64,000 bases of DNA from Tetrapyrgos nigripes (taxonomy: Eukaryota > Basidiomycota > Agaricomycetes > Agaricales > Campanellaceae). The number at the start of each line of letters is the position of its first letter. Position 1 is the stretch's first letter. A model generated the notes under the pieces. It was not told where the DNA came from and did no database searches. It saw only the letters and a program-made list of their open reading frames with translations. The stretch is taken from positions 62,001-126,000 of the forward strand of contig JAACJM010000030.1 in assembly GCA_013368315.1 (NCBI GenBank), read 5' to 3'. Below are positions 1-64,000 of the stretch, piece by piece. The position numbers and the translations under genes were made by a program.

Positions 1-184
1 AAGTCTGAAAACGCAACGCTTTCCGCCAGATCAAGGCAAGAGCGCCTTTCATACTTTGTTCGGGAAGCTGTTGTATGGCTTGCTCTAGCTTTTGTAGCTG
101 CGATGATAAGCTCGACTGTTGGCGTGGTAGTTGACGACGTAAATCTTGCAATTGGGTGTGCATGTTCTGGATGAGTGGTTCCAT
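1..184 (-). CDS. N-terminal part of a coiled-coil/RING family protein (cut by window edge)
   Basis: An open frame on the minus strand starts at an ATG at 184 and runs off the left edge (about 61 residues). It is rich in Gln, Leu and Ser (MEPLIQNMHTQLQDL..., SSLSSQLQKLEQAIQQ), which reads as an amphipathic coiled coil. The same stretch recurs at about 12.19-12.37 kb, where it is followed in the gene direction by a RING-like motif, so the part outside this window probably carries a RING finger (inference). Here the codon that is a stop in the second copy is CAG (Gln), so this copy is open as far as it can be seen. Role unknown; a RING protein would be a candidate ubiquitin ligase. Confidence 0.5.
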   Translation of the reverse strand, partial: MEPLIQNMHTQLQDLRRQLPRQQSSLSSQLQKLEQAIQQLPEQSMKGALALIWRKALRFQT

Positions 185-902
185 GGAATAGACGCCGGGA
201 ATGATAAAAATGAGGCCAGTAGTAGATGGTATGTAAGCTTTTTAAAGGTTTTTATGTGGAGCAGAGGCTCTGAAGACCGTTGTCATCGCCAAACGACAGT
301 GGTTATGCGCGTCTACTAGTATAGCTGCGCGCACCCTGATATAAGTTGACAGTGATAGAACTGAATAGAACCCAAAACGACGTGAGATTCAGCTCTCCCA
401 ATTCCGACGGAAAAAGACTATAAGCAGTAACATACCAACTGTACTCCAACTTCCCAGCTCTTCGTTTGCCTCATCTTCTCCATACTGCGCATAGGCTATT
501 ATGGCTGAATCAGTGAATGTTGCGGGCATTCTGATCAGAGTGCTATGAACGAGAGGCCGTGAGAACAGTCTGTCCAAATCCAGACTATAATGCGCTAAGC
601 GCTGATCAAGTCCCAGTGAAAATCGAACATATGTATCTGAAAATCCGAGCAAATTCGAGCCCGAGGCTTTCTTCCAGATATAGTCAGAAAATTGGTGTAT
701 ACCGAATTTTGTTCTGACTATTTCTGGTCAAATCCGAGTCAAAGGAACGACCGTTTTCCTTGATTTTCCTCGGTTTTCCGATGATTCCAGAACTATTCGG
801 ATATACTCAGAATGTATCTTATTCCTCTAATACGCTATATATAATACCACATGTTTTCGAGTAATTCTATGGATCTGACCTCATTCTGATTTCTCTCACT
901 CC
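185..902. other. AT-rich stretch with no supported gene
   Basis: This is the 5' flank of the minus-strand gene ending at 184. It holds an 87-codon minus-strand frame at 389-652 with no recognisable motif and AT-rich sequence between 655 and 860. I see no terminal repeats or target duplications in it. Confidence 0.4.
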
Positions 903-909
903 TCTGAGC

Positions 910-2871
910 CCCAGTGAAAAGTCAATGGGCCCAGAGCGAACCCCAGCGAATGTCCAAAAGACGCTCAGTCTGACTCGCCTGTGTTCGCTCTCGTTACAAA
1001 ATTGTGCACCGCTCATTATCTGCATTGAGTCAAACTGAGTCCAAGCGAGTATTTTTTGGAAGATTTTGAGTATATTCGCTCTCATTCGCTCTCGTCCGGC
1101 GTTTGGTTTGAATAGGGTGCACACTAATTGGTGCGCTCGCTCTGGTTCTCTCTGGCTCACTCTGGTTCTGATAAATTGTGAAGGAAATGTTCATTGTGAT
1201 TCGCTATGGTACGATTTGGTACAGTACATGGCACACATACATAGTAGAAATACATTGTAATAAAATGCACTCTCCTGCATCTGTTGCCATAATCCCTTCT
1301 ACACCGATGTCCTCTCCAAAAATGCCCGAAAAAGTCTGTGTACATAGGTTCTGTGTCAGGAAAGGCATCATGCAGAATTTCCAGAAGAGAACGTACCAAC
1401 GTGGACAATTGCAAAGTGGAAAATAGCTGCACAAGAAGTCCATCAGTACTGTGACGATATGGTGGCGCATCCAAGACGCACTGGGAGCCCAGATATCCAT
1501 ACAAATTCGCCTAATGCAAAAGGCGGGTTAGAGAAAGAAGATAACGCGACACGGAAGACTCACTGAACGATGAGAAAACGCCTTTGCAGATCACGACGAC
1601 GTTGGCCAGGGAGTTAGCGGGCAGCATACAGGAATGTGTCCGAGACGTACCCAGAATACAAATACCCACTAGCACACACCTGATGGAAAAGGCGGGTTAG
1701 AGAAAGATGGTAGCGCGACCAACGAAGGACTCACCGGACAACAAAACCCACTTGGACAACCAATTCCATCCCTCGTTCACATCAGAGACGCGTAAGGCTT
1801 TGAAGGTAATGGCATTGGCCAGGCGGATTGCGCGTCGAACATGAAAGAGAAGAAGTCAACTGGAAATGGTGATGGTAGAAGGAAGAGAAAGGCGCGAAAT
1901 CCTTGAATGACATCGAGTGTTTCTAAGATGCTCATGTTACGGATAGAACAAGTTATGTAGTATATACTTGTGACAATAATATTACTACAATAACCAGTAA
2001 GTATTGCTAAATCGTAAATTGAAGATTGAGTCGCTAGGCAGATAATGAACTGAAAAAGGTGAAAAATGCGGTTACCTGTAGTATTCTGATAGATAGTTTT
2101 GATAGGGTTTCTAGAGGAAACTCAGTAGTCAATGTGTGTTGCTCAGTATGCTTGCAAATAAACCAAAAAGAATATATTTGGAGAGTAAGAGTAAGGAAAT
2201 ACAAGGAGAAAGTAACTATGGGATGGTGGTTCTATTACAAGAATTGCGAGCTAGAGTCCGAGTTCCAGACACTAGCCCTTATACATGGGAAAGTTGTAAA
2301 TACGACAAAACAAAATTTATATACCCCTAGTATTACCGGGCCTATTTTTCCGAGTCCGTTTCTATTTTCTGACCCTCTGACCTTCCTCCTGACCGTCCTC
2401 CTGACCTGATCTGATGACCTATTGCAAGGTCCGGGCCACAACGGATCCCGCAACCCGCACCATTATTAACTGGTAATTCCGCGGCTATCCGGGCATTCAG
2501 AAATGCACGGATATTTTCATATCAGCCACATTGACCCGATTAGGGGTGTACCATATTTGTACGTGTCATAACAGCTCAGGACCTGCCGAAGTCGTTGACG
2601 AAATGAAGCTATGCCTTTGTACAGTGTAGATAACATTGTACTACGCAGTACGTAGGATACATAATGATAAGTTGGACAAGTAGAGTGAAGTTACCTGGCT
2701 AACTTAGCCTAACTTCATAGGAACTAGTTGCTTTGACAACAAAGTAAGGAGAATTAGCCATACTTTAGCAGTTATCTAGTAGTTATCTAGTGCAATACCT
2801 AGCATATGTATAGCCTAGTTTGCTTGGACTCTTTCTGACTCTTTTTTCCCTGATCATTTGCGGGTGCACAT
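910..2871 (-). mobile_element. TIR DNA transposon, left (inverted) copy of a head-to-head pair
   Basis: This is the reverse complement of the copy at 2879-4235 once the solo LTR at 1935-2573 and one target duplication are removed. Its outer end begins CCCAGTGAAAAGTCAATGGG and is preceded by TCTGAGC (903-909). Its inner end is cut short: the matching terminal 40 or so bases present at 2879-2926 in the other copy are missing, and the sequence jumps from GGTGCACATT to CTGAGC. CAGTG-type ends fit a hAT-like element, but there is no transposase, so it is non-autonomous. A 7-bp repeat is short of the 8 bp expected for hAT. Confidence 0.75.
1935..2573. mobile_element. Solo LTR, 639 bp, TSD GCTCA
   Basis: The insert begins TGTTACGG and ends GTCATAACA (TG..CA with inverted TGTTA/TAACA tips). 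It is flanked by GCTCA on both sides (1930-1934 and 2574-2578). The uninterrupted sequence is visible in the opposite palindrome arm near 3210-3230, which confirms both borders and shows that the LTR arrived after the arm existed. No internal retroelement sequence remains. Confidence 0.85.
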
Positions 2872-2878
2872 TCTGAGC

Positions 2879-4235
2879 CCCAGTGAAAAGTCAGTTTCCC
2901 TAGAGCGAACCAGAGTGAATGTGCACCTGCAAATGATCGGGGAAAAAAGAGTCAGAAAGAGTCCGAGCAAACTAGGCTATACATATGCTAGGTATTGCAC
3001 TAGATAACTACTAGATAACTGCTAAAGTATGGCTAATTCTCCTTACTTTGTTGTCAAAGCAACTAGTTCCTATGAAGTTAGGCTAAGTTAGCCAGGTAAC
3101 TTCACTCTACTTGTCCAACTTATCATTATGTATCCTACGTACTGCGTAGTACAATGTTATCTACACTGTACAAAGGCATAGCTTCGTTTCGTCAACGACT
3201 TCAGCAGGTTCCGAGCATCTTAGAAACACTCGATGTCATTCAAGGACTTCGCGCCTTTCTCTTCCTTCTACCATCACCATTTCCAGTTGACTTCTTCTCT
3301 TTCATGTTTGACGTGCAATCTGCCTGGCCAACACCATTACATTCAAAGCCTTACGCGTCTCTGATGTGAACAAGGGATGGAATTGGTTGTACAAGTGGGT
3401 TTTGTTGTCCGGTGAGTCCTTTGTTGGTCACGCTACCATCTTTCTCTAACCCGCCTTTTCCATCAGGTGTGTGCTAGTGGGTATTTGTATTCTGGGTACG
3501 TCTCGGACACATTCCTGTATGCTGCCCGCTAACTCCCTGGCCAACGTCGTCGTGATCTGCAAAGGCGTTTTCTCATCGTTCAGTGAGTCTTCCGTGTGTC
3601 GCGTTATCTTCTTTCTCTAACCCGCCTTTTGCATTAGGCGAATTTGTATGGATATCTGGGCTCCCAGTGCGTCTTGGATGTGCCACCGTATCGTCACAGT
3701 ACTGATGGACTTCTTGTGCAGCTATTTTCCACTTTGCAATTGTCCATGTTGGTACGTTCTCTTCTGGAAATCCTGCATGATGCCTTTCCTGACACAGAAC
3801 CTATGTATACAGACTTTTTCGGGCATTTTTGGAGAGGACATCAGTGTAGAAGGGATTATGGCAACGGATGCAGGAATGTGCATTTTATTACAGTGTATTT
3901 CTACTATGTATGTGTGCCATGTACTGTACCAAATCGTACCGTAGTGAATCACAATGAACATTTCCTTCACAATTTATCAGAACCAGAGTGAGCCAGAGAG
4001 AACCAGAGTGAGCACACCAATTAGTGTGCACCCTATTCAAACCAAACGGACGAGAGTGAATGAGAGTGAATATACTCAAAATCTTCCAAAAAATACTCGC
4101 TCGGACTCAGTTTGACTCAATGCAGATAATGAGCGGTGCACAATTTTGTAACGAGAGCGAACACAGGCGAGTCAGACTGAGCATCTTTTGGACATTCGCT
4201 GGGGTTCGCTCTGGGCCCATTGACTTTTCACTGGG
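2879..4235 (+). mobile_element. TIR DNA transposon, right copy, 1.36 kb
   Basis: The two ends are inverted repeats: CCCAGTGAAAAGTCA at 2879 and its complement ending at 4235, with similarity extending about 45 bp (shared GAGCGAACC and GCGAATGT-type blocks). The 7-mer TCTGAGC lies immediately outside both ends (2872-2878 and 4236-4242). A diverged relative occupies 53666-55724. Ends of the CAGTG type suggest hAT or another TIR superfamily. No transposase is present; instead it carries exon-like blocks separated by two 55-bp introns. Confidence 0.75.
3154..3991 (+). pseudogene. Exon-like blocks carried inside the TIR element, unknown product
   Basis: Three blocks are separated by introns with good GT..AG borders at 3412-3466 and 3583-3637, both 55 bp. 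The first block can be read as a frame ending FKALRVSDVNKGWNWLYKWV just before the donor; the last includes the readable stretch LYGYLGSQCVLDVPPYRHST. The reading frames of the blocks do not join cleanly (a TAG follows the first junction in the expected phase), so this is probably a decayed or captured gene fragment. The mirror copy at 1157-1504 is nearly the same. I do not recognise the product. Splice borders are seen directly; gene capture is inference. Confidence 0.35.
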
Positions 4236-4253
4236 TCTGAGCCCTCGCCTAAC

Positions 4254-4723
4254 TGTCATGACGTCTATATTTGGTACTATTTATTTCTTCTTATCTCCGT
4301 ATCCTCGGACCTTTACACCATTTGACTCTTGTTCCACATGCTATGCACCGGACCTTTCATTTCTCCGATACAGCTTTGATACAGCTTCTTGACAGCTTCC
4401 TTTACAGCTTCCTTTACAGCTTCCTTTACAGCTTCCTTTACAGCTTTCTTTACAGCTTTACTTTTACATATATAAACCCTGCCCTGACACCTGGTTCCCC
4501 ATCTTGACCTCTTCGTCATTGGGACCAGGTGTGTATTCCCCTTTTCATTACTTCTTTCACCTTTACTGATGGGCACTGTAGTTCCAGTACTTACTGCTGT
4601 CTGTTAGGTATTTAATACATTCTTCGTCGTTGGGACCAGTTCCAGTACTTACTGCTGTCTGTTAGTCAAGTCGAGCCTGTAGCTCCTCGTTATCGCTATC
4701 TAAGCGCTCGCCTCTTTGTGACA
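4254..4723 (+). mobile_element. Solo LTR, 470 bp, TSD CTAAC
   Basis: The element begins TGTCATGACG and ends TTTGTGACA. CTAAC lies on both sides (4249-4253 and 4724-4728). A TATA-like motif (ACATATATAAAC) near 4470 fits an LTR promoter. Its middle (CATCTTGACCTCTTCGTC) recurs inverted at about 12.57 kb, and its ends resemble the LTRs at 8859, 9360 and 33515, so these form one family with TGTCATGA...TTGACA ends. Confidence 0.8.
4370..4460 (+). repeat. 12-bp tandem repeat (TTTACAGCTTCC)
   Basis: About six near-perfect copies of a 12-mer lie just upstream of the LTR's TATA-like motif. Because the unit is a multiple of 3 it keeps frames open on both strands; the resulting Lys-Glu-Ala-Val repeat on the minus strand is an artefact. 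Confidence 0.85.
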
Positions 4724-5129
4724 CTAACTCTAGTCTCTCGTAGACAGACAATATGACGATCACAGAAGTGATGTATAGGTACAACCACCCAAGCCAATGT
4801 GACCCTATGACTCGTGAAAATGACCTGTCATGCATGGATCAACAAGAAAACGGATACAGAAGACAATAAGACATACCCAGAAGCTGAGGAGATTGTGGGC
4901 AAGCACCACCATCACCACCAACCAGGAGTGGCGGGATGTAATCTAAGAGAACAATACTTGGGTATGAGAAATCTGCAGACACCCTGTGCAGACACCCCAA
5001 CTATCATCACTACTAGCTCAATCATTGTCAAAACCATTGTTTTGTTAAGTTCTACTACCTACTATGGATAATAGGAATGATGGCTGTTCGTGCATGTACA
5101 TAAGTCTGGAATACAGTTATGTTTGATAG

Positions 5130-5384
5130 ATCAGCAAGAGCTGGGAAAGCAGGAAGGGAGCAATGGGGCCTGGATGCTGGTCCTCCTGAGGATTTATGGT
5201 GGCTTTATGATGGTCCAGAGAAACATGCACCTGATCTCCAGCATGCTACAGAATCTGACCCTGAGGTACAGTAACACTTTTTAATTATTACAAGTTTTTT
5301 TTTCTGCCTAGTTTTTAGGAGAGTAACCTTTGCAAGGCTATATGGGAAAAGATAGAAGCACAAAGAGCAGCAAAGCGAGTATAG
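5130..5384 (+). pseudogene. Two-exon remnant inside the TIR element, unknown product
   Basis: One exon reads ...REQWGLDAGPPEDLWWLYDG... and ends at a GT donor at 5266. A 53-bp intron ends in TTTTTAG at 5318, and the next exon reads ESNLCKAIWEKIEAQRAAKR before a stop at 5382-5384. A short basic frame (MPPRPRPKPFTKEK...) follows at 5397-5606 in another phase. This could be the remains of the element's own protein. No domain recognised and no start codon identified. Confidence 0.35.
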
Positions 5385-5601
5385 AAAGAGAAGAATATGC
5401 CTCCCAGACCCAGACCAAAGCCATTTACAAAAGAGAAAGGCTTAAACAGGTCAACCATGGCTGTTCAGGAAATCACTACCAATCCAGCAGAACCTCGCCA
5501 GCCACAACAATCAGCTGGGTCTAAGTGCAGACGTCATGCAGAAAAGGGAGGTGAAGAGACAGAGGATGGAAACCAGTATAAGAAAACATGCAGGCAGAGA
5601 A

Positions 5602-5867
5602 AATAGTGTCTTTACAAAAATTGGCTATTGCTAATCTTTACATTAAAGCCATACCTGTCCAATTCTAGGCAGAAGTATTGTACATAACACTCTTATTTTT
5701 CTTTCTTAGGGTGTCTGCATATAAGAAAATACCCAGGGAGAAAATAGTCTCTTTACAAAAATTGGCTATTGCTAGTTAATCTTTACATCAAAGCCTTACC
5801 TATCCAATTATAGGCACAAGTACTTTACCTAACACTCTTATTTTGCTTTCTTAGGGTGTCTGCACAT
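5602..5867. repeat. Tandem duplication, about 140 bp, two copies
   Basis: Two adjacent copies share TTACAAAAATTGGCTATTGC, the AACACTCTTATTTT block and the ending CTTAGGGTGTCTGCA. They differ by a few substitutions and small gaps. They lie inside the GGGTGTCTGCA element. Confidence 0.7.
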
Positions 5868-6312
5868 GCACAGCCACATGCAGACACCCTTCCCAGAAAT
5901 TACAAATGAGTACAAATTAGCTTGAAGCTATTACAATGTATTATCTTGTAGAAACATGCTCAGACATGAGCCAAATACTACCAATTGTTTGATATAATAT
6001 GATATTCAAAGAGTGAGTAGTGCAAATGCAGGTAGCAAGGATCTCAAAGCATTATGAGAGATTTTGAGTGTCCTTGCTTTACATATTCACACTGATATAC
6101 ACTCATGAGAATGTAGAAATACTCTCCTGGTATCCTGAATAGAGCTATGCTTATACTCCTTTTTTTGAAGATTTGTACACTCTGTGTACACCAGATACAC
6201 AACTTTAAAAGCATCCTGTAGGTCACACATAGATATAGTATGGTACATATAGTCTTATACAGTAATTTACAATGCTATGTGAAGGGTGTCTGCATGGGGT
6301 GTCTGCAGATTT

Positions 6313-6867
6313 ACCAGTACCGAACAATACTTAAGTGGAGGAGAATGATATACATATGTAACAGATGGCTCACTGAAGTGCATAGATCCACCTTATTACT
6401 CTGAAAACATGTGTAAGGGTCTGCTCAGAGTCCAGACTGAAAGCTAGGAGCAAGTAAAGGAGAGATGGAAGTGGAGAGACCATGGGCGGCGGAGATGCAT
6501 GAATGATGAATAAGTAAACTGAGAAGGAACACACCTAGACCATCAAAGCAGACAGCTTCCACCTCACCACCTCAGAACATCCTATTCTGTCGAGAAGACA
6601 GACTACAGGCTTTACCTATACCCACCTGTATTACCAATTCATTTCCTTTTATATTCTTATCCTATCTACAGGACCCAAATCCCTATCATACCGATACACT
6701 ATTTAGACTTTGTAGTAGATCTACTTTTGAATCTTAACTGTTTACACTGCGCCTTCTAACATATTCAATCCCAGATTCCAACAAGACGCTCCTCTCCCAT
6801 CTTCATGTGAGTTGGTCTCCTACTAGTACAAGACACTGATGTGTTGATGTGTTTGATGCATAATAGA
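6313..6867. other. No gene seen
   Basis: AT-rich sequence with no frame of note, no terminal repeats and no RNA gene that I can support. Confidence 0.4.
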
Positions 6868-7340
6868 TTACTGGAGTTGGCATGGCATGTAAAACACGGA
6901 GCAGAGGTTGGAGCTGCGAAGAGGTGGTGAGGTTGTTGTGAGGGTGTTGATCAATGGAGATGAATAGGGTGTCATCCCACCATGTTGCTGAGGCTGGAGA
7001 TGCGTGAAGAAATCATGAGGCCATCTGTTGGTAGAAGGACTAGGGCAGGGAGGGGGAACTGGGTAAGAGGAGGGGAAAGGGATGCATTGGGGAAGATGGT
7101 GGTGGAAAAAGGGGACATTCATACAACAGAAACACTTTAAGGCAAATGCACCATGACAATGCAACATCATTGAGGGTCCCTGTTTACCTGCTCTGCATGC
7201 AGGTGTTGCTCCTCTGGAAGTGGGTCCAATGGTGGAAGATTGTCAAAAGAGTTGTCCAAAACAATACATGAGGCATCAGCATTTGACCTGCGAAGTCATT
7301 GAGAAAAGTCAAACACAGAAAATGTGGAAACTCACAATGG
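6868..7340 (-). pseudogene. Exon fragments of an unrecognised gene
   Basis: On the minus strand a plausible exon (…NADASCIVLDNSFDNLPPLD…) is bounded by an acceptor TTCGCAG and a donor GTAAAC. It is followed by a proline/serine-rich frame (…PSSYPVPPPCPSPSTNRWPH…) ending near 6868. A 48-bp intron-like GTGAGT..CGCAG precedes it. The exons have no recognised domain and no start codon could be placed. It lies downstream, on the same strand, of the gene at 7907-9891. Confidence 0.3.
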
Positions 7341-8050
7341 CAAGGGAATAGATGGGACAATTTGATGATGCACAGCTGCTTGCTGAGCTGATGGAATATT
7401 ATAAGCAGGTCACATCAAAGAAAGTGCTTAATGAAATATACCAAAAGAAAATTCTGGAATTTTCAAGCCCAGTGGGTCGGGATGGATTGGAAACAAATGG
7501 TGCCCTGCAGTTAGAAACAAATTTGATCTGCACTAGAAGATGAAATGGCATCTGAAACAAATTTGGATGCATAAGAGAAAGGAAAAGATGACTGAAGAAA
7601 GGTTTGCATGGAGAAGTTCTGGGGGGGTCAGTCAGCAGTCACCTTTGTGTGTCCTTAAGAGCCCTTTAGAATGGCAAGCAGGGAAAGAGGGAAGGTGCAT
7701 GGTGGTCAATTGCGAAGAAGCATGAATGTGACATGTCGATGCCAGCCTGCTTTGGGTGAAAGCCGAAACTCAGGTGACTCATTTTAATGATGTAGTATAC
7801 ATATGTCAGCAACTCACTAGCCAATCAGGTTTAAGTTTTGTCTATGGACAAACAGTTGTCTTATGGTACATGTTCATTTTAGGAAGAGATCATACAGTGG
7901 AAAGAATTAAAGAGCAACAGGCTCCCTACAGCCAATGTAAGTAGCCACCATTTGTCTTTTGCAGTCATATGTAATGCCAGCAAAGTCTTGCAAACCATAT
8001 CTTTCAAAATAGGCCCTTGTTTAATCATTAGTCAAGTTGTGGATGTGAAG

Positions 8051-8255
8051 CACTGTGGACAGTGATGGGTATTTGCCAGCCATTTTTGGGCAGGTGTAAA
8101 TCTCAAATCTTTCAGAGCAGTTTTTGCAGGCTGAACATACCCCATATGGGACTGTTTTGAGGCCGGAATTCCATATGGGGTAGTTCCAGTGTCAAGCAGA
8201 AGTTTGAGATTTAAGGTTGCACAAAAATGGATAGCAAATACCCATCACTGTCTGC
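8051..8255. mobile_element. hAT-like MITE, 205 bp, TSD TGTGAAG
   Basis: The ends are inverted: CACTGTGGACAGTGATGGGTATTTG (shown by its first blocks CACTGTGGACAGTG and ATGGGTATTTG) against GCAGACAGTGATGGGTATTTG read from the right. TGTGAAG flanks both sides (8044-8050 and 8256-8262). The empty site survives in copy B near 56800-56815, which lacks the insert. The same TIR family makes the 658-bp element at 17135. It interrupts the last exon of the 7907-9891 gene. Confidence 0.75.
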
Positions 8256-8858
8256 TGTGAAGAACATTTTCCAGAGCAGGAAGATTCTGGTAGAACATCT
8301 GAAATCAGAGCAGAGTGAGATATAGATAAGATCAACCTTACATGGGCAGCAGGCACTGTTCCATCAGGGAACTTGATGGGTCAAAAGGAACGTTGGAGCC
8401 CATTACCACAAGTGGCATTATAATTCTGAGGAACAACATCAGGAAACTGAGGGTTATCATATGCAGTAAAACTAACTTTTGCCATATCTACCTGGAGTTC
8501 ATTAACACTAGCATCAATTTGGTCCAATCTTTTGTTAATTGGATCCAAAGCAGCGGTCATGGCAGCAGCAAACCAAGAGGGGGCAGCATCTGCACAAACA
8601 TCAGCATGAAGCCAGAGAGCATCATATGCCACTCACCACCACCAGTGCTTTTGGCAATTAGAGTTTGAAGATAAGTTTCAGAGTTAGAGATGTCTTGAAT
8701 ACTGGGCGCGTGGTTGCCGCTAGCCACTGAATAAATGATGTCAGAATGAAAACAAGCATGGAAACGCCTCTCCTACTATAGGTGGTGTAGATCTTCACAC
8801 CATAGTCCTTTGCAGCAGTGACATTGAACAAAGTGGGTCAGTCTGATGAAGCAGCGGG

Positions 8859-9844
8859 TGTCATGAATCCCTTCATGCCTTCGCTTCTAGACCCTGTTCT
8901 TTGTTCTCCTTTCATCATTCTTCTCCCTTCCATCATTCTTCGCTTCTTTGGTTCTAGATCATGTTCCTTGTACCTATGGCTTCCATCTTCTTTGATGCAT
9001 CATTTCTCTGATTGACAGATCATATCTGTACCTGTTACACATATTGACATGACTTAGATACCTGATTATCATTCCTTGATTGTTTCCATCAGTACCTGCT
9101 GATCTAATCTTGTTCTCCTTCGCACTTTTGTATATATACTCCAGGGCTTTGTAGATAGTTCCTCAGTCTGTCCACTTCTGTCCCTCTGATCCATACTGCT
9201 CAGCATTGTCCTCAGTACTATGTAGACTCTGGCCCAGTACTGGCTTACTCATCTATACCATCTATTTGCCTTATTGCTTTGTCTTTGGTTCCTGTGTGGT
9301 GGCCTGAGAGGCATCCAGTCCCTATCTGAACCTGTTCTTGACACTTGGACAGACTCAAGTGTCAAGAACAGGTTCAGATAGGGACTGGATGCCTCTCAGG
9401 CCACCACACAGGAACCAAAGACAAAGCAATAAGGCAAATAGATGGTATAGATGAGTAAGCCAGTACTGGGCCAGAGTCTACATAGTACTGAGGACAATGC
9501 TGAGCAGTATGGATCAGAGGGACAGAAGTGGACAGACTGAGGAACTATCTACAAAGCCCTGGAGTATATATACAAAAGTGCGAAGGAGAACAAGATTAGA
9601 TCAGCAGGTACTGATGGAAACAATCAAGGAATGATAATCAGGTATCTAAGTCATGTCAATATGTGTAACAGGTACAGATATGATCTGTCAATCAGAGAAA
9701 TGATGCATCAAAGAAGATGGAAGCCATAGGTACAAGGAACATGATCTAGAACCAAAGAAGCGAAGAATGATGGAAGGGAGAAGAATGATGAAAGGAGAAC
9801 AAAGAACAGGGTCTAGAAGCGAAGGCATGAAGGGATTCATGACA
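8859..9844. mobile_element. Perfect LTR palindrome: two 485-bp LTRs head to head, TSD GCGGG
   Basis: LTR 1 (8859-9343) begins TGTCATGAATCCC and ends GTTCTTGACA. A 16-bp spacer (CTTGGACAGACTCAAG) follows, then LTR 2 (9360-9844) is the same sequence inverted. By eye the two arms are identical. One target duplication, GCGGG, flanks the whole unit (8854-8858 and 9845-9849), and the empty site is visible in the related gene near 57375. Each LTR has a TATA-like TATATATACT motif. The unit therefore seems to have integrated as a palindrome, or collapsed after integration. Confidence 0.85.
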
Positions 9845-9942
9845 GCGGGTAGTGGAATACCAACTTGGTTTGGGGGTGGCTGGATGGGCATTGTTGTGGT
9901 CGAAGAAAAGTCAACCCTTAAGAAACCCTAACCCAGGAGCCT

Positions 9943-10239
9943 ATGGCTTTCCTGACAAACACAGACAATCATTGGATGACTTCCTGTAAGGATTATATGC
10001 GTATGTTTGGAGCTGATGAGGCAGATCCACGGATTAGAAGGGTGGATGTCAGTTTCTTCATATCAACATATGACTAGGTACCACACAGGGATTGGTTGGC
10101 TCGTTGCTGGGACCATTTTGCAGGCATTTTTCTCTGGAAGACCATGGCAGATGACGGAGAAGCTGTGAGATGGATGTATATGCTGAGCTATGTCGCTTCG
10201 GGGTTTATGGGTGGTATTTTGAGGTTGCAGGTATCATAG
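9943..10239 (+). pseudogene. Unrecognised protein fragment with an internal stop
   Basis: From an ATG at 9943 the frame reads MAFLTNTDNHWMTSCKDYMR and continues with good composition to a TAG at 10075-10077. It then stays open (DWLARCWDHFAGIFLWKTM...) up to 10239. The frame on both sides of the stop is the same, so this looks like one coding block with a nonsense change. It begins 52 bp from the divergent gene at 9891. Family not recognised. Confidence 0.3.
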
Positions 10240-10823
10240 GCGAGAGGCTAGACATGCAAGTGCATAATTTCTTTTTGTTTTTCCTTCCTTTTTTTTGTCT
10301 TTCGATCTTCCTTTCATGTGATGCTCTATCTTTTTTCTATTTGTTCCTCCTTTTCATGCCTTTTCCTTCTCTCTACCTATCCCATCCTTCTATGCGCTGT
10401 CTTCTCTCTTTTGTTTTTTTCCCTCTTGAACAATCATCTGGTATGGTCCAGAATGATTGTCAGCTGCCACATCATACAGACATATATGTGGGTTAAAGTA
10501 TAGTATACACATCATACTTACCAGGATTGAACAGACATGCACTTGTGGATTAAGGCAGATGGAGCTACTTGAAGATTTTGACGAGTTATTGATCCCATAA
10601 GGTGATGTCAAGAGGATATGGATGGTTTCTGCAGATTTGCCGGAAATAGTCAGCATCGATTTTCACTGGGGCTGAGTGCTCAAACTAATGCTCCTCCTCT
10701 CTGGTACACTGCAAACACACTCTGGCTCTAGACACTCATTTTCTGTGTTGTCAAGACAGTGGAAGATTCACAAAACCTTGTCATGCAACGTACTCTGCTG
10801 CTGCTGAAAATGTAATAAGCAAG
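10240..10823. other. T-rich and low-complexity stretch, no gene
   Basis: The run from 10260 to 10430 is strongly pyrimidine-rich on the plus strand and yields only low-complexity frames. No repeat borders or RNA gene were found. Confidence 0.4.
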
Positions 10824-11159
10824 TCAAAGGGTGCCTTTCGACTCCAGCGCACAGTTGATCTGCCTTGCAGGGAGTATTTGTAAAGCATTGCTCAAACTGT
10901 TGCGTTCGTGATCAAAGTTTAGAAGCAGGCCATGGAGGAGTGGTCTGGCTGCAATGAAACGGTGGGCTATTCCACAACATTCGTAGATTTGGCATTGTAG
11001 CTTTGGAACGACTAGCTGCATGGGACGATGGTGAAGGAAAAACTTGAGATGATGGGAGTCACATCTGCGTTCGATGGCTTTTGGCTTTTCTGCAACTTGA
11101 CTGAGTGTTAAAGTATACTGCGACAATGCACTGTCTTGTATTATTGATAGCAAAGACAA
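10824..11159 (-). pseudogene. Fragment resembling an F-box family protein
   Basis: A 111-codon minus-strand frame opens MSLLSIIQDSALSQYTLTLSQV. This resembles the stretch following the F-box in many Agaricomycete F-box proteins (LL.IIQ.S..LQY...L), known to me from memory. The rest (…HLKFFLHHRPMQLVVPKLQC…) has no clear motif, and there is no F-box itself in the window upstream. Probably a truncated remnant. Confidence 0.35.
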
Positions 11160-11348
11160 TGATGAAGTTTTGTATCGAACTATAGATCATCACTGTCAGA
11201 CACAGAATGGAAAATGTGTTACATGCCAATGCAACCCCACATATCGAATGTACTTGTGCCCATCATATAAGATACCAACACACACTATCCTAAACCATCC
11301 CTCAACAACACTCAATCTTGTTACAACTGACAACAGCAAAGACATCCT

Positions 11349-11630
11349 ATGATACAGGAGAACAACAACAGAATTCCGATACCAACTGTTTCCAGTATGC
11401 AGAGACAGCATCCCGTGATACAGGAGACAGACAATAGAACCCCGATACCAACCGTTTTCAATAGGCAGAAACAGCATCAGGTGATAAAGGAGAAGAGTGA
11501 TAAAATCCTGATACCAATCATTTTCAGTACGTTAGAACTTGATGATATCAATTCGACTCGAGGCCTATCTGATGAAGTTGACAATATTGATTCAACTCGA
11601 GACCTATTTTGCCACAAGAAACGAGTGTGA
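11349..11630 (+). repeat. 66-bp tandem repeat with open 22-residue units
   Basis: Three successive units start GATACAGGAGA / GATACAGGAGAC / GATAAAGGAGAA and share the block CCGATACCAAC. The plus-strand frame (93 codons) translates as VIQETDNRTPIPTVFNRQKQ-type repeats, then DDINSTRGLSDEVDN and NIDSTRDL. No start context or neighbours argue for a real gene. The minus-strand frame over the same repeat is also open because the unit is a multiple of three. Confidence 0.55.
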
Positions 11631-11674
11631 CATAGTGGGCACGAGTAATGATTCATGGATTTCAGACAATTTTC

Positions 11675-12369
11675 CTAGAACACCAGTATGCCATCAGCTG
11701 TGGCAACTGAAAAAAAAATCTTGCAACTCACATGGAGTACATGCTGGCAAGGCAACTGAATGAGAGGACTAGCTTCTGGATTGGCCTCTCCTTGCTGCAC
11801 CCCTTGCTCCTCTTCAACGATTGGAGGCGGCTCGAAATCTTCGAGACAGATTTTGCAACGTGCGTTGTGGTCTTTGATGCATTTCGAGACTACATCAGAA
11901 TGCATGAACCTAGAGATATATCGAGCACATCAGAGGGTGACACCAACAGGTCACAGCATGTAAAGATAGATACTCACATTGCCAACCAATCCGGTGCTGG
12001 AGACTTAAAGAACGGAACCCCAGGAGTGGGAGGCAGATACCGCACCACCAATGGGTTCATCAAATCCCTCAGCCCATTTAAAACCAGCCTCAAACTGTCT
12101 ACCTTCTCCTGACTTGGACCCCACTTCAATGTCTTCTGGATCCAAGACTGTGCTTTCTCCCTTCGCTTTTCTAATTGATGAAGAGAAGCCTGGAAATGCA
12201 GAGCTTCCCGCCAGATCAAGGCAAGAGCACCTTTGATACTGTCTTCAGGAGGCTGTCGTATGGCCTGCTCTAGCTTTTGTAGCTGCGATGATAGGCTTGA
12301 CTACTGGTGTGGTAGTTGATGGCATAAGTCTTGCAATTGGGTGTGTATGCTCTGGATGAGTGGTCCCAT
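11675..12369 (-). pseudogene. Coiled-coil/RING-like protein, second copy, with an in-frame TAG
   Basis: Starting from the ATG at 12369 the frame matches the copy at 1-184, but a CAG codon there is TAG here (about 12302-12304). Further on is LIWREALHFQASLHQLEKRR, then after a gap a RING-like stretch CKICLEDF...LPCQHVLH (Cys-x2-Cys and Cys-x-His-x2-His spacing). The second half of a RING finger (W..C..C) is not found before the frame closes. A possible 25-nt intron after HVLH is too short to be convincing. Reading: a truncated pseudogene of a RING family dispersed in this genome. Confidence 0.5.
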
Positions 12370-12397
12370 GGAACAGATGACAACCTGATAACTAGGC

Positions 12398-12881
12398 TGT
12401 CAGTGCAGCAAGAGATCTTGACCTAATGTGGTAAAGAGCACACACTTGGCTCTAAGCAGTAGGCATAGACAGAACAACAGTAGACAGATAACAATGAGAG
12501 ACTAGTCCCAAGATGAAGTTAATATTGAATGAAGACAAGGAATACATGAGATGCTCACCTAGTCCCAAGACGAAGAGGTCAAGATGGGGACTAGGGAGTT
12601 ACTACTCTAAGCTTATATACACAGAACAGAAAGAAAGATAAAAACTGAGCAAAGCGAAGAAAGGAATCAGAGAACTGTCCAGAACAATCAAAGTACAGCC
12701 TATTGTCCCTGTAAGAGATATATCATGAAAAGATGAACAAAAGCTGTGCATAGATGATCAAGGAAAGATGAACAAAAGATAGGGCAAAGGATGAACAAAA
12801 TGATGATCAAAAGGCGGTGACTGATGAAGAAAAGGAACAGAAAATGAACGAAAATACCCTGAAAATAATACTGTCACGACA
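12398..12881 (-). mobile_element. LTR in reverse orientation, 484 bp, no matching TSD
   Basis: Read on the minus strand it begins TGTCGTGACAG and ends GCACTGACA. It contains the CATCTTGACCTCTTCGTC block and a TATATAAGC motif shared with the LTR at 4254. Its length matches the 485-bp LTRs at 8859 and 9360. The flanking pentamers (TAGGC and GCACG) do not match, so it may be one LTR of a rearranged element rather than a clean solo LTR. Confidence 0.55.
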
Positions 12882-13738
12882 GCACGTATAAAGCAAGATC
12901 AGAGAAAAGGGAGAGGAAAACTGAAAGGAGCAAAGAAACTATGAGAAAACCCTATGCCCCTAGCATAAGGATGTGTATGAGGGACCTAGTGATCCTAAGT
13001 GGAGCGTTCTGAGTCATAGATGCAATGCTCACTAACCAGGACAGTACACGAAAACACCAGATGGCTTACAAAGAGAACTGAAGAAAGTTCCTACAAATAT
13101 TTAGATAATATTGGACAGTTTCTGTATACCCTAATAAGCAAGTCTTTACTTACAAGGAAGTAGATAGAACTCGCTAATGGACTTTTCGATTTGTTTTGTA
13201 TTTTCTCTACATACCTTTTAGCAGACATCAAAAAGAGATAAGTAGCTGTATAGTTGTAGCTGCAAGTAGTATAAAAGGACCAGATATTACGAGTAGCTAC
13301 CCAAGCCATGTACTGTAGAGTATTGGATCTCACTAGCAATAGTAGAGGATGTGAAACACAGACTAAAGCTTCTAAACAAAATTAACTGCACTCTCTACAA
13401 GTATAAACATTGTGTTGGATATAATAGAGTTTAAATTGAACATTTTGTGGTTATAACTGTGATCTTTGTGTTGACCTTTGGTCTATTAAGTGTCAAGAGT
13501 GTTTGATTTTAGGGCGAATGTGGCCTACAAGTGTTTGATTTGGGACTCGTTGATCCCCTTGGTGTTAAACTTGTGTTTATTGTGTTGTGTGCTAAGTGCT
13601 AACTTCATTGAAAAACCCCAATAAAAAGTACTTATAGTACAAGTAAACTGGGATTTTGAGTACTCTGACTACTCAGAACACTCGTCTCATTTACATTTGT
13701 ATAAGGTTTTGTGTTTGGATGTAGTTCCTAGCACTTAA
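12882..13738. other. AT-rich stretch, no supported gene
   Basis: Lies between an LTR and the gag remnant. If both belonged to one element, pol would be expected here, but I see no protease, reverse transcriptase or integrase motifs on either strand. Confidence 0.4.
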
Positions 13739-15669
13739 TTACAAAAAACCACCTATTACTGTCATGAAGTGTTCGCAAATTCCTTCCATCAAAATCTTCC
13801 AATTGCTCTGGTAATAAGACCAAGCAGGAGCAGAAGTTCCTTCCCACCAATCTTTTGCATCTTCAGTCCAGCCAAGGGATGCCCAGGTGGCTAAGCCCTT
13901 GCTAACTCTGGGACCCTTTTCAGCCAAATTGTTCATGGAAACTAGATAGTCTATGAGAGTTCTCCTGTTACCATTCCATTTCAGAATGATATGTAGTCCT
14001 AACTTGTCGTTGAAACGCCAACCTAAGTCAAAGTTGTTGGGATCCACAGGATTTTGTGGAGGGCCATTTCCTCTGGGGCTTGGAGGACCTCCACCACCTC
14101 CAGGATTAGGAGGACCACCTCCACTTCCAGGAAAAGGGGGACCATCATTGCCACCTGGGAACAGACGACCACCATCATTTCCCCCAGGGTAAGGTATGGA
14201 GCCAGGGTTTCTGATATTGAGCAAGTAATCTGCCCTTTCCATGAACATTCCAACCATTTCCTCACCCATTTTGGATACAAATTGATGTCTCTCTGATGGT
14301 AAGGTGGAATATAAGGTATGAATTTCTTCAGGTCCCAAACTGTAGCTAACTTGTATCCAGCGAAGGTAATGACAAACTCTAGAAGCAGCAGTCTTGCTTC
14401 TAAAAAGCAAGGTTTGCAGAGTCATTAGGAGAATGTTAATGTCCAAAGCAAACGAAATCCTTCATCTAGGACGAAAGGGTTTTTGGCATTAGGATCTATG
14501 AAATGGATGAGGGCATTGAGGACTTGGAATATTCCCAGGACAAAGTGTCCCAAGGTCACCAAAATTTCAGGTCCTGCTGTCCATCCACCTTGTAGTTCCT
14601 GGAGATTTGAAGCATTGTAGTAAGTGTTTGCTAGGCTTTCAGAGAATTCCTTAAGAGACCCTAATCATTCTCTATAGATGACATTGGAGAAAGAAGCTTC
14701 CCATCTCCAAACTGCTTCCTGTAGCTCCATTGATCTCTCTGGAGAGCATCCTGGCATATTCCCATTGTCTTGAACCCCATAAGTGAGTAGAGGATTGTAT
14801 TCACTGGTCGCGTCTAGAGGGTCGTAAAACCTTACTAAGGAGGCCTGTAAGGATTCATCCAGTAAATCTGCTATGTGTCCAAATTTGATGAATAAAGGAG
14901 GATATCTCTTGTCCATATTTCGCCCCCCAGACTTCCTCGGACTTTCCTGCTTGTTATTCTCTGACAGACCAGATACAGCCCAGGACACCTTTGACCAGGG
15001 ACTGTTACCAGATCCTTGAAGTACATCCTGAGGAATCTCTATAGTCAGCCGAGAGGCAAACAGGTGCTCTGTTGGCTCTGACTTGTCGAGATCAGAAACG
15101 AACTCTGAAGTGAAAATCCACTCTCCAGCATCTTGTTCCTCGAAAAATAAGGAAGATCAAGAAGTAAATTGATCTTCTTCATTTTCATCATCCTCGGGCA
15201 GATTACTTCGAGATTTGGAAGGAATTCTGATCATAGCTGAGGAAGTAGATGAATTCAGATCTGGGGAAGGAGATTCTCACAAAACTTCCTTGTCCTTGTT
15301 TTTCCCTAACTTGACAACAGAACTCAACAGGGTAGGTTGAGCTTGAGAAGATCCCATTGCTGAACTTGATCTAGGACTGGGCAGTATGTTTCTAGCAGAG
15401 ATGCTTGGAGTGCTGACGTTAGACGACATCCCCATGGTGCAAGCAGGTCCTGAAACTACTCTAGCTCTGAAAGCTATGGCAGGGACTGGTTTGGTAGCCG
15501 CATGAAAAGCGGCATGAGAAGGACATTTCGAGATAATAGGTTCTGTCACAGATGAAGGAGTATTGGATGGAGAAATAGCGCTAGAAGGAGCACTAGATCT
15601 GGGAGGGTACAAAGTGGTAACAGCCTTCTTTGTTTCTGGGCCCTCCCTAGAGTTGCCAGGTTCAGACAT
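13739..15669 (-). pseudogene. gag: Broken gag of an LTR retrotransposon
   Basis: Read from 15669 down, the first frame (MSEPGNSREGPETKKAVTTL...) is Ser/Pro-rich. A second (14988-14665) and its continuation after a TGA cover a helical segment. The last frame (14446-13739) has a Gly/Pro-rich linker (GGGGGPPSPRGNGPPQNPVD) followed by a capsid-like block KLGLHIILKWNGNRRTLIDY and WTEDAKDWWEG. That block resembles the capsid domain of basidiomycete Ty3/gypsy gag (P..W.G....L..YL......A..WW), known from memory. At least one stop and one frame change break it. No CCHC zinc knuckle and no pol were seen, so it is gag-only. Confidence 0.6.
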
Positions 15670-17134
15670 CCCAGGCAGAAGGAAGGAGTTTTGAGCTGGA
15701 ACTTCCTAACGCCACACTCACAATGAGCTTGTGCCATAGCCACTCAAGGCATGAGTTTTAGCACATCCTAGCTCTGGCAATAAAGATGTATCACAGATAG
15801 TGACAGCTATCCTTAGGTGCATCCTCGAGGATGTCCCGTGGGGCACCCTCGAATGGGTTCTGGTTAAGTTCATTAAACTTGAATTAACTTCTAATTGTCT
15901 GCTCCCTTATCAGTCGTCATTAACACATTCCATTGATAGCTAAGGAACAATGCAAAGTAAGCACCAGACTCTTAGCAACAAGTTTAGCAAACAAAGCAAA
16001 CATTGCTCCATTTAGGTTAATGACAATGTTTTAGTCCAAATGACTCAACAGTGATGGTTCACAGACGACTGAAGGGCATGGAAAAGACATGATAAGGGAG
16101 TCAAATGAACCTTCCAAAGGGGCATAGACCACGTTGTTAGGCAACACGAGGGCCTTATTCCTAACGACCCCAGAAAGAGTGGGAAGACCACTATCTGAGT
16201 ACAGGTGAGGAGCGACAACATGGTCAAGAAAACAATGCAAAGATAGCACTCATTTCTTGAGTTATGACCGACTACATTAAGGCAGGCGTATGATAGATCC
16301 GGGAAAGAGGCAAAGCGAATATCACTCCAAGTCTATCTTAAGGATGTGGTTTAGGATAGCAGTTTGTGACAAGCAGTAGAGCTGGGGAAAAGGTCGAAGA
16401 GTCAGAATGAGAAACTAAGATGTTGCAGGTATAGCATAGACAGAAGGAGAGCATGCAAGAGATGCGAAAGTTGCACCCTCTGAGTGAAATAGAAGGAAAG
16501 ACAAAGGGCAATGTGAAGCTAACTTGGACAATGTGGAAGTTGCTTCAGTCCATAGACAATATTCCATGTCTTTGCAGGGAGTAAGGAAGAAAAAAGACGA
16601 AGAGAGAGGTGAAAATTGCCCCTACCCTAGTCCAATTTGGACGATCAATTAAGATGGTGATACTTGAAATTGCCATCCATTGTAGAAGAGGGAGTACAAA
16701 CTGCACTACTCTGTCAAGCTCCCAAGGTTGTAATGTTGAGGTATAGTGTAACTTGAAGGGAGAGCTGTGCCAGAAAGGAGGGGCAATATGAAGCAAAAGC
16801 TGCTCCATTTCACATTTCCTTACTCTGTCTGAGGGAGGATGCTGGCAGGGTAGCCTGTTGTAATAGACATAGTTGTCATCTGAGAGCGGGATCTAGCTGG
16901 GACACCTCACTGGCTTCAACACTTAACACAGTTGATGACAGGAATTCGGACAGTGCAAAGATCGCACCCATCTAGAGTAATTGAAGGGAAGATGATACAA
17001 ACACAGCACCAGTCTTCAGGACTCATGAGCATCATCCTCAAGAGTCTGTGGTATCCCCACCACTGTGAAGCTTGCGTGATCACATGTGACTCTTGAAAGG
17101 TCATGAGACTCATGAGTTCAGGGCAAGGCGTAAG
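15670..17134. other. Unassigned stretch with weak minus-strand frames
   Basis: Minus-strand frames at 16031-16249 and 16545-16808 (…WELDRVVQFVLPLLQWMAIS…) may be exons, with a possible donor GGTAGGGG near 16622, but no domain is recognised and no gene model could be joined. No repeat borders were found here. Confidence 0.3.
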
Positions 17135-17792
17135 CACTGCAGGCAGTGATGGTATTTGCAACCCATTTTTGAGCAGGCTTAAATCTCGAGTTGTTCACAG
17201 AGTTTTTTCCCAGATAAAATTTGGCTTACTTGCCGCTGAAATGACAAAACTTGTATCATGAATATTTTCTGGATTATGTTACAATCAAACATTATAATTG
17301 ATTTGTGGGATAAAAACCTCCCAAATAGGATTAGATTTAGGTGGCTTTGCGAAAATGTGTTCAAACAAGTCAAGTATCTGTGCCTGATTTGGTGTGAAAA
17401 TACTCAAAATTTTCTGACGCAATTTGGTTCACCACACTTTTTGCACTGTGACAGAAAGTTACATAAAAGGTTTCTCTCAGTGCAAAAAGCGTGGTGAATA
17501 CTTTCCAGCGTCAGAAAATTCTGAGTATTTTCACACCAAATCAGGCAGATACTTGACTTGTTTGAACACATTTTCGCAAAGCCACCTAAATCTAATCCTA
17601 TTTGGGAGGTTTTTATCCCACAAATCAATTATAATGTTTGATTGTAACATAATCCAGAAAATACTTATGATACAAGTTTTGTCATTTCAACAGCAAGTAA
17701 GCCAAATTTTATCTGGGAAAAAACCATGTGAACAACTCAAGATTTAAGCCTGCTCAAAAATGGGTTGCAAATACCCATCGCCGCCCACGGTG
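17135..17792. mobile_element. Long foldback element of the CACTG...GATGGGTATTTG family, 658 bp
   Basis: The whole element is an inverted repeat with arms of about 300 bp that meet near 17455-17475. Its ends (CACTGCAGGCAGTGATGG and CACCGTGGGCGGCGATGG read inward) match the TIRs of the MITE at 8051. The arms differ at several positions, so it is older than the LTR palindrome. The flanks (…GGCGTAAG and AAGACCTG…) do not give a clean target duplication. Frames inside it read identically on both strands and are not genes. Confidence 0.75.
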
Positions 17793-18463
17793 AAGACCTG
17801 TGACGAGGGTCAGGCGACTAGGGACTTCTAGCTGAGAGGCAGTTGAATGGATGCCAGGCCAAGTTGTAGAAGAAGTAACAGAGTGCACAGGCACTCCAGG
17901 ATGAAGGAAGAAGAAAGTCAAGTAAGTCATGATTAAGTAATTACTTGGCGTACAATTAAATAGCGCTACTGTGAATGAATACTGAGTCTGTAGTGAATAC
18001 CAAAGTCCTCACAAAGTATTAGTACGATAAATTAAGGTCCTATGACGATGTGCTCACAATTACGATTACTATTTATAGGAATTGTTATTCTATGGTGCCA
18101 ACCCACCCAAATTTTCAAAGATTCTGACGCGGATCTTTGTACCGTGTGAAAATTTGACTAAATATGTCTTAAAATTCATGTGATCATTTACAGGGAATTC
18201 GGCTATCTAAAAAGTGCACATAATTTCGACTTCACCGTGCTTCGAACACTCAACCCCGAGGATCGGAACGTACTTGGCGGTGGGTTTTACCGTTACACCA
18301 AATGATCTATATTTGATATTGAAACCAAACTCAGTAGTTGTATGCATAAACTTGGCCCTCATCCCTTTCACTGTTCCTTCATCGTTGCTTTTAGTGAATT
18401 ATTCTTCTAACAACATTCACACTGCGTTTGGTACAATGCTTGCTGCTTTTGAATATTAATATT
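17793..18463. other. No supported gene
   Basis: AT-rich. An 81-codon plus-strand frame at 18214-18459 (MHIISTSPCFEHSTPRIGTY...) has no domain or splice context that I can defend. Confidence 0.35.
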
Positions 18464-18503
18464 ACATGTGACAAGTCTACGACGTCCCAGGCATTGTCCG
18501 TTA
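18464..18503 (+). promoter_or_regulatory. Conserved upstream motif, copy 1
   Basis: Contains GACGTCCCAGGCATTGTCCG with ACATGTG about 10 bp before it. The reverse complement matches the copies at 22889 and 27395. Relative to the plus-strand frame at 18983, about 480 bp away, its orientation is the same as that of the other two copies relative to their genes. Function unknown; a promoter element is inferred from position only. Confidence 0.5.
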
Positions 18504-18982
18504 CATTGACTTTGTTCTCACTGTACGCTTCTGTGACTCTCTCCTCTTGACATCCATCGCATCAGGTTGTAGTATATGCTGTATCAATAGGGTTGTGATT
18601 GTAGACGAGCTTGGTAGTGTGCATTGCGTTGGCAACGACCACTATGTATCAATCGTACTTAAATTTTCGTAGTTATCTTTCGTTCTCAATAGTGTGGTGG
18701 GCTGGTGGCCTAACAATGCCGTATCATCATAGGTATTCTATTCTGGTACATCCTAAGAACTCAAAACTAATCTCATCCCATATGCACTTAGTACTGTGCA
18801 CTCTTCCCAGCTCTCTCTACGGCTCGATGTATGTCTATACATGTTCAAGAAAGCTCATGCTATGAGGGGCGTGTACACATATCTCAAGATATGTCTATTT
18901 CATCCTGCTTTGGCAGATTTCCCAGGCAGCGTACGGAATATCCAGTCGGCCCTCACCAAGTCCAAAAGCCAACAAAAAATAA

Positions 18983-19357
18983 TTGGTACCTATTCTTCAC
19001 GATGAAAAGATAACGAAAACATCATTGAAGAAGATCGACACTTTGATGGAAGATCTCGTAACTTCAAAGGAGATGGCAGACTCGCTTATGCATAGGTTTA
19101 ACTTGATCAGTCTCGACAAGGAGATGAACAAGGACATTATTCAATGCTCCTTTGTCAGAAATGATCACGACGCGTATCGTTGGATTTGTGGTATGGGTGC
19201 TGGTAAGAGGAAGGCCATATTGGAAGGAGGAAGGCCTACAGCCTTGTATCTCTCGAATCCGTGGGGTACAAAGCCTATGAACTCGAATGGTGGTCTCCTT
19301 GGACGACTGGATTTGGGATGGGCTAGAAATAGAGAAACACAGGCAAACGATGTATAG
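18983..19357 (+). CDS. Hypothetical protein, 124 codons, likely a 3' exon
   Basis: The frame (…ITKTSLKKIDTLMEDLVTSK…, …DKEMNKDIIQCSFVRNDHDA…, …GMGAGKRKAILEGGRPTALY…) has credible composition, with an amphipathic helical first half. It ends at a TAG near 19357. An upstream block in another phase (…PALADFPGSVRNIQSALTKS…, around 18900-18970) could be a preceding exon, but no clean junction was found. A conserved motif lies about 480 bp upstream. Family not recognised. Confidence 0.35.
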   Translation: MVPILHDEKITKTSLKKIDTLMEDLVTSKEMADSLMHRFNLISLDKEMNKDIIQCSFVRNDHDAYRWICGMGAGKRKAILEGGRPTALYLSNPWGTKPMNSNGGLLGRLDLGWARNRETQANDV

Positions 19358-19497
19358 ATGCTAACAATTGGTTTTGAAAATACTTATTAAAAATAAAAAT
19401 AAAAAAGTTTTCAAGTTCATATCTTCTCTGTTCTCGATGCGGTATGTATTTATTGTAGAGTGTAATACACCTATCTTTATTTATGTGTGGTGGCCAG

Positions 19498-19622
19498 AAA
19501 AAATGGGATGCCATACAACTCTTCTAACCACACAAACAGACGCATATCCTTTGCATCTAATAATCCTGCAAAGGATATGAATCTGTTTGTGTGGTTAGAA
19601 GAGTGGCATGGCATCCATTTTT
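19498..19622. repeat. Short foldback, arms about 57 bp
   Basis: Inverted arms (AAAAATGGGATGCC ... GCATATCCTTTGCA and TGCAAAGGATATG ... GGCATCCATTTTT) flank a loop of about 11 bases. Several mismatches are scattered in the stem. It could be a tiny MITE or a transcribed hairpin. Confidence 0.7.
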
Positions 19623-20354
19623 GAGGGATGTTGCCAGACTGAACTCACGACTGCAATATTTGGCCAACTTAAGTCCACACATTATACCGCTACACTATTA
19701 CACTGTAATTACTACAGGCAATACTTTTACATGTGTCTAGGTCGCTTTAATGTTGCCCCTTACAGTGCTTTCAAGTGCGTTCCGCAGTCTGCTTATGTCT
19801 CAGGTCGATACCGTTGAAAAGTTAAAATCATGTGGAATAGCGGTTGTGCTTACTCGCAGGAAACCTGGATTGTAGTTCGTATCCCTTAGTACATAAATCA
19901 ATGAATTAACTCTCATTTTTGTGTTACATGTTGAGAAGAAAAAGAGTCCTTTTGAAACGTATGCGCATTTAACGGAGTTGGTAATTGTAAGGTACTACAT
20001 TGCTATTCTCTGCATTAACTCTTCTCTGCGTTAACACCACGAATATACGGTATCCCTTCAGCTTTGAAAAGGTGTCGACTTGAGACATAATGAGCGTACG
20101 AAAGGATGGGCGTGTAATGATGCAGGGTACATGGACATATATTACAACCTTTGGGAAGCCAACCTTTGGGCAGCGTACCCATACTGAAACCTATAACGAC
20201 TTTCAGAAACCACATAAGAATGACAGGTACAACTTACTGGATATGGACGCTTTAGATTAAAGAAAAGCCGGACAATCAAGTTTATAGCCGCCAATGATAC
20301 AAGAACAGGAAGCCGAAGAGGCAGTTTTCCCAACTTCTGCCCTACATGATCATC

Positions 20355-21477
20355 TTAAATAACAAACACGCATGCATTGAAGAAACCTTTGTAGTATTTC
20401 GACCCTTCCCAGCGACTAGCATGACACATCGCGTACCCCCGATAATACCACGTAGTTCTTCCAAGGAGTGGCCTCCCAAGGTCGTCGATCTGCAGTTGCC
20501 AGCTGTTGAGAGTCAAGAGGTCGCTGTACATGTCTTCTTCAATACGATCGTTTATCGGAGTGACCCAGGAGCAGCTATCACCAATGTAACAATGAGCATG
20601 GGACAGCTCACCCGCATATGCTGTGTACTTCTGCACAGGTGGCTCTTCTATAGGTGTCCAACCCCTGTCTCGATACTTTGGTTATCGCGGTGTCGTAATT
20701 CCTGCCGTTTAGGATCGAGGGAAAGCATAAGAGAGTCGTCTTCTCTACGAAAGTGGACCGGGGATAGAGTGAGTACGCGGCGTCGAAGGATATAAAGTTC
20801 ATAACAACAGCTGTCAGAGTCGGAAAGGATGGGTATAGAGTTGTCAGCACTTCTACCCAAAAAATGAGAAATATAAAAACTCACTAGAGTGGAATGACAA
20901 AATAACGTCGATAATCGATTCCACGCAAGCAACGACTTGAATAGTGTAAGCATCCTTTTTGAAGGTGTACACATCGTCCATACCCCCGATTTTCGTAGTC
21001 TCTGGTTAGATAATGAACGTCTTTAACCATACTGACTCCTAATGCCACCGTGAATGACGAGCACTGCCCAACACGGGGCTGGTAATGGTATCCACACTGC
21101 TCTAGAAACAGACCCACTGCACTAGCTTCCTTCGATAGAACGTATAGATCCAAATCCGAACCTGTCCAATTTTCATGGAGTAAGAACTGTAATGCGGCAG
21201 AACCAGAGACGATAAATCTGGTGCGACGTTGCAACTGCTTCAAACGTTGCAGTTGGGAATCGCTGAAGTACGGTGTGTATAGATTGGAAAATCGAAAAGA
21301 CAAGTCCAAGACGGCCTGGACTCGCAACTTCAAGAACTTGCAAACCCTAGCGAGCCGATACAAGTCTACAGTTGGCAAAAGGAAGAGAACACGGTCCACC
21401 ATTTCAGGCAACCTAGGCACAATAAGCAAGTTAACCGACCAGCAGTGGATAACACATACAGCTCTCCGAACCAACAT
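20355..21477 (-). CDS. F-box plus nucleotidyltransferase-like protein, with a frame break
   Basis: ATG at 21477. An F-box-like segment (PRLPEMVDRVLFLLPTVDLY, then LARVCKFLK) is followed by RFIVSGSAALQFL and GSDLDLYV, the Gly-Ser...Asp-x-Asp signature of a nucleotidyltransferase-type fold. The frame then breaks in a run of five C (20983-20987) and continues one base off as VYTFKKDAYTIQVVACVESI. A donor GTGAGT and an acceptor CTGACAG lead to VVMNFISFDAAYSLYPRSTF, and a last block contains SWVTPINDRIEEDM and NSWQLQ. From memory this order matches a common Agaricomycete family of unknown function. Partner and substrate unknown. Either a pseudogene or a sequencing error at the C run. Confidence 0.65.
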
Positions 21478-22239
21478 ACTTTCCTACTCGACATCGTAAG
21501 AGGACAAAAGCCAGAAGGAATGATGAGGCGCATGATAATCGAAGTACGGTTTAAAAAGACAACAGTTAAGAAAAAACAGGTCATAACTGAACCAAAGGTG
21601 CCAAGTTTTCGGCGTATGTATACCACAAAGCGATGCATCGGGTCAATACGCTTGCACCGCACCCCGACGGTCGCAACTACTCCAAATGGACGCATAAGCA
21701 CAGGTACATGTTCCTTAACATACATTGGGAAATTGTAAAGGACGAGGTGTATACGTATAATTCACTTGATAAAGACAACTCATTAACACTACATAACTCA
21801 TCTGTAATGGGCCTATCGAAATATGAAAACTACGTCAATAGCTTGGAGTCAAAGTCAAGGTGGGAGGAAGACAGCGTTCTTGTAGTTTTAGCAAAAGATA
21901 TGACGATGTCAGAAAGGAAATGGAAGATTGCGTTCGTATTTCACTTTTTCAACGTGAAATTGGTTATGGTTGTACCAAGCGCGGGATGCGCAATAAAGGA
22001 AGTTGGCGGGAATCCGAACGTAGCAACCGAAATGACCTTCGCTGTTTGAGAGGCACATTGTCAGTGCGTGACTCAAAGGAAGAAAAAAAAAAAAAAGAGG
22101 AAAAGAAAATAGCACGTATGGCGTAGTGGCAGTCGGGTTGTTCACCTTGAGAAGCCTGAAACCGTGGTACGGGCAATCCATAATGGGTGACCCGAACTGC
22201 CTGCGACTGAAGAAAAAAAAAAATGTTAAGAGGTGTAAC

Positions 22240-22493
22240 TGTAGCATTTTGTAAAGGAAAGTGTACCATTCTGGACATCTATCAAACTCGCTCGCACTGA
22301 CGGGGTCTCCAGTCCCTTCTATCTGCTCCTTCGTCAACTCGTCCATCTTGGGCATAGGCCTCTCAAATGCACCGCGGTCGTTTTTGACCATATACTCGGG
22401 GTCTCCAAGTCCTGTGTCATGCCAGGCAACGGGGACGATCCTTACAGTGACAGGGGAGGAACGAGATGTAGAGGATGAGTTTGTCTCGGACAT
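22240..22493 (-). CDS. Hypothetical protein, first exon
   Basis: From the ATG at 22493 the frame reads MSETNSSSTSRSSPVTVRIV, then PVAWHDTGLGDPEYMVKNDR, and reaches …CPEWYTFLYKM before a donor-like GTTACA and a T-rich stretch ending CTTCAG (about 22200-22240). Downstream exons are uncertain: one possible continuation reads AVRVTHYGLPVPRFQASQGE. The conserved motif at 22889 lies about 400 bp upstream. No family recognised. Confidence 0.4.
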
Positions 22494-22888
22494 GACAGAT
22501 TGATGCTGATAGTTGGAAAGGAAACAGAACCGGATTGATAAACAGCCAAATCCAGTCGATTTTCTAGAAAGTTAGGAGTTTGCGTGATTCAGATCAGAAA
22601 ATACTTTCGACTGGCGAACTCGGTGGCCACTACTAAACCCGACAATCGTATCATCTACTCGCCTGGTTTTTGTTCTGGGAGTGTATACCGACTATGTTGT
22701 AATCCTTCAATCTCAAACGACAGGATACGGACCGTACAACAGACTCTAATACTGTATAAACCAAAGAATACCGGCTTTCTAGCATTACTATATATGTTAC
22801 ACAAGTACTAACATAGTCATGATGGTGGTTGGATGTAGAGAGCGACAAATGACAACCCAACGACTGTGTGGATGCAAAGGCCACGGGC

Positions 22889-22930
22889 AAGGAAAATGCC
22901 TGGGACGCGGTGGACCAACACATGTGGTAC
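22889..22930 (-). promoter_or_regulatory. Conserved upstream motif, copy 2
   Basis: AAGGAAAATGCCTGGGACG followed by GTGGAC and CACATGTGGTAC. Nearly the same order and spacing as the copy at 27395. It lies about 400 bp upstream of the minus-strand ATG at 22493. Confidence 0.5.
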
Positions 22931-23477
22931 GTGTACATGTCATGTGTTTGTAGTCGACCATCTCAACCTTTTCACTTTCAAAATGGCATCAAGATACATA
23001 GTAAAGTGTATGATGAATAGAATATTCGCAATGGATCTACCTAACTGAAAACTACATACATCCATATGGATCGTCATGTATTCGGTTGTCTGCCTAGGGG
23101 AGACTAACTGAAAACCTTGTAGAAACCCTTGCCGCTTTCTTGTGATAACGGTTAGCACTGCCTGAAAGTCCCCAACCGCATCAGGCTCCGTCTGGTCTTA
23201 ATGATTATTATCTACCTTTGAGGCAGTTGGGCAGGTACTTTGGCGATCAAAGAGCTGGTTGTACATCGTGTGATCGGGTTATCCCAACCTCAAGCAATGT
23301 AGAGCATTCCTCAGGCCAACCATAATGTTGCGCCTCGCGTGTCTGAATTTACTGTAACTTTGTAGTAGTCTCCTTGACTTTTCTCCGAATTCATATGTAC
23401 AGAGCTCTCTTCAGTATATATACATAAATATCTACATCAACTACACCAGTTGTAATATATAAAACTCATGCACTTTT

Positions 23478-26400
23478 TTATTTACCAGCTCTCTTTGACG
23501 ATGATCCTTCTTTGTACTTCTTTGGTCGTTGTTTCGTCATACGAGCCACCTTTTTGGCCACCAAAAACATTTCTTCGTGTTCTTGAGAGATTGCTCGATG
23601 TTCGCATGGTGCACAGTCTCTAGCATCGATCAGTACGTTGTCGTCAGCTATTTTTTCATCAGCTGTCCCGCAGTTTTTGAATATCCACGTCTTCATCCAT
23701 GGTACGGTTTGGTGCTCGTCGTCATCGTACTTGAAATATACTCGACACATATATTGCCCAATATGTGGACCTCTGATCGCAATCAGCCCTTTTTCACAAT
23801 GTGTTGGTAGGATCGCATCTCTGTGATTGGCGTCTATTTCGAAGACATGTGTCGGTGGAACTTGTTTACTGGGGTGTTTGCCCCATTGCACGTCGACTAC
23901 ACCTTTCTCCATGTCTGGCGTCGCGTGTACACGGTCATAGCCTTTGCCTGTAGGGGGTTCATATCTTGCTAAGAAAGTTTGACCATGCAAGCGGGAGTCC
24001 ATCGTCCAATGCACCTGGTTGTTGGTCAAAGCGCTTACAAGGGAAATATATTGCTCTCGTTGCTCACGGGTCAGCTCTACCGCTCCAGCTGAAGGGTCCC
24101 ATGCTGATCCATCGTGGGTGATGTCCCGTGTAGGCAGAGGAGGTGTGCTTGGTCGAATATGAAGTGGAGTGGGTTTTGCTCTGCTAGGCAAAGCCCTCCA
24201 GTTTGACCAGTTTAGTGGTTCATAATAGCGCTGGTTGTGTCTGAGGGGATGCGCCTGGTGAAGAGCTAGTCCTGTTCTGGGGGGGTTTGTTAGTCCTTTT
24301 TGAATTTTACTAAGTCCATGTAACTTACTCGTAGTCTCTTATCCAGTCATAATCAAATGTTTGTTGGTGACCGACTCCCTGTACACTTAGCATCACCTGG
24401 TCGTACTTCACTGTGACTCGAAGACCACTATTCAAATCGCTTGCACGGTTCACGTCAAGGACTGTCGCAATGTACTTGCAGGGTCCTCTGACAATTCTGA
24501 CCATTATGTCTTTCCATGGGGCGGGTGGGGTTCACATCATTCGGATCGACTTCCCTGAGTCTTTGTCTGTTAAGTCTTTCGATTTCCAACCTTTTCCAGT
24601 TTGGAGGGTATCAGCGTCGGAAGCTGTTTGGTTCCAATTCTCTGCATCGTATTCTGGACTTGCTTTATGCTGCCATTCTGGTTGTTTGAAGTGTAGCTGG
24701 TCGGGTTGAAGAGGTATTGCATCTCGCATGACGAGCTTGGAGCTATCATTGTTGTGTAAGTATTAGAGTGATTATACATGATAAGAATAGAGGCTTTACC
24801 AGGTGTGAAAGACGTCATCGTGTCTGAACTTCAACCGTTGACCTAACTGTGGTATTTTCACCATCAGCTCTGTAAAATCTGCTGAACTGAGTAGGTGGAT
24901 CCACATCGATAATGATGCCCGTATACTGTTTATAAAAGACCACGGCCTATTGTTACATGCTCCCCTATCCAGGGAATAGTGTTGCCATCTCTTGGTTCCA
25001 CCAGTCTGCAATGGTTAACGTGGACGGTGTATTCCTATACATTTTATAGTCAAAACGAAGTTGCAGAGCTTTGGTAAATGGTTTTTACTTACTTTTGCCA
25101 TTTGCTGGCTCTGCATTCCCGTAATCACACACGTCTCACCAGTAACAGCTACAATCACGCTGGTAATGCCTGCTGCTTCGCCATATGTGATTTCCACCGT
25201 ATTGCAATATCCGAATTGCTTCCTCAAGTTCCGTTTTTCTACCCAACTTTCCCGCTCTCCTTCTACGCTGTCGTGTTTCAGCAGACATCTGGTATCTTCC
25301 ACTCGCTCTATGGTTTGGCCGTCCAGGTCGGTAAAATCATTAACGTTGTCGACTATCTCTCTGTATTCAAACACCCATGAGTCAGGAGCAGGAAGGGCAC
25401 TCATAACAGCCAGGGGATGTCTACTTTGCCAGAAGAGCCATCTAGTGTCTTGATTCATATATACGTTTGTATAAGACACATCCCCTATATTGAAGGCCTT
25501 GAGCAGTAGGCCGTGTTCGAAGACTTGGCCATTTGATGATTTCCCCGTGAAAGGTTCTTCGGTGGTTACGCTCCTCGGAAAGCTGTACTCGTCGTCGGAA
25601 TCTTGCAGGCCCGTCGTAGCTGTAAAAAGTGACTGGGCTTGCCGTCCCTTACTGGCTTTCCATTTCTTCTCTTTCTTGCTCATCTGCGCTATACGAGGTA
25701 CTAGGAGGATCATAATGCGACAGGAAGGGCCAGAAATCTCGCGTCTGATAACGAGGCCCACGTCGTGGTTGTATAAGCCCTTCTCGTTATCCGTACCCAT
25801 GTGTTCACCTGTATCTCCTGAGGCCACCACTTCAAAAGCTCTGCCACTTCTTCCACTTCTATTGCCTGCATTCGCACTCCTCCGTTTCTTAGGTGTCTGA
25901 TATCAGAATGTGCTTCTAGGAAGGCCATGAAAGGATGAGCTTCCTTCGTGTTCGGGTGAAAACCAGGTTTCCCTTCTATATATACGTATCCCGGGACATT
26001 TGGCAAATAAAACGCGGACTGGATAGCTGTTGATTGGGGAAGAGCATCTATTGCATCAGGGGAACATACGGAGTGCGACTGGGGCCTATATGTCGTGGTT
26101 GGTCTGGTTGCCTGTAGAGCGACTGACGAGGACTGTTCGGCACTCCCTGCAATCTCATTTTCATCGGACTCAGACCTCTGCATATTGGCAGGGTAAGCCG
26201 CTTCTGTAGCTCGTGTATTCACGCGTACCAATGCGCTATCGAAGTCGTCACCCTCAACTGTCGCATCATCGATGACACTGGTCCATTCTTCTTCAACGTA
26301 CTCACTGCCGAGTATATTCTGCAACTTGTTGTGAATGTCTGGTATGGTGCTATTGTCGTGTACATAATTGCACATGGCCTCCCATGCACAGGACAACAAA

Positions 26401-27152
26401 TAATTGATGTGCTCCAGAAGAGCAGCAATATGAGTAGACTCGGAGCACTGCTTGCTCAGGCCGTCATTGCAAGAGTCGGTAGGAACGTCAATGTATTTGT
26501 CAAACAGGTTTTCAACCGCATCATATTCTTCATTTTCTCGTACAATGTAATGGTATGCACCTATGAGAATATCACTTTCCGACCCTGGCTGCTGCCCGTT
26601 AGAACGTATTAGATGCTGTGCTTAAATGCGACTTACTTTGCATTGTACGCGCCAGAACGATGGCCCACTTTCAAACCTGAGTGCAAAGTGGTGGTCCCAG
26701 TCCGCCACGTCATTCATGGTTATTCTATCTGCGTCGACTTTTCTCCTTCCTGTGTGGGCCCTGTGGAACTGCACATTGGGGCACTAGTATACGCCTCTGC
26801 AATATGTTCTAGTCTTGCATGAAATGCATTGACTCCAGTGGGCTTTTGGGTCAACGGTGATGATGAAGGACCAGATTTGAGTTGATGGAACAGTGTAGGG
26901 TATTGCTGGCTCTGTAGCTCTAAATATACAAAGCTGTATCAGTTTGACTCATAACACATTTAGCAGATTAGACACACCTTCATCGTCTATCCAGTTATCG
27001 TCACTGTTATTATCATCTGACTCCTCATCATACCCGCTTTCCTCGCTTTCGTCCAGTGCCTCTATATCAAGCAGTTTTGAGATGTCCGCGGTTGCGGTAT
27101 GGACTGATTGGTTATCTCTTCTTGGCCGTTTAGAGGCAGTAGCGCTATCCAT
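23478..27152 (-). CDS. SPT5-like KOW protein, multi-exon, with homopolymer frame breaks
   Basis: ATG at 27152. The first exon (to 26978) is acidic (DISKLLDIEALDESEESGYD...), like the N-terminus of SPT5. Next comes FWRVQCK, an intron with CTAAC branch site, then PGSESDILI: the start of an NGN-like domain, completed by YLPNVPGYVYIEGKP. KOW-type motifs follow: TWVRITR with GLYNHDVGLVIR, then GEHVTIGRG with YTGIIIDVD, then MVRIVRGPCKYIATVLDVNR. The last exon (from about 24290) begins TGLALHQAHPLRHNQRYYEP and ends in a basic tail. SPT5 proteins act in transcription elongation; this resembles a dispersed Agaricomycete SPT5-like family rather than the housekeeping gene. Frames shift by one base in short runs at 26739-26742, 25778-25780 and 24934-24937. 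Confidence 0.7.
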
Positions 27153-27394
27153 CTGTCGAGTCAAATTAGAAGTTTTGTCAGTAACGTGGTCTACTTGAGT
27201 TCAAAACGGGTCTATAATTCACTGTACACTTGCGGATGTACTTGAGTAAAGTTTTCACGCTATGTATTATCTGTACTATATGTAGTCTTCTCTACGTCTA
27301 CGACGCGTATAACCTGACGCGACGTGGGGATGGTCAGAAGTAGAGAAAGCAGAGTGAGACTATGACGTGCATGCTTTGTTGATAGCAGACTATC

Positions 27395-27435
27395 ACGGAT
27401 AATGCCTGGGACGTTGTGGACCTCACATGTGGTAC
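27395..27435 (-). promoter_or_regulatory. Conserved upstream motif, copy 3
   Basis: ACGGATAATGCCTGGGACG followed by GTGGAC and CACATGTGGTAC, about 245 bp upstream of the SPT5-like ATG at 27152. It shares over 30 positions with the copy at 22889. Confidence 0.55.
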
Positions 27436-27787
27436 ATGTTCTGATCATGTGCATGGTTCGCCCCACCCATGGTATTTTCCGTTCTGGAGAGCAGTTGCAA
27501 AGTCAGCATTGTGTCTGTTCCTCCTGTTCTTTTCATCAACCTCCGTGTTATGGTACTATCTGCTTGGTCTTTCTCGTCTCGCTCTAATTATATATCCAGC
27601 TGCGTCATTGGCAGGGATGAAGTTGTACACCTAGTGTTATCTTACGTGTTTTGAACCCTTATGGCTCTTTCAATGTCTGTCTTTGCTTGGTAGTATGCTT
27701 ACGAGGTTTAATGCACCCAGGGAAAAACTTGAATATCTGGCGTTTTCTTAAGGAACACCACAAATTTACTGCTACTCGTTATTGTAT

Positions 27788-28995
27788 CTATTCTACGTCC
27801 TCTCCAGTGCTACTTATTTCATTCACATCCTTATCGTATTTAATCCTCTTGGGTTGACAGGCATCTTCCTCGTCGTTGTCTCTGTAGCGTATAAGAGGTT
27901 TCACCACCTTTGTCTTCCAAGCCGTCAATATTTTCGAACATAAAGTTGGCTGTAGTACTAACCATTCCAGTCCCTGCTATGAGTGTTACGCCTCGCATAA
28001 CGTTGACCATTTTGTATCGTCTGTCTTTTACGGGCCAGACAACAAATGAGAACATGACCTCCACCACTTGCCCTGCTGAGAAGTCTCTAGGCGACAGAGG
28101 GTAGTAACTTCATGGAGAGGACGAACATTATCAATGAAACCCAAAACCGTGGAGGTTAACGACCCAGTCAGTAATGGTTGTACTCTGTGATGGGCTCATT
28201 ACTCACTTCGCTTTATCTCCATTGACTTTCCTTTTTCTGTACTTCACTTGGTTATCCGTTGTATGGACGAACTGTTGCCCAGCATGCTTTGTCATGATTC
28301 CGAACGTGTCAACATTTTTGGGAAGAAGAAGAGGTGTCGTGTATGATGCATCTCGGACATCCAGGAAAATACGGTTGCTGAAGTCTATAACGGTAGCTCC
28401 GCTACGAGGTTCCGACCAACAGGACCACTGCTCCAACGAATCGTCTGGGAAGTGGGGGTTGAAAAGGCTTGCCAACTCCTTCATCAACTCGACGTTCCTC
28501 TTGAAAGCAGGCAAACCAAAACCTGTAATGCTGACGTGTTGACGGAGTTTTCTGCTGTCTTTCAGCTTGCTGTTCGTTTGTTAGCATATATCAATGGCGC
28601 AAATTAAACTCAGAAGTTCTTACTCTGATATGGAAAACGGTGGCAATCCCCTGTTAATCATGACTCCTTGTACACGGAAGACCATCTCTACAGGCTTGAC
28701 TCCAAGTTTCCTGTCTTCTTCGGTATTGTAATGCATCTGCCAGGACTGAGGATGCTCGACTTCGTCAATACTAATTCTGGTAGCATCCATCACCTTTATC
28801 CCCCATACGGTGAGTGTTATACTTTCACTCAATGTGATACATTCGGACTTACATTGTTGAAGGTGGACAGTTGAGCTGATACGGGTCCAATCCTGACTGC
28901 TTCTTCAATAGCAGCCTCCACCTTATGCGCTGGGTACTCGAGGTTAGCCAGTTACTCAGTGGTATGACCTTTGTATAGCTCACCATTTTCTTCCA
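27788..28995 (-). CDS. Conserved hypothetical protein of a dispersed Agaricomycete family
   Basis: Exons on the minus strand carry EAAIEEAVRIGPVSAQLSTF, then DATRISIDEVEHPQSWQMHY, then PAFKRNVELMKELASLFNPH, SGATVIDFSNRIFLDVRDAS and TTPLLLPKNVDTFGIMTKH, then VEVMFSFVVWPVKDRRYKMV. The C-terminal exon is acidic/basic (YRDNDEEDACQPKRIKYDKD) and stops at 27788-27790; reaching it needs a one-base shift in a GG near 27900. From memory these blocks occur together in a multicopy Agaricomycete family with no assigned function. The start is not fixed: an ATG at 28995 leads into a likely intron. It sits 3' of a plus-strand gene group and on the same strand as the SPT5-like gene. Confidence 0.55.
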
Positions 28996-29633
28996 TTACT
29001 GGTGTTCCGGTCAATGACAGTAAGATTGGAAAGGAGGATACAATCGTATGGGCACAAAGTGGCTAAGTAATGGTTTTTTGGTTCTTTCTTTTTTTCCCAG
29101 ATGTTTCAGATCACTGATGATGTTTTTTTTGGGGTTTTGTTTTGGTCGTTGTGGATCCCACCATATTGACATTTTTGGCCCCCGGCGAACCAATTCCAGC
29201 TCATTTGTTGTCTACATGCTCCTTGACCGGTCGCTTCTCGCACTGGAAATCTCTTGCGTGGGTGTCGACCTATGCGGTCGTCGTCTGTACGAATTTAGAG
29301 CGAGATGGACATATTTCTCATTTATCGATTTTTTATATTGTTTGGTCATATGTTGGTCTCTACGGTACAGTCTACGGTGTTTCTTCATGTACTACTCTCT
29401 CACTTACAGTACGACCAACATGGGTAAGTGGTGAAGGACTGCTTAACAGGTGTACGGTTAACCTTTCACGTATTTTCCGGGAGTTAGTTGGTCCTTTGTC
29501 GGCCCCATGATTTGACGCGGGCAACTCTACTTACAAACGAACAGTGTATCTGCACCCGTACTTACCAGGTAACTTATCGATTGTGTTTCCATCGATTACG
29601 CTTCGTATGTGGCAACGTATGTATCCTTGCGCC

Positions 29634-29640
29634 TATATAA
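29634..29640 (+). promoter_or_regulatory. TATA box
   Basis: TATATAA lies about 117 bp upstream of the first ATG of the gene at 29751, in otherwise mixed sequence. It is followed by a C10-A18 run at about 29686-29710 in the presumed 5' leader. Confidence 0.5.
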
Positions 29641-29750
29641 GGTGGTTCGTTTCGTTTTCAGCCTTTGGCGAACCTCCTTCAAACCCCCCCCCCCAAAAAA
29701 AAAAAAAAAAACTCCAAAACCTTTCCTGGCTTTGCTCTACGTCTTCTCTC

Positions 29751-30911
29751 ATGTTCATGCCACCCAGAAAACCTGCTCAGAATGCCCAATCTAGAAGTCC
29801 GTCCAGACGAGGAAAAAGGTCAGTCTATTGAGTCATATAATGAATAACGAGCTGACAACCTATACTCGACGTACCAGAACGGTTACTGCAGATCAGCCTG
29901 AATCTCCTGCTGGCCCAGAAGCTTCTATTGAGAACTGTACTCCGCCTCTGCGTACTCCTTCTCCTACGAAGCCTCCTGCGACCCCAAAGTAAGTGGACAG
30001 CCATGTGGTCAAGCTTTTTTTTTTTTTTTTTCCTTCTCTAACTTTCCTCCACCATGTTAGACACAATAGGACTGGCTTCCCAGTGAACAGTCCTCGGACT
30101 CCTTCACTGGATAAGCCAACTAGGTCGTCCCCTCGTAAAAAAAGCACAGACGCCACGACCTCTTCGTGAGTGCCTGTACCACTTTCATATTTTCTGATTG
30201 TTTATCCAGTCTATACAGTCCTCGTAAACGGGGTCGACGGTCCTCTGGCAAAGTTGATAAACGGTGAGCGTTCGACAATTGCCTTTTACTTTTGTCAATC
30301 TGACGTCGTACTTAGTGTGCTCAGTGCTAGCCCAACTAAAAGAGTCAGAACGACTGTCTAGTGAGTGTGTGGTCTTATCATTGCCATGTATTACTTTTCA
30401 ATGCTCATTTACAGCGTTGCCCCGAGTGATGGGGAAGAAGCATAATACGGACGTCGTTGATGATGATGAATACGAAATGGTTGAACAAGAAACCAATATC
30501 AACGATACCGGGGACGTGTTGACTACGTGAACACGGAAGAAGAATACGTTGACAAAGAAGAGGTCGTAGATGAGGAAGATGTTGACGAAGCCGACGTAGA
30601 TGAAGAAGATGTCGATGACCGAGGAAGGTGAGCATAGAACTTTACTAATGAGGTTCCTTTTCTAAAGTTCTACCATTCGCTCTCTTTATAGTGTGACGCC
30701 CGTTCCCTCACCTGCAGGGACTAATCGGAAAGTGGTTACCAAGTACATCTTTTACTTGATGATAGTCTTATTATTGGTATTGCGTATAGTTGTCGGGTCC
30801 ATTATACTTTCTCTGATGGGCGTTGATTCTTTATCTTATTTTCATTTATTCCGGTTCTTATTTTTATTTTATTGGGAGGGGTGCTTTGTATGTGTGCAGA
30901 CAGTCAACTAA

Positions 30912-30954
<43 letters not shown>

Positions 30955-32837
30955 GCGCCTAAAGAGTTAACAAGAAAAACGCATCCGAAACGGATGAAAA
31001 GGAACCGGTCAAAAAGGAGCATGTGGTCAAGAAGGGCCCTGGAGATGGTAGCTTGTGAGTATTGACCTCCCCAAGTCGAAACACCACACTGACTATACAT
31101 GAAGAGCCGACGCCATTAGGTGGTACGGGGACTTTCATCATTCCTTTGCCTATGACCCCCCTAGAGCACCTTGTGAAGTCATGAAGGATTCGTTCAAGCA
31201 CCCTGACCTTGCCGCTGCTGGTTTATACGACAATCGCGATCCTCTGAGAGCGTGTGTACTACGTTATCTGTTTTGATGCTTATTTGGACTTACTCTATTC
31301 CAGCTCCATGATGCTCAGTTTCAACCTGCAACCTGTCGACGCCGGTTCCTTGAAGTGGGACAGTGTAAAGAACGTTCTTTATCGAGACAGGGATCTTTCG
31401 TGAGTGAACCTGTGTTGCTTGGGTGCATTACGATCAAATAATGTTAATTTAAACAGTCTCGTGGTAGAGTTCCTGAAGTTTGCCAATTGGTGATCTTTCT
31501 GCAACCCCGTGCGATGCCATGTCCTGTCTTTTGACTGGGGGTCGCAGCGTCTCTCCTCTGGACTTAACATCGAATTTTTGCAGGCTGCTAGGTTCAAGAG
31601 TCTCAACGACAACCGCAGTCCACCCCGAACCATGCTCAGTGTCGGTTCAGTAAGTTTTAAAATGTTGTGTATGTGATGAGTGCTGATTTCTTCCATTACA
31701 GGTTCTCACTTCTTCTCTAACTCAACCAGAACAAGTCGGTAACTTTGATCTAAGTGTAAAGGCAATTCGATCCGTTGTATTGTCTCATCTACAGTCTGAA
31801 TTCGAATTCACTGCTTCGGTTGTTGGCAATACCCTCGAGGAGACTTCTTACATCGGTCCCACCGTGTATCGAGACATTGAGTGGGGTGGGAAATCTGGTC
31901 CTGTCGGAGGTATCCAATATAGTACTCGAATTGGTGCATGTAAGTGTCAAGCCTTCATTTACAAAGTATTCCTACCATGGCTAAAACTTGTTTCCTTCAG
32001 ATAAAGGGAATGATGTCCAGCGACCACCGACTGCTGACCAGTTGAAGGTATATATTATCCCGAATTAACATTTCCGCGTTTGATAAGTTCCCTCCCAGAA
32101 ATATGATGAAGCATACAGGACCATCGTCCCTGGGAAGACCACTCCGAAATGCAAATCTTCCGATACTAGCAAAGCAGTGAGTCTTATTAGTTGTGTGTTT
32201 ATTCATTATTAATTCAGTTGCACAGGAATCCTCGTCCCCCTATACGTTCAAAGACCCACAAGAACTCCAGATCCAACATACATTGGCTTTCCGCAAAACC
32301 TCCGTAGATGTTAACGAACCAAGTTAGTTTCCCGTTATCCCTTTTTGGTCTCTCAGTCCGAGTTAATTATCACTTTTCGTACACAGTTCCCATTTTCGAT
32401 TTAGCTCCAAAACCAGGTCGTCGTGCCTTCAAGCTGCTGGACAACCTGCAAAACATCAACGCTTGGCCATTATGGCCTGCTGCCAAACCTCACAGAGACG
32501 CTATCGTCATGGTGGCGTACACCATCACTAGGTATCGCAACCAGAAGAACCCCTCTACTTGGAGCGTTACATTCAACTTGTTGTGGGTCAGTGTTCTTGC
32601 TGGCAACCGCAATCCGAAACGGTGCGTTTTCTTGCTTCGACCTCTGAGGCACTCTATCTCACTGCTTTTCGTACGTTCTACAGCTTGATATTTCCTGAAA
32701 GCCCTGAGAACGGGCAGGACAATGACCACGATAACGATGAAGGTCCTTCCACGCCCAAACGTTCCTCTTCCCGGTCTTCTTCACCAAAAAAACGTACATC
32801 CCCGAAGAAAGACTTGAAGGGTAAAGCAAAAGCTTGA
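29751..32837 (+). CDS. Multi-exon nuclear-type protein of unknown function
   Basis: ATG at 29751 or 29757 opens MFMPPRKPAQNAQSRSPSRR. At least a dozen exons with clean GT..AG borders follow. The N-terminal third is Pro/Ser and basic (YSPRKRGRRSSGKVDKR), then strongly acidic (EEVVDEEDVDEADVDEEDVD), then a globular part (IRWYGDFHHSFAYDPPRAPC; FEFTASVVGNTLEETSYIGP; KPGRRAFKLLDNLQNINAWP; RYRNQKNPSTWSVTFNLLWV). The end is acidic, then Ser/Lys-rich (KRSSSRSSSPKKRTSPKKDL). Charged ends suggest a nuclear DNA- or chromatin-binding protein (inference). From memory the core is a dispersed Agaricomycete family. Single-base frame breaks lie at GGGG 30431-30434, GGGG 30510-30513 and GG 32621-32622; a TGA near 31488 may be intronic. 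Confidence 0.55.
30914..30953 (+). repeat. Run of 40 T inside an intron
   Basis: An uninterrupted T40 lies shortly before the probable 3' splice site CCTAAAG in the gene at 29751-32837. A shorter T run of about 18 lies in another intron near 30015, also ahead of an acceptor. Confidence 0.9.
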
Positions 32838-33514
32838 AAGTGTCTGTATGTTTTTCTATACGCTATCAACCCTCTATATATATATATTGTTTTTACTTAT
32901 TACCGGCTTTGTTTTGTCTGCCGTTCGCTCGTACTGTCGTTACACCCGTTTTTAACCTTCATAAGTATATTACATTGGCACTGTCTTACACATCGACGTC
33001 TACTTCATATTATGTTTTTATGTATGCATTATCTATAGTCTACATCATATGGTCCACATAGTTGTATGCTCCCCCCCTTACCGTATATATTGCAAACATG
33101 TTCGCAGTTCCAAGTGACTCGCCATCCTTTTCATAGATGTGTTGTCCAGATTCCTCCTGGGTTTTTAACTTGCCGTTCAGGCAATATCAAGGCAATATGT
33201 AAAATTTGAAGCTGGTACGAATAACAGTGTGATGACATAATTGTTGTCATCTATTTGGACAATGTTGGAATACTTGCCCACCCGTTTCTCCCTTCGTCTT
33301 CTACTGCTTCCATGACCTGTCTACTTTGTATTGTTTACTATCTGCTCCTCGCAGTATGTACGCTATTCTTGTCTTCCTCATCTTACCCCGAAAACCACCC
33401 ACTACCGCCAGAGACGCTTTCTTTGCATTGCTCCTCCCAAAAGTACAGTATTTATACTGCGTACACAGAGTGTTCGCGCAGCGGCATGATGGGCGTATCG
33501 TTTGTGTCACTCGC
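32838..33514. other. Intergenic, no supported gene
   Basis: Contains the 3' flank of the preceding gene and an open plus-strand frame (33255-33536) that stays in phase with the Helitron frame once the LTR at 33515 is removed. No motif supports it as coding. Confidence 0.35.
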
Positions 33515-33988
33515 TGTCAAGAACGTCATCACTTAGCAAAACCACTCAAGTCACACAATGAACAGATAGATTTGGCAAGTTACAATGAGATGAGATAGAG
33601 AAAGGATAATGGAGACGAAAGGGATCGAGTAGCTGACTATGCTCGACACTGCACTGTACTAGGAGCAGAGTGGAGACGAAGTGAACAGACTAAGGAATCT
33701 AGCTACGAGATCTAAGATATATATAAGAGAGGAATAAATATGTGAGAATGTCCATGGAGCCTAGGGATCGGAGGAGATAAGAATGTGAGTCAAGTAAAGA
33801 AGTATATGTGTGAGAATGTCCATGGAGATAAAGGAAGCGGAGAAGTGAGTCATAGATCGGGATGGACAATGATGAGAAGTAATTAGTGTTTATGGGTTTA
33901 TGGAAGGTGATAGAACAGTGAATAGAAGTGAATAGGTAGTAGAAGGAAATGAAGAGGGAATCAAAGAGACGGGAGGCGATTCATGACA
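33515..33988 (-). mobile_element. Solo LTR in reverse orientation, 474 bp, TSD CTCGC
   Basis: On the plus strand it starts TGTCAAGAACG and ends GATTCATGACA, with CTCGC on both sides (33510-33514 and 33989-33993). Read on the minus strand it begins TGTCATGAATC and ends GTTCTTGACA, like the palindrome LTRs at 8859. TATATATAAG on the plus strand near 33715 mirrors a TATA element. A 20-bp block (GTGAGAATGTCCATGGAG) is repeated within it about 70 bp apart. Confidence 0.8.
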
Positions 33989-33993
33989 CTCGC

Positions 33994-35483
33994 GGGCACT
34001 CCTTATAGCCCTTGGTGCAATATTACAAGTTGTAGCCCTCAGTGCAATACAGTGAAACGTAGCCCTCAGTGCAATAAAGTGAAGCGTAGCCCTCAGTGCA
34101 GTATAACAAACCGTAGCCCTCAGTGCAATACAGATGGACATAGTGCTCAGTACAAGTCACTCAGACACAGCGATAAAACAGATATTAACGATCAGTGCAA
34201 AGAAAACTTCTTTTGTCCCTTTTCACATTCGAAACCCTCTTACATTTCTTTTTTAGCAGCCGAAATCCATTGTCGTCGACTTAAATATTGCAATAATGGA
34301 GACCGCAGTCCTTTTTTCTGCCCTCTCAGTAAGCAACCCATTTACCATGTAAGAAATATGGTACATCTCTTGGCTACTTCACGGGTACAAGGAAACGTTG
34401 CATACCGGGCTTTGGTATGCTGTATCCAGAATCAGATCACCAAGTCGAAATATCAGCAACTGATGAAGCACTATCAACGTGGACAAGTAGTTCCGCTTCC
34501 GGTGGTGTTTTATTGTTGTCGAATCAGCGACAGGTATTATTCTCTAGACATTGACAGTGTTAACTCCAGTGTCAAAGTTTCTTCATTGCACGATATACAT
34601 GTGCATTTTGTTTCCAGCGAAACACAAGAACCAGAAGCTATTGGAGGTGGTACCTCTACGGTTTTTTTCAAGAAACTTGCCCCATACTGCCAAGAAGGGA
34701 TCTCACCCTACAGTAAGTCAATTAAGTTTAAAGTACACAGGGCACATGTCGGAACCTTGTTGACACACCAAGACTTACAGTCTTTTCTGGTGTGTACAAT
34801 CCCTTTGCAAGACCCTTTTATGAATGAGATGCTGACAACAGTCCTGAAATCTATTGCTAATCTGCATGGCATATTCATCAACAGTCGGAATAGCAAGGAT
34901 AATGTTGTAAAGTTACTCCACCAGCATGTTTGCGAGTCGTGTCATCCTGTTGTAATACTCTTTCAACTGTTTGTGATCAAATCACCTGCAGAACGAACAG
35001 AGAAGTGGTATTCAAAAATGAGGAAAGACGAGAGAGATTCAGGAAGCACTGAAAAGAATGATAATGGCAACTCCGCAGAAAATGTAGCTCAATTGAAACA
35101 AAAATTTGTCAAAGATGATCATTACTTTCCCCCTCTACCTGTTACAATTAACAAAGTAATGAATGTAATAAGGGGTTTCTGTCAAGACACAGATCCTTCC
35201 AAAATACAGGAAACAGGGTGTGCTGTGTGTGGTCAGCTTCATCCTCTGCATACTAGTCAACCGCTCCATCAGGACCAATTGGACTTGGGTATATTGCAAG
35301 TACCAGGGGTCACTCGCAGAGAACGCCGCAATGAGCATGACCCGATAATAGACTTGCAGAGTCCAGTCCTTGCAGCAGGCTGCACACACATATGTGATAC
35401 ATGTTTCCACTGCTTAGGAAAGGGCAAAATGCCACCAAATGCATTAGCACAAGGACTCTGGATAGGTGAGATCCCTGATGAAC
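33994..35483 (+). pseudogene. Helitron protein, N-terminal part (DUF6570-like region)
   Basis: About 497 codons stay open. After the repeats comes a region without known motifs, then CAVCGQLHPL near residue 415 and CTHICDTCFHCLGKGKMPPN followed by ALAQGLWIGEIPDEL. These are the Cys pairs and the GLWIGE-type ending that I associate with DUF6570 in Helitron proteins. The frame is then cut by the LTR element at 35484. The apparent ATG at 33983 belongs to the last bases of the solo LTR, so the original start is unknown. The sequence resumes beyond the insertion as LKNLRFAEKLLIAQVRHSRC, exactly in phase after removing one target duplication. Confidence 0.7.
34005..34140 (+). repeat. 27-bp tandem repeat (TAGCCCTCAGTGCAATA...)
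   Basis: Five to six units of 27 bp. In the Helitron frame they encode nine-residue repeats of the type RSPQCNTVK. They lie directly after the solo LTR at the 5' side of the Helitron, so they could be coding or subterminal structural repeats. Confidence 0.8.
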
Positions 35484-36099
35484 TGTAAGATCTATGCACT
35501 TCCCTATACTTCTTATACCTTTCCGATACTTTCCTATACTTCACTTTCCTGTACTTTCCAGTAGGGTCCTGTCCGGATCCTTTCCAGTAGGGTCCTTTCC
35601 AGATCCTTTCCAGTAGGGTCCTTTCTGGATTCTTTCCAGTAGGATCCAATGACTTTCCAGTACAGTCTTACTTTCCATTACTTTCCTATCACTTTCCGAT
35701 CATTCCTTCATTTCCGATTCATCTCCAATCCTACTCCAACATCTCCACTTCATATCCACAACTCCACTTTCCTTAGGAGGCGTTTCCCTTCACCTTTCCT
35801 TCTGTAGTTATATTACTCTTCATTTCCGATCCTTTCCTATCTTATTCCTACACTTCCCGAAGTAGTACTTAAGCTAGCACATTTGTAGTAGATAGCTTAA
35901 GTGCAAAATCGACAAAGCTGGTCTCCTATCCTTCCTTGATGATTCCCTAGAGCTTCCCAGTCTTTCCGACTGAAATCCCTATTTATCTTTATAAGCTCTT
36001 TCCTATCTGGATCCACTCGGAATCTCTATCCAATCCACTCAAGACTTCCATCTGGGTCCTTGGTGTTTCCTAGCATTGGGTATCCGCATGGACTTGACA
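35484..36099 (+). repeat. 5' LTR of the non-autonomous element
   Basis: 616 bp, TG..CA. It directly adjoins TGAAC on the left. Near-identical to 37636-38251. Confidence 0.85.
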
Positions 36100-37635
36100 G
36101 TATTTTGCACTTCCTCCTTGACTTGTCAATGACTGTTTGTATCGGAATTCCCACCTTTCCGGTCAAGCTCCAGTCGGAGTATTGAGTCTGTCCATAGGCT
36201 CTCCTCTTCCTTGCACTCTGGTTATGCAGTGACCGAGTTTGCAATGTCCATTCCCACTGCTCCCTATGCCATCCTCGTATGCTTCACCTATGCACTTTCC
36301 ATGCCCCGCACTTATTTTTTTGGCTCTGGAGCCTTCAGACACTCTTTACTTACTGTTTCCGACTTTTCCGAGCTTTTTTCCTTCTAGATTTACTGACCTT
36401 TATTTTCCCTAAAACTCCGGTTGTATTCCGAGTTTTTTGTGCCTTCCTGGGTCCATTCCTTTCCGGACCCTAGGATTTACTCCATTTCATTCCTGAAGTC
36501 TGATTACCCCAGGTTTCCGGAGTATTTCCGATTTTTTTCTCTAATTTTAAAACATTTTTTTTACCATTACTATTCCGGACTTTCCGGTCATTTTTCCGGT
36601 CATTTTCCGATCCATTTTATGACCTATATTCTTACCTCTCGCTTCCGGGCTTTCCGGAATATATTTCCGATTTTTTCCGGTTTTTTCCGGTTTTTTCCGG
36701 TTTTTATAGCATCTTTTTCACTGTTAATTTTTACCTTTCCCTCCGATGTCTTTCCTGACATTCCCTCCACATTCCTATCCCCTCTGGCCCAGTTCCTTTC
36801 CAAGACTTCCATGTCTTTCCTTTAGGAATTGACTGTGTGTTGTATTTTGGATCTCGTCACCCTTTCCCACTTAAACCCGTTGGTTTCCTGGGTTAAAGAA
36901 GACACTCCTTCCATTTCTTCACTTGTCATTTTCCTCAGCGCTTCTCCACTAGTTTGCACTTTGTGTGACTGTGGAATCCCTTGGTATCCGGTACTTTTCC
37001 GATGCCTCCTGGCTTTCCTGCCATTCCAACTCCTCTCTGGCTTTATGCCACTCCTACAGCTTCATCTGAGCTGCTTGCTGGTGCCACAACCCTCCTACAT
37101 ACATTCCGCTCTATTCCACATTTTTCCTTCTCCAATTCTTTCCAGTCCTTTTCCATGCCATTGTGCATTTTTTCCTTTCCATGTCGTTCCACTCCCTTCC
37201 CGACTTTTTCCGGTTTATTCCGCATTTTCGCTTTCCGGCTCTTTCCTTTCACTTCCCAAGTCATTCCACGCTGTTCCAACCCCCTCCATTGCATTCCGCT
37301 TTTTTCCACTTTCCATAGCTTTCCACTTTCCACATCTTTCCACATCCTTTCCACTCCATTCCACAATTTTCTGACTCTTTCCAGTCCATTCCGCATTTTT
37401 GCTTTCCTGCTCTTCCTGCTCTATTCCGCATTTTTTTTTTTCGACTTTCCAAGTCTTTCCACCCCATTCCACATTTTTACTTATAAATTTGCTACAAGAC
37501 CATTTCCTTGTATTTCCTAACATTTTCCTATGCCTCTCGTGGGCTCAAGGCCTAAGAGGAGGATACTGTAAACCCTATGCATTTTCCCATACTTTCCTAC
37601 ACCTCTCGAGGGCTCGAGGCCTAAGAGGAGGATAC

Positions 37636-38251
37636 TGTAAGATCTATGCACTTCCCTATACTTCTTATACCTTTCCGATACTTTCCTATACTTCACTTTC
37701 CTGTACTTTCCAGTAGGGTCCTGTCTGGATCCTTTCCAGTAGGGTCCTTTCCAGATCCTTTCCAGTAGGGTCCTTTCCGGATTCTTTCCAGTAGGATCCG
37801 ATGACTTTCCAGTACAGTCTTACTTTCCATTACTTTCCTATCACTTTCCGATCATTCCTTCATTTCCGATTCATCTCCAATCCTACTCCAACATCTCCAC
37901 TTCATATCCACAACTCCACTTTCCTTAGGAGGCGTTTCCCTTCACCTTTCCTTCTGTAGTTATATTACTCTTCATTTCCGATCCTTTCCTATCTTATTCC
38001 TACACTTCCCGAAGTAGTACTTAAGCTAGCACATTTGTAGTAGATAGCTTAAGTGCAAAATCGACAAAGCTGGTCTCCTATCCTTCCTTGATGATTCCCT
38101 AGAGCTTCCCAGTCTTTCCGACTGAAATCCCTATTTATCTTTATAAGCTCTTTCCTATCTGGATCCACTCGGAATCTCCATCCAATCCACTCAAGACTTC
38201 CATCCGGGTCCTTGGTGTTTCCTAGCATTGGGTATCCGCATGGACTTGACA
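37636..38251 (+). repeat. 3' LTR of the non-autonomous element
   Basis: 616 bp, preceded by a polypurine-like AAGAGGAGGATAC and followed by TGAAC. The differences from the 5' LTR are C/T or G/A changes, four of them at CpG positions. Confidence 0.85.
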
Positions 38252-38256
38252 TGAAC

Positions 38257-41133
38257 TCAAAAACCTGAGGTTTGCAGAAAAACTTTTAATTGCTCAGGTC
38301 AGACACAGCAGATGTTTAGTGAAAGTGGCTTCTGGACGCTACAAAATGAAAGCAAATATCATGTGCTTCTCTAACCCTGTGGAAAAGATTTATAACATAT
38401 TGCCACCTGGTAAAGATGAGTTGGACGAAATGATTGCATTTATGTTTACAGGTCCTTCTAAACCCACCCCTGAACAGTTAAGAAATACCCCTCTTTTGGT
38501 GAGAAGAGCTGTTGTCAAGAGCGCACTTGAATGGCTAAAATTGAATCATAAGGATTATCAAGACATATTGATTTCAGAAACCAATCTCAACTCGTATGAT
38601 GAAGAATCTGTTCCTTTATCATATGAATTTCACGAACAACAGTTCAATAAAGATGCATTAACTACAGCAATTAATGAAGAAGTTGATGATGAAGGCACTG
38701 AAACAGGTCCTTGTCCTGTCAGCGTACATGGTCTTACTGGTGAAGAATTTGGAGGAATGACATCTCATGAGATGCGGGCTGCAGCATTGAAGCATCTGAG
38801 AGAAAACAAGAAAAATATATTGTTCGTGGCTCATGATGAACAGCCTGTTTCTACTTTTCATAACCCTTCACTCTTTCCAATGATGTATCCTCATCTATTT
38901 CCTTATGGTTTAGGTGGTATTAACAATTCAATGCAGACATCAAAAATGGGTCAAACAGCACATAAAGCATTCTATCTTATGTACTATGACAAACACTTTC
39001 AGATGGAACCCAGTTTTCCAATAGTTGCTTTCAATATAGAACAGCTCAAACAGGGCAATGACAGAGGATTCATCATAACCCATCGGAAAAATATCAGCAG
39101 TATAGCTGAACGAATCCGTAATGTTAATGGCCCCACGTTGGATATGATGTATAATAGATTCAAAAACAAAGAAAGGGTTGTGCCTACCAATACTCAAGAG
39201 AAGGCTTGTTTACAGCTGATAAATGATGTTGATGCTACTGCCTGCCGTGTACAAGGTTCTGTTACTTCTAAGAAACACATGAGGAATGAAGTATGGTCTC
39301 TGATAAACAAAATAGGTTCACCATCCTGGTTCATTACAATTTCTCCTGCTGATGTCAACCATCCAATCTGTTTGTATTTTGCAGACACCGATGAAGAGTT
39401 CAAGCCGCACATACAGGACAAAAAAAATCAGAGAGAGCCTTATCAAACAAAACCCTGTAGCAGCTGCCAGATTTTTTGATTTCATGGTCAAAGCTTTCAT
39501 CAAACATGTACTTGGTGTGGATGCAGACCATGAAGGTTTGTATGGTAAAACAAGAGCTTATTATGGAACAGTAGAACAGCAGGGTCGTCTCACATTACAT
39601 CTCCATTTGTTGCTTTGGATAGCGTCCAGTTTGAATCCACAAGAAATAAGAGATAGAATTCTTAACCATGATTCAGACTTTATCAAAGCGATTATTAGCT
39701 ACTTAGAATCATGCTACGTAGGTCAGTTTGAAACAGGTAGCAGTTCTCACGTGAATCAACAGATCATTTTAGACAAGACCAAACCGCATTACAATGACCC
39801 AACTGTCACTATGCCTACACCTCCTCCTCCGGATGTCTGTTCATGTTCTGGCAATCGGTCTTGTTCTTCATGTGTAGCCTTCTCTGAATGGTATGACCAT
39901 TATAAAAAACAGTGTGACGATGTGGCATTTCGTTCCAACATGCATACATGTCGGGCTGCCAACAAAAAGCAAAATGATTCAACCAAGGTACATGCAAGGC
40001 CAGCCTGTCTTGTGGATGGGGTTTGTAAAGCATGCTTCCCCCGACAGCTTTATCCTCAAACTTTAATTGATCCAGAAACCGGGTACATTGAAATGAAAAA
40101 AGGTGAGGCTTGGTGGAACACATGGACTCCTGCACTTACCTACTTATTCAGATGCAACACTGATGTAACTTCATTATTGTCTGGTACAGCTGTGAAGGCA
40201 TGTGTCGCTTATATAACTGATTATGTGACAAAACCTGGACTAAAAACATATACATTCTTTGAGACAATCAAAAGTGTCTATGCCAAAAATAGTGACATTA
40301 TTACCGGCACACCCGATAATGTGAAAATGGTAAGAACAATGTTGGTGAAGATGGTGAACAGTTTGACAGGAAAAATGGAAATAGGAAGTCCAATGGCAGC
40401 AATCTATTTGCTGGGTAATCCTGACCACTACACAAACTTCCAATTTACACCTTTTTACTGGACTCAATATGTCGACAGAGTAAGGACACATTGGAAAAGC
40501 CATGATGACATTTTACAATCTCAAGTTGACGATGTGTCTGGTAAAGATCAGAATATACCGGATGAGAAGGTTTGGATGAATAAGAGTGGTAACAACACAT
40601 ACATAGGGGTATCAAAGGTAGACGACTATACTTTACAAGGAGAAGAGATTACAGACTTGAACTTATATGATTTCATGACATCTTACTACAAGAAATCCAT
40701 TAGAAAGAGGAGAACAAGAGAAAAGGTTATGAATGAAGCAGATCCTGAAATGGATGATGGGGCTATTGATGAAGGAGAAAATAGACAGGTATTAGAAACT
40801 GAAACCCACATGTCAGATGTCAACGGTCTACCTTCTGTTGCCAAATTACATACTGATCATCCCCAGCACGAAACACATGCTTTGTTGAAATACAAACATT
40901 TGGAAAGCAGGGCTTTAAATTTCATAGGAAGGACATTACCACAAAGTGACAAGGGTGACCATGAATATTATTGCTGTGTAATGTTGTCCCTTTTTAAACC
41001 CTGGAGAGTTGGGTCAGAATTGAGAGAGGTTGGTGAGACTTGGGGGCAGGCATTTAGGTGGCATGTATTTTCTGAAGAGCAAAAACAACTTATGAAAAAC
41101 TTCAACTTGAGATATGAATGTAATGATGCATGA
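38257..41133 (+). pseudogene. Helitron Rep (HUH endonuclease) region with frame shift and stop
   Basis: The block continues the DUF6570-like region (ASGRYKMKANIMCFSNPVEK) into the Helitron-like N domain (HNPSLFPMMYPHLFPYGLGG; FNIEQLKQGNDRGFIIT). The Rep motifs are GRLTLHLHLLLWI (the His-x-His metal site) near 39585 and CVAYITDYVTKPGLKTY near 40205 (two tyrosines for strand transfer). The frame shifts by one base in a run of eight A at 39420-39427, and a TGA at 41131-41133 stops it where ARDDYSALRK would be typical. Reading on past the TGA leads into the helicase in the same frame. A working Rep would nick and join single-stranded DNA for rolling-circle transposition. Confidence 0.8.
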
Positions 41134-44100
41134 GATGATTATTCAGCTCTGAGAAAGAGATGTCAACCTTCAGCAGGCAGTGGCCCTGGTTTTGATGTTG
41201 ATGAGCTTGAGGATGATGCAATGCATGAATTTCTACAAAACATTAACAACAGTTTTGGTGAAGACACAATGGAATCAAACTTAGATTTCAACACTGAGGA
41301 GTTCCCTAATAACAGTAGTATACGCAATAATCTGCTGAATGAACAGATTTCGAAGACATTAGATACTTCGGGTATGATGGATTCGCACTCTGACAAATAT
41401 GAAGTTGATAAAGAGGCTAATGCTTTTCATCCTGATCCAACAATAGATGGGTCTACATGGAGGCAAAGAATTGCGAACAAAAAAAACAGTGCCATTTTAT
41501 CTATGAAACACAGCTCACCTTTTGGTAGAACTGATTTGACCAATAAGAACAATCATAAATTTTCGAGATGGAATGAGGTTATATTTGATGATGTTTCATA
41601 CATAGACCGACACTTCAAGAGTCAGCTGGCTCAGGAACAAAAGATTTCAGATGATATTGTAGAAGATGAAAATCTTAATGAAGAGCAACAGAGAGCATTC
41701 AAAATTATTGCAAATCATGCAATGTCCTCTGATGTTCGTCCTTTGAAGATGTATATGGGAGGAATGGGAGGGACAGGAAAGAGCAGGGTCATACAAGCAC
41801 TACGCAGACTGTTTGATGACAGAGGAGAGGGTCATGCTATGGTAGTATGTGCTCCAACAGGAACAGCAGCTGCTTTAGTACACGGAACAACATATCATTC
41901 ATTATTAGGTTTCTCGAGGCCTTCTTCAGAAGAGGTTACTGTCAACGAAGATTCTGGTATTAAAAGAGCTAGAGACAATTTGGAAGGTGTAAGATATATA
42001 TTTATTGATGAGGTTAGTATGCTGAGTATGCAGGACATGGCACGCATCAATCAGAGACTTGCACAGATTTCAGGAAATCAAGAATCAGGTTTTGGTGGTT
42101 ACAGCATAATTTTTGCAGGGGACTTTGCACAGTTACCTCCAGTGGGCGGAACAGCCTTGTATACAAAAAAAATGCCTCGTATGGATCGAGCTCATTCATT
42201 ATACACACAAGTGGAAGAAATGGGAAAAGCTCTTTGGCATCAGGTCACACATGTAGTGATACTGAGAAAGAACATGAGGCAACAAACACTGACTGCCAGT
42301 GATGCTCAGCTCCGCACTGCTTTGGAAAATTTGCGACTGGCTAGTTGCACCACTGATGACATTGCTTATTTACAATCGAGAGTTGCTGGCTGGATGTCTG
42401 ATTGTCCTAAAATCAATTCTTCCAAATTTCGTTATGTGTCCATTATAACAAGTAGGAACACACAAAGAGACCAAATCAACAAGCAGCAATTGCACAGATT
42501 TGCCGAAGAAGTTAATGAACCTCTTCACTCATTTTATTCATGGGATATAATAGGACAAGGGAAAGATCCTGCTCATACAAGGCGCAAAAAATACAGGGCC
42601 ACTGCTCCCCCAAACATTATGTCTGACTCACTGCGACAGGCTCTCTGGGAATTGCCCCCTTGTGATACTGGTCATCTACCAGGTATCTTACAGTTCTGCA
42701 AAGGCATGCCTGTTATGATAAAGTACAATGAGGCTACTGAACTCTGTATAACAAATGGGCAAGAAGCACATGTACATGGATGGAAATCAGCATTTGACAC
42801 ATCGGGGAAAGAATATCTTGATGTACTGTATGTGAAACTTCATAAGCCAGCAAAAGACATAACAATACCCGGACTCCCTTGTAATGTTGTCCCTCTCTCA
42901 AAAAACAGTGTACCTGTGACAGCCAGAATGCCCAATGGTGAGACATACAGCATAACACGAAGTCAAGTACAGGTTATACAGAATTTTGCAATGACTGATT
43001 TTAACTCACAAGGCAGAACAAGAGATTTCAATTTGTGTAGCTTGGCGCAGACAAGAAACCACCAAAGCATTTATACTGCTCTTTCAAGAAGCTCAACTCA
43101 TCAGGGGACAGTCATAATGGAATCCCTGTCACATGCTACAATTGAAAAAATATCTGGTGGGTTGAGTGGACACCTGAGACAAGAATTCAGAGAACTAGAG
43201 GTTTTAGATGAGGTAACTAGGCTAAGATTTGAAAAGGAATTGCCAGTCAACATCAAAGGTGTTACCAGGATAGATGTAGTTTCCCAATTTCTAGCATGGA
43301 AAGGAAGACACTGTGTTCCTGAAAATGTGCCTGCAGTTCTTAAATGGTCACAACAAGATCCTATAGAGGATGTGGAAAACTTCAATGACACAATTGTGAA
43401 CCTTAATAAACCAGCCAACAAAAAGGAAGGGCAATCAAATGTATATAACATTGGAAACACTGAAAATTATGTCACAGCGCCTGGTTCCCAACCACTGTTA
43501 CACATTGATAAGAAGCGAAAAATGTCAGACAATGAAGACAGTTTGGCAGCTCATCCTGTAAAGAGAACCAAGGTATCCTTGGACTCCGCACAATCTGGTC
43601 CAATTGGTTTAATTTGGGACAATCAGAATTTCAGTTGTGGTTATGATTCTGTACTCACCATATTGGCTGACTTGTGGAAATTCAACCCTCTGTTCTGGAC
43701 AAAGGAATGGCGCTCATGCAATGAATTTATAAACTACCTGTCTACTGGACTGACAGATGTTTATGAGAATAAATGCAACATTGAAAAAATACGAGATCAC
43801 CTCCGTGCACGGCTGAATTACAGTGACACACGATCATTTCCATATGGCGAAACTGGGGTGGCAATTGACAAGTTATTGAGATGTATACTAGAGAGGCAGG
43901 ATCCCTCATCAACCAACTTGTATCTATGTGCTACTTGTGGTGAAAGTTCTCGCACTGGTAATTTGAACAGCGTAATTGCCACTCCTGGATTGAAGGGGAG
44001 TTTGAATTCAGCTTTACTTAAGTTACAGACAGCAATGCATCTTAATTGTCCTGTATGTCACCAAGCAGTGCAAGTCAGGTGGCTGTTTAATGTGACCCCT

Positions 44101-44394
44101 TCATTATTGGCTGTTGATGCTTCTTCAAATGACATAACACCAACTAAGTCAATCAAAATAAGGTGTGTTGGCCATAAGACTGCTTCTCTACATCTCAGAG
44201 GTATAATATATTGGGTCAACCAGAACCACTTTGTGGCACGTGTGATAAGGAAAGACAATACAGTCTGGTTAAATGACGGAATGATCCATGGAAATGATTC
44301 TCACTTTGAAGGTTTATTGAATGACACATCAATGAAACAGCTGACTACATACAGTGATCATCCTGCATGTTCATACATATATGCTCAACGTTAA
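41134..44394 (+). CDS. Helitron PIF1-type helicase with C-terminal cysteine-protease-like domain
   Basis: The first ATG after the stop is 41221, giving 1,057 residues. Helicase motifs: MGGMGGTGKSRVIQAL (Walker A, about residue 180), CAPTGTAAALVHGTTYHSLL, FIDEVSMLSMQDM (Walker B), FAGDFAQLPPVGG, and AQTRNHQSIYTALSRS (motif VI, about residue 620). A linker with a basic patch (KKRKMS, PVKRTKV) leads to GLIWDNQNFSCGYDSVLTIL, where Cys fits a papain/USP-like nucleophile, and IIYWVNQNHFVARVIRKDNT with WLNDG, fitting the catalytic His region. Two CxxC pairs (LCATCGES; LNCPVCHQ) lie between. This part is fully open over 3.2 kb. It belongs to one polyprotein-sized Helitron protein with the Rep. Confidence 0.85.
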   Translation, partial: DDYSALRKRCQPSAGSGPGFDVDELEDDAMHEFLQNINNSFGEDTMESNLDFNTEEFPNNSSIRNNLLNEQISKTLDTSGMMDSHSDKYEVDKEANAFHPDPTIDGSTWRQRIANKKNSAILSMKHSSPFGRTDLTNKNNHKFSRWNEVIFDDVSYIDRHFKSQLAQEQKISDDIVEDENLNEEQQRAFKIIANHAMSSDVRPLKMYMGGMGGTGKSRVIQALRRLFDDRGEGHAMVVCAPTGTAAALVHGTTYHSLLGFSRPSSEEVTVNEDSGIKRARDNLEGVRYIFIDEVSMLSMQDMARINQRLAQISGNQESGFGGYSIIFAGDFAQLPPVGGTALYTKKMPRMDRAHSLYTQVEEMGKALWHQVTHVVILRKNMRQQTLTASDAQLRTALENLRLASCTTDDIAYLQSRVAGWMSDCPKINSSKFRYVSIITSRNTQRDQINKQQLHRFAEEVNEPLHSFYSWDIIGQGKDPAHTRRKKYRATAPPNIMSDSLRQALWELPPCDTGHLPGILQFCKGMPVMIKYNEATELCITNGQEAHVHGWKSAFDTSGKEYLDVLYVKLHKPAKDITIPGLPCNVVPLSKNSVPVTARMPNGETYSITRSQVQVIQNFAMTDFNSQGRTRDFNLCSLAQTRNHQSIYTALSRSSTHQGTVIMESLSHATIEKISGGLSGHLRQEFRELEVLDEVTRLRFEKELPVNIKGVTRIDVVSQFLAWKGRHCVPENVPAVLKWSQQDPIEDVENFNDTIVNLNKPANKKEGQSNVYNIGNTENYVTAPGSQPLLHIDKKRKMSDNEDSLAAHPVKRTKVSLDSAQSGPIGLIWDNQNFSCGYDSVLTILADLWKFNPLFWTKEWRSCNEFINYLSTGLTDVYENKCNIEKIRDHLRARLNYSDTRSFPYGETGVAIDKLLRCILERQDPSSTNLYLCATCGESSRTGNLNSVIATPGLKGSLNSALLKLQTAMHLNCPVCHQAVQVRWLFNVTPSLLAVDASSNDITPTKSIKIRCVGHKTASLHLRGIIYWVNQNHFVARVIRKDNTVWLNDGMIHGNDSHFEGLLNDTSMKQLTTYSDHPACSYIYAQR

Positions 44395-44488
44395 CTGATT
44401 CTCTAAATTTGTGCACTTATTCTGCTACACTACCTTTATATAAAATAGTAATCGTCTCGCCAGCATAGCTTGGCCTCTCCCCCCCAGT

Positions 44489-44815
44489 CTAAGGGATCTG
44501 CAGACAACTATGGAGCGATAAATGACCCAGCTCAGAAGAAGTCAATCTCGTTAGAGGAAAGTGGGTAGCAGTAATCGGAGGGATAAAGAAGGATTGAGAA
44601 TCCTTCTTGGGGTTTTTTGGAATAAGGAACAAGAGGTTTCTGACATCTGGGGAATACATAGAGGGATTGTATGGAGTTGACAGACATGAGACATTAGGGT
44701 TTGACAGCGGGTAAAAGATGTTTCCTAGTCCTGCAAATATGCCTTGTCTGACTGTTGGGGAACAGTGACACATTTCATAACCAGGAGGAGATTCTGGGAG
44801 AGTCATGGATGACAC
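44489..44815 (-). CDS. Short hypothetical frame
   Basis: A 108-codon minus-strand frame (MSSMTLPESPPGYEMCHCSP...) with plausible composition (STPYNPSMYSPDVRNLLFLI) but no introns, domain or upstream signals that I can point to. It begins near the putative Helitron 3' end and could be chance. Confidence 0.2.
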   Translation of the reverse strand: MSSMTLPESPPGYEMCHCSPTVRQGIFAGLGNIFYPLSNPNVSCLSTPYNPSMYSPDVRNLLFLIPKNPKKDSQSFFIPPITATHFPLTRLTSSELGHLSLHSCLQIP

Positions 44816-45261
44816 TCTGGGTTAGCAGTACAGCACTAGAGTAACAATCAGGGCCCTATAACTTGTAGAGCCTGAGGCTCTTTTCCTGAGTCTATACAAT
44901 AGACTAGCTAGAATACAATTAAGTACAAGTGAAATGAGAATAAGTTCAAGTACTGACATCAGCAATGAGAAGAGACAACACTGAGGTAAATGTGGCTATG
45001 AGTTGCTATAAGCCCAAAACAGAAATAAAAGTAAGTAACAGATGATCAAAAGAGGCAGTTCACAGATGAGGTCCATCTTGCCACTGTATGAGGAAATAAA
45101 AACAAAATACTACAGTTTCTAACTCTAGCTCTTGTCTACAATGTATTTACTTGCAGAGTCTTTTCTTCGTGTAACCCTCTGTCCTCTCCCTTATTTTATT
45201 ATTATTTTTGGACCAAGGCTCTTCTGAACTGTCTTGAAAATCCATTCTTCAGGGGTGTCAC
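44816..45261. other. No supported gene
   Basis: AT-rich flank between the Helitron and the solo LTR at 45262; no repeats or frames of note. Confidence 0.4.
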
Positions 45262-46084
45262 TGTTAGACTACGTACAAGTTCTGTACCTAAGTAGTAATA
45301 ATATGTAACTACTAGTGAACAGATGGCAAATACATATATCTAAACATAGATTTAAGTCACTAGCAGTCAGTGATACTTACACACAGATAGGGGCTTCAGA
45401 GATAATGGATAAATGTTAAGCTTGATCAACAATCGTTGAAGTGATCAGAGTGATGCGTTGATTGGTTGTGGAGGCTCCGAGTATACTTACAGAAGTTTAA
45501 GAGCCAACTACCACGTTTTGAGGTAGTCTGCATGTTGGGGAATGCCAACGGCCAGCTCAAGATGTGTGAGATTCGATAAAACAAGTATATATTAACATAG
45601 GTACATAGAAAGGTTACAAAATAGTGGACTGGGGGTTTTGAAGTCCCCAAGGTCCTTATATATATATATTTTTAAATAGACAGGTATCTTTGTCTGCCTC
45701 ACAGCCTTGTCATAGCCCTTATGTGCTGCCTCATACTGCCTTAGCATAGCCTTGGCCATTGCTGTTGCATATTGCCTTAGTATAGCCTCAGTGTACTGCC
45801 TTGTACCCCAGCAGCACAGCCCTTAACCTCCCTTTCAATCCTAAGTAATCCCGTTCTCACCTTACGTCCCCCAGGCTTCTTTCTATCGACTCTGCTTCTC
45901 CTTATCTAGTATCTTCTGTGCCTTGTTGTATTCTCTTTTTTCCCTTGTGATCTCCGATCTTCCGTACCTTTGCTCTAGTAGGTTCAAGACTTGATCCATT
46001 GACATGTTCTTTGATTATTGATCAGGTACATCAGGGTCACCTGATTGTTTGTTAACATGTTGCGTCATTGTTCAGCTCGTAACA
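45262..46084. mobile_element. Solo LTR, 823 bp, TSD GTCAC
   Basis: Starts TGTTAGACTACG and ends CAGCTCGTAACA (TGTTA/TAACA tips). GTCAC lies at 45257-45261 and 46085-46089. It holds a (CCTTAG/CATAGCC) imperfect repeat around 45700-45810 and a TATATATATA tract near 45658. It lies about 140 bp beyond the 3' end of the DUF6534 gene. Confidence 0.8.
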
Positions 46085-46224
46085 GTCACTGTTACAGGAC
46101 ACTCTGTGTTCGCCTAAAAATGTTCCTAGTGTGACCCAAGACTACACTACCACATGAAAAGCATGATAATTAGAAATTAAATAAATATGAGCCTCCCAAT
46201 GTAATAAGGCTTCTGAGTCAATAT

Positions 46225-47979
46225 TCAATGGTCGTGGACCTCAGGTGTAATGTCAAGGACCTGGACTTTCTGATCTTCATTCTAAAGATTGAATCATAAT
46301 CAGCAATAAGTACTATGAAAATATTATCAAAAGAGCAAACCTCGGTAATGTTTCTAGACTGTGGCTGATTGAAGCTGATTGGATTTCCAGATCGACGTGT
46401 TTGTAGTCTGCTGTTCATCGTATAACTAAAGTCACCATCTGTAATAACATCTCCTGCAATTCTGCGCAATTTTTCCCGAGAATTGAGAATGGCAACTAGA
46501 AATGGAGCCAGTAGGGAGACTGGAAAGCATGGTAAGGAACTTGCAGACTTACACATAGTGATTGCATAGATTTTACTGATAGTAAAATAGAAAGGCATCC
46601 TAATTGTCATATACTTAACCATTTCAGCTGTTCAAGAGGCTGTAAAATTTGAACTTGCCAGTATAATTTTTCGATTCCAGCATAGTAGGTTGCAATCAAG
46701 CAAATTTGACCAATGGTAACAAGAACACCACGAGTAACCAAAAACTGAATGAGTCTCTGAACGAGTTTGTCTGTTCTGGATAGTTGTCAAATTGATGTTC
46801 AATTTTCAGTTATTACAAGTTTCATTAATGCTTACATTTTAGCTCCAGTCTTGAATTTGAAAAAGTTATAGCAAAGTTGGAATGTTACTAGAACATCTGC
46901 AAGTGCCCCACAACAAGTTTGAATTCCAATTAGCAGCTGAAACCAGTCAAATCAATAGACATGTTCAGACAGTGATAGTTTTGACGTTATTATCATTTAG
47001 GCTCACTGACCTGGACAAGAGGGTGCTGCAAATCATCAAATGAGTTGTGCAGTAAGCCATCAGGTGCAATACAAAGTCCAGCAACTATTCACAAAACAAT
47101 TGTTGGTCAAACATGTCAATTAGATGCAAAATTTAGAACACACCTAAAGAAGCAGTAGCAAAGCCTCCCTGGCATTCACCATCAAGCTATGCCCACATGT
47201 GATAGAAACTAAAGGCTAGACTTACAATAGGCAGCAAAGTCCAACGGAATTTTCCAACTGTTTGCAATTTACAAATCAGTAAGCTATCAATGTAACCATT
47301 ACAGATATTACTTACTCAGCCATACCCGAGTCATAAAAAAGCAGTGGACACAAAATACACTGATAGATGACACTGTCTGAGCAACTACTGAACCACTACA
47401 AGATAAAAGTCAGTAAAACTGACAGCCTTGAAAGCTGAATCAGTCTCTCACATAGAGATTTGGTTGAGCTCAAACAAATTTCCAAAGTTTGCTACCTATT
47501 CGAAGACAGATAGTCAGCTGCAAAAAATGCTTGTAATAAAAGCATTTAGCTTACAAGATAGTGCTGTAAACCCTGCACATTTAAGCAGGTAAATACTAGC
47601 TCCAATAGACTACAAAAAAAGGGACTTAGATCAATGAAGTATCAGCAAACAAGATGAAAGGATGGCTCACAATACAAGTAGCACCTATATCACACAATCA
47701 ATCCTGTCTTCAGTTAAGACTCAAACATACTGATGCCTACCAATGTTCTCAGCATCCACACATCTTGATTATTGAAGACATAGGTCCAAGCCTGGGCAAG
47801 AATTATTCCAAGGCCTCTGCACCAGTAAATGGATTATCAAAAAATTGCAATAAGAACACCCATTCCTGACCTACTCACATGCAAGAGAGAATGACGCCAG
47901 CAAAGAGCGGATTGAAGGGGTTAGAAATGTCTACTCCAAGTGGAATGGAAGTTGAAGAGAAGCCATCAGGTTCGGACAT
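46225..47979 (-). CDS. DUF6534 family multi-pass membrane protein, apparently intact
   Basis: ATG at 47979, stop TGA at 46225-46227, with about a dozen exons and very short introns. Exons in order: MSEPDGFSSTSIPLGVDISN and PLFAGVILSCM (first helix), GLGIILAQAWTYVFNNQDVW, SIGASIYLLKC, SGSVVAQTVSS, VGKFRWTLLPI, HNSFDDLQHPLVQ, LLIGIQTCCGALADVLVTFQ with FKFKTGAK, RLIQFLVTRGVLVTIGQICL, and FLVAILNSREKLRRIAGDVI. The ALADVL and LVTRGVLVTI blocks and the LNSREKLR tail motif are hallmarks of basidiomycete DUF6534 proteins, predicted seven-helix membrane proteins of unknown role. All junctions I checked keep phase and no stops were found, so it is the best-preserved cellular gene here. A TATA-like box lies at 48041. 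Confidence 0.75.
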
Positions 47980-48040
47980 GGTATGCTTGTGCAGTGCAGC
48001 TTGTGGACAATGCTCCGAGTTGCGACTTTTTGCGCAGAGC

Positions 48041-48048
48041 ATATATAT
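48041..48048 (-). promoter_or_regulatory. TATA box of the DUF6534 gene
   Basis: ATATATAT about 62 bp upstream of the minus-strand ATG at 47979. Confidence 0.5.
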
Positions 48049-48231
48049 GCAAGCGCTGTATATACAATTTTCGATCTTCTACCAGAACAATTTCATGGAT
48101 CGTGACTGAGCAACGGCAACTCGCCGGGTCCTGAAGGGGCCAATTGGTGTGCATCTATCTATATACGAGGAAAATGTGGGCCATCGCTGCGTGTGGCACG
48201 AGGACGAGACCCAACTTTAGTGACTAGTGCC

Positions 48232-48883
48232 TAGGGATCTACGGTTTGTACTGGTACCGTATGACGGATACGGTCCCGTACCGTACAAGGTTGCTGCAGG
48301 GTCCAATACGGGTACGGGTACTGGACGGGTAATCCCGTATTGGACCGTATTTTTTACGGCCGTCGTACGGGTTTGTACGGTATACGGGTCGGCCATGCAT
48401 CGGCGAAGGCTTTTCTCTGTGTTTATGTCATGTGCTACCTCTGTAAATTAAAATATCATCAAATACTGAGCAGTTTGCGGCGGAAAATCATTGCTTGGTC
48501 ACATCAAGGGGAAATGTATTTACCAAAAAAGGTGCGTAGAGACTGCAGAAGTGTTGCCGAAGTGCTTTGTACCTCAAAGTCATCTCGAACACTGTTAAGG
48601 TGAGCAGTGCGCTACTTCGAATTGTTTCTCGCATCAATTCATCTCAATAAGTCCAAATAAGTCCATTTCATATTCAGATTCCTGGCCATTGACTGGCAAA
48701 AAGACCCGTATACCGTATTAACCCGTAATACTGCCGTATCAGTACCCGTCCCGTATCGTACAAGCTTCCAGATGAACTTGCACGAATACGGGGACGGGTA
48801 CACCGTACCAGTGGTCCAGTACTGGACCCGTAAAAAATACGGGCGTACCAGTATTACTGCCAACTGGACGGTGCGGAGCCCCA
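48232..48883. mobile_element. TACGG-rich hAT-like MITE, 652 bp, TSD CTAGTRCC
   Basis: The ends TAGGGATC and TGGGGCTC (read inward) are imperfect inverted repeats. CTAGTGCC (48224-48231) and CTAGTACC (48884-48891) form an 8-bp duplication with one mismatch. Both subterminal arms (48240-48390 and 48700-48850) are packed with TACGG/CCGTA motifs in both directions. An 8-bp TSD and dense subterminal repeats fit hAT, whose transposase binds such motifs. Confidence 0.7.
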
Positions 48884-48891
48884 CTAGTACC

Positions 48892-50167
48892 AGCCAATCA
48901 GGAGGTGGAGCTAATGAGCATACTAGCCACACACAGAAACTCCCGCACCCCGCACCTGCACCACCTGCACCCGCACTTTTCCGGATCCCCCACAGAAACG
49001 ACGTGTGTAAGAACGAGTCCCTTAAAAGGGCCTCGTTACCAACTATCCCATCTTTCTATCCATCATCAACCATCATACTTGATTGATATTTACAGCCCAC
49101 TTACAGCTTTGTTCATCTATCTTTGACTGATACATCACCTTGATTTGTTCGGACTTACTTGGATGATTCATGATCTGAACTCGAAGAAATGGAGGACATT
49201 ATCGGCCACGGTAAATCTGCCAGCGAGCTGTCGAGGTCAAAAACGTATATAGATGCTCTAAATGAAGCCCGCCCTTGCAGGGCAGCCACAGTTCAGGCTT
49301 CCGTAGCATTTCAAAGGACATAAACAGCATTTCGAGCCAATTTTGGGCTCACATATTAGTTCGTAGTAGGCAGATAGGATAATATTTTTTTCCGATCCAC
49401 ATCACTCACCCGCCTTAATACTACGACGCGCAAATTGCTCCCGTGACTGGGGAAAGATGCCACTGCTTCGCATGGCAAATTACGAGGCCCAAGATAATAT
49501 GACCAAAAAAAGGTCATCGCTACTAAGGAATAGGCAACATACTGAATCCGTCCCTCCAAACTCAGCTTCCGGTATACCGTAGTGATCTTCGCATACCTTC
49601 CGATCTCTCCCAAATCCATAGACGCGTCACTAAACGGAAATAGAAAGGATGATTGGCATATGAAGGAATGAATGAATAGGGAGGAGGGACAATCCATGTC
49701 CAGCGAAGCTGGCAAACCCGATTACTATTTTTTCTATCTCATTCTAATTTATCATGCACGCTAATCGTCCTTTTCCTAACTCTATCACAGGCCATATCTC
49801 TAACCAGATAACCAGAGCCCGACCAAACCATGAAACCCATCCAAAACTCCAATTACAATGAAAATTGATGAAAAAGGGAAGACGAGGAGAACTACGCCCA
49901 CTTCGTTTCTGAGAGAGAGCGTTAATGGCATCAGCTGCAGCATGACGTCGTGGTCGTCAACGTCAACGGTCCTTGGACCCGGTCCAGACCGAGTCTAGAC
50001 TTTTTGGTTGTCGGGAAGGGTAGAGACCGGCCTAGGGGTGGGAGACTGAACCCGTGGAAAATTTTTCGAGGTCGACCTAAGTTAACTCAGCCTAAAGGCC
50101 TCGTAACTTTATCAGACGCATTGACGCGTTTCTTTGCCATTGGACTTGTTTCCCTTCACCTGTCAAT
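48892..50167. other. Unresolved gene fragments
   Basis: On the minus strand an exon reading MDLGEIGRYAKITTVYRKLS then LEGRIQYVA (about 49530-49625) has an acceptor CCGTTTAG before it and a donor-like GTAGCG after it. On the plus strand an ATG at 49190 opens MEDIIGHGKSASELSRSK and ends after 44 codons. Neither could be extended into a gene model, and no family is recognised. Confidence 0.3.
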
Positions 50168-50325
50168 CAGTAAAATAACGCTTTTGTAGAGGGTATAGAG
50201 GTATAGAGGAAGGGGGGCATGCGCAGGACTATACCACCTATACCGTATAGAGCCGTGGTATAGGTGGTATAGTCCTGCCCCTTCCTCTATACCTCTATAC
50301 CCTCTACAAAAGTGTTATTTTACTG
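50168..50325. mobile_element. Palindromic MITE, 158 bp
   Basis: Arms of about 70 bp begin CAGTAAAATAACGCTTTTGT and are nearly perfect inverted copies, each containing a direct repeat of TATAGAGG. The centre is CGTATAGAGCCGTG. No unambiguous target duplication. Confidence 0.75.
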
Positions 50326-51140
50326 ATAGGCTCCTTCCCGACACTCCTCCTCCTCCTCCTCCCAGGAACGACTATCTTGCAGTGGCTCAAGCATATGTAT
50401 ATATTGCGTGCAACAGTCTCATGATCAGACATTTGTACTTGGCACGCTATGCCCGCAAGTTGGATTTGTTCAAGATCAGTGTTCGAACGTTCATTGAACT
50501 TTCCTTGCTTAAAATCTTATGTACAATCAGTGCGCTTTGACCAAGCTTTGACATCTGGAGTCGATTTGGCAGCCACCCCGAAAAATAAAAATGCGCAATG
50601 CCACCAGCATCAAACCAGCATATCATGATAGAGTACATACTCTCAAAATACGCATCGTCCCTCCTTCCGCTGCCCGCATGGTCACAGCTTCCTTAATTAC
50701 AGCTTATCCTGACCCCGCGTAAGCTTAATACTCGACACCCTTTCCTCAGGAGACCCTGCGTTTTCAGCTCGACTCACAATACTTACTTCCTCCTTTTAAG
50801 CACGAACGACTTTAAAGTCAACGAGTTCTTCACGGATATCCCACGCTATGCAATCCTCTCACACTTGGGAGCGGGAAGAGGTTACGTTTCAGGATATTCA
50901 ACCTCGACATCGCTAAATCCAAAGCCGGCTTTCTTGTAGTCTTGAGAGCTCAACAGAACATTAGTAAACGATATTCAAGTTGTATTCAAGATTTCCTTCA
51001 GAGCACGTCTTCAGTGGAGGTGCCATGGCCATGTAGACCATCGGTAATTGTATAAATATTAGAGATCTATCGTAGGCGTACTTGGGCATACTTGGACCAC
51101 TGGATCAGTACTTTCACAACCTTATATGAGCACATTGTGT
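50326..51140. other. No supported gene
   Basis: A short plus-strand block (NDYLAVAQAYVYIACNS near 50368-50418) follows an acceptor-like CCCAG, but no other exon could be joined to it. No repeat borders. Confidence 0.3.
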
Positions 51141-51909
51141 TACATAGGGCTCCTATCGGATCGGATGATCCGGCGCCATCCGAGCGATTGCTTCAGATTC
51201 GGATCATGATGCGGATGGTGCTCCTCCTCCACCAACCGACGGATGGCATCCGACCAATCTGAGGATGATCTGCGGATGGGTTGAGGGCGTGTGAAGGCTT
51301 CGCGCTGTTGCCGTATTTGGACCAATCTCGGGGCCGGGCGGGCTTTCTTGAGGTACTATACAATACCTCGTATCTCCAATTTTGTTTTTAAATCTACAAA
51401 AGTGACCTGCGCTTTAAATGACAGGATTCAGACACCAATGGTAGTCTACTTAGCGTGAGAACCTCTCTCCTTGAGGCAACGAGAGACTTTGTACTCAGGG
51501 ATTTTTCATGATTATTATAAGTACTCTACTTCAAAGCATAGAAATGAGTGAAAATCCTTGAAAAATAAGCATAGAACGAGACTCACAGGCATCATACAGT
51601 GAAGGTGTCTGTCATCCGCAGATTACTGAGCATTGGCAGTGATCTTATTGGCCTTCACAGGCACTCGTTGAGTGCTGAAAGTAGTGCGGACCTCATGATT
51701 CATTGTAGTATACTTGTCTTTGAAGGGGCATTACAGCAAACTATGTACCCAGGTAATTTTTGTTTAATTTTCGTGTCCTTAGTCTACTTCTACGCTGTCT
51801 ACACTGTCAAGGCTGTGCTCATCCGGCGGATGCGGATTGGGATTTGCAGACCACCCATCCGAGCAGATGGCATCTGAATCTGATACAATCTGATCCGATA
51901 GGAGCCCTA
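51141..51909. mobile_element. TIR element with GGATG/CATCC-rich ends
   Basis: TAGGGCTCCTATCGGATC at 51147 is repeated inverted at about 51891-51909, and both subterminal zones carry GCGGATGG-type motifs. ATTGTGT lies at 51134-51140 and 51910-51916, offset by a few bases from the left TIR, so the duplication is probable rather than certain. The ends resemble those of the TACGG MITE at 48232 (TAGGG.TC). Confidence 0.6.
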
Positions 51910-52644
51910 ATTGTGTATATGACAGACTAAACAGCCCTAACCCATATACCGATATACACTTTTCCTTCAGGCATTTCAGCATCAGATACTTTGACTTTTA
52001 TCAACCCAGAAATTGTGTGAAAAATTCGTAATTCAAGTTCCCACAAAAATGCCTGCAAATATCAATGGCCGCCCGCAGTGCTGGAGGGAGTGAAAAAAAA
52101 TATTTTTGACCCCCCCCAAAAAATGTGCCTTAGAACAACTTTTGGCTCACTTGGCAGTGATACGTGCTCTGATAGTGCTGCACTCAATTCAGCCGGCCTA
52201 TAGATAATATGTACATGTTAGTACAAAGGTACCCAGGAGTCACACAATAATAGTGGAGACAACTGGGGTGTCAACTACAGTACAGTAAGGTATATGTGAA
52301 GCGGGTGTAAACTACAGATCATGAATAGGTACCTTGGAGAAAAGATAAGGTAGCGGACATCCGCAGGCATCAATGGGTTACTAAGTGTGACATGTCATGT
52401 GTCACACAGCTGTTTTGGGGAGGACAAGAAGAAAAAAAATTTTGGGCTGGTTTTCGTGCCCCAAGAGTGTGTATGTACTTTCTAGTACTTCTATACCACT
52501 ACATCGAGACTGTACTAGGGTGTGCCTTATCAAATTCTTCCATAATCTTGTCTGGAACCACTCTGTGACCCCTATATTTCCTTGTTGCCCATGCTGCTTG
52601 CACACTGTTTAGTCCCTTTTGTTCTTGACAGTTCCTGCCTTCTC
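51910..52644. other. No gene; possible MITE end
   Basis: At about 52045-52075 the block GCCTGCAAATATCAATGGCC resembles the right end of the 17135 foldback family. A partner end was not found. The rest is AT-rich without frames of note. Confidence 0.3.
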
Positions 52645-52997
52645 TCACATATGCAACTTCTCATCGCTAAGCCATTTAATGAAGAAGTTTGCATTCTCAA
52701 ATGCAGGCACATCATCATCCTTGCATGAGAACTCAGATGAGTGAATCAAGCTGGTGTCAGAGAATGTGGAATCCAAGTGTATAGATGCTCCCTCTGCATC
52801 TGAATCAGAGTCAGTGACAGCAGGAATGAATGGGGAATCAGCAGCGGTAGACTCAGGAATCAGTTTGGGAGAATGATGCCTCACACGCTTCTAAACATAG
52901 GGGTCATTGAGCTTGATCTGAGAGGAACCAATGCTACTCACCTTGGCATGCTCTCCAAATTGGTGGTAGTACTGTTTTGCTTTAACTTGGGCATAGG
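52645..52997 (-). CDS. Exon pair of an unrecognised gene
   Basis: An upstream exon ends KQYYHQFGEHAK at a GTGAGT donor. A 50-bp intron ends ATGTTTAG, and the next exon reads KRVRHHSPKLIPES, then SDSDAEGASIHLDSTFSDTS, and stops at 52645. It is acidic and Ser-rich at the C-terminus. It could be the tail of a transposase or a cellular gene; no upstream exons were identified. Confidence 0.35.
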
Positions 52998-54439
52998 AAC
53001 GTCAATAGAGAGTAAAAATGCATAACCTGACCTTCCAGAGGGTATTTTGAACCATATCACATGACCAGCCATTTTCCATAAGCCATTTTTTCATTGTTGG
53101 CCTCATTCATATGGAAATCCAATTCTGAGTGTTTTTGAGAACAAAAAATTCCTGCTCATAAAACTTCTTTACCAGGCTTTATTTCCCAAATGGAAAACCA
53201 CAGATCTATTCTTTACACTTCTAGCTACCTTTCTGTGGTCATGCTTTTCAGAATTTTGCCATTGTTGTTGAGCCTTGTTGCTCATTGTCGATGTCACACA
53301 AGCGTGATGTGACATTAATGCCTGTGGATGTCTGCTACCTTAGGGAGAAATAAACAGATTACAAATCTGAATGTAATGAGGTTCATACTTTATTGGACCT
53401 TTTTCGCCATTTAAGCGGTGGTTTGGCTTTGTTTGGCACCTCCATGTCTACAGGCCCCAGTTCCTGTTAAGCAGTGGTTTGGCTTTGTTTGACACTACCC
53501 TCTTTGACTCTGGCGTTGAGTCAGGACTCAGACTCCTCAGTTTAGAACTAATCTCTGTAATCTCTGTAGCCTCCAAGTCTTGTACTTGTATTTACTTTGC
53601 TGCATCCAATCAATTGTTTTGTGGTCCTCTAACTTATCTAACCAAGGGGTGTGCAGCCAGTTATACCCAGTGAAACTCCCCTGGACCAGAACAGACCAGA
53701 GCAAGTGCACCAGCACCAATGATTGGGAAAAAAGAGTCAGACAGAGTCTGAGCAAACCATGACATAGACTACTACTAGACATAGACTAGCTAGTGCTAAA
53801 TTAAGACAAACTTGCCCTCTTTGGTCTCAGTTAACTTAACTTTGTCTACCAAGAGCTAGTTATATTTGCTAACTCTACTCAACTTGTCTAAATTATCATA
53901 TATCCACTAGTTTGTTAGCCTACTATTACTATTAGTACTATTTGAAAAAGCACTTTGTCTCGACAATGACTTCAGCAGGTCCCCAGCATCTTAAAAATAC
54001 TTGACGTCATTCAAAGGATTTCATGCCTTCCTCTTCCTCCTACCATCACCATCTCCAGTTGACTTCTTCTCTCTCATGTTCAACACACAATCTGCCTGGC
54101 CAACACCATTACCTTCAAAGCCTTATGTGTCTCTGATGTGAATGAGGAATGGAATTGGTTGTGCAAGTGGGTTTTGTTGTCTGGTGAGTCCTGTGTTGGT
54201 CATGCCACCATCTTTCTCTAACCCACCTTTTGCATCAGGTGCATGCTAGTGCATTTTCATATTCTGGGTATGTCTTGGACACATTCCTGTATGTCTGCAG
54301 TACTAATGGACTTCTTTTTCAGGTATCCTGATCCTTTCTTCTTTCTTCCCCTTTTCCTTTCTCATTTGGATCAGTATACTCCCTCTTTCACTGATACAGA
54401 ACCTTCATCTATCCAGATTATTCAGCCATTGCCACATTC

Positions 54440-55380
54440 AAGAGGTGTGTAGATGGTTATGACTGGACCAGACGTTCCTTTTGGGCCATAAGGGTCAGCC
54501 AGACACCCCCCCTCCCCCTGTCCTTCCTTAAATGGAAGGTGATAAGATAAATTTTGCTTACAAATTGTCAAATCAAGTCAAATTTTCCTTCAGGCTGCCT
54601 CATACAGTGGCGGCCATTGAAAATTCCTTGTTTGCTTTTGGGCAAAAGTTCTCACAGCTGCCCAAATACCCTCTCCTCCTCGTCGGCACCACCAAAATGG
54701 GTTGAATAGTTGTATTTGAGGTACCAAGAGTAGCTAGAGAGTATATATGGTGTATCTAGGTACTCAATATGTGATATTGGACCAATCCTGGCTTGGTTTG
54801 TGCTGGTAGGCTGGAATGACCCAAAATGACATGTATGGCAAGCAGCGGACATGTTATACCGCTGCTACATACACAGACATACTACTAGATTGCTTTTATA
54901 TTAAAATACAGGCAGCTGTGCACTACCAAAAGCAATCTACACTATGTCAACGAGGAGGAGAGGGTATCTGGGCAGCTGTGAGAACTTTTGCCCAAAAGTG
55001 AACAAGGAATTTTCAACGGCCGCCACTGTATACAGCCCAATAGTTTGCAGACACTGCAGAATACTAGGTAGCATCCATTTTAAAGAGGTGGCAAAATATT
55101 TCCTTGAAAGATTCGTGATGTGAGACTACTGATGACATCACTAACTGTGAGAACTATATACCATTTCAGTGTCATTCCACCTTGAGAAGGCATTTCAGGC
55201 TGATTTCAGACAAGTCTTTTACCCTCAAAGGCTGAGACAGTGTATTTTTGGTACCTTCAAGCTAGAATCCCTCCATAAAATGGGTCTAGACACCCTCTAG
55301 AACATGAGGTACCTTTTGGTCATAAGTTCAGCCCAGACCCCCCAAGGTCTGGTCTTGGGTAGACCATCTGCACACCTCTT
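54440..55380. mobile_element. TIR element AAGAGGTGTG, TSD GCCAYATTC, carrying another MITE
   Basis: The ends AAGAGGTGTGTAGATGGT and AAGAGGTGTGCAGATGGT (read inward) are inverted, and similarity continues through CCTTTTGG.CATAA. GCCACATTC (54431-54439) and GCCATATTC (55382-55390) flank it. A 9-bp duplication fits Mutator-like better than hAT. A further partial end of this family occurs at about 55725-55770. C-rich low complexity (CCCCCCCTCCCCC) sits inside each end. Confidence 0.65.
54605..55028. mobile_element. hAT-like MITE with CAGTGGCGG ends, 424 bp
   Basis: Inverted ends CAGTGGCGGCC extend for about 75 bp (AAAATTCCTTGTT, GGGCAAAAGTTCTCACAGCT). It lies inside the AAGAGGTGTG element. CAG.GGCGG is a classic hAT end. 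No clean 8-bp duplication was found; ATA precedes and TAT follows the ends, extending the inverted repeat. Confidence 0.7.
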
Positions 55381-55724
55381 GGCCATATTCTTAGAGCAGG
55401 CTGGGTGTAAAAGAGCAAAGAAGGAGTAGATGTACATTATTACAGTGTACTATGTATATCACTATGTATGTCTGCTGTGCTGTAGCAAATCAGAATAAAC
55501 ATTTATGTGAAAATTTATCTGAACAAAAGTAAACAGTAGAGAACCAGGATGAGTGCAATAGAAGTGAATGAGAGCAAACAAGAGCAAATATACTCGAAAT
55601 CTTCCAAAAAATACTCACTCTGACTCAGTTTGACTCAGTGAGTGGTGCACAATTTTGTAACAAGAGTGAATAGAGGTGGGTCAGACTGAGTGTCTTTTGG
55701 ACATTCACTGGGATTCACCCTGGG

Positions 55725-56682
55725 GGTTATAGCTGAACCAGACTTTCCTTTTGGGACATAAGGTCCACCAGACCACCCTCCTCTCCCCCTCTCCCCCTCT
55801 CCCCCTCCTTCCAAATTAGGAAGGATCACAAAGAGTCCATGAAATAATCGCCAGCTCATCACTTCCTCCTTCTCTCCACGTTGTCTGAGAGCTTATAGTA
55901 CTTCTGTACAGCCTCCCAGCTCTTCAACAACTATTTTCTTTGTAAAAGACCAATATAATTATGAATAATACTGCTTTCTCTTCATTAAAATATGGCTATA
56001 ACACATTCTATCCCTCTACTTTCTTCCCACACAACGTCTTTTACCTACATGCCACCCTGCGTTTACTTTGCAATCATCATTGCAGAATCATTCTGTATCA
56101 ATCTCATCCTTATTCATGACTCCGAGGCAACTAAGATGATACTGGAATAACTATGGTTAGTAGTTATACCTTTGAATGAAGGACATATGCACTGATAAAC
56201 CACATCCCAGTGAAGCACAGGTCACATAGTTGCTGTCAGCAAAGTGGGCTGGGATGGATTGGAAACAAATGGTGCCCTGCAGTTAGAAACAAATTTGATC
56301 TGCACTAGAAGATGAAATGGCATCCGAAACAAATTTGGATGCATAAGAGAAAGGAAAAGACAACTGAAGAAAGGTTTGCATGGAGAAGTTCCAGGGGGGT
56401 CAGTCAGCAGTCACCTTTGTGTATCCTTAAGGGCCCTTTAGAATGGCAAGGAGGGAAAGAGGGAAGGTGCATGGTGGTCAATTGCAAAGAAACACAAACA
56501 TGACACATTGATGCCAGCTCTGCAGCTTTGGGTGAAAGCCAAAACTCAGGTGACTCATTTTAATGATGTAGCATACATATGTCAGCAACTCGCTAGCCAA
56601 TCAGGTTTAAGTTTTGTTTACAGACAAACGGACATCTTATGGTACATGTTCATTGTAGGAAGAGATCATACAGTGGAAAGAA
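55725..56682. other. MITE fragment and repeat-derived sequence, no gene
   Basis: Begins with a partial AAGAGGTGTG-family end including (CTCTCCCC)n. From about 56248 it is a diverged copy of 7474-7900, the 3' flank of the repeated gene family. Confidence 0.5.
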
Positions 56683-57464
56683 TTAAGGAGCAATGTAAGT
56701 AGCCATCATTTGTCTTTTGTGGTCATATGTAATGCCAGCAAAGTCTTGCAAACCATATCTTTCAAAATAGGCCCTCGTTTGATCATTAGTCAAGTTGTGG
56801 ATATGAAGAACATTTTCCAGAGCTGGATAATTCTAGTAGAACATCTGAAATCAGAGCAGAGTGAGATATAGATAAGATCAACCTTACATGGGCAGCAGGC
56901 ATTGTTCCATCAGGGAACTTGATGGATCAAAAGGAACGTTGGAACCCATCACCACAAGTGGCATTATAATTCTGAAGAACAACATCAGGAAACTGAGGGT
57001 TATCATATGCCATATCTACCTGGAGTTCATTAACACTAGCATCAATTTGGTCCAATCTTTTGTTAATCGGATCCAAAGCAGTGGTCATGGCAAACTAAGG
57101 GGGGGCAGCATCTGCACAAACATCAGCATGAAGCCAGAGAGCATCATATGCCACTCACCACCCCCAGCGCTTTTGGCAATTAGAGTTTGAAGATAAGTTT
57201 CCAAGTTAGAGACATCTTGAAAACTGGGCACATGGTTGCCACCAACGACTGAATAAATGATGTCAGAATGAAAATGAGCATGGAAACACCTCTCCTATGA
57301 TAGGCTGCATAAATTTTAGCAGTATAATCTTTTGCAGCAGTGATGTCGAACAGAGTAGGTTGGTCTGGTGAAGCAGCGGTAGAACCTATGGAAAAGCGTC
57401 TCAAATATTTCGTGGCTGGAGACAATTTCAACCTTGTCAGATCACTCTGATGGTGTCTGACCAA
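56683..57464 (-). pseudogene. Coiled-coil family gene, copy B
   Basis: The blocks parallel the 7907-9891 gene: SIGSTAASPDQPTLFDITAA, an intron, then the helical NKRLDQIDASVNELQVDMAY and NPQFPDVVLQNYNATCG, then LPALENVLHIHNLTNDQTRA, YFERYGLQDFAGITYDHKRQ and a TAA at 56683-56685. The last exon is uninterrupted here, which shows the ancestral C-terminus. A TAG in the last exon (MFY*NYPALE) and loss of several codons before it suggest a pseudogene. The N-terminal start is uncertain; copy A's MPIQPP start is replaced by unrelated sequence. Confidence 0.5.
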
Positions 57465-57763
57465 ACTTTATACTTATCCTGGATCTTGACAAAGCAGGTA
57501 TCAGCCCAAGAGGATGCCACAACATTGAATGCTGCTCCACACTGCAGAAGGGAAGATCTAATTCTGTGGTACATGGAGAACAACCTTTTTTTCCAAGCTT
57601 GCAATGCTTTTTCCTATTGTAGTGTGCTTGTAATATGAACAATAAGTACTTTTGCATTTCACAACCTTCTATGGACTGTGGGAGTACATATTAGAACAGC
57701 TCAGCTGGCTCAGCTTTGACATTTGCCCATGCGGTGCTTTTATGTGCTTTTACTTTACAACTC

Positions 57764-57770
57764 TATAAAA
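57764..57770 (+). promoter_or_regulatory. TATA box of the ankyrin/MYND gene
   Basis: TATAAAA, 68 bp upstream of the ATG at 57838, followed by a CT-rich leader. Confidence 0.6.
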
Positions 57771-57837
57771 CCTGGCTCTGCCTTCTCCTCCTCTAAATCC
57801 AAAAACACCTATTACTTTCTCCACTCATGCACCCACA

Positions 57838-59990
57838 ATGCGTCAATCTCACCCATGTCTTCCATTACACCTCATTTCCCAATTCAAATCACACCCTGAC
57901 ACGAAAACTTCAGTCATCTTCTCCATGAAGAGGTTCAAAGACCTCTGGCTTCACAGGTTTTCTGAACAAGAAATCCACCTCTATCTGGAGTCTGAGGTCA
58001 GGGCCTCAGCATGTGTACCAGATTTCGCATCTCACGTTTCCCCAATGGACCCAAACATATGGCATAATCTGGACAGTTTTGGACAAGGAACTGGAAAGAT
58101 GTTGTTGCATGGAGCTATTAGGCAGGGAGAGGTGCCTTCAGCTCACGAGTTTATTCATATGGGGATACATCTAGATGTACAGGACAGAAACGGCATCACT
58201 CCTCTCTTCTACACTATGGAACTCATTTCCCGGTTGCACAAAGCCCTTGAGATCGTTTCCCAACCAAATCCTTCCAAACAACATCACATCCAACCTACTC
58301 CCAATATGCACCCAGATTATATCAAGAAAAAGATGGATCAAGCTGCTGCGATAGCAAAGCTACTCATCGAGCAACATGCAGACATCAACACAAGCACATT
58401 TGGGTGTACACTACTTTGCCTAGCCACTGAAAGTCACCAATGGGACCTCCTCAAGCTCCTCCTTCTCCATGGCGCTCATCATCCAGGTCCTCCGGATCAC
58501 CAACCACATTCTACCTCAGGCTGCATCCAGCTATCCTCCCTAATGAAGGAAATCAAACCAGCCAACCCACGACCCACTTGACCTTGCCCTTGTTGGTCAG
58601 GCAAACTCCTCTCAGAATGCCATACCCCAACCATTTCTTATGTGGGTGTGGTAAACACTGCACCTACACTGCCTGTTGCAGGAAGTGAGGTATCATCGTT
58701 GAAGAGAAACAGCATGAAGACCTTCAATGAATCAAGGTAGCTCAACAAATCCAGGTTTTACCTCCACACCATGTTCCCTCAAATGTCAAAGAAGTTGTCG
58801 ACACCAATTTCACCATGACTACCAACTTTTTCTGAGAGTTGATGGGAGGAGATCCAGAGACAAAGAAGAAGGCAGACTTGTTTGCTGATCACGTCATGAG
58901 GATGAGGCATCTAAAGGCTATGGGCTGTGAGTATGAGATGGATCCAGCTTTTCTTTATGCAATGGAATTTTCTAATTTCATGCCCAGACCATGTGTCAAG
59001 TCCATGTGGATACCCAATGCTAGGAAACATCAAGGACCCGGATGGAAGTCTTGAATGGATTGGATGGAGATTCTGAGTGGATCCAGATAGGAAAGAGCTT
59101 ATAAAGATAAATAGGGATTTCAGTCGGAAAGACTGGGAAGTTCTAGGGAACCATCGAGGAAGGATAGGAGACCAGCTTTGTTGATTTTGCACTTAAGCTA
59201 TCTACTACAAACTTGCTAGCTTAAGTACTACTTCGGAAAATATTGGAATGAAGAGGAGTAAGATAGGGATGGTTCGGAAATGAAGGAAAAGCACATGGTG
59301 CTATTGGAGATGGATGGAGTACTGCAGAACGAAGTGGAAACAAAGTGGAATGATGTGGAAACAAAGTGGAGTAGGTTTGGAGATTAGATACGAGTTGTCC
59401 GGTAGTTATCCGAAATGAATCACAGGTTCCCGGATGGGATCCGTTGTGGAGATTAATAGTGGAGCTCAGATATGAAATCGGAAATGAATGTGTGAATAAG
59501 GAAAAGGGAAAAGATCGGAAAGCAATAGGAAAGTAATGGAAACTAAGACTGTACCGGAAAGTCATAGGAAAGTACTGGAAAGTAAGACTGTACCGGAAAG
59601 TCATAGGAAAGTACAGGAAAGTAAAAGGGTACCAGAAAGCCATAGGAAAGTACAGGAAAGTGCATAGATCTTACACCATGGGCCGGATTGTTGAGTAAAG
59701 TGGAATGTTATGATCATATGAGGGAGTGGAATAAAATCATGGATCAGTATATCGTGACTGTACCCAACTCAAGGACACATATCAAGATTGAAATCCAGAG
59801 CAAGATTGGACTGCATGGTGGGCCTTTGTATCGATTTTGTGAAGTGGAGGGGTGTAAGAAAGTTGAAGGGAGGGATTTGGAGAAGATACAAGGTTGTGCG
59901 GGGTGTCAGTTGGTGTTTTATTGCAGCAAAGAGTGTCAAAAGAGTGGTTGGAAGGAACACAAGACAGAGTGCAAGGTCAAGACTCATTGA
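57838..59990 (+). pseudogene. Ankyrin/MYND zinc-finger protein gene, disrupted
   Basis: ATG at 57838. The N-terminal 247 codons include ankyrin-type repeats (GKMLLHGAIRQGEVPSAHEF; VQDRNGITPLFYTMELISRL; TFGCTLLCLATESHQWDLLK). After a stop, a SEC-C-like Cys cluster lies in other phases (PCPCWSGKLLSECH; FLCGCGKHCTYTACCRK). A later block (GDPETKKKADLFADHVMRMR) is split by the solo LTR at 58994-59675 and resumes in phase as GLLSKVECYDHMREWNKIMD. The C-terminus is a MYND finger: CAGCQLVFYCSKECQKSGWK then HKTEC. Ankyrin/MYND proteins of this layout are common in Agaricomycetes; MYND fingers bind protein partners. Stops, shifts and the LTR make this copy non-functional as assembled. Confidence 0.65.
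58994..59675 (-). mobile_element. Solo LTR in reverse orientation, 682 bp, TSD CCATG
   Basis: On the plus strand it begins TGTCAAGTCCATG and ends GATCTTACA, the reverse of the 35484 element's LTR (TGTAAGATC...GACTTGACA). CCATG flanks it (58989-58993 and 59676-59680). Removing it with one CCATG restores an uninterrupted reading frame in the host gene. It differs from the 35484 LTRs at many positions and has extra tandem GGAAAGTA-type units, so it is an older copy or a subfamily. Confidence 0.85.
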
Positions 59991-60448
59991 CCACAGTTGC
60001 TTCATGCACAGTGGTTACTTGATCTCTGCTCATCAGAGATTTTGTCAACCATAAACGTGGATAGGTTGATTAATACTTATCATCAAATTGGCCCTCCTCC
60101 CATGTAAAATCCCATCCTTGCTTTGTCCCCATCCCATTTGTGTCCCATTTTTTTGTTCTTTTCTTTTCTCTAGATTTTAGACTGTTTTTTCTCACAGTAT
60201 GTAACTTTACCCTCTCTGTAGCCCCATCCCTTGTATCCAATGTCCTATTCACCTCATGCCTGTAGAGAATAATGAATCTGTAGTTCTTTGCATGGTGCTG
60301 CTTGAGTATGCATACAAAATTTGCTATGAAACATCGGTGGCCTCCTGGTCCTTCTGGCATGATGATGATAAACTTGGATCACTATATAGTTATGTAGAAT
60401 TCCTAATTGTCACTGTACACTAAAACGTTCTGCTAACCCTCTCATTCC

Positions 60449-61089
60449 TCACTCCTCATCTTCATGTCCCTCAACCATAGTACTAACCACAGGAAGGGTA
60501 ATACTTTGATAAACGAGCACAGACTGAACAACCCAACTGATAATTGATGGCAACCATAAAGCTGGCCTCATCTGATACTGTCCCACCACTGCAGGCATGT
60601 AATCCAAAAAGAACAAAGCCTTCTTGAACCACATCAGGTACATTGCAGACTTGTACAACCCCGCATAATGTCCAGATTTGTAATTCAAGATGATTTGGGA
60701 AAGATAACCAGTGAACCAGAAGGAATGTACACAAGCTGCTAAGAGATAGTTGATCTGAGATTCTTTGGAATCTGGAGCAGGATTAATGGCTGATAGTAGG
60801 TCCATGTAGTCTCGCAAGAAATAGAAGCAAAGGAAGAGAGTGGTTACTGGACAGGATTTAGACGACATTTTTTGAGAATATAAGAGTGCATAGAGCAATA
60901 CAGACTTACCGAAATCCTGGCTGTCCAACTCATTGTTGCATCCAGCCTCTCAATTGCTCTTTCACTGTGAGACACACTTCGCCTCCTGAAGGTCAGAAGA
61001 CCTCCCTTCCAGACTAATTCAATCCTTGACACAGTCCTGAGCATCCAGTACGCGAGTGGCAAAGGAGAAGAGAATACAGCAGACTCCAT
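60449..61089 (-). CDS. Small multi-pass membrane protein, unknown function
   Basis: Exon 1 from the ATG at 61089 reads MESAVFSSPLPLAYWMLRTV and ERAIERLDATMSWTARIS. A 63-bp intron (GTAAGT...CTGTCCAG) follows, and exon 2 reads TLFLCFYFLRDYMDLLSAIN, LLAACVHSFWFTGYLSQIIL, MYLMWFKKALFFLDYMPAVV, PSIISWVVQSVLVYQSIT and ends GHEDEE. Exon 2 has three or four hydrophobic segments. The phase of the exon junction does not fit directly (TAA would follow), so another splice choice or a one-base error must exist in exon 1. Family not recognised. Confidence 0.45.
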
Positions 61090-61178
61090 AATACTAGTTA
61101 GATGTGGGCCCCCAGCAGTGGCAGGACAAGTCCAAAAAAAAAGAAGAAAAAAAGCGAGTTGGCTACAACCTGAACACA

Positions 61179-61259
61179 TGCCCCATCTGGATTTGAACCA
61201 AAATTACATATCTGGAGTGGTGTAATTCATCTCTCTGTCCATCTATCTGGATGGAACAT
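61179..61259 (-). ncRNA. tRNA-like segment with a consensus B box (candidate SINE or pol III unit)
   Basis: On the minus strand TTTGG-TTCAAAT-CCAGA forms a standard T-arm with a perfect B box GGTTCAAATCC. TGTTCCA and TGGGGCA can pair as a 7-bp acceptor stem with G-U pairs, and AATTAC/GTAATT forms a stem between. The A-box region (TCCAGATAGATGG) is degenerate and the total length is 81 nt. A T-run (complement of 61134-61150) lies downstream as a possible pol III terminator. More likely a degraded tRNA or tRNA-derived SINE than a working tRNA. Confidence 0.25.
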
Positions 61260-62052
61260 TGTAGGGAGTCATGGCATCGAACCCTTCCGGTACATATTTT
61301 TGGTGATCACTCTCTACATTTTTTGTTTTGTTTTTCCATGAACAGTTGTGATTTTTTGAAATAATCCTAAAGTTAATAATAAGCACAAAGGCAGTCATAA
61401 GGGGTCAGCACCAGTGTTATTTATGAGGCCGAATGAAATGAGGCTGAGTTCTTTACACTCTGTTTCTGCATGTGGCGGTGCATATTCATCCTGTCTCCTC
61501 CCATGCTGTTGTTTCCGGTTTCCTCCGAGTCCTTGCCCATATCCATGGCTCCTGTATTTCTTAACATGACCAAACAATGCCATTTTCTCAATATCTTTGC
61601 GACCGGTAACAAAAGTTTCCAATCTTAATCTTTCATTTCATTGTCTTTTTTCATTGTTTTCCTTTCTCTTTTGCTCTCTTTCATTTTTTGTTATCTTTAT
61701 CTCTCTCGATCTCTCGTCTTCTTCTTCATTGCTTGCTTTCTTTTCTTTTTTCCTCTCTTTTCCTCAACAGTTCACATGTTTGCTTATCATCCAGTTTTGG
61801 GCCTCTGCACCTCATCTGGCTTCTTCCCACTCCAGTAAAGAGAAAACCTGTGGCCTCGTACTTGCCACATGCAGCATTGGCCCACCTCCCTTTCATTCTT
61901 GGAGGTCCTTTGTATTGCACAAAGTACATTATCTATCTTGAAGAAGTGTGATTGATTATGTCATTATTCTGTGTGTTTGGTCATAACAACTCCAAAACAA
62001 AAAGAATACAGCTTATTGTGCTCATTCCTGTTTGACATATTCTCTCATCTGC
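61260..62052. other. Unresolved, possible exon fragments
   Basis: On the plus strand a T-rich stretch ending TTTCCTCAACAG (about 61770) looks like an intron end, followed by a block readable as KRKPVASYLPHAALAHLPFI and GGPLYCTKYIIYLEEV in one phase. The join to any upstream exon is unclear. The minus strand carries a basic 75-codon frame at 61395-61622. Nothing recognised. Confidence 0.25.
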
Positions 62053-62310
62053 TTATTGACACAGTGAATATGCAGGCTTTTGGAAAATATGGTGAGAGAT
62101 CACCATGAAACACATGCATAAATCAATGTCCAGTATGTTTTCCTTATTCTGATGCCCTTTCTCAAACATTTCCTTCTTTGTCATAACATATCCATAAATA
62201 GTGGCCGGTCTGGTCACTCTTGCTCTTCTGTCTTGTTTCATAGCCTCTTGCCAGTTTTCTCTCAGATTCATTCTGATAAGCATATTTACCCTCTTGGACT
62301 GTTCCAGCAA
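62053..62310 (-). CDS. Hypothetical frame, 85 codons
   Basis: Opens MLEQSKRVNMLIRMNLRENW and continues TIYGYVMTKKEMFEKGHQNK; helical and charged, ending at 62053. No introns, domain or neighbours support it strongly. It may be an exon of a decayed gene. Confidence 0.25.
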   Translation of the reverse strand: MLEQSKRVNMLIRMNLRENWQEAMKQDRRARVTRPATIYGYVMTKKEMFEKGHQNKENILDIDLCMCFMVISHHIFQKPAYSLCQ

Positions 62311-62384
62311 AGCCTGATCAACCTATTGATTGATCAACTGTGGGGACTGGCTAGACTGAAAAATATATGACCATGTGACAGTTG

Positions 62385-63256
62385 AAGGCAGCTGCTGATA
62401 AAGCAGAGGCATTAGATACAAACAATTACAAATGATGTGCAGCTTAGAGTGACTAGGAAATCCAAAGCAGCCACTGCTGACAAAGTAAACAAGGACAAAG
62501 GATGCAGGATAGAGTGATCATGAAATGGTAAGAAAAACAACTACAGTCAAGGGGGAGGCAGGATAAAAATAAAAACATTGGGTCAAAAAAAATTTCGACA
62601 CCACCCAGAGTACCCCCTCCCCCCCTCACCTGCCTTATATGGTATATCTATGGTCACATGATACATAGATAAGATACCAGAAGCCCTAACCCTAAATTGA
62701 TACTGCCAAAAAGAGAAGAGATAAGATACCTCAACTCTACCTGAGATGAGTATTTGTTGCACATTTGCGGCTTCTAGTGGTAGATAGCCACAAAAAGGTA
62801 GGAAAGTCTTGAGAATTGTACAACTCTAGGTATTCATTCCAGAAAAGAAAAGAGTAAACAAACTCTCCCTCAAGATACCCTGTCCTAGGTGCTATCCAAA
62901 AAAGTTTTGGCCAGACCTGACCCCCCCCCTCCCCCCCTACCCTATGTGCTGGATATGCAGTCTGCCTCCCCCTTGACTACAGTTCTGCTGACAAATAGAA
63001 TAAACAAATACAAAGAATGCAGGATAGAGCAACAAAAAGCACCATAAGATGCTGACAAAGCAGAAGCTTTGGATACAAATAAATACAAAGGATGCAGCTT
63101 AAAGCGACGAAGCAAAGCAACTACAGTACTGCTGACAAATAGGATAAACAAATACAAAGGATGCAGGATAGAGCGACAAAAAAGCGCACCATAAGACACT
63201 GACAAAGCAGAAGCTTTGGATACAAATAAATACAAAGGATGCAGCTTAGAGCGACC
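62385..63256 (+). repeat. Tandem repeat of alternating ~50 bp half-units
   Basis: Two related units alternate: GACAAAGCAGAAGC...GATGCAGCTTAGAGCGA and GACAAATAGGATAAAC...GATGCAGGATAGAGCGA, both with ACAAATACAAAGGATGCAG in common. Between about 62987 and 63256 two full pairs of about 130 bp are clear; the region 62385-62547 is a more diverged stretch of the same repeat. One frame reads ADKAEALDTNKYKGCSL, but stops interrupt it. The MITE at 62548-62975 interrupts the array. Confidence 0.75.
62548..62975. mobile_element. hAT-like MITE, 428 bp, TSD ACTACAGT
   Basis: The ends CAAGGGGGAGGCAG and CTGCCTCCCCCTTG are perfect 14-bp inverted repeats. ACTACAGT flanks both sides (62540-62547 and 62976-62983), exactly 8 bp as for hAT. 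The empty site CAACTACAGTACTGCTGAC is preserved in the neighbouring repeat unit at about 63118-63137. Confidence 0.85.
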
Positions 63257-63386
63257 TCCAAATATTCTTGTGCAACTTGCAAGGGATCACTCCCCCAAAG
63301 AGATGAGATTAAGAGGTGGAAAAAGATGTGGGAACAGGGTTACATCACGTAGTAACTATCTAGTGACCAATTTACAGTAACGCCAA

Positions 63387-63738
63387 TGTTGTCGACATAT
63401 AAGTATGATAGGTTGAAATGTGGTGGGAATTGGATGCTTCGAAGTAGAAGGAGAGAAATATAACTGTTGAATTGGTGAATTAGTAAGCAGCCATCAACAT
63501 TAGATTAGATAGTAATCTAGTTAGTTATGCTTACTGTACATCAGAAGTTCTTAGATAAAGTAATCACATGTACTATCTAGAATAGTATAAAAGGGCTCGT
63601 AGATTGCCCTACAACAATAAGGATTTCCTTTACTACTCATCGCTCTTAACCTCTAACAAACTGCTCTAACAAGCACTTTTACATCTCCAGGTAAGTATGC
63701 AGTTACCACCACATATATAGAACATAGCCTGCTCAACA
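63387..63738 (+). mobile_element. 5' LTR of a copia-like retrotransposon, 352 bp
   Basis: Begins TGTTGTCGACATATAAG and ends CCTGCTCAACA (TGTTG/CAACA tips). A TATA box (TATAAAAG, 63586-63593) precedes a likely transcription start. It is followed at once by GGTTATGGGCCCCGC, a primer-binding-site-like sequence that I associate from memory with fungal copia elements. The left flank GCCAA would be the target duplication; its partner is beyond the window. Confidence 0.65.
63586..63593 (+). promoter_or_regulatory. TATA box in the copia-like LTR
   Basis: TATAAAAG inside the LTR, followed after about 25-30 bases by ACAACAATAAGG. Confidence 0.6.
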
Positions 63739-64000
63739 GGTTATGGGCCCCGCAAGACTGGCAGCCATCCTAGACTGCGTAAATACCTGGTAGCGCCCCT
63801 GCAGCTGCTTGAACATCGCCCTCTGTGGCAGACGTTCTTTACATGCGCCTTCATGGCTACTGTATGTGCTCAGTAGTGCCTTAATAGCTGCAAGCTGATA
63901 TAATGCACACTGGGGATAATCACTGTCATAAGTGCGCTAGCTGCAGCTTTTCATTTATTTTATGGCGTGTCCTTAACACCACCACTTATCTTGTATATAG
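63739..64000 (+). mobile_element. Leader of the copia-like element, runs off the window
   Basis: Starts with the primer-binding-like GGTTATGGGCCC. No gag start codon is reached before the edge. Confidence 0.5.

Follow-up and report, generated by a model that had tools for sequence, protein, structure and literature searches.

Helitrons that carry additional genes have been described in fungi before. The basidiomycete Helitrons of Pleurotus ostreatus, HELPO1, encode a RepHel protein and contain one to four captured genes, capA-capF, in the account cited here (PMC4289320). For FoHeli3 a single ORF of unknown function is described, located upstream of the transposase and reading in the opposite direction (PMC5148889). 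Unknown cargo as such has precedents among fungal Helitrons; the gene set, the SPT5-like member and the size of the element presented here look new. Our window, the whole 64,000-nucleotide stretch of DNA that was analysed, contains an odd cluster of genes, and we concluded that this cluster is very probably the interior of a giant Helitron2-like rolling-circle transposon.

Table 1. Features of the element and of the insertions in it; positions are those of the window.
Feature	Position	Strand	Remarks
Whole element, very probable Helitron	18060..44487	+	26,428 bases; both ends fixed via independent insertions
5' terminus with hairpin	18060..18092	+	Same start behind 6 distinct flanks; hairpin fold
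13-nt inverted repeat, 5' arm	18062-18074		Within 5' terminus
21-nt motif	18475..18495	-	1 mismatch; no adjoining gene assigned
Gene A, F-box/nucleotidyltransferase-like	20358-21483	-	At least two exons; copies elsewhere in genome
Gene E, no assigned function	21912-22493	-	Two exons; conserved in C11
21-nt motif	22895..22915	+	Exact; ~400 nt ahead of E start
Gene B, SPT5-like	23478-27152	-	Many exons; Spt5-NGN match
21-nt motif	27401..27421	+	Exact; ~250 nt ahead of B start
Gene C ('TTPLLLPKN' gene)	~27791-28951	-	Outer limits approximate
Gene D, acidic N-terminal and basic C-terminal tails	29751-32837	+	Frame broken
Inserted solo LTR	33515..33988	.	Target duplication CTCGC
Rep/helicase gene	33994..44391	+	DUF6570, Helitron_like_N, PIF1; 5' limit approximate
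Inserted LTR element	35484..38251	.	LTRs 611/616 identical; target duplication TGAAC
3' terminus	44443..44487	+	Inverted-repeat arm 44443-44455; hairpin 44459-44474; end CCCCCCCAG

A preliminary description had placed genes A-D together and had suggested that they could be a module of a selfish element. The four genes were indeed found side by side, and the module is in our reading Helitron cargo, larger than had been noted, as gene E and the Rep/helicase gene had been overlooked. The latter starts approx. 1.1 kb beyond gene D and encodes, as Helitrons do, both a Rep domain (Helitron_like_N) and a PIF1-type helicase in one gene. An inserted LTR element, a change of frame and a stop codon within the frame split this gene into several ORFs in the window, and the window copy is broken. 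When the Rep/helicase ORFs were scanned against Pfam, no endonuclease family, such as a Helentron transposase would contain, was matched. The element measures 26.4 kb, of which about 23 kb remain when the two LTR insertions are subtracted, and its cargo consists of five multi-exon genes (A-E) upstream of Rep. When positions 16001-36000 were used for the DNA search, the matches were dominated by two LTR families; the search was redone on an LTR-free stretch. In this 98.5-Mb genome no other autonomous copy with both ends was seen besides that of the window.

Conserved ends bound the module, as had been proposed: the 3' end was common to nine distinct insertions and the 5' end to six, with different flanks. 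C410 was counted as the C170 insertion and C585 as the C345 insertion. Approx. 12 flank letters were shared between C168a and C168b, and approx. 10 between C170 and C415; therefore C30 and C488 define the 5' edge most securely. Genome-wide 84 5' ends were detected, compared with 0 for the control. The end pairing was performed with 73 of these 84 (the 11 with three mismatches were omitted) and with 34 of the 35 3'-end entries. A same-strand 5' end was assigned to 25 of the 34 listed 3' ends, involving 26 of the 73 listed 5' ends, since one 3' end in C23 pairs with two 5' ends. In 13 of the pairs the two ends were 1.65-1.76 kb apart.

The insertions behaved like those of Helitrons. By eye no target-site duplication was visible in the flanks of C30, C170, C415 and C488, and a hairpin (GCCAGC...GCTTGGC) precedes the 3' end by 13 nt. 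The element inserts between a purine and T: the base preceding the 5' end was A in two and G in four of six cases, and T followed the 3' end in all nine. The canonical Helitron1 ends, 5' TC and 3' CTRR, were not found; the element has 5' TT and 3' CCAG or CAAG instead. Hairpins occur at both termini, together with an asymmetric terminal inverted repeat of 13 nt that stands 32 nt from the 3' end, as in Helitron2. Judged from their letters, the termini resemble those of Helitron2 and are unlike TC...CTRR.

Co-occurrence of the gene families was surveyed in one genome (98.5 Mb), with the window locus included unless stated. Gene D was located within 20 kb of eight of the nine close Rep loci, the window among them, and of six of the eight close C loci, far above the chance expectation of 0.6% per locus. 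It was near none of 62 more distant Helitron Reps, a number that is a lower bound because 72 of 195 candidates were scored, and that may include the same insertion on duplicate contigs. As the window had been chosen for its cluster, the counts are also given without it: D was then near 7/8 close Reps and 5/7 close C loci. All eight close C loci were near B or D. The gene set is kept between copies, with the order B-C-D-Rep in C11 and D-C-B in C132, and at 8/9 close Reps gene D lies just upstream on the same strand. One close Rep (C62) had no D, and 7 of the 15 D loci had no close Rep nearby. The more distant families of B and C have more members; the two were on the same contig only in C304 and C83, approx. 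30 kb or more apart. The families are thus multicopy and co-located, as the preliminary description had it, and the opposing outcome that it had named, independent distribution and no conserved boundaries, did not occur in this genome.

Gene A had been called F-box/nucleotidyltransferase-like. Weak matches to both were obtained, each below its Pfam cut-off (DUF2204, 17.6 vs 20.3 bits, E=0.003; F-box, 16.6 vs 20.5 bits, E=0.0078). The copy in C170 was 51% identical over 164 residues, and gene A is also carried on 5-kb elements that are 97-99% alike across the compared stretches. Gene E was found at five loci, and in C11 both A and E are inverted relative to the window. As passengers, A and E are less tightly bound to the element than B-C-D. 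For gene B, which had been described as an SPT5-like KOW gene, the Spt5-NGN match barely exceeded the cut-off (22.5 vs 22.4 bits). KOW gave no match at E<=1 in the three scanned B ORFs of the window, although KOW5_SPT5 was matched in the relatives P0001-P0003 (E 1e-9 to 5e-9). A profile of B and its relatives retrieved solved Spt5 chains with a best E of 1.8e-7. The protein database contained four relatives, three from Dendrothele bispora and one from Stygiomarasmius scandens; the predicted model of a B relative (pLDDT 32.0) was too poor for structure search.

Gene C gave no known domain and nothing usable against Pfam, PDB and PHROGs, and no relatives were found in the protein database; its sequence pattern raised the suspicion of a possible OB-fold. 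For gene D the tails were read off the translation, and the frame break lies near 30.43-30.53 kb. No known domain was matched, the one match in the protein database is probably from this same genome, and the predicted model (pLDDT 39.7) was likewise too poor for structure search.

Genes A-D are under purifying selection comparable to that on Rep/helicase: pN/pS between copies was 0.13-0.54 for the cargo and 0.22-0.38 for Rep/helicase. Stop codons and comparisons of fewer than 40 codons were left out, and the restriction to BLAST-aligned codons biases the values downward. Synonymous sites between the copies bearing B-C-D were near saturation. Upstream of B and E we observed a 21-nt motif; of its 14 sites in the genome 11 lie at these elements, and the control had 0. 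The earlier suggestion that the element controls its own expression gains a hint from the SPT5-like gene and from this motif being nearly confined to the element.

From what is known of Helitrons, Rep would nick the element at the 5' end, the helicase would peel one strand off up to the 3' hairpin, and the circle would then insert elsewhere. Among the cargo genes D has the tightest link to Rep; D and C might help Rep or coat the single-stranded DNA. B might act on transcription of the element via promoters sharing one motif, and A and E could be optional passengers, also mobile in short Rep-less elements. These roles of the cargo are inferred. A more speculative reading, which we regard as doubtful, is a transposon with its own transcription programme, in which an SPT5-like factor, dedicated Rep/single-strand helpers and motif-marked promoters would let the 26-kb element escape host silencing and drive motif-bearing non-autonomous cargo elements.

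Ordinary gene capture, in which host genes were picked up by the Helitron as passengers without a role for the element, is rather unlikely. Captured genes are known from fungal Helitrons in the cited description (PMC4289320), the B and C families are wider with most loci having no seen link to these ends, and the orientation of A and E differs from copy to copy. Against capture, D was seen, as far as Reps are concerned, only with the close ones, the B-C-D order is kept between copies so far diverged at synonymous sites, and pN/pS is low throughout A-D. The D loci lacking a close Rep would also fit a separate mobile or host cluster of B-C-D, hit by a Helitron insertion or spread by segmental duplication. 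We consider this very improbable, as the flanks of the copies differ right up to the Helitron ends, no second terminal repeat bounding the cluster was found in the window, and D sits directly upstream of nearly every close Rep. The silencing or defence unit of the preliminary description, in which an elongation-like factor would be joined by a charged protein and by an F-box/nucleotidyltransferase, was proposed by analogy and is hardly credible: nothing observed points to one, the genes sit inside a transposon, Pfam recognised no defence or silencing domain, and gene A is not a fixed member.

With the genes read as cargo of a giant Helitron2-like element, a number of scattered gene families without assigned function can be placed together in a single mobile system whose ends are defined. 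Therefore the accessory-protein needs of eukaryotic rolling-circle transposons, and whether a transposon manages its own transcription, are directly testable.

Like HELPO1 as described (PMC4289320), the element combines a RepHel gene with a subterminal hairpin and several genes of unknown function. HELPO1 differs in size (1.5-13.7 kb vs 26.4 kb), in ends (T[C/G]...CTRR vs TT...CCAG), in insertion at AT, and in having capA and capB downstream of RepHel, whereas the window cargo lies upstream of Rep; the comparison covers size, ends and layout. With Helitron2/FoHeli of Fusarium oxysporum it shares a hairpin at each terminus and an inverted repeat set back from the 3' end, whereas FoHeli1 and 2 are 5-6 kb long with TCAG...ATTTT ends, and SPT5-like or multi-gene cargo is not mentioned in the part of the account cited here (PMC5148889). 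Plant Helitrons with an RPA-like gene, according to the cited source, likewise keep an accessory gene beside RepHel; theirs is a recognised single-strand-binding protein (PMC4683698), whereas C and D have no known match and a single-strand role for them is conjecture. Gene B and host SPT5 have the NGN match in common, and gene B is multicopy and transposon-borne.

The Helitron in the window could be followed from end to end, and its termini are common to many copies in this 98.5-Mb fungal genome, of which C30, the contig containing the window, is one of 587 contigs. The 3' end consists of a hairpin, a run of C and a final CCAG or CAAG followed by T. On the question, raised in the preliminary description, whether shared end repeats bound the gene families, sequence diverges sharply past this 3' end in nine distinct insertions, and the equally defined 5' end, TTACGATTACTATTTATAG (up to 2 mismatches), follows six distinct flanks, the preceding base being G in four and A in two. 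Hairpins can form at both ends, and a 13-letter stretch of the 5' terminus has an inverted copy that stands off from the 3' end by 32 nt. With up to 3 mismatches, 84 5' ends were detected genome-wide (control 0; expected 0.0005). On the same strand, 26 of the 73 listed 5' ends paired with 25 of the 34 listed 3' ends, and 13 pairs were spaced 1.65–1.76 kb apart. From this pairing and spacing we concluded that the ends belong to a single family including short non-autonomous members. Identical insertions and flanks were present on the contig pairs C410/C170 (L080/L005) and C585/C345 (L084/L083), which are haplotigs or assembly duplicates.

Some short elements carry cargo. On C170, C415 and C488, elements of 5.1–5.6 kb enclose an A-type gene between both ends, and they are 97–99% alike over the compared stretches; gene A has thus been mobile recently without an adjacent Rep gene. 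On C153, paired ends 12.7 kb apart enclose a distant relative of gene B.

To follow the cargo, the genome was searched with part of the window Rep, and 72 of 195 candidates were scored. Nine loci, the window included, carried close Reps (stretches 55–74% identical), and at least 62 places carried distant ones (39–48%). The earlier suggestion was to ask whether the families co-occur within 20 kb more often than expected. In this genome, all of the close Reps except that on C62 (those on C30, C132, C19, C11, C216, C229, C345 and C68, eight of nine) had gene D upstream in the same orientation, no more than 20 kb away, and none of the 62 distant Reps had D within that distance (Fisher p = 8e-10; 7e-9 for 7/8 without the window). 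Six of eight close gene C loci had D within 20 kb; the other two, both on C168, had gene B within about 12 kb. The window order B(-), C(-), D(+), Rep(+) is retained in C11, and D-C-B in C132, where B is truncated. Gene E was found at five loci, four near B (C30, C491, C11, C43) and the fifth, on C83, near a distant C. Against a strict module count the 7 of 15 D loci lacking a close Rep nearby, the Rep of C62 with no D, the inversion of A and E in C11, and the distant B and C relatives, for which C304 and C83 are the only common contigs, with about 30 kb or more between them.

For gene A, nucleotidyltransferase and F-box matches were indeed present, both weak and below the Pfam cut-offs. Gene B, described as an SPT5-like KOW gene, barely passed the Pfam cut-off for Spt5-NGN, and a profile of it and its relatives matched solved Spt5 chains (best E = 1.8e-7); KOW was seen in the Dendrothele bispora and Stygiomarasmius scandens relatives and in none of the three window gene B ORFs scanned with Pfam. 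Domain searches recognised none in gene C. Gene D has a single database relative, labelled Tetrapyrgos nigripes; a copy is present on C216.

Features of the Helitron and its surroundings (window positions)
Feature	Position	Strand	Remarks
Helitron	18060–44487		both ends located
Gene A	20358–21483	-
Gene E	21912–22493	-	fifth gene, between A and B; conserved in C11
Gene B	23478–27152	-
Gene C	about 27791–28951	-
Gene D	29751–32837	+	acidic and basic tails
Third AATGCCTGGGAYGNNGTGGAC site	18475		no assigned gene
Solo LTR	33515–33988		target duplication CTCGC; immediately 5' of Rep/helicase
LTR element	35484–38251		interrupts Rep/helicase; LTRs 611/616 identical; target duplication TGAAC
Tandem repeat	34006–34155		27-bp unit, 4 in-register copies reported; start of Rep/helicase frame
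Peptidase_C98 match	43597–44388		ubiquitin-specific-peptidase-like; C-terminal part of helicase ORF; weak, E = 0.026, below cut-off
Fold-back repeat	17151–17775		just left of Helitron; 230-bp arms, 97% complementary
Repeat	44485–44647		about 160 bp, abuts Helitron 3' end; some 25 listed relatives, 81–92% alike
Repeats	4252–4723, 12888–13758, 48240–48881		also inserted, as nested transposons, within C11 element copy, 70–92% alike
Short repeat	23053–23115		about 50 bp; copies 89–95% identical at 6 other places

The Rep/helicase gene lies on the + strand, 3' of gene D, with Pfam matches to DUF6570 (E = 4e-32), PIF1 helicase (E = 2e-25) and, in two ORFs, Helitron_like_N (E = 2e-17 and 2e-14). Besides the LTR insertion it contains one frame change and one in-frame stop, and was analysed as found, without mending; this Helitron copy is a relic. 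Window genes A–D and Rep/helicase were compared with other copies in 32 comparisons, with synonymous differences near saturation (pS 0.72–0.87 in 28). pN/pS was 0.35–0.43 for A (2 comparisons), 0.24–0.49 for B (13), 0.13–0.36 for C in 9 of 10, 0.25–0.30 for D (2) and 0.22–0.38 for Rep/helicase (5), values biased downward, for both cargo and Rep, by the use of aligned codons only. The tenth gene C comparison, over 58 codons, gave 0.54 (interval 0.33–0.90).

The motif AATGCCTGGGAYGNNGTGGAC occurred at 14 genome sites (up to 2 mismatches; control 0; about 2 expected by chance), 11 of them at these Helitrons or adjoining their genes. Of these, C30 holds three, C11 two, and C132, C170, C415, C488, C491 and C19 one each. 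The remaining three sites were an exact copy on C181 and one copy with 2 mismatches on each of C279 and C357. Window sites lie about 250 nt upstream of the B start and 400 nt upstream of the E start. Judged from sequence, the motif near several element genes suggests common regulation.

Helitrons generally displace a single strand and transpose via a circular intermediate (PMC6431247). In the favoured reading of the cargo, C and D would assist Rep or coat single-stranded DNA, B would act on the element's transcription, and A and E would be optional passengers. Titles and abstracts, in a search mostly outside the subscription literature, gave no report of Helitron cargo of Spt5, KOW or captured fungal elongation-factor type. 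Among known Helitrons, captured genes, some without an assigned function, are part of the HELPO1 elements of Pleurotus (PMC4289320), and in FoHeli3 a single unknown ORF lies 5' of the transposase (PMC5148889).
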